Assembly (NCBI GenBank): GCA_905147135.1
Contig: LR990042.1
Location: 12,391,545-12,455,544, forward strand
Length of the DNA: 64,000 nucleotides
Source of the DNA: Blastobasis lacticolella
Lineage: Eukaryota; Arthropoda; Insecta; Lepidoptera; Blastobasidae
Direction: 5' to 3'
In this document: piece after piece, positions 1-64,000 of the stretch
How the letters are laid out: each line of letters begins with the position of its first letter
How positions within the stretch are numbered: the stretch's first letter is position 1
Notes under the pieces: model-generated
Databases searched by the model: none
What the model was told of the DNA's origin: nothing
What the model saw: only the letters and a program-made list of their open reading frames with translations
Position numbers and translations under genes: made by a program

Positions 1-442
1 ACAGGACAGGGTTCAGGCCCTCTATAACCAGCGGGCGGCCAGCGGGTCTTCCTGTCCCTCAAACCAACTTACCACGTCTCACCAACCATATGAACTTTAA
101 AAACACATGCGGGATAGGGGCCGGCCACACCACAACACTCGCATAGAGGGAATTGGTTCTCACTGGTGCCTTACGGTTGCGTTACTGGAGTGAGGCATAT
201 ACATATTTTATCTACGCTCATAGCGTAATGTTCCAATTTCATATTCGAAAATAGTTGTTTAAGGATACACTTTTTTCACGCGTCTATAAAATTAAAAAAA
301 AAATACTTTTCGATACAGCATTTCCCATACTAATTTCATTACAGCTGTAACGTAAAATAACTTTTCAATCATTATGCAACACTTTTAATTTTTAAATTTT
401 TGTTGGGCGCCGAGACACGGCGAAATGAAGGCTGAATACCTA
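1..442. other. Non-coding stretch, nothing recognised
   Basis: No exon, RNA gene or transposon protein could be supported here. The first 200 bases are moderately GC-rich and the rest is AT-rich up to the repeat complex that starts near 443. Confidence 0.4.
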
Positions 443-739
443 AGGCGCGGATTATACCAAGCGTCGGCGACGCAAGGTGCGTCGGCGACGCAGGTTGCGT
501 TATGCTGTCAAGTCAAAATTGTATTAATTTTTAATGCGCGCGCCGACGCAGGCTGCGTCGGCGACGCATACAATACAATACAAAATACGTTTATATCTCT
601 CAAAAAAGGTCATAATATATAATATTATAAGTTTAGTATAAACAGTATAAATCCTTTTGAGAGCTGGAGTCTGTGCTAGGTAAAAAACCTGTGTTACTGA
701 TCTCCAGGCTCCCAACCTCCTGCCTTTTTGTAACAAAGT

Positions 740-1548
740 TTGCTTATATTACATTATAACATTTTTTGATTGTGCCTAGCGGCACACGTGTTCTATCACG
801 TGTGCCGCTAGATACACCCGCGAGGCAATTGTTTATAGATTTGAACATCCTAACACTGCCTTCTCTCTATATTTATGAGATGGCAAAATATGTGAGACGT
901 AATATGAAGGAGTTTCCTAGCAACGCAACTTTTGGTCTTCGTTGCTCCTCTAGAAGGAAGCATGACCTACTAATACCGTCTCATCGATTAGAAAAAACTA
1001 CTCGGTCGCTAAAAGTCATGGGTCCTCGCATCTACAACAAGCTAGATCTAGACATACGCGAGTGTAAGTCTGACTTTAGCTTTTGCAGGAAGTTAAAGTC
1101 AATATTGATAAAAAAAGCATACTACACGGTGAATGAGTATCTTGACGAGTGAAACCTTATATCCTCTCCGTTGTTATTATTGTGTTCTATGTTTGATACA
1201 TGACTTTTATTATATACCTACTCAATTGACATTCTTTTTAAAGTTTTCATTGTACTTTAAGTATTGACATACATATTGTATTATGTTAGTTTTCTTAATA
1301 TTACTAAATTAATAATGGGCATATCTACCCAATATATAGGTACATTTGTTTGACATTTTATTATGTATTTATAATATTAATTTAAAGTTGACATTATTAT
1401 AAAGTAATATTGTTTTCATTTTGACATTTTGTATTCTGTGACATCATTTATATTATTTGCTTTTATAATTTAATAATCATACATATTTTTGTATTATGAT
1501 AAATGACGGTGTAATATTTTACTGAAATAAATGAATATGAATATGAAT
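740..1548 (+). pseudogene. LINE 3' fragment (Jockey/CR1-like reverse transcriptase C-terminus)
   Basis: An open stretch at about 800-1152 encodes a peptide typical of the end of insect non-LTR retrotransposon ORF2: ILTLPSLYIYE, then RHK..LIPSHR, then MGPRIYNKL and a final helix with KLKSIL. It is followed by about 390 bases of AT-rich 3' UTR ending in a short GAATAT repeat (about 1527-1550), a common tail for such elements. It is strongly 5'-truncated and non-functional. It is not a host gene. Confidence 0.75.
777..810. repeat. Perfect 14-bp hairpin at the LINE 5' junction
   Basis: tagcggcacacgtg and its exact reverse complement cacgtgtgccgcta are separated by 6 bases. Each arm contains CACGTG. 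It sits where the truncated LINE begins, so it may be a junction scar. Confidence 0.7.
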
Positions 1549-1605
1549 ATAGCTAAGTACCTACTTAAATTAATTTTGATAACACAAGTCTATATTGTGT
1601 ACATG

Positions 1606-1617
1606 TTGGTGTGTGTA

Positions 1618-1649
<32 letters not shown>

Positions 1650-1650
1650 T
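1606..1650. repeat. (GT)n microsatellite
   Basis: About 45 bases of nearly pure GT dinucleotides, interrupted by a few TATG units. Confidence 0.9.
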
Positions 1651-1653
1651 ATT

Positions 1654-3250
1654 TTAAGTTATAGTTACAATAATTTTTTCGGTATTCTCGTAGTCAAGCT
1701 CAAGCAGCCATCCCAATAAAAAATTTTTACATTCATCTTTACACAAGGAATGTATATTTAAAATTCTATTTATTTTGTTATAAACAAAACTTGCAAGGAA
1801 GTAAAAATTCCGTTGGGCCAGACTGCAATTTGTCTGTACGGATGGACAAACAGTGTAAATTCTACGCGAGATCGGAGTGCTAAGATCATATGGAGTTCGC
1901 AAATGGGTCTGCAAAGTAAGCTGCAGAATAAAAAGTTGGCGGACGGAGAGAACCCTACAATATTTATAGAGCTCGGAGCTAGGGAAACGATAAGAAAGTC
2001 GCCATCCAACCTTCAGAAGCGCTCTCTGCGCACGCTCAAGTTTTAATAAGTACGTTTTGTCGCATCCCCCCCACGAAACCATACAATAAGAGGTCACCGA
2101 CTGGGCAAGGGCGAGTGGTCCGCAATATCCCTAAGCGCTTTAAATATAAAAATTTGTTTACGGAGTCTAACTGTAAGGCTGTCAATGTGTGGGTGGAAAG
2201 AGAGAAGATTGTCAACCTGAATACCCAGGTATTTAATTGTCTCACTACATTTGAGTCTAGGACACGTGCATCCCTGAGCCTCGGAAACATCAAAACAAGT
2301 GTGGGAATATAGTAGGAATTTGTAGGAATCAAGCATACTCCGACTCGACAAGGAGAACGTTAAATACTTTGTCTTTTCGACATTTAGTGTAAGCAAGTTT
2401 CTGCCCAACCAATTTGAGACACAATCAAATCCAGCCTGTGCACAGTCAAATACAGATTCCCACGTTGGACCATGAAATATAAGGGCAGTATCGTCGGCAT
2501 ATGTAATGATTTTACCATTTTTAAGTAAAATTTGACATAGATCATTGATGTATATTAAAAATATAGTTGGGCCAAGAATACTACCCTGCGGAACGCCATA
2601 TCCACAGGATGCCCCCAACTCACCACTCACCCAATCGCTAATCTTGACACATTGACGTCTGTTTGAGAGATAGCTCCTAAAAATTTCAAGTTGAAGGCCC
2701 TATCTTCCAGTTTGGCAATGAGTGCCAGGTCCAGAAAAATACCTATCACCTTCTGCTTCTTATCCAGGTTAGTAACAATATGCGTGGTAAGTTTTAGTAC
2801 TGCATCGCTGGCCGAAATACCCGAGCGAAAGCCAAACTGAGAAGATGAGAATATTTGATTTTTTTCCAAGTATCTGACCAGCCTTCTGTTTATTAACCTT
2901 TCCAAGATTTTTGAAAGTGCGGGCAGGATGGAAATTGGCCTATAATTTGTTACACTATCTCTGCCCCCTTTATAGATTGGAGTAACAACTGCAATCTTGA
3001 ATGCATCAGGAAACGTTCCAGTAGAGAATGCGAGATTGCATAGGAAGGTGATGGGTGGTACCAAAATATTTTTAAATCTTTTTAGGAATTCACCAGACAG
3101 ACCATCAGCTCCCGTAGCACAATCGCTTCTCAACCCCGAAATCAGTCCTTCAACCTCCGCCACATCCGCGTCCAGTAGAACAAAGGAGTGCGGACTCGCG
3201 GGAGTGTCATTCACCCGCCGCTGCCGCTGCCGATCCCCCCTACCCGCCAC
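1654..3250 (-). pseudogene. Broken LINE ORF2 (Jockey/CR1-like reverse transcriptase)
   Basis: Three adjoining minus-strand frames make up one damaged reverse transcriptase. The first (3250-2627) has TGADGLSGEFLKRF, then NYRPISILPALSKILE and QFGFRSG. The second (2630-2094) has GVPQGSILGP and the catalytic YADDTAL. The third (2097-1654) has the WGGCDKTYLLKLERAQRA C-terminal motif. Frameshifts join the pieces, and the region before GVPQGS is garbled near 2640-2700. There is no endonuclease domain, so the copy is 5'-truncated. It lies inside the 443-4251 repeat complex and is dead as an element. Confidence 0.85.
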
Positions 3251-3318
3251 CGTTTCAGCTAGTGTTCGTCCTAGATTAGCAAAATACTTGTTGCATGTTG
3301 CGTCGGCGACGCAGGTTT

Positions 3319-4165
3319 ATTAAAGACCGACCAAACCGGAGCTCAAAATACGCCATCGCTGTGATAACGCCGCGAATAGTCGATTGCGTCGGGTTTTTAA
3401 CGCGAGCTGTCCACGCGAATTGTTCGACAAGTTTCACAAAAGCATTTTTTTATAGTAGCAAATTTTTCCATATTCCCATCTCTCCTCTATCGCTTAACTC
3501 AGTAGCGATTGGTCCTAGAACACTAGTTCCTAAAAAGAAATGATGGTACTCGTCGAGATCTACGGTTTGGGTGACAGCTGTCAAACTTAAAACGGTTGTA
3601 ACTCTGAAACTATTGGTCCTAGGACACCAGTTTCTAAAGAAACATTATAACACTCGTCAAGATCTGAAATTCAGGAGACAGTTGTCAAACTCAAATCTGT
3701 CATCCGAAACGTAGATCTCGACGAGTACAATAATTTCTCTTTAGGAACTAGTGTTCTAGGACCTGTAGTTTCCGAGTTATAACGGGTTTAAGTTTGACAG
3801 CTGTCACTCGAAACGTAGATCTCGACAAGTACAATATTTTTCTTTAGGAAATAGTGGTGTAGGACCTGTAGTTTCCGAGGTATAACGAGTTTAAGTTTGA
3901 CAGCTGTCACCTGAAATTCAGATCTCGACGAGTGCTATAATTTCTCTTTAGGAACTGGTGTTCTAGGACCTGTAGTTTCCGAGTTATAACGGTTTTAAAT
4001 TTGACAGCTGTCACCTGAAATTCAGATCTCGACGAGTGCTATAATTTTTCTTCAGAAACTAGTGTTCTAGGATTCATTGTTTCTGAGTTACAACGGTTTT
4101 AAGTTCGGCAGCTGGCGTTATCGCAGTGTCAGCGTATTTTGGGCTTAGGTTTGGTCGGTCTCTAA
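3319..4165. mobile_element. Fold-back MITE with internal 104-bp repeats
   Basis: The ends are imperfect inverted repeats of about 50 bp: ttaaagaccgaccaaacc at 3319 and ggtttggtcggtctctaa ending at 4165, continuing inward through aaaatacgc and gataacgcc. The interior is built of a unit of about 104 bp. Four copies lie in one orientation (gatctcg at 3714, 3818, 3921 and 4025) and two or more in the opposite orientation between about 3480 and 3690. Each unit carries ctaggacc, ttgacagctgtca and gatctcgacgagt. There is no coding capacity. It interrupts the right-hand copy of the GC-rich MITE. Confidence 0.75.
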
Positions 4166-4251
4166 TGCTGTCACAAGTGTCAACTCAAAATTGTATGAAC
4201 TTTTAATGCGCGCGCCGACGCAACCTGCGACGCTTGATATAATCCGCGCCT

Positions 4252-4782
4252 AAATATCTTTGAAAAATTCAAAATTTAAATTTTCCTGTTTATATGTGTG
4301 TGTAATTATTTTCCCGCTAAACAGTTTTTTTTTTTAATTGTTGTAATTTGTGTTTGTGAATGATTTTCTTGTTTGAAGCAAATAAATAGATTATATTAGC
4401 TACTGAGTGGTTTTTTAAAATCTTTGTTATAATTATGAATACCTACTGTGTGCTCTCAATACGCCACTCCATAGACACGTAATTTAATAGTAGTGAAGTG
4501 AATTTCCCGCCGCATAATATCCTCGACGCGTAGATACAACAGAACTGACTCGCAGCTTACTTCAAGCATAGTTGATAAAATTATAAGTACGATATTTCAA
4601 CATAAAAATATGAGTATAGATAAAGTAGTGTATGTAACCACATATAATTAGGTGTTAAAACACTCATGTCAAACTATTATCATACTCGGCTTGTTTCAAT
4701 ACCCCCTTTTATATGACAGTTACATAAACTACTAATACAAGCAACGATTCTCAAGATAAAGATGAAATCACAGTGAACTTAC
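4252..4782. other. Non-coding region downstream of gene A
   Basis: AT-rich sequence with no recognisable TIL exon. The terminal exon and poly(A) site of gene A should lie here or beyond the repeat complex, but I could not identify them. A TATAAAAGG-like motif on the minus strand near 4706-4714 was noted without any gene to attach to it. Confidence 0.4.
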
Positions 4783-4980
4783 TACACTTGTCCTCAGGCA
4801 CGCACACATCGTGGTCGTTTCTGAAATGGCCATCCTTGCAGCGACAGCCTTTGATGCACTTAGGGTCACCAGGCGAGGGGCTAGGTGCACATTTGATGAG
4901 TTTCCCATCAACGTTACAGGATTGAGGTGGGCAAGTAACAAGGCATTTGTCATATACTTCATTTACACCCGTACATTTAT
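4783..4980 (-). CDS. Gene A exon 6: TIL domain
   Basis: 198 nt, 66 codons, acceptor tatttacag and donor A|gtaagt, phase 1-1. Ten cysteines: KCTGVNEVYDKC, VTC, QSC, IKC, PKC, KGCRC, KDGHFRND, VCVPEDKC. The strong donor implies at least one more exon downstream. If the intron were retained, a TGA follows shortly. Confidence 0.87.
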
Positions 4981-7900
4981 CTGTAAATATACCTATGGTA
5001 AGCACAGTCATTCAAACTTGTGGTGGTTCTTGCGTAAGTTCGGTGCGGCGACACCACCAGCAATCAAGTGAGTCAAGTGAATAACCGAGTCGCTCGCTTC
5101 ATATTCATGTTAATGGTTCTCATGACTGTTTTGTTTATTTTTGTTAATTTGTATTAGTTTACAAAAAAAGTGTCTTCAAAATAGATTTTTTTTATTCATC
5201 GTCGCGAGGCCCCGCATCTCCCATGTAGAGGTCGTTAGGGTCGTGACCAACACTTTGAAAAACACTGATTGAGTGTATTGAATAAGATTGAACAGGTACG
5301 CCTGCGCTGGTTTGGTCACGTGCTGCGTAAGTTCCAGGGCTACGTGGACAATAGGTGCCTAAACCTGACGTTATTAGAACAAGTATCCCGTGGGAGGCCC
5401 AAGAAGCAATGGATTGGAGCCAATTCATAAAGTGAGGGTTCCTAAGACCGGGCCAAGTGGAAGAAAACCGCAGGAAAGTGGATCCTGGCATAAGCCGGAA
5501 TCGCTGTCGCTGACCACTGCAGAATCGGTATATCGACATGCCAAAGATATGCTTGCACAAATTAAGCACTAAATAAGGTATGAGCTGCTTTAAAATAGAG
5601 ACATCACTAATAAAGAAGGCAAATAGGAACACGTGTTGTTTAATCAATTTTTGAAAAAAGACAATGTAATATCTTCCCTTGGGTCCTAATTTCCTATTTT
5701 AAAATATGACAAAATTTTAGCAAATATTTTATTTAGTTAAGACAAAAAAGACATATTAATAATTATTTTATTTTACTCTGCTCCTCTATGTTCTAATTAT
5801 GCTGGTGTAAAAATCTAGTAAGTAAAACGTAATTGGGAACTTACGTGATTCATCGCATTTATTTTCAGGTACACATTTGCCGGCATCATTTCGCAGGTAT
5901 CCTTTTTTGCAAAGACATCCTTTAATACAAGTTTTAGGATGCACGCACTTCTTCGGTTGGCCTTTTTCACTGCATTTACGAGCTGTATAGCAGCCTCCGT
6001 TTATGCAGTCAGAGTATACCTCATCAGCACCGCACCTTGGCGCTGAAACAACGTACCTTTTTTATCTTTGCTAATTGTAAAAGTAATATCCGATTCTGTA
6101 CGCGTACCTTAGTTTAGGGTAACATTGTATCCAATATTACCCAACATTGCATCGCATAATAACAATGAATGTGTTCAATGTTAGTCGCACTTGGATAGGT
6201 TTGAAATTTATTACAACTTTAAACGAGCTCGACTCTCATTAGGTGTGCCTCCTAATACCATTAGCGAAGCGAGGGACCAAGTTCTTCCGCTGGGGACGCT
6301 GAGACTGGTTTGTTCAACTAGTCTCGGGAGCCGATTGACACCCCGTGCGTAATGGTCTATCTACATATGTGTATCTTGACGAATTATATGTTACTTTGGC
6401 ATAAATGTATTGTTTAGTATGAATTAATTATGTAGGTAAAATAGGTACTTACTATTATCGTCATTACATCCTTCATCGTTATTATCTGAACCACCATTAC
6501 TATTAGAGTGGTTATTATTGTTGCTACGGCTACTATGAGAGCTACTGCTACTGCTGGATTGAGAGCTAGCACTACTGCTGGATTGGGATTTATTGCCACT
6601 GGATTGGGAGTTATTGCTGCTGGATTGTGAACTACTACTACTACTGGATTGAGTGCCACTGCTACTGCGTGTGCTTCTATTGCCGCTGCTGTTATGAGAG
6701 CTATTACTGTTACTGTTACTGTTACTGCTAATACTGCTGCTACTGCTGCTACTACTGCTGCTGTTATGAGCGTTACTGCTACTGCCGCTAGTAGACGTTG
6801 ATGTTTGTGTCGTACATGGTGTGGTATTTGTACCTGTGATCAAAAAGATATAGTTAATAAAGTAAAAGTCGTTTAAGATAATGATAACCTACGCGATTTC
6901 AATTTGTACAAGACTTTTATATTTTCTATGTTTCTATAGTGGATTTGTGCAAATTAATAAATTACAATGGTAAGCGGCCAAACTTTGTCAGCTCTGTTTT
7001 TCTTACCATCGCATTTGTCTTTAGGCACACATGTCCCATTTTTGGCCCTCAAATAGGTTTCCTTGCAAATGCATCCTTTTTTACAATATTTTATGTCGAC
7101 GATTTCTGGACATGGTATTGGTTGATCTCTCTCAGTACAATTCAGGGCTCGGCATACACCCTGAATGCATGGCACATATTCCTCGTTATCACCACATGGA
7201 ATTTCTATAACAATTTAAATCCATATTTGAAGATATATGGAAAACTTTGTGAAGAAATATAATCTGAACGTTTATCGAGCTTTGTGCCAGACTGAAAACC
7301 AGTGCTGTGATTGGCTGCTGCTGTTGCGCTTCATAGAATGTTGTGATTAGTGCAGTTTGACTCGACGTAACATCGCTCTACTTTTGATTGTAAATTGTTA
7401 CTTTTAATGCTGGTTGATATCTTTGTTCCAAATAAAGATTTCTCCGTAAACATGGATATGTCTAAATCAAAGAGATTGTTATACCGGATATAAACACACA
7501 CGTTACGGAGATTAAATGGCAGTCGCTCTACTGTAATTAACTGATCTGCCAAATCCTGGATCATGATCTGATGATTTTTAATTAATTAATTTTATTTGTA
7601 GTTTAATGCAACGGACATTATTTTTTATTTTTTTATTTTTTATGGCATAACAAGTAGTGCTAAAGGGGATAGGAATTTTCCAATGACACTACTGGCATCG
7701 CTTGGTTGTGTGAGACGAATTATAAATTCGCTATGGCACTACTGGTAGTATCACGCGGTTGTGTCATGGGGCATAAAGGATAATACCCCTTGGTATATTC
7801 CCCCATTGGCATATATCATTCCAAATAAGATGGAACTAAGATGCGCATTGGTAACACCTACAAAATAACTTTATGTCATTTAAAGTAAATAAGCAGATTT

Positions 7901-10884
7901 TAATAATAAAAGGTGGCCTGAATACTCACGGCAATCCTTCTTTGGTATGCAGACACCCTTATCGTTCCTTAAGTATCCTTCGATGCAGAGACAGCCTGGT
8001 CGACCTGGGCATTTGCTGTCTGGGCCTACGTTTACCTGTGGTTGCGGCAATCCTAACTGGGAGCAAGATTTCGGTCCCGGTACTAAGGCTGGGCATTTCA
8101 CGTAGCGTTCGTTGGCGTTACATTGACAATCGTCTGGAACAATAATTTACTATTACAAACAGAAATATAATTATAGTAAAAATTCCCAAACTCCTCTCAA
8201 ACCGTGATATAGCTGCCGTATTGGTATAATGACCAAAATCTGTGTCATATTATTGCAATGAACCTTTTACTGATGATAAACCATCCAAAGAGCTTCCTGC
8301 AAACCTTGGTATGACAACTCCGAATCATCATCACAGCCCATTACAGTCCACTAACTCCTCTAAAGAGCCTCTCCCACAAACGGGGATTTTATTGCCATAA
8401 TCTCCACCCTTGGCAGGCGGGTTGGAGATCGCAGTGTTATAAATATAACAATAGCAAACGCTGCTGCCTATTTTCCAGCCTATGAAGTCTATTAAATCTT
8501 TTGCCTCGAAAACATTAATCGCCTTGTACGACACCCACGAGTGTATGGAGTTGTTGCTATTCTGCGCTGTCAGACACCACAAGGCCAACTCTGAATACCC
8601 CTGATAAAATGGTGAGGTCTTTGGCCTATATGAAAAATATTACGGAATTACGGGTATTACGGAATACCGATAGCAACTTGAAAAACAATGGGGATCCTGA
8701 ACGTACTTTTGTTTGCTTGCGTATTAAAAAGAATCCTAGCCTGACGAGCAGCGAATGAACTTTGTTACCTACGTCTATCTTTGTTCAACCACCAGAAACT
8801 GTAGTTGATCGAAGAAAGGAAATGGCAGTGTGCAGGAGTGCAGTATCTAGCGCGGTATCACCAGTCACACTGCACACAGTGAAGCTATTTTAACATAAAG
8901 GCTAGAGATTTCGATAAAAATACTCCGTGTCAAAATGCTGCTAATACGCACAAAATGATCAAAACCCTGCAGTAAGCTTTCTGCTGTAGAATACTTCTGC
9001 AGTAAGCCTTCTGCTGTAGAATAATTCTGCAGTAGCATAATAACTCTTGTATCTTGCTTTTTTGCCAAGTTCACTGAACTTAGTTTGTAAAACAACATAA
9101 AGGTTTACGGCCCCCGGTACAAATTTATGACTAATTACTTAATTAGTGACTTAATTTTAATTATTTTGAATTCAAATGTTTCTATATAAGTTGAGAATTC
9201 AATAACGTGTTTATGACACAGCAGCGCTAACCACGAATGAAATAATTTGAATAGAAATGATACAGTCACAATTCTGATAAGTACGCTATTAGATAAAGTG
9301 TCTATCTAACAGAATTTGCACATTAGAGAATTATATAAATAAAGTATTAAAGCCCATATAGACGTAGGTACGTGATTTCTGCGCGATTTGTCCCTAATGT
9401 TTATGCAATTTTGGTTTCTATTATAATGACAGAAAACTTATTTCATTATTTGTAAGCAATCGCACAGCGTCCGCCTGGTTACCGCGCAGTCCTCGCGTTG
9501 CGGTGCTATGAGGTAACTAGGCGGACAACACGCGTACGCGATTTGTAAACGGCGACGTATAAACGGGCCCTCATTCAGAATGTTAGATAATCATGCAATT
9601 AGGGTAATGATGATCAGATAAAAACACAATAAATATTTCGACGAATGTGTCTCACAACAATCTAAACGTATGATAATACGAATATTACAGTTACACATTT
9701 CTAGCTACTTAATTAGGTACTTCCCGCGTAGGTACGACGTAACGTAAGGTCAAACTCTATGACATGACGCATCACATTGTACACGCATTGTTATTTCTGT
9801 TATGGGGATTCCCACAATCCCAATGTATCGGCGCGTATAAAAGACGTGTTTTTGGTATTATGATTTGATTATATAATATAATAATACACTATGTATATAT
9901 TCATAGGAAAATAATGCCTGTGTATGTATTTAAATATTCAATTATTTAAAATTTTATTAATTTTGACTTAACCAGAATGATCTACTACGGCAACATTATT
10001 ACTTATTATCAATATGAACATGAAGGTCAAATAGACAAGGCCAACAGATGTGGTGATTGTTTTGATATATTTTGTCTTGGAAGCGAGTTCTGACATTCAT
10101 ATAATATTCTTAATGATACTTCATTTTATAAGATTCAAACTACCCGTCGCAGCTACGTTCACGTGGTTTCAATATAATGAACTCTATCCCTTCCCTACAC
10201 TACGCTATCCTTACTCTACCGTTACCCTACCCTATCTTTTACACAAACTCCGCCTCGAAAATGACCCACTGACCAAACTTTGTTCCAGCCTGACAGTTAC
10301 AAACACAAAATGAAAATAATTATTCGTTCTGAAATTATCCGCGAACATACAACATTTTGTTACCTAGGGTTATATTATTATTGATCCTAGGGATCTCTAA
10401 CCTTTAGGAAGATAAAATATAGAATATATTACTCACAGATAATGTAGTTTTCTGTAGGTTAAATAATTTTTAATTTATTTATTACAATGTGTTTTTGATT
10501 GGCCCTATCAACTGACTACTATATCCCAGTAGGGATTCAGCTAGACTCTGTCTAAAAAGTAAAGCGACTTGAGAAATTAGTTGATTTATTAAAATTAACA
10601 AGTAAGCAACCTGAATTTGAATAATATTAATCTTTTAGCTACAATCTTGTAGTATACAGACGACGTCTTCATTATTCAATCAATTTTCCTTACTAGTTGA
10701 TTTCAATCAATCTTAGAAGTTTCCAAGTCCCTTTAAAAAGACAGAGTCTAACAACAAAGTTTCAATTGCTCCCTTTATCTAAGGTCAAGTATTTAATAAT
10801 ATAAATCAACAAAATCTTACCAGTGGCTGATGATAACAATAAAATGTTCGGCACTAGGGCCACAAACAGCAGTAACGCCGACAT
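4783..10884 (-). CDS. Gene A: secreted TIL/Ser-rich protein (multi-exon, 3' end not found)
   Basis: Six exons in order on the minus strand: signal peptide (10884-10821), TIL (8133-7930), TIL (7204-7007), Ser-rich block (6833-6453), TIL (6042-5845) and TIL (4980-4783). Every internal exon starts after one base of a codon and ends one base into the next (phase 1-1), so the joined frame is open throughout with no stop. The product is predicted to be secreted. Four canonical TIL domains suggest protease inhibition or a cysteine-bonded extracellular matrix role. The Ser-rich spacer resembles sericin or mucin linkers and favours a silk, mucus or coating protein. The last exon with the stop was not found; reading through the final donor reaches a TGA within 12 codons. 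The exon set is strong, the function inferred. Confidence 0.8.
5255..5580 (+). pseudogene. RTE-type LINE C-terminal fragment
   Basis: Plus-strand reading gives VRLRWFGHVLRKF, then GYVDNRCL and GRPKKQWI, the hallmark end of RTE-clade ORF2, broken by stops. It lies in the intron between gene A exons 5 and 6. Confidence 0.7.
5845..6042 (-). CDS. Gene A exon 5: TIL domain
   Basis: 198 nt, 66 codons, acceptor gtttcag and donor C|gtaagt, phase 1-1. Ten cysteines in canonical order: PRCGADEVYSDC, GGC, RKC, KKC, KTC, KGCLC, KKGYLRND, KCVPENKC. Confidence 0.88.
6453..6833 (-). CDS. Gene A exon 4: Ser-rich low-complexity block
   Basis: 381 nt, 127 codons, acceptor gatcacag and donor A|gtaagt, phase 1-1 like its neighbours. 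About half the residues are Ser, in runs up to ten. The rest are mostly Asn, Gln, Gly, His and Thr, with one Cys near each end. There is no hydrophobic core and no TIL cysteine pattern. Repeated AGC/AGT codons suggest growth by slippage. Such a block is typical of sericin-like or mucin-like linkers and may be O-glycosylated. The splice sites and matching phase argue that it is a true exon rather than a chance open frame. Confidence 0.8.
7007..7204 (-). CDS. Gene A exon 3: TIL domain
   Basis: 198 nt, 66 codons, phase 1-1, with all ten TIL cysteines (CGDNEEYVPC, GVC, LNC, IPC, KYC, KGCIC, TCVPKDKC). The exon and its flanking intron are strikingly similar to gene B exon 2 (14920-14723), evidence of a segmental duplication. 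Confidence 0.88.
7507..7572 (+). repeat. SINE-A fragment
   Basis: Matches the internal part of the SINE copies at 15022 and 50687 (ggcagtcgctc, ctgccaaatcctggatcat). Confidence 0.65.
7930..8133 (-). CDS. Gene A exon 2: TIL domain
   Basis: 204 nt, 68 codons, acceptor ttccag and donor C|gtgagt, phase 1-1. Key residues: C-Q-C-NANERYVKC, PGPKSC, SKCPGRPGCLC, EGYLRN, GVCIPKKDC. The PGP..C and CPxxPxCxC pattern is shared with the first TIL exon of gene C (54109-53909), so this is the cognate first TIL of the family. Confidence 0.85.
8327..8592 (+). repeat. Dispersed repeat, copy 1
   Basis: About 265 bp closely matching 58672-58920 in the same orientation, sharing catcatcacagccc, ccataatctccac, ttggcaggcgggttggagat and gacaccac. 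The start resembles a very common lepidopteran interspersed repeat. It is non-coding and lies in intron 1 of gene A. Confidence 0.75.
9352..9571. mobile_element. Possible small MITE with inner hairpin
   Basis: The ends are loosely inverted (gcccatatagacgta against gacgtataaacgggc). Inside, gtccgcctggttacc and ggtaactaggcggac form a near-perfect inverted pair around 9470-9525. Confidence 0.4.
10821..10884 (-). CDS. Gene A exon 1: signal peptide
   Basis: The ATG at 10884 opens a 21-codon hydrophobic leader beginning MSALLLFVALVP and ending SSAT, followed by G|gtaag (phase 1). The length is 64 nt, identical to the first coding exons of genes B and C. It joins to the exon at 8133 with GAC (Asp) across the junction. 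Confidence 0.88.
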
Positions 10885-10925
10885 GGTCGCCGGCAATGTC
10901 TGGTTTTTTATCAAGAATTACACCG

Positions 10926-10933
10926 CTTTTATA
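10926..10933 (-). promoter_or_regulatory. TATA box of gene A
   Basis: TATAAAAG on the minus strand, about 42 bases before the ATG. The short leader contains AACCAGAC, also seen in gene C, in the same relative place. Confidence 0.7.
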
Positions 10934-10934
10934 G

Positions 10935-13900
10935 ATTCCTGCACTTGTATCTACATCGTTTGCGCAGAACGACAAGATGGCAAGGCAATGTAAATACATT
11001 CATTGTTATGTCTGTTTCGATTGCTATTGGCAGAACTAATTACTTAACTACGTCAATGTTGGTTGTTGACGGTAATGAACTTATGCATAAGGAAAAGAAA
11101 TTAAACTAGTCCGATTCAAATGAGTGACTTTTTAAGTAATTTAGAGAAGATATTTATTTATTTTATATATTTTACAACTTCTCAAAATTATGACTTTTAG
11201 AAATGACAACTTCTCTTGCCGTTACCCAGAATGACATCGAGTTTTGATACTATAAGTATTACCTTGTAAAGAGACTCAAAATAAACAGATTTAGGAGTCA
11301 GTAGAAAACTTAATGATTTGAATTTGAGTAATGGTATCTACAGAGTTGTAGGTAGGTAATATTGGCATTTAGTACAAAATCGTTAGTTTACTGTCGTGCC
11401 CATTCATAACAATTCATATTTATATTCCAAACGAAGACATGTACTGTTGTTACATTATTACTTTTTATTAGTTGGAAAGAAATAAAGATTCTTTTATACC
11501 AGACATAAAATATTTTGTACTTCGTCTGACTGTTCCTTTGTTTGGGTGGATTTTTGAACCGTTTTAACACGTTCACTGTGCATGGCCTATCGATGGGGCA
11601 TTTTGAGTTACTCATCACATGTGGATGTCCCATCAATGGGTCATGAGCCCCTTACAAGTTTAAAGGCTTGCAAACTTAAACACGTAAGTTTATCACTTTT
11701 ATCTGCTTACACGTGTGACCAACGACCTTAAAAAAAGATGACGTGAAAACCGGGTTGACTTTTAAATTAGGGTTGCCAGTAACTGACAATCACTAGTGGG
11801 AAAAAAAAAGCAGTATTGTTTTATATCAAGTATTAATTCTTAATGACAACTGGGGGCTTACCATGAGCTCTTATAGCATGACTTAACCCGAACTGTCCTG
11901 CTTAGAACAAGACAAACTTATGTGACACATATAGCGCAGTCTCATTATAATACAGGGCAGTTCTGTTTAGGTCCTGCTATAAGGCAAAAAGATTTTTGGC
12001 ATCTCTCAGATACTCCATATCCGTTTTTTTTGCCTTTTTGGCTGCATTCTCTGCTGTACAGCCTTCTTCAACCAAAACTTTGCAGCAGCCAGTGCAACGT
12101 TTCCGAAGATTCTTTTTGGGTCACGGCTTGGGATTTTAGTGGAAGAATGGCTTAATCCTTGGATTATGAATTGATTTTTTTAAAATCCCTGCATGTCATA
12201 TATTTGGAGCATGGCGGCAAGACCGAATACGTGCATGCCACGAGAATTAATGAAAGTAGGGTATAAAAATAAAATACCACGAATTATGTCATACAATGTT
12301 TATACGTAACGCAACACATCATCCTCAATTTGCGTAAGCATGTAAGGGGTTCTCATCATAAATTTAGCTACACAGTGAACGTGCTAACCCTCAACTGGTA
12401 CACGTGGGTCGAAACCGACCCAGCAATAGCATGGACATGACAATAATGAAAACAAAAACATTCAGTCTGTTTATCTGTTTGTACACGCTAATCCTCGGAG
12501 CTACTGGACGGATTTGAATGAAACTGAGCCAAGGCAACATAGGGTTCTTGCAAACTAAAACACCTGATGTAGAACTATGATAGACCAGCTAAACTATAAG
12601 AAATATGAAAATGGCGGTGATTGGATGATGGGGTTTTCACAGTTTAGTAGTTTGGGGTTGAACTTATAGTCTAGGCCATTTTTATCTAGTTCGGTTGGGT
12701 AGAACCAGAGATATAGTTTGACCTCTGCGTAGTAATATATTAGGAATATAATTTAAAATGATAGCTGGGAAAAGATAATTGCCCTAAAAACGATTATTAC
12801 GCGAACGAAGTCACAGGCAAAAACTAGTTATAAATAAACGTGCTTATATTGTATTTTCGAAAATTTTGATTTGTAAAATAACGTGGCTTTCTAAACGTAG
12901 TTCATGAACACGCTATGAATAATGTTGAAACCAAGTTATATTTATATAATGCTTTAGTCGTGTTTGACAAATAAGTATAACAAATAATTGTCTTGTAACA
13001 CCGCTTAGTAGATACTAAAGACTGGAGTGAAGCTCCTTACAAGGACAGACTCGAGCTCACAATTGACCCCAGCACTAATCATGAACTCAAGTCTAAGCGG
13101 GAACTCGAGCAGTGGATTATCTGTCATAATGAGTCGAGTCCTAAAATATAGACGCCCGGACTCGAATTTTTTACAACACTGCCTTTTTCCCACGTATCTC
13201 TAGCGCTGACGCAGCACCTCACGAAACCAGAACAGACGTACCTCTACCTCTATAATCTCTATCTCTGCCACGGCAAACATCACTTTTCATGTTTTAATTA
13301 TTGTGTTTTTCAGAGACGACAATTTATTTACCTGAATAATAAAAAAATATTTCGCGTAATGCTTAAACAGCTGGAGTCTTGAATAAATTATTTATCTTTT
13401 TTGTTGACATATTATTCGTATGTCGTTTACCTATAATATAGGTACATATTTATGTTGGGCATTTTACAGAATGTTTTGTCACTTCAGTTGCCAATTTTTT
13501 TAGTCTTTTCACGCTTCGGTATAACTCTGCTGATAATACCTTTTTTTAATCTAAAATTATTGATAGCTCACCTGTGTGTTTAAAATGAAAGAGCTACAGG
13601 GGCTTATGAAATACTAATACTAAACCCAGAATCTGATACTAAAGTTAAATTTAAACTCTGAAACATCGAGTGGAGTTTGTAATTTCAGACTCCTGGACTC
13701 GAATTACAACACGAGAAATAGGTGCTTAAACGTGGTATCAGGAAAGAGTTCGAGCAAAGGTCCAGGAAGAGATAGATTGGCATCGTTCAGTCGGATGCGA
13801 GAACCAATGGATTACGACGTGAGAATGCTTAAGATCGAGCAATGCGGAAGAGGTAGAGTATGACAGAATGGTAGAAGCTGGTATTGACCACGAGGATAAT

Positions 13901-14722
13901 AATAATTTGTTATTTGAAAAACAACAGTATCTTGCACAATATTATGTGCAATTAGGTATAACTACAGTAGGCCAATGTCATGTTTCCAAATGTCACACCA
14001 TTCTAAATAAGTTAATGCTACGAGCAAAGAATACAATAAACATGGATAAGTTGGATAACGTGAAAACTTCTAGGTCGGTACAATTAGCCAGTTGTTGACC
14101 ATTCTACATTTGACCGCACTGCAATTAAATTAGTCAAAGTCATGTTCGATTGAAGCATTATTACGATCTCTTGCATCCCTGTAAAAGGAGCTGTTTCGAA
14201 TGTAATAATGTCAGGTTTGACGCTGATGGCTCGCCAATAGGACGGTACGATCTCATTAACCTCGAAGGAACAGTTAGGAAGATACAACTTAGTAAATCAG
14301 GGCCGTTGAAATTATTATTTAAGATATTCAAAATAAAAGCCATGTCCGAGATTTCACGACGTTTCTACAGGGACACTAATGGTGACGTTTACAAAGAGGA
14401 ATGTAATTTAAAGAGCTAATAGGTGCAACGCAATTTTAAATACATATTTGATCAATTTCATTTGCGCTCGCTGAAGTCATTGGATATATAGTTTGGCAAG
14501 AAAATCCTTAAAAGAATGTTTTCAGGACTACTGCTCTCGCCTAAATTGGCCACACTAAATCTGTGAAACTCAAATATTCTATACCTATGTCATCTAGACA
14601 TTGTCGTTGTTTTGTAGTTGTTATGTTTAACTTTTTATGTGTATATTTCTAGATATTTACTGTATCGAACATTTATTTTCGCAATGAATGCAAAAACGTG
14701 TAATGTTAGATGTTTTTCTTAC
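10935..14722. other. Region between genes A and B
   Basis: 3.8 kb, mostly AT-rich with no supported exon. A decayed LINE/SINE tail lies at about 12470-12830. The final exon of gene B may be hidden here, but none was recognised. Confidence 0.5.
12470..12830 (+). repeat. Decayed LINE/SINE tail remnant
   Basis: Contains gagctactggacggatttgaa and, near the end, ttacgcgaacgaagtcacaggc. Both are recognisable pieces of the 3' sequence found on many lepidopteran RTE elements and SINEs. Confidence 0.5.
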
Positions 14723-14920
14723 CACCGCATTCGTGTTCAGGCACACAGGTCCCATTTTGGGCCCTTAAATAGTTTTCCTTGCAAATGCATCCTTCTTTAC
14801 AATATTTTATGTCGGTGATTTCTGGACATGGTATTGGTTGATATCTCTCAGTACAATCAAGGGCTCGGCATACGCCCTGAATGCATGGCACATATTCTTC
14901 GTTGACACCACATGGAACTT
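14723..14920 (-). CDS. Gene B exon 2: TIL domain
   Basis: 198 nt, 66 codons, acceptor gttgtag and donor G|gtaaga, phase 1-1. Ten cysteines with CGVNEEYVPC, GVC, LDC, IPC, KYC, EGCIC, TCVPEHEC. It differs from gene A exon 3 at only a handful of residues. Confidence 0.86.
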
Positions 14921-16742
14921 CTACAACAATTCAAATTCAAATTTGAAGACTTAAGGAAAAATTATTGAACAAATAAAATTGGAATGTAATTATCAAGCTT
15001 TGGGTCAGTTTGAAAACCGGAGTGTCCGTCGGTGGCCTAGCGGTTGAGGTACCTGACTGGTAAGTGCGTGCTACGTGCAGCCATGTACCAATGACTCTTT
15101 CCTGAGTTATGTAGGTTAGTTAAATCTAACCGATGCTCTTACGGTGAGGGAAAACATCGTGATGCAACCAGCATATTCAGGTGACTGAATGTGTAACCAT
15201 GATCCAATGTGGTTAGGTTCCCCTAATAGCAGGGTCACGGATGTCATATGGCAGTCGCTCCACAGTAATTATTTGATCTGCCAAATCCTGGATAATGGTC
15301 AAGGGGGATCCCGGCTCTCGAGCGCGAGAGCACAAACGGGACATTAACGCCGAGATGACGCACGCACGCACGCACACACGCACGCCCAACAATGAATGAA
15401 TGTACTATTATTGGCTGAAGATATGATTATGAATGGACTGTAATGTGAATGGCAAGACTAGTTAGTTTGAACTTCATCCACATTGGTGGAAGGGTTTGCC
15501 TTGATTGGCAGACGGGTAAGTAATAGCATTGTTGGTCTACAGATTCAAGCTTGTCTGCTTCTGTGACATATTATAATTTCGGCTTCCGTGAGATTAGGAA
15601 AAAGTTACTGGTTATAAGTATAAGTTGTTGGTGCTATATTAAGCTTAAGTATCGATTATCATATGACCAATTTTACATTTTATACCTATATCAAATTCTG
15701 TCCATCAACTGCACCTTTAATATAGTAGGGATGCCAAACATTTTAAAGAAGAATATTGTAGACTCCTATAAACAGTAAAAAATATGGTATCCTTTGTTAT
15801 AGACAGGTTTTCTAAGTCAGTCAACAACAAGTGAAGCAATATTAAGCTGGGTCGAAGACATGTTAACGATTTTGTTGTCGGCGGGTTAGTCCGCAGCTTC
15901 ACCTAATTGCAAGTCGGAGACGTTTTCATAGTTATAACAATACAAATTTAATGTTACCGTGTATCTGAGTGCATTCTTTCGCATGTTGACACCACCTACA
16001 ATAAACGCTGTTAGTGGTGTCATCAAGCTTGTGGGAAAATTACATACCTACTACATTTGGCTACTATATATTTTTCCAACAACCCTAAATATCGTAGGAT
16101 ACTATATATATAGTAGATTTGGCAACCTTAGCCGGTAAATGTGATACTGAATTGTTTGTCTCTATTAAGCCACCTGTGTAACTTAGTTATTACTTACCTT
16201 TTGGTTGCCATGTAGATAGAGTATAATTCGGAACATCGCAGTTATTATGACCCAAACCTTAACGCGCGGCGGCTGTTACTGTTGATCTGGTTAATTTGCC
16301 GCAAATTACCTACATGTACAGCATATATTTTGCGACAAATTAGATAGCGTTCTTTTTCTGCCACAAGTTAATGGCTTTTTAATTGCGTTTTCTAATCTAT
16401 ATACCGTTTCTGGCTGGCACTCTATACACTTTCGATTTTCTATTGTTTTTAAAGGTCTTTATTAGAACATCGCGTTTCACATATGACACATTGTCGATAA
16501 TTTCAAATTGTAGCATAAAAATACAATAAACATGGATGAGTTTTCTTTAATTTGATTCCACAAAATTAAGGATTATAAAATAATTTCTTAGTGTTGTACA
16601 TAAAGCGTGCCTTATTTGGCGCCAGGACCTTAGTTTGAAATCAAATTAAAATGTTTGTAGGTAAGGATAATGTCTCACCTGTGGCAGATGATATTAGAAA
16701 AACATATGGCATAAGCGCCACACACAAGTATAACACAGACAT
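14723..16742 (-). CDS. Gene B: short secreted TIL gene (partial)
   Basis: A signal exon (16742-16679) and one TIL exon (14920-14723), both phase 1 and joining in frame with GAA (Glu). No further exon or stop was found downstream, so the gene is either very short with a small terminal exon I missed, or a decayed duplicate. The TIL exon is nearly a copy of gene A exon 3, including flanking intron sequence, whereas the promoter and signal exon are more diverged. If expressed, it would make a secreted single-domain TIL protein, plausibly a serine protease inhibitor. Confidence 0.7.
15022..15388 (+). mobile_element. SINE-A copy (tRNA-derived), with (ACGC)n tail
   Basis: Starts with a tRNA-like head (ggtggcctagcggttgagg resembling an A box) followed by the family body: catgtaccaatgactc, gatgctcttacggtgaggg, aaaacatcgtgatg, ggcagtcgctcc, gggacattaacgcc. 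It ends in an ACGC microsatellite (15357-15388) and lies in intron 1 of gene B. The B box is decayed here but intact in the copy at 24839-25100. Confidence 0.8.
15389..16678. other. Remainder of gene B intron 1
   Basis: AT-rich, without recognised exons or complete elements. A TA-rich imperfect palindrome lies near 16050-16130. Confidence 0.45.
16679..16742 (-). CDS. Gene B exon 1: signal peptide
   Basis: The ATG at 16742 begins MSVLYLCVALMP, the leader ends SSAT, and the donor is G|gtgaga. It is 64 nt, matching the exon length and phase of genes A and C. Confidence 0.82.
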
Positions 16743-16783
16743 GAGGCTAGCAGCGACTGGTTCTTTATCAAGGACATTACCTG

Positions 16784-16791
16784 TTTATATA
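16784..16791 (-). promoter_or_regulatory. TATA box of gene B
   Basis: TATATAAA on the minus strand, about 42 bases upstream of the ATG, the same spacing as in gene A. The leader between them shares the TTGATAAA(G/A)AACCAG region with gene A. Confidence 0.65.
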
Positions 16792-16799
16792 GAATCATG

Positions 16800-17600
16800 C
16801 ATTTTTTTACGTCAGCACGCTAAAGACAAATAAGAGGGCCAAAACCTTAGGAACTGTTGACGTACCTAGTCATTGGCCGATATAATCAGATAGTCTTGAG
16901 ATGGTTTTAATTATAGGTACTAACGCGTAACGTCATTAAAAGGAAAATAAATCTTTCGATGACACATATCACTTGCAAGAAAGTATTTGTCGTAAAAATA
17001 TGATATAAGTATAAATAAATATTCTCATTAGACAAAGCTGCTGTGATTTAATTATATCTAACTAAATAACTTCGGTAGCCAAGAACCATTATAATCATCA
17101 GTAACGTTTAAACCTTGACGCGAAGAGGTGTGTCATTATTTGAGCAACACTTCATTTGGAAGTAGTTACTCAGTTGTGATACTACATACATATTGCTTTT
17201 CTCTCTTGTCACTACTCCTATATATTACAAGTAATTATATATTGATCAATTTGTTGGAGCGAAGATAATCTGATAGCTTTCAACACAACCAAAACACAGG
17301 CGTGTTTGTTTTCAACCAAACGGAATCCATACCATCTAGCACAGACTTTCCGGAACATATCTGTGGAAATTACCGACAACTTACAGCACCTTGGTGATGA
17401 GCTATCTACCTACCAATCTTAACTTCGGTTAGTACATCGAATCCAAAGCAAAGACTGAAGCCAAAAAAATGGTTTCCTCTCCAAGGTCAGGCGGTACTTC
17501 ACTTAGCAGTTGCTTAAGTTATATCAAGCACAAATCTGATCTTGCGTGGAGTACTGCTGCCACCTCTGGGATGATCAGCCAAATACCAACTGGCCGCCTT
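16800..17600. other. Region upstream of gene B
   Basis: No exon, RNA or transposon protein recognised. It may hold gene B regulatory sequence. Confidence 0.4.
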
Positions 17601-17689
17601 GGCTTCGGTGGGGAAACGTGTAAAGATTATAATTTGTGATCCGCAATTTATTTATGCTAAGCTGCAAACCTCGAACGTCGACGTAGGTT

Positions 17690-18045
17690 TGTGCGCTGTC
17701 GCTCTTCTTTAGGTCGCATTCCGGAGAGTGTGCGAAGCAGTTGCATGATCTAATGAGTTCATGCGACTGCTTCACGGCGGAATGCCGCCGGCCCCTTTCT
17801 GCCATCGGGAGACGCGATACGGGCGAATGCTTCATCCTTATGTCGTGGATCTTCCAGCCATCCATAGATATTTATAATGTATGGAATACGTTGCCTGCGA
17901 GTGTATTCCTTTATTATTGTAATCTGAACGCTTTTGAACGCGTTGGTTTAAAAAAGCCAATAGGCTGTATCTGTATAAGCATGCACAATTTTCGGCAGTA
18001 TCGTCACTTACAACCAGGTCAAATGCCTGGCTATTCTTTGAATAT
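17690..18045 (+). pseudogene. Dispersed LINE C-terminal repeat, copy 1
   Basis: Plus-strand reading gives RPLSAIGRRDTGE, then LMSWIFQ, NVWNTLPASVF and LNAFERV, the pattern of a LINE ORF2 end (W-N-x-L-P-A-S-V-F). A second copy is at 53060-53395. A piece of the same family (tgtcgtggatcttccag) is at 41690-41745. Confidence 0.6.
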
Positions 18046-18249
18046 TGGACTCTAGTTTGCCTACATAAGTATTTTGTACCTATTCTCTGTACTTAAATTT
18101 AGGTTAACTTCTGGCCTGACAGAATATACAACCCACCCTGAGCTCTCTCCCCCTCCCCCTTGTTCGTATTTCTTATATCTGAGGGTCGTGACCTCTCTTC
18201 CCAGTAATCCTGTCACGGACAAAGGCACGCCATCTTCCCTTGTCCTCAG

Positions 18250-21235
18250 CACAGTGCAGAGCCTCGTGGAATGTAGTATGTAATGTGGTGCGGATCTGAT
18301 CGGACCAACGCATTGGGTTACGACCTCTAGGTCTTTTACTATCTACCTTCCAGTTATCATCAGTCTTTCGAGATTCTCCCCGTCCTTTCTGGCAATATGA
18401 TCGAAATTTTCCAGCACTCTTCTAAGGCAGATGGTGGAAAGCCTATCCTTTACGTTTAGCTGCTTTACAATAGACGCGTTGGTCCGATGTGCAGTCCATG
18501 GAATTTGCAGCATCCTTCTCCAGCACCACATTTCCAAGTTCTATGGAGCTGAGACATGGCGTTCTTGAAAATTATTATACGTCTTCAAACTTTCACCTCG
18601 CAGGAACCATTGTTGCTGATGTTAGAGCCGAGATAAATAAAATTGTCCACTGTCTAGAGATTGAGGGCGCCAGTGAGACTGAGCTTATTCGTTCGGTCCA
18701 TTACCATCACTTTGGTTTTGGACTTATTAATAGAGAGGCCCTGGCTGTTACTGATCACCTCCATTCTCTCCAGAAGGGCTTTCATTTCGGCTTAATTTGC
18801 CGCAAGAAGCGTCGTGTCATCGGCATACTGGAGATTTATAATTTATTCCACCATATAATTTGTTCCACCGATGCACACACCACTACTTCAATTATCGCAG
18901 GTGTGTCTAATGATATATGCGTTAAATAAAATCAGAGACAAAATGCAGCCCTGACGACCTTTGCCAAAGTGGAAAGGCTGGAAAATTATATTGTCTACTC
19001 TAACCATCCCCTGACTGTTGTAGTAAAGTAATTTATGCAGCGTAGTCAGATGTTCGGGGACGCCTAGCTCATCCAACACCCTCCAAAGGGACTCATAGTT
19101 GATACAGTCGAAAACCTTGCACCGAAACACATCAACAAAACACATGACCATCGGCACATTGTATTCATAGGCTTTCTCAACTAGTTGTCTAACATTTAAT
19201 ATTTGCTTACGCGTAAAAGTAAAAGGGAGGGGCTTTTACAAACCTCGCCTGTTCCTGCGGAATTTCCTACTCTAGAAAATGTCGAATGCGATTGTTTATT
19301 ATATATGACAGGATTTTGCTCGCAATAGATATAAGGGCTAGGGTGCGGTTGTTTTCGCACTGCTTAGTGGACCCCTTCTTATATAGTGGAAGAATTATAG
19401 ACTTATTCCAGTCGTCAGGCCATTCACCACTAAGCCACATCTTGTTGCAGATATTATGCAATACGTCAATACCACAGTCTCCAAGGGATTTCCAAATCTC
19501 TGCGGTTATCGAGTCGAAGCCAGGAGCTTTCCTATTCTTTAGAGAGTCCAGAGCCGCTGTAACCTCGGTCCGCGAAGAATGATCGGTTTAAGTTCTATAT
19601 AAGAGAAATCGGGAGGACCGTCACAAACGCCCCGAAGACCAGGGCCCCTGAAAAGCTCTTCACAATATGTTCGCCACCTCTCCGCGATATCGTCCAGTTT
19701 ATGTGAGGGTTGGTCGTTAGCATCCTCGACTACGCAGAATTTGGGTTTGAACTTTCTTGACAGAAGACGGACTTATTTAAAAAGATCAGCTGTCTGATAC
19801 TTCAAGGCGTGGTATTCTATATCAGGGCAGATTCCCTCAATGAAGGTGTTCTAGTCTTCTCTGCAGGTTTTTTTTATGGACTTGCACAGACTAACATAAT
19901 CCTTCATCACCTCCGAGTTTTGCAGTCCCTTAATCTTTATTTCCTTCCTAGACTGTATGAGAGCCCAAGTACGATCTGAAATCCAGACATATTTTCTTTG
20001 GTTCTGGTGTTTTTGTTTTATGTATCTCGCTTAAAATAGCATTATCCACACCCTTCAAGTGATTCCAGCAAGTATCCGCAGATGATAGCTCGGTTGGGGG
20101 TGTGTCCTGTAGCTTTCTTTCGACTTCACGTTAGAAAAATATATTACTCAGTCAAATTCAACTGCCTGGGGTTGTTTGAAATTCGCTTATTAGGTGTTTT
20201 TAGACGAAACACAAAACTGGCTATAAGTAGATTGTGGTCCGAACCACATTCAGCGCCATGGAAGGTCCTCACGATGCGAAAGGATATCTCCAGCAAGAGT
20301 TGAGCAGAATATAGTTGATTTGATTTCTATATATGTTGCCAGGAGATTTCCATGTGTACAGGCGTCTAGGATGGTGCTGCAAACAAGTATTGGCTATATT
20401 CAGCTTTTTGCCTGTGCAAAACTTCAACAGTCTCTCCCCTCGCTCGTTCCTGATACCTAATCCGAACCTCCCCACCCCTCAGATGACTGTGCAGTGGTGG
20501 CATAAATTTAAACGATATTCAGAATTACTGGTTTGGTGTTTAGATTCAGCGAGATGATGCGGTCCAACACCGGGTTGTAGCCAAGAAAATAATTGTTCAT
20601 CCTGGGTGGTATCAGGATTCCAACTCCATGTGCGCTCGAATACTCCGACCACGAGAAATACATGTAGTTGCTGGAAGTTGTTCTAAAATGCCCATTTCCA
20701 CGTATGCGTCTCGCTCATTCCCAGAATATTGAGGCGGTGCTCTTCCATCTCCTTCTCGACTATACTGAGCTCACCTGGTTTCAGTGAGCCTCTTTCATTC
20801 CAGGTGCCAATACGATGATGTGCTCGTATAGATGTTTTATTGGAAGTGGATAGCCTACGGCTGATTATACCATATCCAACAGTAGGACCTTTGGGAGCCA
20901 ATTTCGCACTACCCGGCCCGGGTACCGGATAGCGCCGAATGTTAGCCGGATCGTCCAACGAATCGTATTTCTTATTTGCTGTACTCATGGTTTAAGAGGT
21001 TTTCTTGGGAACAAAATGAGCATGGTGGGTTTCCACGTCCTTCCGCCCTAGTATTTCAGAGGGGACTTAGTCCTCTCGGTCATCAGATACAGATTCATGT
21101 GCGCTGGGTGGCTATGGCCTTTCAGGATATATACCACCGCCTGAGACTCGATGTTGACTTTGTATGGTAGGACTATACCTCCTGATCAACACTCCTCCTT
21201 TTTCATCCGGGCTTGGGATCGGCAACGGCGGAGTA
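18250..21235 (-). mobile_element. Degenerate RTE-like LINE
   Basis: Minus-strand fragments in order cover nearly a whole element. The endonuclease start (20988-20683) has IGTWNERGSLKPGEL and ILGMSETH. Then come GRFGLGIRNERGERLL with PRRLYTW (20475-20269), the RT start WPDDWNKSIILPLYKKG (19461-19267), a damaged finger/palm region with GRQGCILS (19157-18888), and a C-terminus with WRRMLQIPWTAHRTNAS (18537-18343). Stops and frameshifts separate them and the catalytic segment is not cleanly readable. The 5' UTR appears to extend to about 21235 (gggcttgggatcggcaacgg). The clade is judged from motifs only. Confidence 0.8.
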
Positions 21236-21570
21236 ACGCCTGAGCTCTCTATCTGTTATTTTTATTTTATTATCTCATACAGTTTACGCATAGAGTTTGC
21301 GCCACTCCTGAATGGCGTAATACCTTATCCAGCTCTACGACCTTTTATTTTTTGTAGTTTCCCTGTTTATTACGTGAGCCTACGCCATTCTCTCATGACG
21401 TAATGTTTCACTCCTAGATATTAAGCTATATGAGAGATGGCACCGTTCGGTTCGGACGTGTCTAATATTTAATTAAGTAATCACTTTCGGAATCGTGACC
21501 TCGTTTTTTTTTATCGTACTTAGTAATAAAGTGCCAAACTAAATTATTTGTGACAATTTGTGAATATTTA

Positions 21571-21604
21571 AAGTTAAACTGTATTATTATACAGTTTAAC
21601 TTTT
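21571..21604. repeat. Hairpin before the ORF1 remnant
   Basis: aaagttaaactgta and its reverse complement tacagtttaacttt flank a short A/T loop, immediately upstream of the LINE ORF1. Confidence 0.6.
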
Positions 21605-21641
21605 ATTCAAAATAAAATTTCGTGCTATTTATTAAAACACA

Positions 21642-22817
21642 ATGGAACGTTTAATGAGGCGCAGCCCTCCTCGTCTCCGTCCTGTGCCCTGCACTCCACA
21701 ACGTGCCGTAGAGGAAACTGTTGAAGTTGTGTCAACGCCTGAGATACAACACTGGATGCAGTCGATTGAACAGTACCTGAACGAAGTTTGCGCTATATCA
21801 GCTGAAGGAAAGCTAAATACCGACCAGAAGCTGAGAATAAACAACTTGTGCAGAAAGATTGGTAGTAGGACCTCGCAAATGGCTGTACAGTACCAAGCTC
21901 TTAAGAAAAATGCAACTCAAGTGTATCTTAGTCTTGAAACTTTACAAGATAAACTCGACCTATCACAGCAACTTTAAGAGCTAAAGCACAGCATTGGGGA
22001 GTTCTCACATCCTACAGGTAGGGGCTTCCTTCGCTGATATGGTTAAAAAAAGGGAAAATGGCTTTATCAAGCCCACTAACGTGAGCGCTATTGCCATTTA
22101 TCCAGACAACAAACAGCAGTCAAGCGCGGAAACCAAATCCCTTGTCCAAAAACTCATACGTCCGGAAGAAATGAAACTACACGTGAGAGGTTTACGCAAG
22201 ACAAAGAATGGCGGGGTCATAATCAGCACTGACAACAATAGCGACGTTGAGAAGCTAAAACAGTCTATCCAGCTGACATCCTCTGGTCTCACTGTAGATG
22301 AACCCAACAAACGCAAGCCGAGAATTGTAGTTATCGGAGTACCCGTTTTGTTGCCAGAGCCCGAAGTCATCCAATGCATCTTTCATCAAAAGAGACCTTT
22401 TTAACATCCGTTAAGTTAAGCCATAAGTCGGGAAGAAAGGATGCTGAGACCTGCAATTACATAATAGAAGTACCTGCTCTTATACGTAAGGCGCTTATAA
22501 CTCAAGATAGAGTATTCGTGAACTGGTCTTCCTGCCCTGTCAGAGACTTCACTCTTGTCACCAGGTGCTATAAGTGTCAGTAGTATGGGCACGCAGCTAT
22601 GACTTGTCGTCAGACGGACAACACGTGCGGCCATTGCGGTGATCTAGGTCACTCACAAAACGAGTGCACAAAGAAGGCGGAGCCTCCAAAATGCGCAACA
22701 TGCTCGCGCTTCAAAAAGCCGAGCAACCATAATACGGGTGCCACTGAGTGTCCCGCTAAGCTAATGGCCGAGAAGAGATATATAAATACAATAGATAATG
22801 AGGGCGCCAAAAAATGA
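21642..22817 (+). pseudogene. LINE ORF1 (gag-like, zinc knuckle) without ORF2
   Basis: An R1/Jockey-type ORF1. The N-terminal half (21642-21977) has a helical stretch, then a stop (QL*EL). The frame resumes at 22040 with MVKKRENGF and an RNA-binding-like domain (LHVRGLRKTKNGGVII, RIVVIGVP). A frameshift follows near 22395. The C-terminus holds three zinc knuckles: CYKCQ*YGHAAMTC (broken by TAG), CGHCGDLGHSQNEC, and CATC...H...C. It ends with TAA at 22817. No endonuclease or reverse transcriptase follows, so this is a dead half-element. Confidence 0.8.
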
Positions 22818-22829
22818 TAAACATTGATA

Positions 22830-24838
22830 GATATTAGTTTGAACGTTAATTTGTTATTTTTAATTTACATTATGTTAAAGGTAGATAGTTCCTATATTTG
22901 TTACTAACCCTGCAATAACCGCGCGCTGTCCCGCTAACCTTAAATCATTAGATACCTAAAGTGCAAACATGCACATGAATCTTTTTGCTGACGCGAATAT
23001 CTTTTATAATAAAAATATTACCTACTTTTAGTTTCTAAGTTAATTTATGATATAATATATGTGTACTTCGTCATGTTTTGCTTGTGATTATTTTAATATG
23101 TATAGAAAAACATTCTTTGTTAATTTAAGATCTGTAATTTCTCGCCTGAAACACAGGGTATCATATTATCCTAGCTCAGGCAATAAATATGTTTTATTTT
23201 TACCTTTTACGTGTTTTTTACATCTAAAATTGAAATGTATTTCACAAGATATAATAAACTTTTTATTTATTATTTATAAACTGAGCTTTCGCTACACTTT
23301 TTTTTATACCACTAAGGTGGCAAACAAGCTTACGGCCTGCATGATGGTGAGCAGTCACCGCAGCCTATGGACTCTATAAAAGGCGTAACGTTACAGTGGT
23401 TACTTTGATATCTTTGGGTTACAGTAGTAGCTTACTTTTATCTATTAATCAAATGTTATTTTCATGCAAATTAATTACGCCAAACATGTGACAACCCTTA
23501 TAAGTAGCCATCTTTCTCTTTGATCTTAATAGCGAAAAGTTAGTAATCAATGTAACCCTTGCACATCAAAGTCACTCCAATTGACGGTATCACAATAGGG
23601 GTCTACAAATGCTGATACAATTTTACCCGTTGTTACTATCGACGTCATGTTCAATTCAAATACAACCTATATAACTCGATTAGTAATTACAACAATTATG
23701 TATTTTCAATACACATATAATCGAGTTTGTGTTACCATGGTTAGTATTATTTTATCTAGATATTGTGACGCAGTTGCATGCGTTATTGTTATAAGTAGAT
23801 AAACCCGGAGGTGAGCGTGGGTGATGCCCCTGGTATTGCAAGGCCGTACGCTTGTTTGCCACCTTAATGGAATAAATTAAATATGTGTAGTGAAAGAATA
23901 GTGAATAACCACGAAAGTATTAAAACCTATATAACAAATATGCATCTGATAATAAATATTTAAGGGGAAAATGCTTTTCTTCATTATCAAAATCATTCAG
24001 TATTATGTTGCCATTATAAATGACTGAAAATAAAATATATGTTTAAAAAACTATATTTCTTTAGCGTGGTAGAGCGTTGGTAAAACTGTATCTAGTTAAT
24101 AAACCTACTCGTAGATGGCGTTATGAGTTATTAAAAGGTTACGCTAACGCAATCAGGCATGATATAACATATCATAAACAATGCCTGTACAATAAAAAAC
24201 CCGGAAATTCTAAAAGAAAACGAATATAAACTTTAAATGTCGTTTCTCTTTGATTTCTAGGTAGGCTATTATTTAAGCTACCACCTCAATATCTTACCCA
24301 ATGTAATTATGATTTTGTATTGTAATACTAAAATAAACTCTTAGATTTACAGAGCAACGCCATATTTTATCTTTGTTACTACTAGTTAGAAATTGTCTAA
24401 TATAATAGGTTGGGGAAAAGTCTTTTCGCATATAGTATGGATGAACTTGTAATAAAACCTCTTTGGCTATACCATTTGTACCTGGCTGGATTTGGTATCA
24501 TTTAAAAATTTAAATTTTAAAGAAGGTAATTCCAAGTTTAAATTATGAAAATGAGTGATTTTTATTTGTTTTTCTGTTTGTTTGTTTTTTGTTTTTCTGG
24601 CCGTGATGACACTATCAATTCGATACTAGTCCATCCATTTTTTCGTTTGTTGGTATCTACTGGAGTATACATCCATGATTAGATATAATCATCGCCTTCC
24701 TAGTAATATGACTTATATCCCTCCACACATTATGCCTATACTACGCTAACCGACTGCTTTCAAAATGTCCGTTGATATAATCATATCACCTTATTTCCTT
24801 TCGAGTCATTCATTATATCCATTATAATAATCATCTTA
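22830..24838. other. AT-rich region with LINE 3' and mariner-end relics
   Basis: An inverted pair of LINE 3' sequences lies at 23309-23345 (taaggtggcaaacaagcttacggcc) and 23841-23870 (ggccgtacgcttgtttgccacctta). At 24405-24440 ataggttggggaaaagtc with ttttcgcata resembles a mariner terminal repeat; no partner end or transposase was found. A (TTTG)-rich stretch lies at 24558-24598. Confidence 0.5.
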
Positions 24839-25100
24839 GCGTTAATGTTCCGGTTGTGCTCTCGAGAACGAGACCCTGCTACCAGGGGAACCTGACCAGA
24901 TTGGATCAGGGTTACAAATTCAGTTGCCTGAATTTGAACGTTTCATCACGATGTTTTCCCTCACCGTAAGAGCATCGGTTAGTATTCAACTAATGTACAT
25001 AACTCAGAAAAGAGTCATTGGTACATGGCCGCAGCGGGATTCGAACCCGGTACCTCTCGCTTACGAGTTGGATACTCAACCGCCCGGCTACCGACGCTCC
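24839..25100 (-). mobile_element. SINE-A copy with intact tRNA-like promoter
   Basis: On the minus strand the head reads ggtagccgggcggttgag (A box) and gggttcgaatcccgc (B box), followed by the family body (catgtaccaatgactc, aaaacatcgtgatg). An internal segment is missing relative to the 50687 copy. Confidence 0.82.
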
Positions 25101-25114
25101 AACATATCCATTTC

Positions 25115-25720
25115 AACATTCTAATTTCTATCGCCTGAGCTCGTCTTTCATTCATCGCTTTGGTTGCCCAACATTCAGATCCAAACAGCTCAATAGGTCT
25201 ACAGTCTAATGATCGTACTGTAGACTTTTCCGTTTAGTAAATAACACGTTTCAAAAAAGCAACATGTCTCCACAGAAATGATTTCTGTGCATGTCTCATG
25301 TAGGTATACATGAGACATGTCGCTTTTTTGATCCGTCATCAAAGACTGAAAATATAAAAAGTTAGAGCAGGCTGATAGGTGGATATATTGTATACTCTGG
25401 AGAGAAACTAGATGGACATCGAAGTTGCAGAACAAATTGACTGTTTTCTACAGTTCAACACTCTCCCTGGTGTAAGCCGACAGCTACATCGAACTTGTCA
25501 GATACTCAGGCTATGGACCGTACCAGAAAATTTGCTCTATCATACACTGCTGTTACAATCTCCAAATACTTCTCTGACACTCATTTCACTTTCAGCGTCA
25601 CCCTGTCGGTGAGCATATCGTATACCTTGTCGAGGTCAACGAACATCATGTGCAAGTTATGCGCACGTCGATATTTTTGGCATAAACGACGAAGTGTGTC
25701 AGCATTAGTTGAATCTTATC
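25115..25720 (-). pseudogene. RTE-type LINE fragments
   Basis: Minus-strand reading gives DLDKVYDML, then VSEKYLEIVTAVYDRA and VGVSDKFDVAVGLHQG-like sequence (about 25700-25430), followed by WATKAMNERRAQAIE-like sequence (25240-25115). All are RTE reverse transcriptase motifs with many stops and shifts. A short inverted repeat (catgtctcatgt / acatgagacatg) lies at 25290-25323. Confidence 0.6.
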
Positions 25721-27411
25721 CAGGTATAGGTAATCTGAACAGATTCTGTGGTACCTTACTTTTATCACTCACACCTACGCGTTCTCACTGTGCTCGTCTA
25801 TTAAATGAACGCACTGCATTTAATAGGGCTCTATTATTGTTAATTTTTGACGGATGCATAGTAGTAACAAGAATACGGTTAGCTAGAATGAATACGAATG
25901 AATCTTGAATAAATACGCAGATACGCAGTATATATTGTGTTTTATTATTTAAGTGGTTGACGAATAAACAATAACAACAGATTGGTAGCTTAGCAACCAT
26001 CCAACAGACATCATAGTAATGTTTCCCAAAACGAGTGTAATATGTCTCGCTAACTTCCAAATTTTCATTATATATGTGTTATGAGCTTTATTCTCTTATA
26101 ACTAGTTCAAACCCTGTAAGTCACCTTTAGTTTTAAATATGAACACGATTGACGAATGCGTCAAGGATTGCCTGTTCTTACATAAACATATTGCATATTG
26201 CATAAAAATAAATATTGAAGAATAAAGTCAACCACTTCGATTCACTACCATACTTCTACTTCCACTATACAGAATGATCAATCTTTAATCATTATCCTAA
26301 AATCTACAAAAACTAACAAATTATGCAATTTTTTACAGTTTAAGTTTTCTCCTCACTGACCCATCTAGATTGCTCAGTCCGTATAAATGATCTGTAGTCA
26401 AACCTTTCCACACTTCTTATCTTACACCGCCTTGCTAACTTCATCTACACTTTATAGGTACGTTTTGTAGCACACTACTTCAATCATTCGATTCGTTGAT
26501 ACCCGAGCGACGTGTTACAGTCATACAATGTTTTAGCTACCCCTTAGTCCACATTGTCATATGGATTATCATGTGGTCAGGTGGTAAAAAAATTGTTGAA
26601 TGATTGTACATTTAAAAAATTTCACTGAACCTTAAATCACAGTTCATTCCTGGATATTATAATAGTACAACAGTTGACCTTGTCCGGGGCGGATGAATAA
26701 CTAATGTAGGATGCGATATTGATATTTTATACGGAGAATGTAAAAGTAATAAAGTATGTAAATTGCTAAAATGTATAAAGAGTATCAGTATCTATTAATA
26801 TTGTATGTGTTATCATTACTACAAACCTCAAAGAGGTTTGCCAATTTGTTCGTTTATAAGTTGTATTTTTTTTAGTGAATAAATAAATCTATATTTGTCT
26901 ATATGTAAGTAAAAAAATACTTACTGTTGTCCACCCAGGTGAACAGAGTGATCTGTCGAAAAATTATTATAGGAAAATAAAACATGAAATATAATAAAAT
27001 AAATTTATTAAAAGAAACTCATGCAAATTTATATCCAATTACCTACACCAAATTAAGAGACCAAAAGGATTTTAAACAAAGACAAAATTGTAGGATTGAA
27101 TAATCTTTTTAGTACTAACATTTCGTTCTGCTGCGGGCAGTCACAGCCAAAAATAAGAATAAAAGGGTTGAGTTTTACAGCTGAAATATATGGACATTTA
27201 CTAAAATAATATTTACTTAAATAAGTTTAATTTTTTTAATTAAGCCTGCAAAAGGAAAAAGAGACCAATGAAGAATATTTTTATTGATCATGTGTGGTAT
27301 GCGGCACTCAAAGCGATACTGGATGGAAATGTCAAGTGATCTCCTTTGTAATTTAACTAGGATAAACATTATGTATATTCTTAAATTAGATTAGATTAGA
27401 GTCAAATTCCA
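25721..27411. other. Intergenic region, nothing recognised
   Basis: AT-rich with no supported exon, RNA gene or transposon protein on either strand. Confidence 0.45.
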
Positions 27412-27545
27412 CTGCGGCCATGTACCAATGACTCTTTTCTGAGTTTCGTAGGTATATTAGTTGAATATTAACCAATGCTTGAGAGAAAACATCGTGATGC
27501 AACCTGGGCATTCAGACGACTCAATGTGTAACCATGATTCGTTCC
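27412..27545 (+). repeat. SINE-A fragment
   Basis: ctgcggccatgtaccaatgac through aaaacatcgtgatgcaacc and gtgtaaccatgatt; lacks the head and the 3' third. Confidence 0.75.
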
Positions 27546-28505
27546 AAAGTATTGACTCTTTTCCAAACTATTAGCGGACTTTGCCGTGATACAAATGCTC
27601 GCGTGGCAGGTGATTCGGAGAAAATGTTGAAAATATACCTACTACACACAACGCTTCTGGCCTAGTCGCCTGACGAAAATACCACACCATAGTCTAGAAA
27701 TCATTGAGTAAGATGACTGTACGATTCTATCCTGTATTCATTCAGCAAATTATTGAGTAATTCATCGATCTAATACTCTTCATAATAAGAAAAGGTTATC
27801 GCCTTCACGCTTCTGTACTTTTAAAGACTGGTATGGCACTTTACAGATACTTGCATAATTAAACATGAAACTAACATCTCGTCACAATATCCGGTATAGC
27901 TTATTAAAGAGATAGGAAATATGATAGCCATAACCTGGGCCTAAGGATAATTCTGATCACGCAGAATATGGCCTCACGGCACATTTATGATAATCCATAA
28001 TAAGTATATTATTGGACAAGAGCGTAGAGCATGAAAGAGCGGGCTTTCTCAGAAAATTATAAGAAAGTTCAAGAACAACGACATAATAACAAAAAATGCA
28101 GCTCATTTCCTATTTACACAAAGTGAATTTTATTTACAAAATAAGGAACACAAATTGTATCTGTTGCAAGTTTTTCATTACTACCTACCTACTCTAGGCT
28201 CTCTAATAATACTCTGAGTTGAATTGGGAAACCTCTATTGCGTAGGTACCGCAAACGGTTAATTGCAATTGTCAATTGATATACGAGTATGATTGACGTA
28301 AGTCGTAGACAATTGAAGCTGCAATTGAAAATATATCAATTATTATAAGCATCAGTCGATTGCTTACATGTATTAAAGTAAGTTGTATCGTATTAATGAG
28401 TAAGTAATGAGCGTTAATCACGTAAATATTGACAATTCCAATTGATCGTTTGCTCCATTTGTATCATTATGCAAGTATCGAGGTATGGCTCAGGCTCATT
28501 AGCTT
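27546..28505. other. Region just downstream of gene C
   Basis: No exon or element recognised. The gene C transcript probably ends at the upper edge of this stretch. Confidence 0.45.
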
Positions 28506-28509
28506 TCAG

Positions 28510-28549
28510 TTTATTTTGAAGCGCCTAAGCCATAACGAACATTTTTATT
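28510..28549 (-). terminator. Poly(A) signals of gene C
   Basis: AATAAA on the minus strand at 28549-28544 and again at 28515-28510, 6 and 40 bases after the stop codon. Confidence 0.65.
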
Positions 28550-28554
28550 CTTTT

Positions 28555-28673
28555 CTACTTATCACCGCAGTCGTCGTCGTCCGGCACACATTTGCCTTTG
28601 TTATCCTTCGAGTACCCTTTCTTGCAAACACATTTCTTCGAGAGTTTATTGTATTCTTCGTTCTGACCGCAAT
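28555..28673 (-). CDS. Gene C: terminal exon
   Basis: 119 nt, acceptor taacacag. CGQNEEYN, KCVC, KKGYSKD, KCVPDDDDC, GDK and TAG at 28557-28555. The acidic DDDD before the last Cys is unique to this exon. Confidence 0.88.
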
Positions 28674-31600
28674 CTGTGTTATGAGTAAAATTAGTCAGTT
28701 AAGTATTGTTTCTATATTTCTACTAGTATTTACAGACTTTTGATTGAATTCAACCAGAATATGAAAATCGCAGCAGACCGATCTACAGATTCCCACGGAT
28801 CTGAGGATCTTGAGCAGATTTAGATGTTGGCTTTATGTTTTACGCAGCGAAGGTGCGCAGAAATCAAAATGTACAGAAAGCGCGGGAACGCAGCGAGAGT
28901 GAGGGTAACAGTAGCAGTTAATTGAAGAAACCTTACAGTTAGGTTTTTCTTCGCCTCCGCCTGTAGCGCCTCCAGGCGACATCGCCACCACCAAGCTACG
29001 CGCGACTACGTCATAGACGCGTCAACGAATGAAGCACGGGTGCAATCCTCCTTCCGACAAAAATGACGGGCAGCGATATAATTATAACGGTTGTTTTAGG
29101 TTTCTTTGATTATCCGCCTCCGCCGCTTTCCCTCGCCACGTTTCTTATGTATCCGCGCCCGCGATAAAAAAGCTTAACTTTTTATAAGTAGCCTTTCGAG
29201 TAATAAGTTAGAAAACTGACTCTACATTGAATATAAATAAACTTTAATTATTTTAACTTACTGCAGGAGCTATCCGGTACACATAGGCCAGTTTTATCCG
29301 TGACGTATCCCTTTTTGCACACGCATTTTTTTTTCAATGTATCGTATTCTTCGTTTTTGCCGCAACCTGTGAAATAGGTAAAATAGACATTTGATTGTTA
29401 ATTAACCATTTAGCCGTGATTGGAATCCATAATTTATGATGAAAAACTGACCTATACCAAAATCATCAAATAAAATTTTCTGAAAACAACTTCGTCTTTA
29501 GTTTAACTTATTAGCTGTAAATCTATACAGGAATGAATGATTTTGTACTCTCAATTAATTGATTTTCTACTATTTGTCTTCGTTTTTTTAAGTTATTTTA
29601 TACTTACAAGGTATGCATTTGCCCTTGACGTCTTTTTCATAGCCCTTTACACAAACGCATTGTTTTTTAGATTTATCATATTCTTCGTTATCTCCGCAAC
29701 CTGTAATAAAAAGCACAACAAAATCTTTAATATAAAAAATGTTTACTTAATACATACAGATTGATATGCAAAAAATAAAAGTAAAAAAATAGTATTTGAT
29801 TATTTACTTACAAGGCACACAATCACCATCCTTGTCCTTTATGTAGCCTTTCTTGCAAACGCATTGCTTTGTATATTTATCATAGACTTCGTTATTGCCG
29901 CAACCTGTTACAGAAATATGTCATTGATCAGTATCAATTACATCAAAAAGAGTAATTAGTAATGCAAAATAGCCTGGTCATGTTCAATACTTTCAAGACC
30001 CAGGCGAATCTCTACACAGAAACCCATCTACCATCAGACCTAAACGTTGGACCTTATGTTGAGTCCATAGCCCAATTGCCTGCTACTTGGAACCCACGCC
30101 AATGTGGAGAAATACTTTACACAAAGACAACTTCTTAATCTACCAAGCACAAGTCCGGTCGTTATGCGAGGTCGCTTGTACTGTACTGTGGTTAACATGG
30201 CGACGGGACCGCTAAGCAGCAGATCAGCTTGACGCTCTTGATTCTATCGACAGACATGCTAAAAGGCTGATTGGCGATGACACGCTTGTCGACTCCCGTC
30301 TTCTAAGTCAAGGTCATCAACGTAAGGTCGTCGGCCTGTAGGTCTTTTATGGATTCAGTTCGGTGAGTGCTCTCAGGATATCTACGAACACATTCCATAC
30401 AGCTCCTTTTTCCATTAGATAACAAGGACAAAAAATTGCCACCCATACATAGTAGACATCCCACCATCTCGTAATCAGCGATTCGCATATACTTGTCTTA
30501 TACATGCAGCTAAGAAAAGGAGCTTTTTACTTGCGTCACTGTTCCCCGAAAACAATAACCTTGGGGTCCTCAAATCAAGAGTGAATAGGTATATTTTAAA
30601 CAACCATGCTACATATTCGACCTCTCCATCGTTTCCCATCAAGTTGAGGTCAAATGCAAGCCTGTTGCTGTAAAAAGAATTACTTACACAGCACGCATTT
30701 TCCTATACTGTCCTTTGCATAGCCTTTTTTGCAAACGCATTTCTTTTGAGATTTATCATATTCCTCGTTGTCGCCGCAACCTAAAAAATTATCATCATCA
30801 TTAAGAAAAATGAAAAAATTGGTGGTTTAACGAAATTATATAATAACATAACTCTTTAGTATTTCCGTAAAAGACTAAAATGGTAAAGATTATATAAATA
30901 ATTACAATAGTACCAAAACAAGGTAAATGTAAAAAGTTTGTTATAATATTATATTATTTTATTTACAATACCTAATATTTTATACGTTGATTACACTAGT
31001 TCAAAAGTTTATTTATTGCATTAGTCTGTCCTACTTAGATTGATTTCGGACTAGGAGACTAATAATAATTACGATAAAATATTATAGTACTTATTAATAA
31101 TATGTTGTTTACTAACACAGCACGCAGTCGCCATCGTTGTCCTTTACGTAGCCTTTCTTGCAAACACATTGCTTTTGCTTTTTATCATATACTTCGTTGT
31201 CACGGCAACCTATTGTATAAACAAAAACGATACATAAGAATAAGTTCGATAAGAATAACAAATCGATTACAAGTTCAGTATGTAAAATAAGACGTCAAGT
31301 GGTGCTGAAACACAAAGACAAAAGAGACATAATCAGAAAAACGTAAAGAGATGAAAGAGGAAAAATGATAAGGCATGTGTTCAGACTCGACAGGTTCTTA
31401 AGAGTAATATTAGAAAGCACGGTTGAGGGAAGAAGGAGAAGAGAAAGGCTAACTAGAGATACTTCAGGTATATACTTACCAAGGAAGTATGATTGATGTA
31501 AAGTATATTATAACCATTTAAATTTGGATTAATTACGAATATCATTCTTTTGCAATGAGAATCCTCCTTTTAGACTTTAAACGTAATGGTGTACCTAGTA

Positions 31601-34600
31601 GGTACTAAATTTAGCTAGGTACTACTTGTACTTGTACTAAAGAAATAAAATGATATATCATATACAAGAAAACAAAATGTTCATTACATAGTAACGACGC
31701 AGACGAAAAAGTAGACAAGACTGCGCTGAAAGTTAGAGAAAATTCAGCAAGAATTGCATAAAAATAGAAGTTGAAGCAGAAGCGCAGAACGTAGGTATAT
31801 ATTACGAGACAATAATATAGTCTAGCAATTCAGAAACAAAAACAATAATTTAAGCAAAAACCAGATGGAGAGTTTAATTTGTAATTAATACCTCATAACG
31901 TTTATTAACAGATTTGGTTGGATTATGATTCCAAATATATACAACATTTTATATCGACAATTTGTAGTTTCAATATACAAATTAATCGTAACATAAAATA
32001 AAAATTAAATATGATTACCTGAAGATAATATACGCGATAGGTGCGATGCAAACACGCCTCAAAAATACACGGGGTCATTCATTTAGCTAAGTTGTGGTCA
32101 TAGTACTCGTATGGAGGGACTTTTTTGGTGAATTGTTTTCGACAAACAAGTTTTATTGCATTTGTCTAGTTATGATAAGTTCGATATTTATTCAATATCA
32201 TCACAAATACATTTAGCAAGCAAATGCCCTAGCTGCCAAGCAGCCTTATATTAAATGAAGAATAATCTTCACATTTGAAACGACAAAACAACAAGCTTCC
32301 AAGAAAATCTACTTACACGGCACACAACAGTTATCCTTGTCCTTCACGTAGCCGACTATGCAAACGCATTGCTTCTGATTTTTGTCGTATACTTCGTTTT
32401 CTCCGCAGCCTTTAGAAAATATAATCATTAATTTATAATTAAATCTACGTCAATATTATGGCTAAGAATAAAATGAGAAATAAATTTCAATTTAAACTGA
32501 ACAACGCACATTTTGTAAGCATGCAAAAAATCAACTAACATCCTCCAATATTTTGTTATAGAAACAACAAAATACACATGTTGAAAGTTTACAAGAAAAT
32601 CTACTTACACGGCACACAACTGTTATCCTTGTCCTTTACGTAGCCGTCTATGCAAACGCATTGCTTCTGCTTTTTGTCGTATACTTCGTTTTCTCCGCAG
32701 CCTTTAGAAAATATAATAAATAAATAAATAAATATATTCGTGGACAAATTCACACAGCGCCATAATGATTAATTTATTAATAAATCTACGTCAATATTAT
32801 GGTTAGGAATTAAATTAAAAATATTTTTTAATTTAAATCGAACAACGCTCATTTTGTAAGCTTGCGAAAAATCAACTAACATCCTCCAATATTTTGTTAT
32901 AGAAACAACAAAATACACATGTTGAAAGTTTACAAGAAAATCTACTTACACGGCACACAACTGTTATCCTTGTCCTTTACGTAGCCGTCTATGCAAACGC
33001 ATTGCTTCTGCTTTTTGTCGTATACTTCGTTTTCTCCGCAGCCTTTAGAAAATATAATGATTAATTTATTAATAAATCTACGTCAATATTATGGTTAGGA
33101 ATAAAATTAGAAATATACTTCAATTTAAATTGAACAACACACATTTTGTAAGCTTGCGAAAAATCAACTAACATCCTCCAATATTTTGTTATAGAAACAA
33201 CAAAATACACATGTTGAAAGTTTACAAGAAAATCTACTTACACGGCACACAACTGTTATCCTTGTCCTTTACGTAGCCGTCTATGCAAACGCATTGCTTC
33301 TGCTTTTTGTCGTATACTTCGTTTTCTCCGCAGCCTTCAGAAAATATAATGATTAATTTATTAATAAATGTACGTCAATATTATGGTTAGGAATTAAATT
33401 AGAAATATAATTTAATTTCAATCGAACAACGCTCATTTCGTGAGCTTGCGAAAAATCAACTAACATACTACAGTATTTTGTTATAGAAACAACAAAATAC
33501 ACATGTTGAAAATTTACAAGAAAATCTACTTACACGGCACACAACTGTTATCCTTGTCCTTTACGTAGCCGTCTATGCAAACGCATTGCTTCTGCTTTTT
33601 GTCGTATACTTCGTTTTCTCCGCAGCCTTTAGAAAATATAATCATTAATTTATAATTAAATCTACGTCAATATTATGGTTAGGAATTAAATTAGAAATAT
33701 AATTTAATTTCAATCGAACAACGCTCATTTCGTGAGCTTGCGAAAAATCAACTAACATACTACAGTATTTTGTTATAGAAACAACAAAATACACATGTTG
33801 AAAATTTACAAGAAAATCTACTTACACGGCACACAACTGTTATCCTTGTCCTTTACGTAGCCGTCTATGCAAACGCATTGCTTCTGCTTTTTGTCGTATA
33901 CTTCGTTTTCTCCGCAGCCTTTAGAAAATAAAATGATTAATTTATAATTACATCATCGTCAATATTATGGCTAAGAATAAAATGAGAAATAAATTTCAAT
34001 TTAAACTGAACAACGCACATTTTGTAAGCATGCAAAAAATCAACTAACATCCTCCAATATTTTGTTATAGAAACAACAAAATACACATGTTGAAAGTTTA
34101 CAAGAAAATCTACTTACACGGCACACAACTGTTATCCTTGTCCTTTACGTAGCCAACTATGCAAACGCATTGCTTCTGCTTTTTGTCGTATACTTCGTTT
34201 TCTCCGCAGCCTTTAGAAAATATAATGATTAATTTATTAATAAATCTACGTCAATATTATGGTTAGGAATTAAATTAGAAATATTTTTTAATTTAAATCG
34301 AACAACGCTCATTTTGTAAGCTTGCGAAAAATCAACTAACATCCTCCAATATTTTGTTATAGAAACAACAAAATACACATGTTGAAAGTTTACAAGAAAA
34401 TCTACTTACACGGCACACAACTGTTATCCTTGTCCTTTACGTAGCCGTCTATGCAAACGCATTGCTTCTGCTTTTTGTCGTATACTTCGTTTTCTCCGCA
34501 GCCTTTAGAAAATATAATGATTAATTTATTAATAAATCTACGTCAATATTATGGTTAGGAATTAAATTAGAAATATAATTTAATTTCAATCGAACAACGC

Positions 34601-37600
34601 TCATTTCGTGAGCTTGCGAAAAATCAACTAACATACTACAGTATGTTGTTATAGAAACAACAAAATACACATGTTGAAAGTTTACAAGAAAATCCACTTA
34701 CACGGCACACAACTGTTATCCTTGTCCTTTACGTAGCCGTCTATGCAAACGCATTGCTTCTGCTTTTTGTCGTATACTTCGTTTTCTCCGCAGCCTTCAG
34801 AAAATATAATGATTAATTTATTAATAAATGTACGTCAATATTATGGTTAGAAATTAAATTAGAAATATTTTTTAATTTAAATCGAACAACGCTCATTTTG
34901 TGAGATTGCGAAAAATCAACTTATATACTACAATATTTTGTTATAGAAACAACAAAATACACATGTTGAAAGTTTACAAGAAAATCTACTTACACGGCAC
35001 ACAACTGTTATCCTTGTCCTTTACGTAGCCGTCTATGCAAACGCATTGCTTCTGCTTTTTGTCGTATACTTCGTTTTCTCCGCAGCCTTTAGAAAATATA
35101 ATGATTAATTTATTAATAAATCTACGTCAATATTATGGTTAGGAATTAAATTAGAAATATTTTTTAATTTAAATCGAACAACGCTCATTTTGTAAGCTTG
35201 CGAAAAATCAACTAACATCCTCCAATATTTTGTTATAGAAACAACATAATACACATGTTGAAAGTTTACAAGAAAATCTACTTACACGGCACACAACTGT
35301 TATCCTTGTCCTTTACGTAGCCGTCTATGCAAACGCATTGCTTCTGCTTTTTGTCGTATACTTCGTTTTCTCCGCAGCCTTTAGAAAATATAATGATTAA
35401 TTTATTAATAAATCTACGTCAATATTATGGTTAGGAATTAAATTAGAAATATAATTTAATTTCAATCGAACAACGCTCATTTCGTGAGCTTGCGAAAAAT
35501 CAACTAACATACTACAGTATTTTGTTATAGAAACAACAAAATACACATGTTGAAAGTTTACAAGAAAATCTACTTACACGGCACACAACTGTTATCCTTG
35601 TCCTTTACGTAGCCGTCTATGCAAACGCATTGCTTCTGCTTTTTGTCGTATACTTCGTTTTCTCCGCAGCCTTTAGAAAATATAATGATTAATTTATTAA
35701 TAAATCTACGTCAATATTATGGTTAGGAATTAAATTAAAAATATTTTTTAATTTAAATCGAACAACGCTCATTTTGTAAGCTTGCGAAAAATCAACTAAC
35801 ATCCTCCAATATTTTGTTATAGAAACAACAAAATACACATATTGAAAGTTTACAAGAAAATCTACTTACACGGCACACAACTGTTATCCTTGTCCTTTAC
35901 GTAGCCGTCTATGCAAACGCATTGCTTCTGCTTTTTGTCGTATACTTCGTTTTCTCCGCAGCCTTTAGAAAATATAATGATTAATTTATTAATAAATCTA
36001 CGTCAATATTATGGTTAGGAATTAAATTAGAAATATAATTTAATTTCAATCGAACAACGCTCATTTCGTGAGCTTGCGAAAAATCAACTAACATACTACA
36101 GTATTTTGTTATAGAAACAACAAAATACACATGTTGAAAATTTACAAGAAAATCTACTTACACGGCACACAACTGTTATCCTTGTCCTTTACGTAGCCGT
36201 CTATGCAAACGCATTGCTTCTGCTTTTTGTCGTATACTTCGTTTTCTCCGCAGCCTTTAGAAAATATAATCATTAATTTATAATTAAATCTACGTCAATA
36301 TTATGGTTAGGAATTAAATTAGAAATATACTTCAATTTAAATTGAACAACACATTTTGTAAGCTTGCAAAAAATCAACTTACATACTACAATATTTTGTT
36401 ATAGAAACAACAAAATACACATGTTGAAAGTTTACAAGAAAATCTACTTACACGGCACACAACTGTTATCCTTGTCCTTTACGTAGCCGTCTATGCAAAC
36501 GCATTGCTTCTGCTTTTTGTCGTATACTTCGTTTTCTCCGCAGCCTTTAGAAAATATAATGATTAATTTATTAATAAATCTACGTCAATATTATGGTTAG
36601 GAATTAAATAAAAAATATTTTTTAATTTAAATCGAACAACGCTCATTTTGTGAGATTGCGAAAAATCAACTTATATACTACAATATTTTGTTATAGACAC
36701 AACAAAATACACATGTTGAAAGTTTACAAGAAAATCTACTTACACGGCACACAACTGTTATCCTTGTCCTTTACGTAGCCGTCTATGCAAACGCATTGCT
36801 TCTGCTTTTTGTCGTATACTTCGTTTTCTCCGCAGCCTTTAGAAAATATAATGATTAATTTATTAATAAATCTACGTCAATATTATGGTTAGGAATTAAA
36901 TTAGAAATATACTTCAATTTAAATTGAACAACACACATTTTGTAAGCTTGCAAAAAATCAACTTACATACTACAATATTTTGTTATAGAAACAACAAAAT
37001 ACACATGTTGAAAGTTTACAAGAAAATCTACTTACACGGCACACAACTGTTATCCTTGGCCTTTACGTAGCCGTCTATGCAAACGCATTGCTTCTGCTTT
37101 TTGTCGTATACTTCGTTTTCTCCGCAGCCTTTAGAAAATATAATGATTAATTTATTAATAAATCTGCGTCAATATTATGGTTAGGAATTAAATTAGAGTT
37201 ATATTTCAATTTAAATCGAACAATGCACATTTTGTAAGAATGCGAAAAATCAACTTATATACTACAATATTTTGTTATAGAAACAACAAAATACACATGT
37301 TAAAAGTTTACAAGAAAATCTACTTACACGGCACACAACTGTTATCCTTGTCCTTTACGTAGCCGTCTATGCAAACGCATTGCTTCTGCTTCTTGTCGTA
37401 TACTTCGTTTTCTCCGCAGCCTTCAACAAAATTTTAGAAAACATTTTTGATTAAACATGCCAATGGCGAGAGCGCCCTCCGTACAAGCGAGCGATATCGC
37501 AATTCATTTGGGATCCTATGCCATTGGTTTTTTCTCATCTATAGATAGTAGATGGCCAATGGGGCAGTAAAATTCTTGAGTGGCGACCACGTCCCGGAAG

Positions 37601-40600
37601 ACGCGGCGTTGGTAGGCCTCCCACAAGGTAGACCGACGACTTGGTAAATATCGCAGGTACCAGTTGGATGCGGAAACACAAGACCGGCCTTTGTGGAGAT
37701 CTCATGGGCAGGCCTAGCAGTGGGCGTCTTTTGGTTGATATTATGATGATGACATGCCGATGATACGATCACCACGCGTTCCTTGCCCGCGTATGTACAT
37801 AATGAAAAGCACAGGTCAGTATTGTTGTAAAGAAAGAAAGAATAACATTTTGCCATCTGTACAGATGCATCGCTTCCACTGTGTGTCAAATAGTTTATTT
37901 TCTTCACAGCCTTCATCGAAATTTATAATGTTTTTTAAATTAAAGTAGATTGGTGAGCCTTGAAAACGGGGGCTCCTGATTAAACAATCAGGTTTTTCTC
38001 ATCTACGTACAGATCATACGATCACCACGCGTTCCGTGCTTCGGAGGAAATTTTAAGCCGTCGGCTATGGTTAGTATCGATTAATACTTATTTAATTTTC
38101 TGATGTACAGGAAAATGCGTATGTATACACCACTGGCTATACCGATTATGGATAGTGCCGTGAAGGTGAAGATGAAGGCTGAAAGGAAGAGACCAATAAC
38201 AACATTCATGATATTTTAATTGTTTCTCGGTTTCGTCTTAATTCTTCACTGCACAGAAATTGTGAAAATTTTCTGAATAGAGGAAGAAGAATGCAAAACT
38301 AAAGCCAGCTACAGACGCACCTGCCACTCATTTTTGGGTTAACGCGTTCGCTGACAGTCCGTCCACAGGCAATCTAAATGATGCGTTGTTACAGTACCTA
38401 CGTCGAAAGGCGGGGTACATTTTCTTACGAGTTTGGACATTACGTCAACCGATGATACATTTGTTTATATGTATTAGAAAAAGTAGTTTCTACTAACAAC
38501 CTGTAAGCACTCTCGTATTTGCTACTGTTGTATTACGAGTTTATAGGTAGTTTTATATACTGTTGACGTCTCTGGACGTAGTGCTGTATGAGATTGACAA
38601 TTAGAACAAATGTGATGTTGATATTGACTTTCCAGGGCATAGTGTCGTATTAAGACAATTAAATATATACATACTCCTATGTGTGTACGTCTTTCAACGG
38701 GTATCATTTAGTATGGAAAATTGTCCTGCCGCATTATGGGGACAGGGCAGGGACATGTATTTAATATCAGCGAACTTGTTGAGAAAAAAAGATATAAACC
38801 AACAATAAACATATTCTTACAATTACGTCAACTTACACGGCAAACAGACGCCATTCTTGTCCTTTACGTAGCCGTCTATGCAAACGCACTGTTTTTTGTC
38901 TTTGTTGTATTCTTCGTTTTCACCACAACCTGTCCATAAAAACAAAACATTTAAAATGTAGCAAAATTGATGTGGCCCTGTGAGGGAGATTGGTATATAG
39001 CTTTTGCCCGCGACTTTGACTGTGTGGAACTTAGTTTCTTATACAATATCTATTCCCGCAGTTCCCGCGTCTGCCTAAGTATACGACTATCAACGCTTTA
39101 TACTTTATTTCACGTCTTTTGAGCACGAATTTCTAAATTTGTTGGATCAACTTTACCTTTTTGCAATGTTCTTTTGCACACTTTCCATAAAATAATAAAG
39201 ATTAAAATACTGACATACAGACTTTTTTTACGGAGAAAGAATTTCCAGAAACAATTAATAATAGATTATACACTAAGGGGAGAAAGCAGTGAGTTTATTG
39301 AGTACTGAGCATAGCAAAGAACTCTAGAATTAACTCCCGAGCGTAGCGGGAGGTTTCAAAAATATATTTAAAAGTACTTTAAAAAACAAATGCCATCAAA
39401 AGTTTTTACAAAAAGTCGTAATACGGTAACGGAACTTAAACTAAAAAGCGTAAAATAAAAAAGATGCATAAAATCAAAAATCCCGACTGTTATTACAAAA
39501 CTGTTCGGACCTATTCGTAATTTCTATAAATATTAAGTATCCGTGTCCAAGTATATGAACTCCTAAACCAATATGGACTTTCTCACCTTAAAATTTTAAA
39601 TAAAGACTTAGAATTAGAATTTCCTTTTAAATTAAAAATTAATTAACATGTAATCATGTGCATATTAATCAACCGGGAAACGTAATAGTGGAAATAACAA
39701 AATGAAGTTTACTTACAAGGAATACATGCACCATATTTGTCCTTGACGTAGTCTTTCTTGCAAACGCACTGCTTCTTGTTTTTGTCATATTCTTCGTTTT
39801 CGCGACAATCTACGCAAAAAGATTAAAAGATTTTTTGATTAGGTGAATGTTTACAACATTATATTTAAGGTAAAATAAAAGAAGAATTTACGGTTGAATG
39901 GTATCCGGTAGAGAATACCGCTTACCCGTTCCACTCACGGCTTTTCTATAATGATAGGTATCTAATGGACAGATTATCTAAGAATTCCGATACAAGAAAA
40001 AGCAGTACCAGGGTCCATTGTACAGCAGCTCAACGTTTACTGTTGAGAAATTTGATAAAGTTTCGGAAATGGATGTTTAAAACTAAATGGTGTTGAATTT
40101 TCCAATTTCAGGGTACTCAAAGTTTTGATTTACACTTACTGTAAAACATATGCTATGTAACAAATAAGGTTGAGTAGATGTTTGTAACGAGAAATCTTTT
40201 GTAACGTTATATCTCAGAAACATTCCAAATAAGTACCATACATGAGCTATGAAAAAATTTACAAATATTACCTATAATTAATAGACCAGCAGTACTAAAA
40301 CATATAGCACACACTTCAAACCGCAACACAACAATGCAATTGTGCGTGGCTGAAGAAATAGATAAAACGGTGCTAGCCATCCAGCCAGATCCCTCAGGCT
40401 TGACAGAACCCTATCAATGGGAAACTAACCAATGAAGTGTTATTCCAAGTTTAAACTGCTTTTACGGAGAGAAAAATGAAACAAATTAAAATTAGAGAAA
40501 CAAAATCAATATTTATATTATAAGGAAATATTCGAAATAATATTATCAACTTTGATATTTTTCAACAGCGATAAAATAAAAACCAATAAATTGAAACTTA

Positions 40601-43600
40601 AGTGTATAGCTATGAACCTTTATCGATAAGAAATAATACAAATTGCAAGCGAATCAGACCAATGCTTTTTTTGATAAATCTGGAGTGCGAAAGAAAGCGG
40701 CTTTTAAGTAGTACAAATCAATCATCGCATTACCATTAATAGTGGCATTACCTGATGAAGATAGTTTTTAAATACTGGCATCAGCAATATTAAAAATTCA
40801 GAATCGCGTATTTACTCTTTGTGTCTATTTCTTTATGTTCCATTTGCAACATAACCAGCTGAAATTTACGAGGGCTCAGCTTTATTATGATGGATGATAT
40901 TTAGCCGAACTCAAACTCGAGTTGCATATAAAAAAAAAACCAAACCTTCGATGTGCTCTTATAAATTACTAACACTGTAAAATTGCACTATTTATGATAG
41001 TGTTACTTAATTTAGCAGGATGGGTACTTGAAAGTACCATGTACTATGTCATGCAACTTATTTACGGTCATAATCGTCTATCGGTACACAGTTGCCCTTC
41101 TTATCCCTCACGTAGCCTTTTATGCAAACGCATTATTTTTTCCATTTATTATATTCTTCGTTTGATCCACAGCTACAAGCTACAAATAAATAACAAAGGT
41201 CTGGATTAAAATACAGTTCGTAATAGGCTATATCTAACCCCAAAATATCTATATCGGATATGACTGTCTATAAACAAAGTCTGTAAACAAAGTCGCTTCC
41301 CGCCGTCTGTCCCTATGTATCTATGAACGCTTAGATTTTTTAAACGCCACACAACGGATTTAATGCGCTTTTCCACAATATGTAGATTGATTGAAGAGGA
41401 AGGTTTATAAGAAAAAAAGAAAAAAAGGGTAAGTAGGGGTAAAGTAGGTGTACGCGAACGTAGTCGCGCCGGGTCCACTGATATCAAGAACTCCCGCATG
41501 AGTTTCAAGAAACGGTTGATTGACATCGCTGCCGCCAAGTCGAATGCAAAACCCCAGGGCTTAGTAGGGCGTAGTAAGCTACGCGAGTGCCGAAGACCAG
41601 ACGAAGTGGAGAAGTAAGAAGAATTAACCTTTTTCCCCACAAACTTGCCGCCATAGTCAAAGTCGTAGAATATAAAGAAAAGCCCTCCTAACGACATATC
41701 TCTTAATGTTATGTCGTGGATCTTCCAGACATCCGCACGAGCCATTTTGGTTAAAAAAAATTGTTAACTTTTTACTTTTATACGATATATATTAAAAAAA
41801 TTACTATTAAAATATTTAAAATAAATGCCGGAAATGAATTCTACATCTTAATTTTATAAGAAAATGATACTAAACTTGCTCTAGTAGCCAATTGGGAACT
41901 TACAGTTTTTTTTTAATGGTAGGCGGAGGGGTCCTTTGTACTTCCCTCACCCCTGGCGGCAGCATTTTTTTTTCTTGGGGCCCGCGCTAATAATGTTTAG
42001 AACTACTTGAGGAATGAGTGTGGTGAAGCCCATAGCTCTATAAAAATGTAAGGTTCTAACCAGCAGTAACCCCACAACACGAAGCCGATTTTAGAATAAT
42101 GAATAACTGCATAGATTTTTTTATAACTGGCATACAAATTTATTTATAATTTAATTAATAATTTATTCTTGAGTAACACATGTTCCTATTGAATTTCTAT
42201 AATACCCTTTTCTACAGGTACAACTGGCTTGACAGGGAACATCTTCGGGTAAACAAATGTATGCTTTATGTAGGCTATCGCATGTTCGTGGTGGACAACT
42301 ATATGGACAAGAATCCTACCACTCATGGGGTCTGTTGTCGCAACGTTTGTCAGCTGTAGGACAACAATATTACTGAGTGTGTTACTGATATAGACAAAGA
42401 ATATTACAAAATTTAATATTATATTCTGATCATTAGGGAAAATATTTATATTAAAAAGGAAAATCTTAACCATTATTTTAATTTGTACTAATTTTATTCA
42501 AAATTATTGACTTTTGATTAGTTGCAATGTGATTCTGTTTGCGCTTCAGTTAGTATCAATATTTTGTTTTAGTCTAAATTTACATAAGTATTACGGGTAA
42601 CGTATATTTTTCTCCGTCAAGATAGATTTCATAAATATATATCTACCTATTTACAAATGTAAGCACCTACTTATAGTATAATAGCAGAAGGGTAGCTTAG
42701 TTCCTATAAACAAGCAGTGGGACATTAATGACCGACACATTTTTCGTCTCGGGACCCGATGAGCACCTGTGACACTAAGTTGTGTTATGTTATAAAAGGT
42801 GATTTTTAAATTCTTTGAAAGTGTGTGAAAATTTGACGTCCAGAGCGCATTTACGCGCCAAAATGGCATTTCATTATGTTTTCAATAAAGCTAATATAAA
42901 ATATATTTGTCTTTATAATGATTTCAATATTAAAACCAAAGGTTTTAAAACACCCTTAATTAGGTCTTTTACAGAAAAGCACGGAAACTTGACCCAATTT
43001 TACTGATGTATTTTTTTTTATTTTTCGGAAACAGCTAATCCGATTTCGATGTATTTTTTAGTATAATCAAATATAATTAAGCTAACTAGTAATATATAAT
43101 TTTCTGCTGTAACTTTTTGCCATTAATTTTTTGTTACCGGATGTCGGAACATCGGCTTTAGGAGAAAATCTGGATGTGCGACCTAAGTCGCAGAACAAAT
43201 GCTCTGTTCTCCGACTTCGGTGTGGTCGGTTGGTCTATGCACCAGGGTGCCTGCTCCTGAATGTCCGAGGAGAAACAATACGGGCTTAAACTGATCCCTG
43301 GTGTAGCCCTACCGGACATGTGTGCCCTACCGGACATGTGTGCTTGCTCTATCATGCATAGATCTTATAAAATTGCTTTTCTGGCATTCCCTTCACATTC
43401 AGAGCCCACCACTTCTGTGTTCTTACGTGGGAATAAATATCGGGGTTGGGCGCTAGTAGCTTAAAGAATATAGTGGACCCGGCGGGACTTCGTTCGCTTA
43501 CACCTACTTTACCCCTACCTACCCTCTTTTTATAAAACTTACTCTTAAATCACTCTAAAATTTGTTGAAAACCGCATTAAAATCCGTAACGTAGTTTAAA

Positions 43601-46600
43601 AGATCTAAGCGTACATATATACATAGGGAAAGACTCGGAAAGAGACTTTGTTTTATACAATATGCCATGGATCCAGAAAAAATCGTTAAGAATTTACTAA
43701 ATTATACTTATTTCAATTAAATTATACTTACATTCCAGTACGCAATTGCCTTTGCTGTCCCTTACATAGCCCTTTTTGCAAAAGCATAGATTTTTGATTG
43801 GGTTGTAAACTTCGTTTGGTCCGCAAACTGACAAAAAATAATATTTCAAATTAGCGCTTACAGTTCATCACTTAAAAAAAATTTTAAATTTAAAAAATAG
43901 GAACATTACTTAAAAGTAGGAACTTATTGTTATACTAGCTTTGGCCGTTTTAACGCGATACCATTTAAATGACGAATTATATGAATTCTAGTATTACAAG
44001 TAGGTCAAGCTGTATTTTTGGGTCTACTTACCCGAATTATGTGAAACATGGCTTAGTTTGTACCCTGAACTTCAACCAAACCAAACTATCAAAGCCGAAA
44101 CAAAATCCGTTCAGTAGTTTCTGCGTGATGCGCGAACTGACAGACAAACAACATTTTTTGGGCATAGTTACGTCCCAGAATCTTACCCCGACAATTTTTT
44201 TATGAAATATCTTCAATAGACAGGCACGTCTTTTTTACACTTTTATAATGAGGAGTTTTCCAGTAGGTATTGATAGTTTGTTTCAAAAAGCATCAATAGA
44301 TGGCGCTCCTACAATTTTGGTAATCTTCTTTAAATCTGTATGATGGTGGCAGTGATTTCATGCAGCCAAGTTATACTAAACTTGAAAATAAAGTGTTTAT
44401 TAATATAAACATAACTGTTAAAGGTTGAACGAAGTGTAAAAAGAAATATTAGAAGTTGGCACTATGTTCCATTATTATAACAACCTCTAAAATGGTTGAA
44501 AACCATTGACAAGTATAATATTATCTAATACAACGTATCCAGTGTTTATATCCTGTTTGCTAAGAACCTATTTCAAGCGATTATCAATTACCAAAATTGT
44601 CGGGGCGCCATCTAGTGAGTGGTTAGGAATGCCTTAAATACCTATTGGAAAACTCCTCATAGTATTATGCCAAAATCTTTGTGGTACCTATAGATATAAA
44701 ACCTCAAAAACTGTAAATATTACTCCAAGAAGGTACACTTACGATCAAATTCTGCCACGCAGTTGCCTTTGTGGTCTCTTACGTATCCCTTTTCGCAAAA
44801 ACTTAATTTTTTGATTGGGTCGTAAACTTCGTTTGGTCCACAACCTGCAAAAATAATAAGTTAGAGGATATAGAAAAACCTTTTATTTAAAAAAATTGTT
44901 TATGACCGTTTTTAGTCCTAGTCGGACGTATCCAATTTATGCGGACCTCGGGTCCTTGCATGCCGTGCAGAAACGCAACCGGGATTTAACGCCAAGATGA
45001 TGATGGGCGCATCCAATTTGAAAGGAATACCCTGGTATGACTCTCACAATTTTATTTTAAAGATTTACAAACCTTCACAAATCTAAATAAAGTATGTATA
45101 TCCTTACCATTACATTCAGGCACGCAGTTGCCTTTCTTATCTCTTACGTATCCTTCTTTGCAATAACATAATTTTTTGATTGGGTTATACACTTGTTTGG
45201 TCTACAGACTGTAAAAAAATGTTTTAGTTAGAGAATTGTATTAACAACTTTTTATTGTAAAGTTAGAACTTTTTTAAATTAAAGAATATATTAACAAATT
45301 TCATTTAAAAAAAGGTTGATTACGGTGTTTTGTAATAACGGTTAATCCGTTTTTATTTAAAAAATATCACACATAAAAAGAAAATATTATAATCCTTACG
45401 ATCACATTCTGGCACGCAGTTTCCTTTCTTATCTCTTACGTGGCCATGTTTACAGAAGCATAACTCTGTTTTCGGTTCGTATATTACATTTGGTCCACAA
45501 ACTAGAAAAATATGACATTGTTATATTCTTATAAGACAGAATGTTTTTATAATTTACTCATTTTAAAACGCACAATTTTTTAAAGGTAAGTTACACATTA
45601 GTTTTTAGGTAGCTATTAGCTAAAATATATCCAGATTGACTTGTCTCAATTGGTATATAAACATGGCATACTGGCGACCAAAGACAATGTGGTTTGGATA
45701 TGTCTGAAAAAAATTGAAAAAATACCTTTCCGAATGTATATATACCTATGGTTCTTAGATCTGTGGCAGTGAGTGACGGTAAAATTTATATTTTCAGTGT
45801 TAAATGGATAATTTGCAACAGTACCACTTGAAATAACCGTGGACAAACCGTGGACAAATTCACACACAGCGCCATCTAGCCCCAAAGTAAGCAAAGCTTG
45901 TGTTATGGGTGCTAGATAACTGATAAACTATTATATACATTTTTAAATACATTTTTAAATACATACTTATTACACATAGAACACCCAGACCCGTAACAGA
46001 AATTAAAATTCATCATTTCAATTTCTTCCCGGCCGGGAATCGAACTCTTGCGTGGCAAACCGGCTGTTGACCATTGAACCACTCAGGTCGTCAAATTCAC
46101 TTGCTTTGTGTTTCTTATATAGTTTAAGACATTTACACTCGCGAGCAAGCAAATCAATCAAATCGGTTTTCGTTGTTTAATTGCTAATAAGACTTTGTAA
46201 TTAAATAATTACTTGAATATGATCTTTACGCAAGACAATATGTTTTTAAAACAGCTGCACATCCGTCTATGAAAAAATATTGTCTAGCGTAAATCAATCG
46301 CGTCGAAGAATTAAATTGAAAGAAGAAGTAAACATTGTCTTATTGAGTATTAAACAGCGAAAACGGAAGTAAAATCGATAATACCTTATATATTATCGAT
46401 TTGCTTGGTCGCGAATGTTTATGTTAAAGACTGAGTGATTAATCTGTATTTATATTATTCATAATATATCTGTAATTATATTAATAATCACAAGTCAAAT
46501 CGGGTAATTAATTAATGCAGCTACTTAACAGTTGGGCAAACTGGTAATTAAAATACATTAAAAAATAAGCTGGTTGCAATCCGAATTGCTGGGTATGCTG

Positions 46601-49600
46601 TGCCAGTTATTAAAATTCTATTTAGAAAAGTTTTAGATTTGAATATCCATAAAAACTAACACACTCGTCGCTTCGCTCCTCGTAAACTAACCCTCTATGG
46701 TAAAATGTCATTTTTGATAAATTCGGTTTTTATTTTCATTTCATTAAGTCTCTGCCCAATAAGTGACAAGTCCATTATTAATAATGCCCGGTCGATTTAA
46801 TTATTTCAATAGTTTTTACGTTGTCTACTCGAGAGTGTGTCGTCTAGGGTAGCGTACCTTATACTCAGAATTACCAAGCGGTATTTGTTGAAGGTCATAC
46901 AGGTCTACGCACTGACTTCGACTCACTCCGACGATTAAGTGGAGGCTATGTATGAGGATATTACTACAGCCATACGTACCTCCAAGACACATTACACCGT
47001 TGTCATGGGGGATTTCAACGCGAAACTGGGCAAACGAAGTGGAGACGAGTTGAGAGTGGGGCATTTTGGAGTTGGAAGTCAGAACGCCTCTGGCCAGATG
47101 CTGGCCGGCTTTATGGAGAAGGAGGGACTTTTTATGATGAACTCATTTTTCAGGAAGCCGGATAATCGCAGATGGACGTGGGTTAGTCCCGATGGTGTCA
47201 CCAAAAATAAGATTGACTTTATCCTATCTACGAAACGGCATATATTCAATGAAGTCTCGGTGATCACAGCGTTAAAATTGGCAGTGATCACCGTTTGGTA
47301 AGAGGCACATTGAATATCAATCTAGAAAGCAGCACAGCTAGAAAGATCAAGATTAATGAAGTCCACGCTCCGGCCTATACCCATCCAAATCTAAATCCCC
47401 GAGAGCTTACAACTCGAATTGCAAAATCGCTTCGAGTGCCTAGGAGAGTGCGTCGACGTGAACGACTACAATTACAGGTTCGTGGAAACTGGTTGGGTCA
47501 ACATTTGATAAACCCTGCCGTACAAATAGGACTAACAACATCTCTGACGATACTCTCAAACTCATCAAAGAAAGACGCGGAATGACTCTGCAATCCCCTG
47601 ATGATGTCTCTCAATTTAGGCGACTTAATCGACAGATCTCCAAGTCTCGCGACATACGCCGTTTCAATACTACCAATATTGAGGCGGCGATCGAGCGGAA
47701 AAATGGCTTTAAAGTCTTTGCGAGAGAACTGTCGATTGAACAGAGCCAGTTGACGAGACTAAAAACGGATGACGGCAGAGTTGTTTCGACCAAGTCCGAG
47801 GTATTGAGGGAAGTCGAGAGGTTCTATGGAGAGTTGTACACGACAACACGGGCACCTGTTAGCAGTATGGCAAAAGACCCCAGAGCCAAGTTAACCATGT
47901 AGATATCCCGGACATCAGCCTGTTCGAGATCAGTATGGCTCTTAAACAGCTTAAGGACAACAAGGCGCCGGGTGATGATGGAGTTACGGCTGAGCTTCTG
48001 AAAGCTGGTGGCAAACCTGTGCTTAAGACCCTTTAGATTCTGTTCAATTCCGTCATCCTCGAGGAGTAAACGCCAGAAGCATGACACAGAAGCATAGTGA
48101 TAATGTTCTTCAAGAAAGGTGATAATTCTTTCATTTAATTTTTATAAATTATAAATAAAAATAAAATAAAAATTAATATCACGAAAATAGGAAAACAGAA
48201 TTTTATTTTTATTGGGAGTAGTAATAGCAGTTGAATACGTTCCGCTGGTTACATCAGCAGTTGTTGTGATTTCACAATGTTTTGTTCGGAGTTAACGAAT
48301 ACTGGAAAGTAAGGAAAGAATGTATGCGCAATTCGAAAAGGAAATGTGCATAGGTGGTTTTGTGGTCTTACTCATGCAAAGGCTGGAGCCGATTGGCACC
48401 TAGTGATTGGCATATTTCGTTGTCGTTACGGTATTGGTAAGCTTAAAGCTTCATGGTCAAGGCGGACCCCGGGCCCTCATACGCGAGAGCTTAACCGGGA
48501 CATTAACGCTAAAATAAATAATCATTTTTCTTTTAGTTAATTTCATCTATTATTAAACTATTTACAAATTTTTCATTTTACTTTAAGTACTTACTGTCAC
48601 ATTCTAGCACGGAGTTGCGTTTGCTATCCCTTACATAGCCGTTTTTACAATAGCACTATCACAAAAACACAACAGGTAAATATGTTTAGATTTTTCAAAA
48701 TACTACGTACCTATAGAAAAAAACTACGTACGAGATTTTTAAGGAAAGTTGTTGAAAGTTGGTCGTTGAATATTTTTTAGACTAAAAACTTCAAGCTGAT
48801 ATAATATAAGCATATACTTACAATCACATTCCAGTACGCAGTTGCCATTTTTGTCTCTTATGTAACCATTTTTACAGAAACATAATTTTGTTTTAGTATC
48901 ATATACTTTGTTATCTTTACATACTGCAGAAAAAAAAACAATTACATACAATTGCATCATTAAAAAAATAGTAAAAAACTGTATCAAGTATCAAGCTGAG
49001 GACGACATTACGCGTTACCATGATTATGGGTACCTAATCAATGATTAATATGCATTTAGCATTGTTTATTTAGGTCAGGAAATTATTACTTTTACACTTA
49101 CTATCACATTCTAGTACACAATTTAATTTACTGTCCCTTACATAGCCCTTTTTGCAAAAGCATAATTTTGATCGGATACACTTCATGCGGTCCACAAACT
49201 GTAAAAAAGAACAACTGAATTGATAGTTTGATTTGTTCTCAACATTTTGAAGTTTTCTTTTTACACTGCAGTTAAGCAATAAAAATAGGTCTAGCATATT
49301 TAACAGCTTAGCTTTTCTAAACAGTAGGTATAACAGTAGCTATTATTTTCGTTTATTTTCACTTAGACCCATTAACAAGATGTTTCTACTAGTGTCTTTC
49401 CACAATTAGGTTAACATTATAATTATTTAATGACATAGATATTAGTTTCACTAGGCAGTGGCAATCCTCAGCTTTACTTGTGAATTTATAATAAATGTAT
49501 TATTGTTAGACTTGGTTTACTTACTGTTACAATTTATATTCTGAATCACGTACAGGCTTTTCAATGAACTTACGTATATCTCGAATCTTTTAGTTCTCCA

Positions 49601-52600
49601 GATAAGGAAACATAGCCAGATTTACTTATAGTCTAAGAGCCCATGAGGGCCAGACCTTCCTATTGTCCGTAAGTATGAAAGTTTTTCCATGTGTGTCCCC
49701 AACACAGGTAAGAATGATCCCCACCCATGAAACCTGGATCGTGGTTCCTTTGGCAGGTAACAGGTAACAAAGGTGTATAAAATCTTATCTCCAATTTATT
49801 AAGTTAGCAAGCTCAATTTTTTTGTATTTTATTCGTAACAGCATTAATACTCACGATGCTCATTGCCAGACACATAGTATGGTTACAACCCTCCGCCGGA
49901 CACCCCTAAACTATAATTCTCTGTAATTATACTTACCTTATATTAGGAAAGCTGAATTTTATAAATGTTATTCAGAGAATTATTAAACTGAGTTTTCTCA
50001 GTAGCCAGACAGTTTTTTGGGTTCTATAATCCTGCCAGACGCATAAAAAGTGTCTCATATGCAACAACTGGTGCGAGTGAGACAGAGCGCTCAGTTCATT
50101 GCAATGTTATGCTAAACATATACAATCGTTTATTCCAAATTGTTTAGTGATTTTTTTTTATAATTCATCAAGAAATTTAATAAAATAAAATTATTACAGT
50201 CAGAATAATAAATTTTTTAATCTATAATCAGTAAAAATTTTCTAATATTCACATTTAATCAGTAAATTTTTTCTAATATTCACATTTTTAAACTCGTGAT
50301 ATCTCTCGAATGGAATGTCTGAATTGCATAATTCAAAAAGTTATATAAAGGTATTGAAGCAGTCGTGAATATGAAGTAATTTATTTTGATAAGGATTAAT
50401 AGCAAAGTACCAATAAATAGCGTTTTTTAGCGGCGGCATTTCAATTAAATTTTGAAAATAAAAGAACACATGCATACATGTGACATAACTATAATAGTTA
50501 GACATATACTGTCGTGACACTTTTTATAGATAATGATGTGTTCTGCAAAGTCGTAGTACATTATTTTGTTCTATCATCAATAGTTTTCGCAGCACACGCG
50601 ATGTAAGGAATTTTTTGAGTATTTTTTTACACATTGGGTTACATTATTGGAGTTTTATTAATGAACCGTAATTCTTTAGAAAATTACGCTCCCGCTCCGG
50701 CCATGTACCAGTGACTGTTTTTTGAGTTATGTACATTAGTTGAATACTAACCGATGCTCTTACGGTGAGGGAAAACATCGTGATGAAACCTGCACATTCA
50801 GGCGACTGGATGTGTAACCATGATCCAATCTGGTCAGTTTCCCTTGTTAGCAGGGTCATGGAGGTCAGACGGCAGTCGCTCCACTGTAATTACCTGACCT
50901 GCCAAATCCTGGATCATGGTCAAGGCGGACCCCGGGCCCTCGTGCGCGAGAGCACAACCGGGACATTAACGCCAAGATGGTCACCCGGGGATAGTGTAGC
51001 TTCCCAACGGTGAAAGAATTTTTGAAATAGGACCAGTAGTTTCGAAGCCTATTCAATAAAAACAAACAAACAAACAAACAAAAAATCAAACATTTCCTTT
51101 TTATAATATTAGTATAGACGACAGCTGATGCGCAGTAAAAGATCGCACCGAACCGAGCGCTCTGTCTCACTCGCACCAGTTGTTGTATATGAGCCCCACT
51201 CTCGCAACTACCTATTACACTTTTAATGCGTCTGGCAGGATTATAGAACCCAAAAAACTGTCTGGCTACTGAGAAAACTCAGTTTAATAATTCTCTGAAT
51301 AACATTTATAAAATTCAGCTTTCCTAATATAAGGTAAGTATAATTACAGAGAATTATAGTTTAGGGGTGTCCGGCGGAGGGTTGTAACCATACTATGTGT
51401 CTGGCAATGAGCATCGTGAGTATTAATGCTGTTACGAATAAAATACAAAAAAATTGAGCTTGCTAACTTAATAAATTGGAGATAAGATTTTATACACCTT
51501 TGTTACCTGTTACCTGCCAAAGGAACCACGATCCAGGTTTCATGGGTGGGGATCATTCTTACCTGTGTTGGGGACACACATGGAAAAACTTTCATACTTA
51601 CGGACAATAGGAAGGTCTGGCCCTCATGGGCTCTTGCTCTATTAGTACAGTAAATGTTTTTTACTTATTATATTGTATTAAAACTTACATTGGTACTTAC
51701 TAGTAGTAGATAGATTGTGGCTTATACTAACACTCAGCATTGTTTTCAACATTATTACCTAGTTGATAATACCAGGCCTATGTCCTGGCTAAACCCATTC
51801 TGAAATTGTACGTTCCCAAGGTTTCGAAATCATGGTACTCTAGAAGAGTAAAACTACAACCTTTGAACGAATAGATCGATGAAAATCAACAACGATAACA
51901 TGAGCGACTTTGAAAAGTGTAAATGATCGTGTAAGTAAGTAAAAACTCTTTGTTGCATATATATTGCAAGACAGTATACAAGAATCAGCATAATATGCAT
52001 GTGGTTTATGCGATTTTGATGCGATACTTTAAGCGGTCTCTTCCAGATAACCTTTGGGAAGAGATAATCATATAAAAAAGCTAGTAGGTAGTGCAAGAGT
52101 AAATGTAGCGAAAAATAACAATTAACAAATAAGCTTTAATGCTTCTAAATAAATGTATAATACTATACATAAATACGATACATTACACATAATTCTACAA
52201 TACTATACTATCAAAATTACATTACAGTGTTGTGTGTATGTAACTTATTTTACTGGACATGAATTCCCAAATTTAGGTAGGTATCTACTGGGGTAAGTCA
52301 TTACATACAGGTACATTCCCCAAACTAAGAAATCACCAAGATGTTAAGTTTCCACTAATCGCACTAAAAGTACATAAGTATTCGTTATAGGCAAAATCCG
52401 TAATAGACGAAAATAACGTAAACACGGTAAGTAACATTCAAAACCAAACTCGGTGATACTTATTGTCGTGTCCTGTGTAAGAAGCATTATCATTCCTTTT
52501 AACTCATTAACTTACTATTGCAGTCCTGTTCGGGCACGCAGTTGCCCTTCTTGTCCTTTACGTAACCCTTCTTGCAGACGCAGCATTTCTTTGTCTTGTC

Positions 52601-55600
52601 ATACTCTTCGTTTGATTTACATCTTGGGGCTGTATAGAGAAATTGTAAATAAAAGTAAAAAGGTGTTAACTAATCGTTTAATTAAGTACAGAACCCCTAT
52701 ACTCGTGGAACGAGGAAAAAAAGTCTTCCATAGAAGCGTCCAAGTGATGCTTTGTAAACTGAAAGATTCTAGCGAGTCCAAAAGTCTTTACTCTTTCAAT
52801 AAACCTACAGTTCCCCACTGTTTTGGTATCCAACGTGAATCAATACAACTTACGTATCCAAGTGCCATTATACCTTTTGTTAACTAAATCATAAAGTTCA
52901 ATCCTTACGGCCTACGACCTCGGCAAAGGATTGTCACAGATATAGATGAATCAAATCTCAGCTCAGTTTACGAGAATTATCTCATAAATTTACATACGGA
53001 TACACGTCTACTTTTACCGAAAAAATATGTTTGTATAATTTGCATTTGATGGAAAAACTGTAGCGCCTCGAGCATCGGCGTAGTGTTGCGCGTCTGTCGG
53101 CCTTCTACAGTTTGCATTTCGAATAGTGTGCGAAGCAGTTGCACGACCATATTCCGCCGTCTCCTCTCCGCCATTGGGAAATGTGATCCTGGCGAGCGCG
53201 TCATCCTAATATTGTGGATCTTTCACCTATCCGCACGAGCCGCTTTAGTTCAACCTTTATAATGTGTACGGATGAGGAATGGAACGCGTTGCCTGCGAGT
53301 GTCTTCCCATAATAAACTAGACGCCTTTAAAGCTAGAGTGATTAGGCCGCACTTACCACCAGGTAAGACGGCGATCAAATGCCTGGCTAGTCTAATTTTT
53401 ATTAATAATTAAAAAATACGAGTACTACTTACGGCAATTCTTTATAGGTACACATTTATTCGTGATGATGTCATCCAAAATGTAACCTTTTTTGCAGTTG
53501 CACGCGTTATCGTAACAAATAGCGGCGCATGATTTGGGCGGGTCACCGATCTCGGAGCATGTTGGCCTGCAGCTGCCGCAGCCAGATATTGCGTTGTCGT
53601 CGCCCCCGCATGACGCTTAATCGAAAATGTGTAAGGTTATTAATTAATGTTATTAGAAACAAAAATATAGGGCACAAATGATACACACGACAGTTAATAT
53701 AAATTAATGTATATGCAGCAGAAACCGATTCAAATTTAAAACAAGAAGTTAATAATCTGTCTTGAATTTCCGTTTATTCTGAAGCAAGTAAACAAGACGT
53801 TGATTGGATTGTATAGCACAAAATAACTTATTTTACGTTTTATGTGATTCATCATTGTCTAACTAATGAAAATTTATCAAAAGTGCATCTAAATTTTTGA
53901 ATACTTACGACAATTCTCTTTGCATATGCAGATGTTCCTGCTGTCCCTCACGTACCCGTCCTCGCAAATGCACGCAGGTTTAGATGGGCACTTCTCACTG
54001 GTACAGACTGGTGGTAACGGGAAACCTAAATCGCAGCATTTCTTTGGCCCTGGTACCTTTTCTGGGCACTCAGCGTATACTTCGTGAGTCTTGCATCTCG
54101 GTGGCAATACTGAAAGAAAATCACGTTAACGTTGACAAGTATTTCTAAACAATATACCTAACTTATTTATTCATATTAGTTCTTTATGGTCATAATTCGA
54201 AGAGAAATAATCTAGGAGATGCGTCAGGATCGTATCTATAATAAGACTAAGTTAAGTCCGAATCGTTTATTAAAAAATATAAAATAAAAATCTATGTAGG
54301 TATGGCAAATTTTAGAACGTCATTCATAAAAGTCATAACAAACAATTTTATTTCTGTAATCTGGTTTATTTTCGTGAGTTATGAAGAATATTATTAAATA
54401 ATTGGCAAAACAATTAAAAAGGAATTGCGGGAGATAATTTTCAGCGTGATTAATAATTTAGACAAACTTAAAGCGACGACCTGAGCGGTTTAGTGGTCAA
54501 CATGCCACTCAGCCACGCAAGAGGTCCCGGGTTCGATTCCCGGCCGGGCAGAAATTTAAAATGATAATTTTTTATTTCTGTAACGGGCCTGGGTGTTCTA
54601 TGTATAATACATATGTATTTAAAAAAGAACATAAGTAGTATACCAGTTAGCTAGCACGCATAGCACAAGCTTTGCTTAGATTGGGGCTAGATGGCGCTGT
54701 GTGAATTTGTCCACGATTATTTATTTATAAAGTACATGTTCAAGCTAATAGCGACCAAATAACTGAATGTTTACAAGAAGGACTGACAAGGACAGATTAT
54801 CCCAAGATTATAGCCATATCCCCACTTTATAATTTGTACTACTGTCAATCAATACGGACTTATCGTGGTCCTATTATAGTAATTGGCAAACAATATTTCA
54901 CCTGAGGTGTAGGTGTGTTTCTGGTGAATTAAATTATAGAAACATTTTTTACATTGATTGTTGTAACAGTTGCCATAAGAGAATTAATTAATTGGGGGTC
55001 GACACAACTCGCTTTCGTTTGTTTAACACTCGTTACCCCACAAGTGACCTCTGAGTAATGCCAAACGAATAATTCTCTCCCGGTGAATCTTCTTTTTGCC
55101 ATAAATAAATAAATAATCGTGGACAAATTCACACAGCGCCATCTAGCCCCAAAGTAAGCAAAGCTTGTGTTATGAGTGCTAGATAACTGATAAACTACTT
55201 ATATACTTTTGAAACATAGAACACCCAGACTCGTAACAGAATTAAAATTCATCATTTCAATTTCTGCCCGGCCGGGAATCGAACCCGGGACCTCTTGGGT
55301 GGCAGACCGGCTGACAGATGTTGACCACTGAACCACTCAGGTCGTCAACCATAGATGGTTACCAGCTGTGACTGCCTGTTAAAGTCGTACTAGTGTATGC
55401 GTCTGAGTACGTCAATCAGGCGAATCTTTACGTCCTTCCTTCAATTGCCATCAGATCAAAGACTCCATACGCTCACATCAGTAATGATGGCAGTGATATG
55501 TCTGGCAGTGGCAGATAATCAAATTATTTATATAAAAAAAAATTAAATCAACCAACATAAAAACTAAATATGTACAATAAAAAGAAAAGAAAAAGAAAAA

Positions 55601-57950
55601 AAAAAAATTTAAATTATTAAAGTTTGGGCCGTGTGTAAGCGTACCCAAGATGCTGGCAGTATTACCTCTTTAAATAGCAATACTTATTTTTTGCGTGACG
55701 TAGCTGCCAGCTCTTCGGTCAGCTGTGGCGTCGACCAATTTTTTGGAAAAATCTCTGTACAAAGAGAAGGCCCCGGGGCCCCACGGACCCAGGGTCTCGG
55801 CACCAAATGCAACAAAATCGTACTGGGTGCCGATACCGATATGCCTTTCAACTCAGCTGTCTATGCCGCAGCGCCAGCTTTTCTAGTAGTAAATGGCAAA
55901 TTGGAGGGTGCCAGAAAGAGGACACACATTGCATCCCACACCATCTTCGAAAGGAGGAGCGACATTCCGTCCAGTCTCTTATAGTAGGGGAGCCCACAAT
56001 GCTAAATGGGGATTTACTCGAGCGTCATAGAGACCTATTGAATTGCGAAGCTTATATAATAAAATAATGTATACCTTTTCATCGGTGGGGGGAGCAGCTA
56101 TAAATTTTCAAAAATGTAAAAAAAAACGATTGCATGGACATACTCGAGCGCGTCAGATATTGATAGCATCCATGTCCTACGTATTTTTAATAATGTACGT
56201 ATGTTAATCTGATCATTTGCATGATGGGGGTGGTCATACGTAGGGGTTGAAAATGAGAAAAAAAAATTATCGAGCGCGTCAGATTTTCTAAGGGGATGTT
56301 AAGTGAACCTAAAAAAATGCTCTCATCTAATAATCTGACGATTTGGATGTGACGCAAACTCGCGGCCATTATTAGAATGTGCCAAAAAAATTCGCCATTT
56401 TGAAATACTCAAGCGTGTCAGATTAAGATATATATGGTTCATCTTTATGTCCTAGACGTGCTGTCTCATAATCTGACGATTATCTGGAGGGATTCGCCTA
56501 ATCTGATAATTAAAAAAAATATATTTTTTTTTTCACAGTGTCGCGGACAAAGAATAAAATCTTTGGCCACGTAGTCTTATTTTTGTTTTCTTTTTTATAT
56601 GGCCCTACATACTAGCCAAGAAACCGTTGTCCGCTCGATGGTGCCGTGGTGCCTAGCATTCATTTTATATTATAATTATGACGTTCATAAGTGTTTGTGA
56701 AAACCTAAACTGAATAAACGTATTTGAGTTTGAGTTTGAGTTTGAACAAAATAAGCCAAAACGTTAGAAATACGTTGTAAATAATATCATGCCACGAACA
56801 AGCTGTGTGATCAGCTGTGATGATGTCATGGCAACAGAAAACAGAGTGGGGACGGAGTTAGAGAGTAATAGATAGAGAAAAAGTGAGAGAGGAATAGAAA
56901 CGCGGGGCGGGGAATATAGGCATCACGTAGCTGCACGTATTAAACTTTATCGACGAATTTTTGTTACTTCGGCTTGTGGAAATCGTCAGATTATATATTT
57001 TTCGTGATCCTTGAATTATTTGCTTCAAAATAAAAAAAATTCACCCACGCTCGAGAATGTCGAGATGACGTTTTTTTTTTACAACTTTGCAGCCCTCCCC
57101 TTTCTTTACGTTACTTGCGAATTGTCAGATTAGTGGAATATACACTTTTTAGCATGTAAATAACTCACCCTACCTTAATCTGACGCGCTCGAGAATTTCT
57201 GATGATCAATTTTTTTTTACTAATCTGATCCTTTATCCTTGACGGGCGGCCATAGATATGAGGCTCATATTTGGTGGAGGTACTTAACCGGGTACAAGGT
57301 ATACCCTGTATATTAATCTGCCGCGCTTCAGTAAATCCCGAAATCCCCGCTTGGGCTCCCTTACCATCGTCACGGCTCTTGAATAGTCGGCACGTTGACG
57401 GTAGCGAGAGAGCGGCGCTAAATGTCGGGCATAGCGTGAAAAGCGATAATAATAAATACGATAATTAAGAAATAATACCTGACTATAAATTATAAAAAAG
57501 TATAATATGTATTTTTGAAATTAGAATATATAATTTTGTCCCGTAAGCTATGAACGTAAACAAGACTGTTTACGACTCTGCAGGTTATCCAATTTCTGAT
57601 ACGAATACCAGAAGTGGGTAGAAATTGTCGGAAGAAGAAATGAGTCATAGAAACTCAGCTTGAGACACACAATATATCTTCTTCCCCAGTAAGATGCATT
57701 TGCAGAGATAAGTGTCTATGTACCGTGTATTCCCATGATGAATCTTCCCATTGAGGGTGTGATCGATTGAAATGGAACTTAATTGTCTCTAAATACGACT
57801 GAAATTAGCCGTAACAAAATAAAATCCATGCCAATGCGGATAGAACTCAAAACGGGATAATCTAAATAGATAATCTGTACACTCACTTGTAGCCGAAGTC
57901 GTCGCAAAGAAGCCAGGCACGAGGATCATAAGCAGAAGTAACGCTGACAT
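28555..57950 (-). CDS. Gene C: giant secreted protein with exon-encoded mini-TIL repeats
   Basis: A 29-kb minus-strand gene with a TATA box, a 64-nt signal exon, two full TIL exons, and then a long series of shortened TIL exons of 38, 34, 32 and mostly 31 codons, ending in an exon with TAG and poly(A) signals. All internal exons are phase 1-1. Joining the intact ones and skipping six damaged ones gives 3420 nt, 1139 residues plus stop, of which 18 x 31 residues come from the near-identical array at 32317-37420. The repeats keep the outer TIL cysteines (CGxNE-Y, CxC, GYVKD, CVP) but lack the inhibitory loop. This argues for a cross-linked extracellular structural or adhesive protein, similar in kind to the zonadhesin-like silk proteins of moths, rather than an inhibitor. 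An older boundary between two genes near 42 kb is possible. Confidence 0.78.
29262..29366 (-). CDS. Gene C: 35-codon short TIL exon
   Basis: 105 nt, acceptor tttcacag, donor A|gtaagt. CGKNEEYD, KCVC, KKGYVTD, LCVPDSSC. The last Cys is now within the exon at normal TIL spacing, and the junction codon becomes AAT (Asn). Confidence 0.88.
29608..29700 (-). CDS. Gene C: 31-codon repeat exon
   Basis: 93 nt, acceptor attacag, donor T|gtaagt. CGDNEEYD, QCVC, VKGYEKD, KCIP. Confidence 0.88.
29812..29904 (-). CDS. Gene C: 31-codon repeat exon
   Basis: 93 nt, acceptor tgtaacag, donor T|gtaagt. CGNNEVYD, QCVC, KKGYIKD, DCVP. Confidence 0.88.
30000..30670 (+). pseudogene. Jockey/R1-like LINE C-terminal fragment
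   Basis: Plus-strand reading gives LDSIDRHAKRLIGDDTLVDSR-like sequence, KVVGL, VDIPPSRNQRFAYT and LFPENNNLGVLKSRVNRYI, with frameshifts. It lies in the intron between 30688 and 29904. Confidence 0.75.
30688..30780 (-). CDS. Gene C: 31-codon repeat exon
   Basis: 93 nt, acceptor ttttttag, donor T|gtaagt. CGDNEEYD, KCVC, KKGYAKD, KCVL. Confidence 0.88.
31117..31209 (-). CDS. Gene C: 31-codon repeat exon
   Basis: 93 nt. CRDNEVYD, QCVC, KKGYVKD, DCVL. The donor T|gttagt is weaker than the others, which could allow skipping. Confidence 0.85.
32317..32409 (-). CDS. Gene C array exon 18
   Basis: The most diverged array member: K to N in the DKKQKQ segment, IVGY for IDGY, and Ser to Cys before the last Cys (NCCVP), giving an extra cysteine. 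Confidence 0.92.
32609..32701 (-). CDS. Gene C array exon 17
   Basis: Consensus 93-nt exon. Confidence 0.93.
32712..32760 (-). repeat. SINE-B 3'-end fragment in one array intron
   Basis: (AAAT)n then cgtggacaaattcacacagcgcca, matching the end of SINE-B at 55101. Present in only one of the 17 array introns. Confidence 0.85.
32950..33042 (-). CDS. Gene C array exon 16
   Basis: Consensus exon; the intron that follows (32702-32949) is 248 bp because of a SINE-B fragment. Confidence 0.93.
33242..33334 (-). CDS. Gene C array exon 15
   Basis: Consensus exon; shares the acceptor variant tctgaag and the nearby aaatgtacg intron marker with array exon 10. Confidence 0.93.
33534..33626 (-). CDS. Gene C array exon 14
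   Basis: Consensus 93-nt exon. Confidence 0.93.
33826..33918 (-). CDS. Gene C array exon 13
   Basis: Consensus 93-nt exon. Confidence 0.93.
34118..34210 (-). CDS. Gene C array exon 12
   Basis: CVCI is followed by VGY instead of DGY (GTT for GAC), otherwise consensus. Confidence 0.92.
34410..34502 (-). CDS. Gene C array exon 11
   Basis: Consensus 93-nt exon. Confidence 0.93.
34702..34794 (-). CDS. Gene C array exon 10
   Basis: Consensus exon; acceptor variant tctgaag and donor followed by gtaagtgg instead of gtaagtag. Confidence 0.93.
34994..35086 (-). CDS. Gene C array exon 9
   Basis: Consensus 93-nt exon. Confidence 0.93.
35286..35378 (-). CDS. Gene C array exon 8
   Basis: Consensus 93-nt exon. 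Confidence 0.93.
35578..35670 (-). CDS. Gene C array exon 7
   Basis: Consensus 93-nt exon. Confidence 0.93.
35870..35962 (-). CDS. Gene C array exon 6
   Basis: Consensus 93-nt exon. Confidence 0.93.
36162..36254 (-). CDS. Gene C array exon 5
   Basis: Consensus 93-nt exon. Confidence 0.93.
36452..36544 (-). CDS. Gene C array exon 4
   Basis: Consensus 93-nt exon; the following intron is 197 bp, two shorter than the others. Confidence 0.93.
36744..36836 (-). CDS. Gene C array exon 3
   Basis: Consensus 93-nt exon, acceptor tctaaag, donor T|gtaagt. Confidence 0.93.
37036..37128 (-). CDS. Gene C array exon 2
   Basis: As the consensus but the Asp of GYVKD is Ala (KAKDN), from a single base change. 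Confidence 0.92.
37328..37420 (-). CDS. Gene C array exon 1
   Basis: 93 nt, acceptor gttgaag, donor T|gtaagt. CGENEVYD, QCVC, IDGYVKD, SCVP. One synonymous AAG difference from the consensus. Confidence 0.92.
37852..37910 (-). pseudogene. Gene C: decayed array unit
   Basis: Acceptor gatgaag then CEENKLFDTQWKRCICTDG matches the first two thirds of the array exon, after which similarity is lost and no donor remains. It marks an eroded edge of the array, next to unrelated repeat sequence at 37440-37850. Confidence 0.75.
38837..38929 (-). CDS. Gene C: 31-codon repeat exon, diverged
   Basis: 93 nt, acceptor tggacag and donor T|gtaagt. CGENEEYN, QCVC, IDGYVKD, VCLP. Closest outlier to the tandem array; joins with TGC at the next exon. 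Confidence 0.88.
39717..39809 (-). CDS. Gene C: 31-codon repeat exon, diverged
   Basis: 93 nt, acceptor tgcgtag and donor T|gtaagt. CRENEEYD, QCVC, KKDYVKD, ACIP; final base T starts a split Cys codon. Confidence 0.86.
41066..41179 (-). pseudogene. Gene C: 38-codon short TIL exon with stop
   Basis: 114 nt. CSCGSNEEYNKWKK then TAA where Gln is expected, then CVCIKGYVRDKKGNCVP. The donor is weak (C|gtaaat). Same length as the intact exon 52516-52629. Confidence 0.8.
41215..41745 (-). repeat. Dispersed repeat, arm 2 of an inverted pair
   Basis: The minus-strand sequence matches 43443-43660 (ggacccggcgcgactacg, acacctactttacccctac, aagcgttcatag, agcgactttgttt). The plus strand end at 41690-41745 resembles the LINE C-terminal family at 17840 and 53210. 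Confidence 0.6.
42163..42353 (-). pseudogene. Full TIL terminal exon with internal stop
   Basis: Acceptor cctacag, then phase-1 reading DKRCDNRPHEW*DSC (TAG where Tyr is expected), CPYSC, PRTC, YIC, VPC, ASCTC, RKGYYRN, TCVTQE and TAA at 42165-42163. It has nine TIL cysteines and lacks the tenth. It ends in a stop rather than a donor, so it was once a last exon. This suggests a former gene end inside gene C. Confidence 0.75.
43443..43660 (+). repeat. Dispersed repeat, arm 1 of an inverted pair
   Basis: ggacccggcgggacttcg, acacctactttacccctac, gcattaaaatccgt, aagcgtacatatatacatag and agagactttgttttata match, in reverse orientation, the sequence at 41215-41480. Confidence 0.65.
43732..43827 (-). 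CDS. Gene C: 32-codon mini-TIL exon
   Basis: 96 nt, acceptor tttgtcag. CGPNEVYN, LCFC, KKGYVRD, NCVLE then T|gtaagt. Relative to the 34-codon exons, six bases around the donor are lost, so the last Cys codon is split across the junction, the arrangement later seen in the 31-codon repeats. Phase 1-1 is kept. Confidence 0.82.
44248..44660. mobile_element. 413-bp MITE
   Basis: Inverted ends atgaggagttttccagtagg and cctattggaaaactcctcat, extending inward through agatggcgc and acaattttggtaat for roughly 80 bp in total. Flanking TA-rich bases fit a TA-type target. No coding capacity. Confidence 0.8.
44743..44844 (-). CDS. Gene C: 34-codon mini-TIL exon missing two cysteines
   Basis: 102 nt, acceptor tttgcag and donor C|gtaagt, frame open. 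CGPNEVYD, LSFC (Cys changed to Ser), EKGYVRD, NCVAEF (final Cys changed to Phe). Probably under relaxed constraint or on the way to loss. Confidence 0.75.
44942..45005 (+). repeat. SINE-A 3' fragment
   Basis: gcggacctcgggtcct and gcaaccgggatttaacgcc resemble the end of SINE-A, more diverged than other copies. Confidence 0.5.
45108..45208 (-). pseudogene. Gene C: frameshifted mini-TIL exon
   Basis: 101 nt, one less than its 102-nt sisters: a base is missing in the N-E-V codons (CRPN-AAGTG). Splice sites are intact (tttttacag, G|gtaagg). It must be skipped for an open frame. Confidence 0.82.
45400..45501 (-). CDS. Gene C: 34-codon mini-TIL exon
   Basis: 102 nt, acceptor ttttctag and donor C|gtaagg. 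CGPNVIYE, LCFC, KHGHVRD, NCVPEC: five cysteines; GYVRD has become GHVRD. Confidence 0.82.
45835..46096 (-). mobile_element. SINE-B copy
   Basis: On the minus strand: tRNA-like head gacctgagtggttcaatgg with a decayed B box, then the tail with gtaacgggtctgggtgttc, ggcgctgtgtgtgaattt and gtccacgg. Same family as 54474 and 55101. Confidence 0.82.
46850..48120 (+). pseudogene. RTE-like LINE fragment (endonuclease to RT start)
   Basis: VIQVYAPTS-like sequence, then VVMGDFNAKLGKRSGDE and MNSFFRKPDNRRWTW with a DGVTKNKIDFIL motif (46939-47240), a linker region (47295-47900), and DNKAPGDDGVTAELLKAGG at 47950-48015. Several frameshifts and stops. It inserts into a gene C intron opposite to the gene. 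Confidence 0.8.
48448..48512 (+). repeat. SINE-A 3' fragment
   Basis: tcatggtcaaggcggacc, gggccctcatacgcgagag and gggacattaacgc match the end of the 50687 copy. Confidence 0.7.
48595..48655 (-). pseudogene. Gene C: truncated mini-TIL exon remnant
   Basis: Only the 3' half survives (CYCKNGYVRDSK...VLEC and donor A|gtaagt). The first half is gone and one cysteine is changed to Ser. Confidence 0.75.
48822..48923 (-). CDS. Gene C: 34-codon mini-TIL exon
   Basis: 102 nt, acceptor ttctgcag and donor T|gtaagt, phase 1-1. CKDNKVYD, LCFC, KNGYIRD, NCVLEC: five cysteines. Confidence 0.84.
49102..49198 (-). pseudogene. Gene C: frameshifted short TIL exon
   Basis: Good acceptor (tttttacag) and donor (A|gtaagt) remain, but the exon is 97 nt. 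CGPHEVY is followed by a net loss that puts LCFCKKGYVRD in another frame. Including it would break the message; skipping it keeps phase. Confidence 0.82.
49635..51635. mobile_element. Non-autonomous element with very long inverted ends
   Basis: The left arm (49635-50092) and right arm (51155-51635) are reverse complements over about 460 bp with very few differences, apart from a roughly 23-bp gap in the left arm. The ends read aagagcccatgagggcc and ggccctcatgggctctt. The 1.06-kb interior has no transposase and carries a SINE-A copy and a LINE-type tail. No clear target duplication was seen. It lies in the gene C intron between 52516 and 48923. Confidence 0.85.
50687..51115 (+). mobile_element. 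SINE-A copy plus LINE-type tail
   Basis: The body (50687-50990) runs from catgtaccagtgac through ggcagtcgctccactg, ctgccaaatcctgg, gaccccgggccct and gggacattaacgcc. It is followed by aggaccagtagtttcg, a (CAAA)n run (about 51060-51084) and tataatattagtatag, a common lepidopteran RTE/SINE tail. Confidence 0.78.
52516..52629 (-). CDS. Gene C: 38-codon short TIL exon
   Basis: 114 nt, acceptor tatacag and donor A|gtaagt, phase 1-1. CKSNEEYD, CCVC, KKGYVKD, NCVPEQDC: six cysteines. The middle of a normal TIL, with the reactive loop, is absent. Confidence 0.86.
53060..53395 (+). pseudogene. Dispersed LINE C-terminal repeat, copy 2
   Basis: Parallels 17690-18045: LLSAIG, then WIFHLSARAA, EWNALPASVF-like sequence, KLDAFKARV and a KTAIKCLA ending, with frameshifts. 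It lies in a gene C intron. Confidence 0.6.
53433..53615 (-). CDS. Gene C: TIL exon, diverged
   Basis: 183 nt, 61 codons, acceptor gattaag and donor C|gtaagt, phase 1-1. Key residues: SCGGDDNAISGC, GSC, PTC, KSC, AIC, NACNC, KKGYI, KCVPIKNC. The N-terminal motif lacks the usual N-E-x-Y. Confidence 0.85.
53909..54109 (-). CDS. Gene C: full TIL exon
   Basis: 201 nt, 67 codons, acceptor ctttcag and donor C|gtaagt. Key residues: PRCKTHEVYAEC, PGPKKCC, PVC, EKCPSKPACIC, EDGYVRD, ICICKENC. Related to gene A exon 2 by its PGPK..C and CP..P.CxC features. Confidence 0.87.
54474..54722 (+). mobile_element. SINE-B copy with tRNA-like head
   Basis: Head gacctgagcggtttagtgg (A box) and gggttcgattcccgg (B box), then gtaacgggcctgggtgttc, a variable AT part, and gatggcgctgtgtgaatttg ending in an ATTT tail. 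It lies in intron 1 of gene C. Confidence 0.87.
55101..55348 (-). mobile_element. SINE-B copy, inverted
   Basis: Same family as 54474, opposite orientation and 380 bp away, with head gacctgagtggttcagtgg and B box gggttcgattcccgg on the minus strand. Confidence 0.87.
55620..56065. repeat. GC-richer repeat remnant, type unclear
   Basis: Base composition differs from the surroundings. Open frames on both strands are short and have no motif I recognise. Probably a fragment of a retroelement. Confidence 0.35.
56090..57340. repeat. Element with repeated CGAGCGCGTCAGAT motif
   Basis: ctcgagcgcgtcagat occurs near 56143 and 56268 and, changed, near 56408. The opposite orientation (aatctgacgcgctcgag) occurs near 57176, with decayed forms near 57045 and 57305. 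Shorter cores (aatctgacgat) lie between. The arrangement suggests a fold-back or satellite-like element. A tandem gagttt run is at 56726-56745. Confidence 0.6.
57887..57950 (-). CDS. Gene C exon 1: signal peptide
   Basis: The ATG at 57950 begins MSALLLLMILVPGFFA and the leader ends SAT, with donor A|gtgagt, 64 nt, phase 1. It is highly similar to the gene A leader and joins the exon at 54109 with ATA (Ile). Confidence 0.88.
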
Positions 57951-57997
57951 GGTTGCCTACAATGTGCAGTCTGGTTCCTGACCATCTGCCGCGGCAG

Positions 57998-58005
57998 CTT
58001 TTATA
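57998..58005 (-). promoter_or_regulatory. TATA box of gene C
   Basis: TATAAAAG on the minus strand about 48 bases before the ATG. The leader shares AACCAGAC and a Cat-rich start context with gene A. Confidence 0.7.
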
Positions 58006-58259
58006 CATTTTTGCAATAAATGTGTCAACAAAAGAACAATTGTTTGTTTTTTTATTTTATTTTATATTATATTAGTATAGTACCTACGTAATTGCATGCG
58101 ACTTTGGGCTGGACGTAAATGACTGTTTGCCCTCAATAAATTATTTTTTTCAATAAAAACTTTATTGATCAAGCAATGCACACCTTGGAGCCAAATTTGT
58201 CGTATACTGCGGTTCCAGAGAATGGAGAAAGACAACATACTGTGCCGACCCCACATGAA

Positions 58260-58500
58260 TGGGATAAGGGCAGGCAAAAGATTACACTAAGGTTATGGAA
58301 TGAACTACCCCTAAGGTCCCCTTTCTCTTGAAGATCTCCATGCTGTACTTTTCTGGGAAAACCTTTTTCCTGGAGAGTACAGCAAGTACTTCAAGAATGG
58401 TGTAAAAAGTTTTGAAAGGGGTTTTAGTCGGGTTTGCGGTGACTGCTTACCATCCGGTAGGCCGTAAGCTTGTTTGGCACCTTAGTGGTATAAAAAAAAC
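58260..58500 (+). pseudogene. LINE 3' fragment
   Basis: Plus-strand reading gives LRLWNELPLRS and later a tail with catccggtaggccgtaagc, cttgtttggcaccttagtgg. The same tail is seen inverted at 23309 and 23841. Confidence 0.6.
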
Positions 58501-58671
58501 AATTAGTCGAGTTGATACCATTAAAGTTTTAACTAGCAGTGAACCAGTAGGGTAAGTTTTTAGGTGCTTAACATAACGATTGTTTATAAATGTGTCTTTA
58601 CCTGTAGAGTCACCTTTTTTGTCGCAACTGTCTCAGATACTTAACAGAAAAAATATTAATTCAATCGGATT

Positions 58672-58920
58672 CATCATCATCACAGCCCGTATCAGTCCAC
58701 TGATCCCACGAAAGGAGAGGTTACTGCCATAATCTCCACGCTTGGCAGGCGGGTTGGAGATCGCAGTGTTTAAATATAACAATGGAAAATACTGCTGCCC
58801 ATTTTCCAGACAACGGAGACTCTTGATATTTTGCCTCAAAAACATTAGTTGCCATGTACGACACCCATGAGTGTAAGGGGTTGGTGCTATTCTACTCTGC
58901 CGGACACCACACGGCCAGTC
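58672..58920 (+). repeat. Dispersed repeat, copy 2
   Basis: Same family and orientation as 8327-8592, about 80 percent similar by eye. Confidence 0.75.
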
Positions 58921-59229
58921 AATCGGATTAATTCTTCGAAATTAATAATCACATGGCCTATGCCATAATAGGCTTTACCTTTTTACATCAAAATTCACGT
59001 ACATTTTGCGATGTTGCCAGTTTTGAAACGCCCAAATCATTTGCCTTACCCTGACTATTCCGTGGAACATCCATTATTAACGTAAATTTCGATATTTCAG
59101 GAATCATCTTCTCGTATGGAACCTAGACCAGGTTCAGTAAGTTTTTGAGCGTTTCTGTTAGCGCTAATGCAAAAGATTTATCTAAACTAGGGAGAAGACA
59201 AAAACTTGATAGCCGGCTTGTCCGGAACC

Positions 59230-59880
59230 CGAGCTTATGACTAATACCTATTCACAGCTGTCATGGGACAAGCCGCTTTGCAGATTCGAGCGAAGCAACC
59301 TTTTAAGGCCACTACCGGGTCTACGAATGCGACCCAGCTTTCGCTTCCGACTCAGTGATGTCAATCCAGCGCTTCTTGGATCGCCCGTAGGGCTTCTTTC
59401 CTGATACCTGCAGGATCAGGCACCTATTCCCCATCAATTACGCACGCAACACGTGACCATACCAGCGCAATCGAGCCTTCTCGACCTTATTTGCTTCCCT
59501 CACGCCAAGGATGCCACAGATGTACTCGTTACGTACTCGATCGAGTCTCGTAACTCCACTACAGTATTGTCATTTCTTTGGCGTGGAGTTCGCGGACGTG
59601 TTTTGTCAACGCCGGCCATGTCTCGCAGTCACACAGCATCACAGGTCTAATTATACTCTTTTATATAAGCCCCTTGAGTTTGACAGGGATTTTAGGGTCA
59701 CAGGTGACAGCCGTGAGCTCCCGCTATTTGGCTGCAGAGATTTGGGATACCTATCGCCGGACTAGTGCAGCAGGGATTGGCGGAATCTGTATTTATTTAT
59801 TCTATTGACAGCTTCGTTCTCATTCAAGATCCGCGCTGCAGCTAGCCATATACTCCATTTTGGCGACGTTCTGCTTTAAT
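59230..59880 (-). pseudogene. RTE-type LINE C-terminal fragment
   Basis: Minus-strand reading gives RPVMLCDCETWP, then REANKVEKARLRWYGHVL and RSKKRWIDI, typical of the RTE ORF2 end, with stops. Confidence 0.72.
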
Positions 59881-60154
59881 CGTGAAAAAGGACGAGTTTG
59901 ACAGGAGGCTTTCTCATGATTTTATAAGTAATGTCAAAATTTTCTGGAATTTCATAAAGTACCTCGTCCGAGCTGTTTAAGATCAGAAGCCAAGATGACA
60001 GTGTAACAAAAGGCGATGCTAATATGTTGAAAAAACTGAAGAAATATTTTAAAAGTTTGTTCGAAAGAAGTAGGAGTGTAGTACAAGTCCCATCACTTTC
60101 ATAAATGTATGAAAGTACTTAATAATAAATGTGAAATAAGTATGGATGATATTT

Positions 60155-60330
60155 TGAAGCCATGAAAATAATGAAAGTGGGAAAATCTCCAGGGTATGAT
60201 AGGGTGTCGGTCAAAATGCTGAGGGTCAGCGTGGTGGCCAGTCAGCTAGGCTGTAGGTTGTTTGTTGTAAACGGTCGAATGCAAGGAGACTGGTGCAAGG
60301 CTGTTGCAATTTCGCCACCTTATAAGTGAT
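60155..60330 (+). pseudogene. RTE-type LINE RT fragment
   Basis: MKVGKSPGYDRVSVKML and later DWCKAVAISPPYK, matching the start of an RTE reverse transcriptase domain. Confidence 0.65.
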
Positions 60331-60438
60331 CGCCAGCATTCTCTGCAAATTTTAAGTAGATTGAATGAAAGATATCAAATCAAATAAATAAAACCTTGAT
60401 TTAGTTTAGGTCTTTTATAAACGTTTATGAATGTTATA

Positions 60439-61254
60439 GGTCGACAACTTAACTGGTATATCGCCTGCGCTGTGGTGGGGGGCAGAGTGGGTAATGTCAT
60501 GTGACGTTTCGGGGCTGAGCGCGGGGGCGCGGGGCAGAGAGTTTAAGTAACGTTTCTCAGTGCGCTCGCGGACTCCGCACAGCGCGATTAGTTATTTTGT
60601 TACGAAAGCTCGGAACAACGCACACGAGGTTTATTTACCGAAGTTGGAGGCTCAAAAATGTTAGCTAAAACATTAGTCTAAAAATTATCCTAGATACAAG
60701 ATCCCTTTCATTTTTAAGCACATGATCACGTCGCAATTGTTCTGTCCGCCCACCCGAAAGGTGTATGTTTCCAAAAGTATTCAATGGGGACGTCTCTCTC
60801 TAGCAAGATGGACCGACCACCTGGTCGCCGGTACCTGGACGAAAGGTCGCGGTTATCAGCTAAATGCGACCGGCACAGGGCCCACCTTTGTGGCTCAGCA
60901 TTGAAACAAACAACATACAAACATACATACATGTATGATACGACAGGCACTGCTTATAGAAACAAATCTTTACTTTTTTTGCAATGAATTAAAAATCGAG
61001 GTTTAGTTTTACAATTTGCATCGATCGACAAACATTAGGTTTCCAGTCTTGGGATATAATATCTTGGAACAAGTTCGGGCATAATCTCGTGTGCATTTTT
61101 TCATCGTCATCGAGTGACGTTTCGCGGAAGAAAATGATCACTGCCCCGCGCCCCGCATCCCCGCGTTCATCATAGAAAAATCACACTCCCGCCTACCTCA
61201 CCACTCACACACCTCACACTTTCCGCTGGCGATATACCAGTTAAGTTGTCGACC
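60439..61254. mobile_element. 816-bp TIR element
   Basis: Near-perfect 28-bp inverted ends (ggtcgacaacttaactgg and ccagttaagttgtcgacc), with weaker inverted similarity for some distance inward (gtgacgttt / aaacgtcac, gcggggc runs). A short LINE-like reading (ARWTDHLVAGT, 60795-60840) is embedded. No transposase. Its right end directly abuts the poly(A)-like end of the LINE at 61255. Confidence 0.8.
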
Positions 61255-64000
61255 TTTTTTTTTTTTTTTTTTTTTTTATGTTATACGGCAGACAAACAGG
61301 CAAGCGGGCCACCTGATGGAAAGTGGTCACCGCAGCCTATGGACATCAGCAACACCAGGGGAGTCACTGATGCGTTGCCCGCCTCTGAAGAGACCTCTAA
61401 TATACCTCTTGAACGATCCCATGTCACAGTCCAAAGGAAACACTGTGGCTGGGAGCTCATTCCACATCCGAATCGTACGAGCGAGAAACGTTATTTCGAA
61501 CCTTCGCGTCGTGACCAACAGAGGGTCTACGTAGTGAGGATGAGTACCAAGCCCACGGCGGGTGGTGCGATGGCGGAATTGTGCTGTGGGCACCATTGTA
61601 CAGCCGATAGAACACACACAGGGAGCCAAAGTCCCTTCGGTTTGCCAGTGGTTCCAACTTGCGTGTTAGTATGGGATCATCGACAATTCGTACAGCGCGT
61701 CTCTGTACGGAGTCTAGAGGATTAAGCAGGTCGGCAGTTTCGCCGGCCCAAAGATGGGACCAATACTCCATATGTGGCCGCACTTGTGCCTTGTACAGCA
61801 GCAGGCGCTGCCCCGGGGTGAAGTATCGCTTGGACCGGTTAAGCACTCCAAGCTTTTTCGAAGCTAATTTGGCCTTGCCTTCCAGGTGACTCCGGAATCG
61901 CACGCTATCCGATATGTCGACACCGAGGATCCCAATACTTTTTGAGATGGAAAGGGGTGTTCCTTGAAACTGCGGCACTATGTCAAAGGGATCTTTTTTG
62001 GCGGAAAATGCGCAGACCTGTGTCTTCAAGGGGTTGAATTGGACTAGGTTTAGTCTGCCCCACTGAGCAACTTGCTCCAAGGAATGTTCGATATTCGACA
62101 CAAGTCTAATTCGGCTCTCCGACACCTCGGAACGAGGGACATTCGCTCGGCCAGTATAACTAACATCTCCCGTACTGTCATCCGCATAACAATGAATACT
62201 GGGGATATTCAGCATATCATTGATATGCAGAAGAAACAGCGTGGGAGATAGTACTGAACCTTGGGGTACTCCAGCATTTATAGTCTTGGTATCGGAGCAG
62301 CATCCATCGACAACGACTTGGATGCTCCGTCCAGACAGGAAGCTGGATAACCAATTGCAGAGCCCCTCGGGGATACCGTACTTCGGGAGTTTTGATAGAA
62401 GTGCCCTGTGCCAGACCCGATCAAACGCCTTGGCTATGTCAAGACTGACAGCCAGAGCCTCCCCTTGCTCTCGACGGCCTCAGCCCACCGGTGCGTTAGG
62501 TACACCAGAAGGTCACCAGCTAAGCGACCATGGCGAAAGCCATATTGACGGTCACTAATCAGCTGGTGGTCCTCTAGGTATCCGAGGAGCTGGATATTGA
62601 TAACCCGCTCCATCACCTTAGAGAGCAAGGAGGTTACCGCTATAGGCCTGTAATTTGATGGGTCTGAATTATCACCCTTCTTGGGTATCGGATGCACAAG
62701 GGCTAGCTTCCACGAAGACGGCACCGTTCCAGAGGTATAGGAAAGCTCGAATAAGCGCATTAGCACGGGAGACAACTCGGGAGCACATTTTTTTAGAACA
62801 ATAGCCGGAATGCCGTCAGGCCCACTGGACTTCCGGATGTCTAGGGAGAGAAGCACACGTCTTATAATTTTTTGGGTGAAACGAACTTCGGGCATGCTGC
62901 CCTCACACCGCGAGATGGTAGGCGGTGCAGCTCCCCCATCATCCAGATTTGAGTTTTTGGCAAAGAGATTACCCAAGAGATCGGCTTTCTCCTTTGCCGT
63001 GTGGGCCAATAGATCATCCGGCTTGCGCAAAGGTGGAAAAGAAGTCCGACAAAAGTTCCCCTCAACAGCTTTGGAGAGAGACCAAAAAGCACGACTCCCA
63101 GATGGGTAGCTGATTAGTCTCTCCCCAATTCCACCAATAAACTTGAATTTTGCTTCAGCCATTATCCTCTTTGTAGACCTCGATACAGCATTATACTTTT
63201 TCCTCAAATTGTGGGTGTTAGGGTCCTTGTGGGCCCAAGCCATTGTCCAGGCACGAAAAGCATACCGCTTGAGGCGAGTTGCCTCAGCACTAGGCCTGTC
63301 GTACCAGGGCTGGCTCTTGCCGCCGAGGCGGACTACAGAGGATGGGATAAAACATTCCATTCCCTGCAGTACGACATCAGCTACAGCGGCAGCACAGGTG
63401 TTGGTGTCATTTGAGGAAAAGCAAAGCTGTATCCACGGGTACGACGCGAAGAATTCTCGCAATCCATCCCAGTCTGCTGAGCCATAGTGCCATACCTTGC
63501 GTGACCCACTGGGGCGAGCCCGTTCGGGTATAGCAAGAGGCACCTCAGAACGGACCAGGCAGTGGTCAGATGTCCCAAGAGGAGCATCGACGGACACCCG
63601 ATAACCGTCTGGGTGGGAGGTCAGCAGAAGGTCTAACAAAGAAGGATCACGGCCCACAACATCCGGTAAGTAGGTGGGTTCTAATACCAGTTGCGCGAGA
63701 CCATTGGCCAGAGCAAATTCGTGGGCGGATCTCCCGGCTGGGTTGGTAGGACGGCTTGACCCTAGCCACTCAGTGTGGTGACCATTAAAGTCTCCTAAGA
63801 CTACCAACTCAGCGGAAGGACATCGCTCAAGAACTTTGTCGGTAGCGCATTGAACGTGCTCGAAAAACCGATTTGTCTCACCTACGCCGTGACGGTTGTT
63901 GTATAGGCATGCGTAGACACGGGAAGAACCTCCCTGTTCCACGCACACCCACAAAACAGATTCGTCACTTTGTTCAATGGCAAGACGCCGACAGCAGATA
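61255..64000 (-). mobile_element. Nearly intact Jockey/R1-like LINE, 5' end outside window
   Basis: Minus-strand ORF2 runs from the window edge to about 61330, with its 3' end at an A-run (plus-strand T-run 61255-61277). The endonuclease part shows VVLGDFNGHHTEWLG and GTSDHCLV. The RT shows SSGPDGIPAIVLKK, NYRPIAVTSLLSKVMERV, QYGFRHGR, GVPQGSVLSP-like sequence and YADDS. The C-terminal part shows YKAQVRPHMEY, LDSVQRRAVRIVDD, RTIRMWNELPATVFP and GVADVHRLR. Few lesions, so it is a fairly young copy. Confidence 0.88.
61330..64000 (-). pseudogene. LINE ORF2 (endonuclease and reverse transcriptase), two frameshifts
   Basis: One open frame covers 64000-62434, continuing past the window edge with no stop. 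A frameshift near 62460 moves reading to the frame holding AFDRVWHRALL and YADDSTGDVSY down to about 61600. A second near 61600 leads to the WNELPATVFP ending at 61327. Apart from these, residues match Jockey/R1-type ORF2 well. Confidence 0.85.

Follow-up and report, generated by a model that had tools for sequence, protein, structure and literature searches.

On the minus strand of the window (the whole 64,000-nt stretch of Blastobasis lacticolella DNA analysed), 18 exons of 93 nt form an array at 32317–37420, which probably makes up the repetitive central section of one copy of a predicted zonadhesin-like gene that has a second copy nearby. The array would have expanded through unequal crossing-over within a copy that is itself probably decaying, and its repeat, here termed mini-TIL, is predicted to be structural. 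The exons, read directly from the sequence, started at 37420, 37128, 36836, 36544, 36254, 35962, 35670, 35378, 35086, 34794, 34502, 34210, 33918, 33626, 33334, 33042, 32701, and 32409. In all 18, the acceptor AG (as AAG throughout) stood directly before the exon and GTAAGT directly after it, and all were in phase 1-1 with the split codon T/GC coding for Cys, giving 31 residues per repeat. The spacing was 292 bp in 15 of 17 intervals, with 290 bp and 341 bp occurring once each. Fourteen of the 18 exons were identical, and the array contained five distinct sequences encoding four distinct peptides. Tandem Repeats Finder analysis revealed a 292-bp period with 16.0 copies and 95% matches between 32762 and 37423, and chance could be ruled out as the source of this regularity. 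The initial annotation, which had described 18 exons with intact acceptors and donors, 292-bp spacing in almost every interval, uniform phase 1-1, and 14 apparently identical copies, was exact on these points and was also supported on the cysteine-rich repeats, although it left the strand unmentioned. Its term "microexons" was less apt, as the word usually denotes exons shorter than these, which are merely short.

The array sits inside a predicted zonadhesin-like gene with its start at 57950 and its stop at 28557. A neighbouring paralogue, separated by a gap of 81 kb, consisted of 112 predicted exons whose frame stayed open over 3,751 aa (17.6% Cys); it contained arrays of 50 exons of 93 nt (array 1) and 34 exons of 102 nt (array 2), and none of its exons was broken. 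The window copy consisted of 38 exons, all on the minus strand, of which 34 were open and 4 broken. The predicted first coding exon (57887–57950) encoded a hydrophobic, signal-peptide-like start, MSALLLLMILVPGFFATTSA, ended in a phase 1 donor, and differed from its paralogue counterpart at 2 of 64 nt; the hydrophobic N-terminal start was present in both copies as judged by a simple hydrophobicity count only. Two TIL-type exons followed, at 53909–54109 (Pfam TIL above the cut-off for the joined segment) and 53433–53615 (the best TIL stretch, covering profile positions 5–55 of 55). Single mini-TIL exons were located at 52516–52629, 48822–48923, 45400–45501 (open, with the conserved NE and GY positions altered), 44743–44844 (open, with two paralogue cysteines substituted), 43732–43827, 39717–39809, and 38837–38929, the last adjoining the array. 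The damaged exons were those at 49102–49198 (frameshifted, the exon being 97 nt long where the paralogue has 102), 45108–45208 (likewise frameshifted, with 101 nt for 102), 42159–42353 (a TIL exon with an in-frame stop and the donor GT missing), and 41066–41179 (a mini-TIL exon with an in-frame stop). All 6 exons downstream of the array were open, namely the mini-TIL exons at 31117–31209, 30688–30780, 29812–29904, 29608–29700, and 29262–29366 and the terminal exon at 28557–28673, which ended in DDDDCGDK-stop; the paralogue versions of 29608–29700 and of the terminal exon were identical. The longest mini-TIL run in the window copy comprised 27 units.

Because 4 of its 38 exons were broken (two frameshifts and two stops, every one upstream of the array), the window copy is probably decaying, with a putative loss of function. 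This damage also qualifies the earlier claim of a product with 18 consecutive repeats: the 18 array exons are open, but the claim did not stand as stated since the four upstream exons are broken, and the array could therefore be translated only if all four were skipped, which phase 1-1 would permit. It is possible, though improbable, that the copy works in this manner and yields a shorter secreted protein with 18 repeats, 17 of them five-cysteine. The 34 open exons, when joined, contained no stop and encoded 1,139 aa with 15.4% Cys, and the paralogue counterparts of the damaged exons had lengths that were multiples of 3 and were in phase 1-1. Moreover, the array and the 6 downstream exons displayed pN/pS values of 0.19–0.25, the paralogue partner of the exon at 30780 being ambiguous and the difference count being run both ways. 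However, four skips would be needed although both splice sites were kept in three of the four broken exons, and the open exons before the array had a pN/pS of 0.45 with conserved positions altered, including lost cysteines. Furthermore, 17 of the 18 window array units had five cysteines, against six in 50 of 50 units of the matching array 1 of the paralogue. Decay of the window copy was thus the preferred reading. The constraint and the open frame back the initial annotation in regarding the array exons as putatively coding.

Based on alignment, the 31-residue repeat may be regarded as a trypsin-inhibitor-like (TIL) domain lacking its middle segment. Pfam TIL (PF01826) was matched by joined segments at 49.9 and 81.3 bits against a cut-off of 24.5. 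Single units remained below this gathering score: an array-1 unit scored 18.3 bits, and an array-2 unit gave no match. The TIL domain is described as having ten cysteines in five disulfides (PMC4567993); a lone repeat had five (17/18 window units) or six (50/50 paralogue array-1 units). A 30-residue repeat model was superposed along its full length on the core of the TIL inhibitor AMCI (1ccv) by VIA-align, in which rows within 1 Z count as tied, and EGF domains fitted the model about equally; Foldseek alone gave no match for the model at E ≤ 0.001. An origin of the repeats as an EGF-like module that the gene acquired separately, instead of as shortened TIL domains, was considered unlikely. This alternative draws on the comparable structural fit, on the lone units under the TIL cut-off, and on a four-unit Pfam query in which EGF_Tme5 ranked above TIL. 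Rad4, RANK_CRD_2, and other families listed for the same query were dismissed as by-products of four identical units. Against an EGF module, the single mini-TIL and full TIL exons of the gene share a CGPNEVYD start, a CxCxxGYxxDxxGxCV end, and phase 1-1, and TIL was the top-scoring Pfam family for longer gene pieces. In addition, TIL and EGF models overlap in the zonadhesin-like family anyway, according to the available portion of PMC9745057.

In the match of the repeat model to the inhibitor core, about 20 residues of the inhibitor were passed over. Since the repeat, by the alignment, lacks the middle segment, a structural rather than an inhibitory role is predicted. It is very unlikely that the protein is a multi-head inhibitor whose repeats inhibit proteases, even though TIL is an inhibitor family, the gene contains full TIL exons, and serpin domains or the name serine protease inhibitor occur among some of the relatives. 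Besides the missing segment and the 5 or 6 cysteines in place of 10, identical repeats would offer no variety of reactive sites.

The best matches of the full gene model were lepidopteran proteins, many of them named zonadhesin-like. For models combining TIL and mini-TIL exons, the closest relatives were zonadhesin-like proteins of Lepidoptera and Trichoptera, which was not the case when mini-TIL units alone were used as the query. Vertebrate zonadhesin contains MAM and von Willebrand D domains; neither was detected in residues 1–446 of the window-copy model or in its last exons, nor in the parts scanned for the paralogue, which were one array-2 unit and a pair of TIL exons. Zonadhesin-like silk-coat proteins such as Pseudoips prasinana zonadhesin-like 1, Yponomeuta cagnagella ZNL3, and Ephestia kuehniella zonadhesin 1 share with the present genes a start resembling a signal peptide, the presence of TIL exons, Cys among the leading residues, and clustering of the genes. 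The cluster here comprised the paralogue and further TIL exons in or near the window; TIL exons matching zonadhesin were observed at window positions -18274 to -38, 4784–8125, and 14721–14912. The Cys content of 15.4% (window copy, open exons) and 17.6% (paralogue) compares with 12.7–15.2% in Yponomeuta zonadhesin-like proteins in the available text of PMC9684489, and broken duplicates similar to the window copy are reported in Limnephilus (zon3C and zon13B) in the accessible part of PMC11092239. The difference lies in the 27-unit mini-TIL run, against at most 6 in any of 139 relatives and 1 in five lepidopteran ones inspected. A looser pattern gave 3–13 matches in several lepidopteran relatives, and in the five inspected (≤8 each) these were ends of longer TIL domains. 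No comparable mini-TIL array occurred among the 139 relatives returned, a comparison that covered proteins up to about 3,200 aa. This could be because gene predictors fragment or miss such genes, which is also a warning for annotation.

Expansion of the array by unequal crossing-over is most likely. The last array copy was near-identical between the paralogues and the interior copies were paralogue-specific, as separate unequal crossing-over predicts and in agreement with the in-gene expansion initially proposed. Exons of the array were much less variable than its introns, which differed among the window units by 6.6% on average and carried unit-specific variants. Intron difference was nearly independent of lag from 1 to 9, and therefore no clear block size for multi-unit duplication could be recognized in the window copy. 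Homogenisation of the units by gene conversion instead was regarded as quite improbable; in both arrays, uniformity was higher across the exons plus 57 nt of flanking intron than in the remaining intron, yet conversion alone leaves the difference in copy number (18 versus 50) unexplained. Silent exon diversity in the window array was far below intron diversity (pS 0.008 versus 0.067), and exon-focused conversion in this copy was set aside as the contrast involves only 15 silent sites. Near-identical units are hard to assemble, and a collapsed or inflated repeat would be a conceivable artefact, but an extremely improbable one: the intron variants make the units distinguishable, the contig spans 23 Mb with 0 N in the 244 kb examined, and the paralogue has the same architecture. 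Of the introns, 15 of 17 in the window copy and 36 of 48 in the paralogue contained a perfect version of an inverted repeat, TATTTTGTT...AACAAAATA. No Rfam match at the gathering score was found within the window, and no structured intronic RNA element is claimed because the listed departures break one side of the repeat, with clean compensation in none.

Unequal crossing-over would thus have multiplied the exons of the array. Because nearly every internal exon is in phase 1-1, the gain, loss, or skipping of a unit preserves the frame, and such frame-neutral units may have let the array grow and shrink. For the intact paralogue, the predicted product is a secreted protein carrying 50 + 34 arrayed repeats. 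By homology to zonadhesin-like silk-coat proteins, this product may be released by the middle silk gland as a disulfide-rich component of the adhesive or coat, and repeat number would set its length. A further-reaching proposal, judged rather unlikely, is that a TIL inhibitor was cut to a loop-less two-disulfide core serving as a new purely structural repeat, that phase 1-1 exons allowed this repeat to reach 84 copies in the arrays of a single moth gene, and that the amplified unit types of the intact paralogue, with the sixth Cys at three different places, let the array form a chain of cystines in silk glue, paired with itself or cross-linking, of a length that varies from one individual to the next.

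The function proposed here is predicted from sequence. Tetrahymena LRR genes likewise contain tandem same-length (90-bp), same-phase exons within one gene, ascribed to unequal crossing-over, but these are ciliate, leucine-rich, phase 2, and spread over thousands of genes, compared with two cysteine-rich, phase 1 genes in a moth (PMC6564038, available sections). Progranulins also amplify secreted cysteine-rich modules as identical copies by exon duplication, with 11 of 13 modules identical in Aplysia; their 12-cysteine granulin module is built from split exons and reaches a lower copy number (PMC4527844, in the text available). No such array was found described for Lepidoptera in the accessible parts of the literature, which does not prove absence. 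In these two copies, the evolution of protein length by whole-exon steps can be read directly: the exons share one phase, the unit at the end retains the older sequence, the interiors are homogenised, and of the two duplicates one is large and open and the other is in the process of breaking. Should the silk role be true, a glue protein would be tuned directly through the copy number of a single exon.

The cysteine-rich repeats of the predicted zonadhesin-like gene in the window (copy A) would be encoded by an array of 18 exons of 93 nt (32317–37420), which matches the initial annotation exactly and lies on the minus strand. The intact splice sites proposed there were confirmed in 18 of 18 exons (AAG before, GTAAGT after), as were the 14 identical exons among the 18 and the 292-bp spacing, which held for 15 of 17 intervals, the remaining two being 290 and 341 bp. 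The excess of approximately 49 bases in the 341-bp interval (33042–32701) included an AATA-type run. In agreement with the annotated 1-1 phase, each array exon begins 2 bases ahead of a codon boundary and ends 1 base into the next codon. The codon split between array exons is a cysteine (T|GC), so that the frame is maintained and every exon contributes 31 residues.

The window represents bases 12391545–12455544 of contig 3 in a genome of 577 Mb. A three-unit array consensus matched at least 109 places in the genome, at least 108 of them within approximately 160 kb of contig 3 and at least one on contig 20, these counts being lower bounds. The 244 kb read around the array contained no N and revealed that the gene has a further copy (copy B), which is larger and similarly oriented. 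On the minus strand, copy A spans window positions 57950 to 28557; copy B, likewise on the minus strand, spans window-relative 191279 to 139220 (contig 3 12582823–12530764), with a gap of 81 kb between them and 110.7 kb between their 3' ends. Since collinear DNA blocks of the two copies aligned at roughly 82–97%, copy B was taken as a tandem duplicate rather than as a second haplotype. Full trypsin-inhibitor-like (TIL) exons matching other zonadhesin-like proteins could be found nearby on the minus strand (4784–8125, 14721–14912 and window-relative −18274 to −38), which places the gene within a zonadhesin-like cluster. Long open frames on the minus strand at 61460–63999 and 2097–3316 resembled non-LTR retrotransposon reverse transcriptase (motif by eye). 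COX1-like fragments occurred on ten nuclear contigs (8, 10, 6, 19, 2, 24, 29, 15, 22 and 12), 8 of 10 with internal TGA as in the mitochondrial code, and are probably mitochondrial insertions.

The 112 predicted exons of copy B joined into a 3,751-residue open frame, 17.6% of it cysteine, which started with MSAFLLLMVLVPGFFATTSA and ended with DDDDCGDK-stop. All 110 internal exons were preceded by AG, followed by GT and divisible by 3 in length; the first donor was GT and the last acceptor AG. Array 1 of copy B consisted of 50 exons of 93 nt and array 2 of 34 exons of 102 nt, whose intervals alternated between ~185 and ~187 bp, indicating mostly a two-exon unit of ~372 bp. Copy A had no array 2 and lacked one full TIL exon as well as some of the single exons.

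Relative to copy B, 4 of 38 copy A exons were broken, all of them downstream of the signal-peptide exon and upstream of the array: e4 (97 nt vs 102), eY (101 vs 102), e9, which carried a stop, and a full TIL exon, which carried a stop and had no donor left. A further upstream exon, eZ, remained open and had lost two cysteines. Joined without the broken four, the 34 open exons gave a 1,139-residue open frame, so skipping the broken exons would rescue the frame; clean skipping is disfavoured, however, as three of the four keep both splice sites. Between the copies, the 10 open exons before the array showed pS 0.061 and pN 0.028 (ratio 0.45), and the 6 after it pS 0.059–0.078 and pN 0.015 (ratio 0.19–0.25, the ranges depending on the partner chosen for one exon), suggesting that the front half of copy A is relaxed and the rear half is not. 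With its four broken exons, copy A is probably a decaying sister of copy B, resembling two zonadhesin-like genes of the caddisfly Limnephilus reported as broken duplicates (PMC11092239).

In both the copy A array and array 1 of copy B, exons varied less than introns. The copy B array showed 0.080 at silent exon sites, 0.094 in introns and 0.018 at amino-acid sites; silent sites being close to introns and amino-acid sites much lower, this indicates that the repeats were kept for their protein sequence during array growth. In the copy A array, silent (0.008) and amino-acid (0.005) sites were both very low compared with introns (0.067). A midpoint-rooted tree of 64 of the 68 array units placed the 16 tested copy A units in one clade and 26 of 48 copy B units in another, and the last unit differed between copies at 1 of 93 nt, the first at 7 of 93. 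This fits separate growth in each copy with an old end unit preserved, the pattern predicted by unequal crossing-over, to which conversion may add in homogenising the arrays. The depth inside the copy A array was not smaller than most A–B noncoding divergence. Arrays of equal, same-phase exons ascribed to unequal crossing-over are reported in Tetrahymena (PMC6564038), and progranulin is reported to contain cysteine-rich modules that are almost identical (PMC4527844).

The 57 nt following array-1 exons (about 94–150 nt from the exon start) were less variable than the remaining intron in both copies (Fisher p 0.04 and 0.005) and included a short inverted repeat, in which no clear compensatory changes were seen. 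AAG acceptors occurred in 18/18 array-1 exons of copy A and 47/50 of copy B, compared with 2/27 single exons and 0/34 array-2 exons; such sites are weaker and might permit variable inclusion of the exons.

The repeat can be read as a TIL domain without its middle segment (mini-TIL). Among 23 single mini-TIL exons of copy B (4 full TIL exons excluded), 15 encoded 5 cysteines, five 6 and three 4. Array-1 units had 6 in 50/50 cases and array-2 units 6 in 33/34, with 7 in one. The extra cysteine lay at three places in copy B (NCC in array 1; LCCC or TCLC in two array-2 unit types) and was missing from 17 of 18 copy A units (NSC). Amplified units may have been favoured when all cysteines could pair, which is suggestive only, as each array descends from few units.

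Protein searches, which covered lengths of ~325–3,224 residues and thus stopped below the 3,751 of copy B, retrieved 139 different proteins. Models holding TIL and mini-TIL exons best matched lepidopteran proteins, many named zonadhesin-like, mostly at ~25–33% identity. Mini-TIL units alone, in a search scoring only candidates that shared most words, matched 15 proteins, one from the fungus Anaeromyces being among the leading two. A strict mini-TIL pattern occurred 28 times in copy A, 26 in a shortened copy B and at least once in 13 of the 139 relatives, including Anaeromyces, Closterium and Chilo. With hits spaced 25–45 residues, the longest run in copy A comprised 27, and no run in the 139 relatives exceeded 6; in five lepidopteran relatives inspected, hits were single, each marking the end of a longer TIL domain. 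Array loci of this type may defeat gene prediction.

As far as the literature searched shows, it is new that a probable loop-less TIL unit has multiplied to 84 arrayed exons within a zonadhesin-like gene whose neighbouring sister copy is probably decaying; EGF domains fit the mini-TIL model about as well as a TIL inhibitor, which slightly weakens this reading. Zonadhesin-like proteins, which form clusters (PMC9745057), are described as cysteine-rich constituents of the silk coat that contain TIL and EGF domains and could have adhesive or antimicrobial roles (PMC9684489), and Plodia Zonadhesin1 is reported as expressed in the middle silk gland (PMC12661448). By homology, copy B would be predicted to share this silk-coat role and expression.
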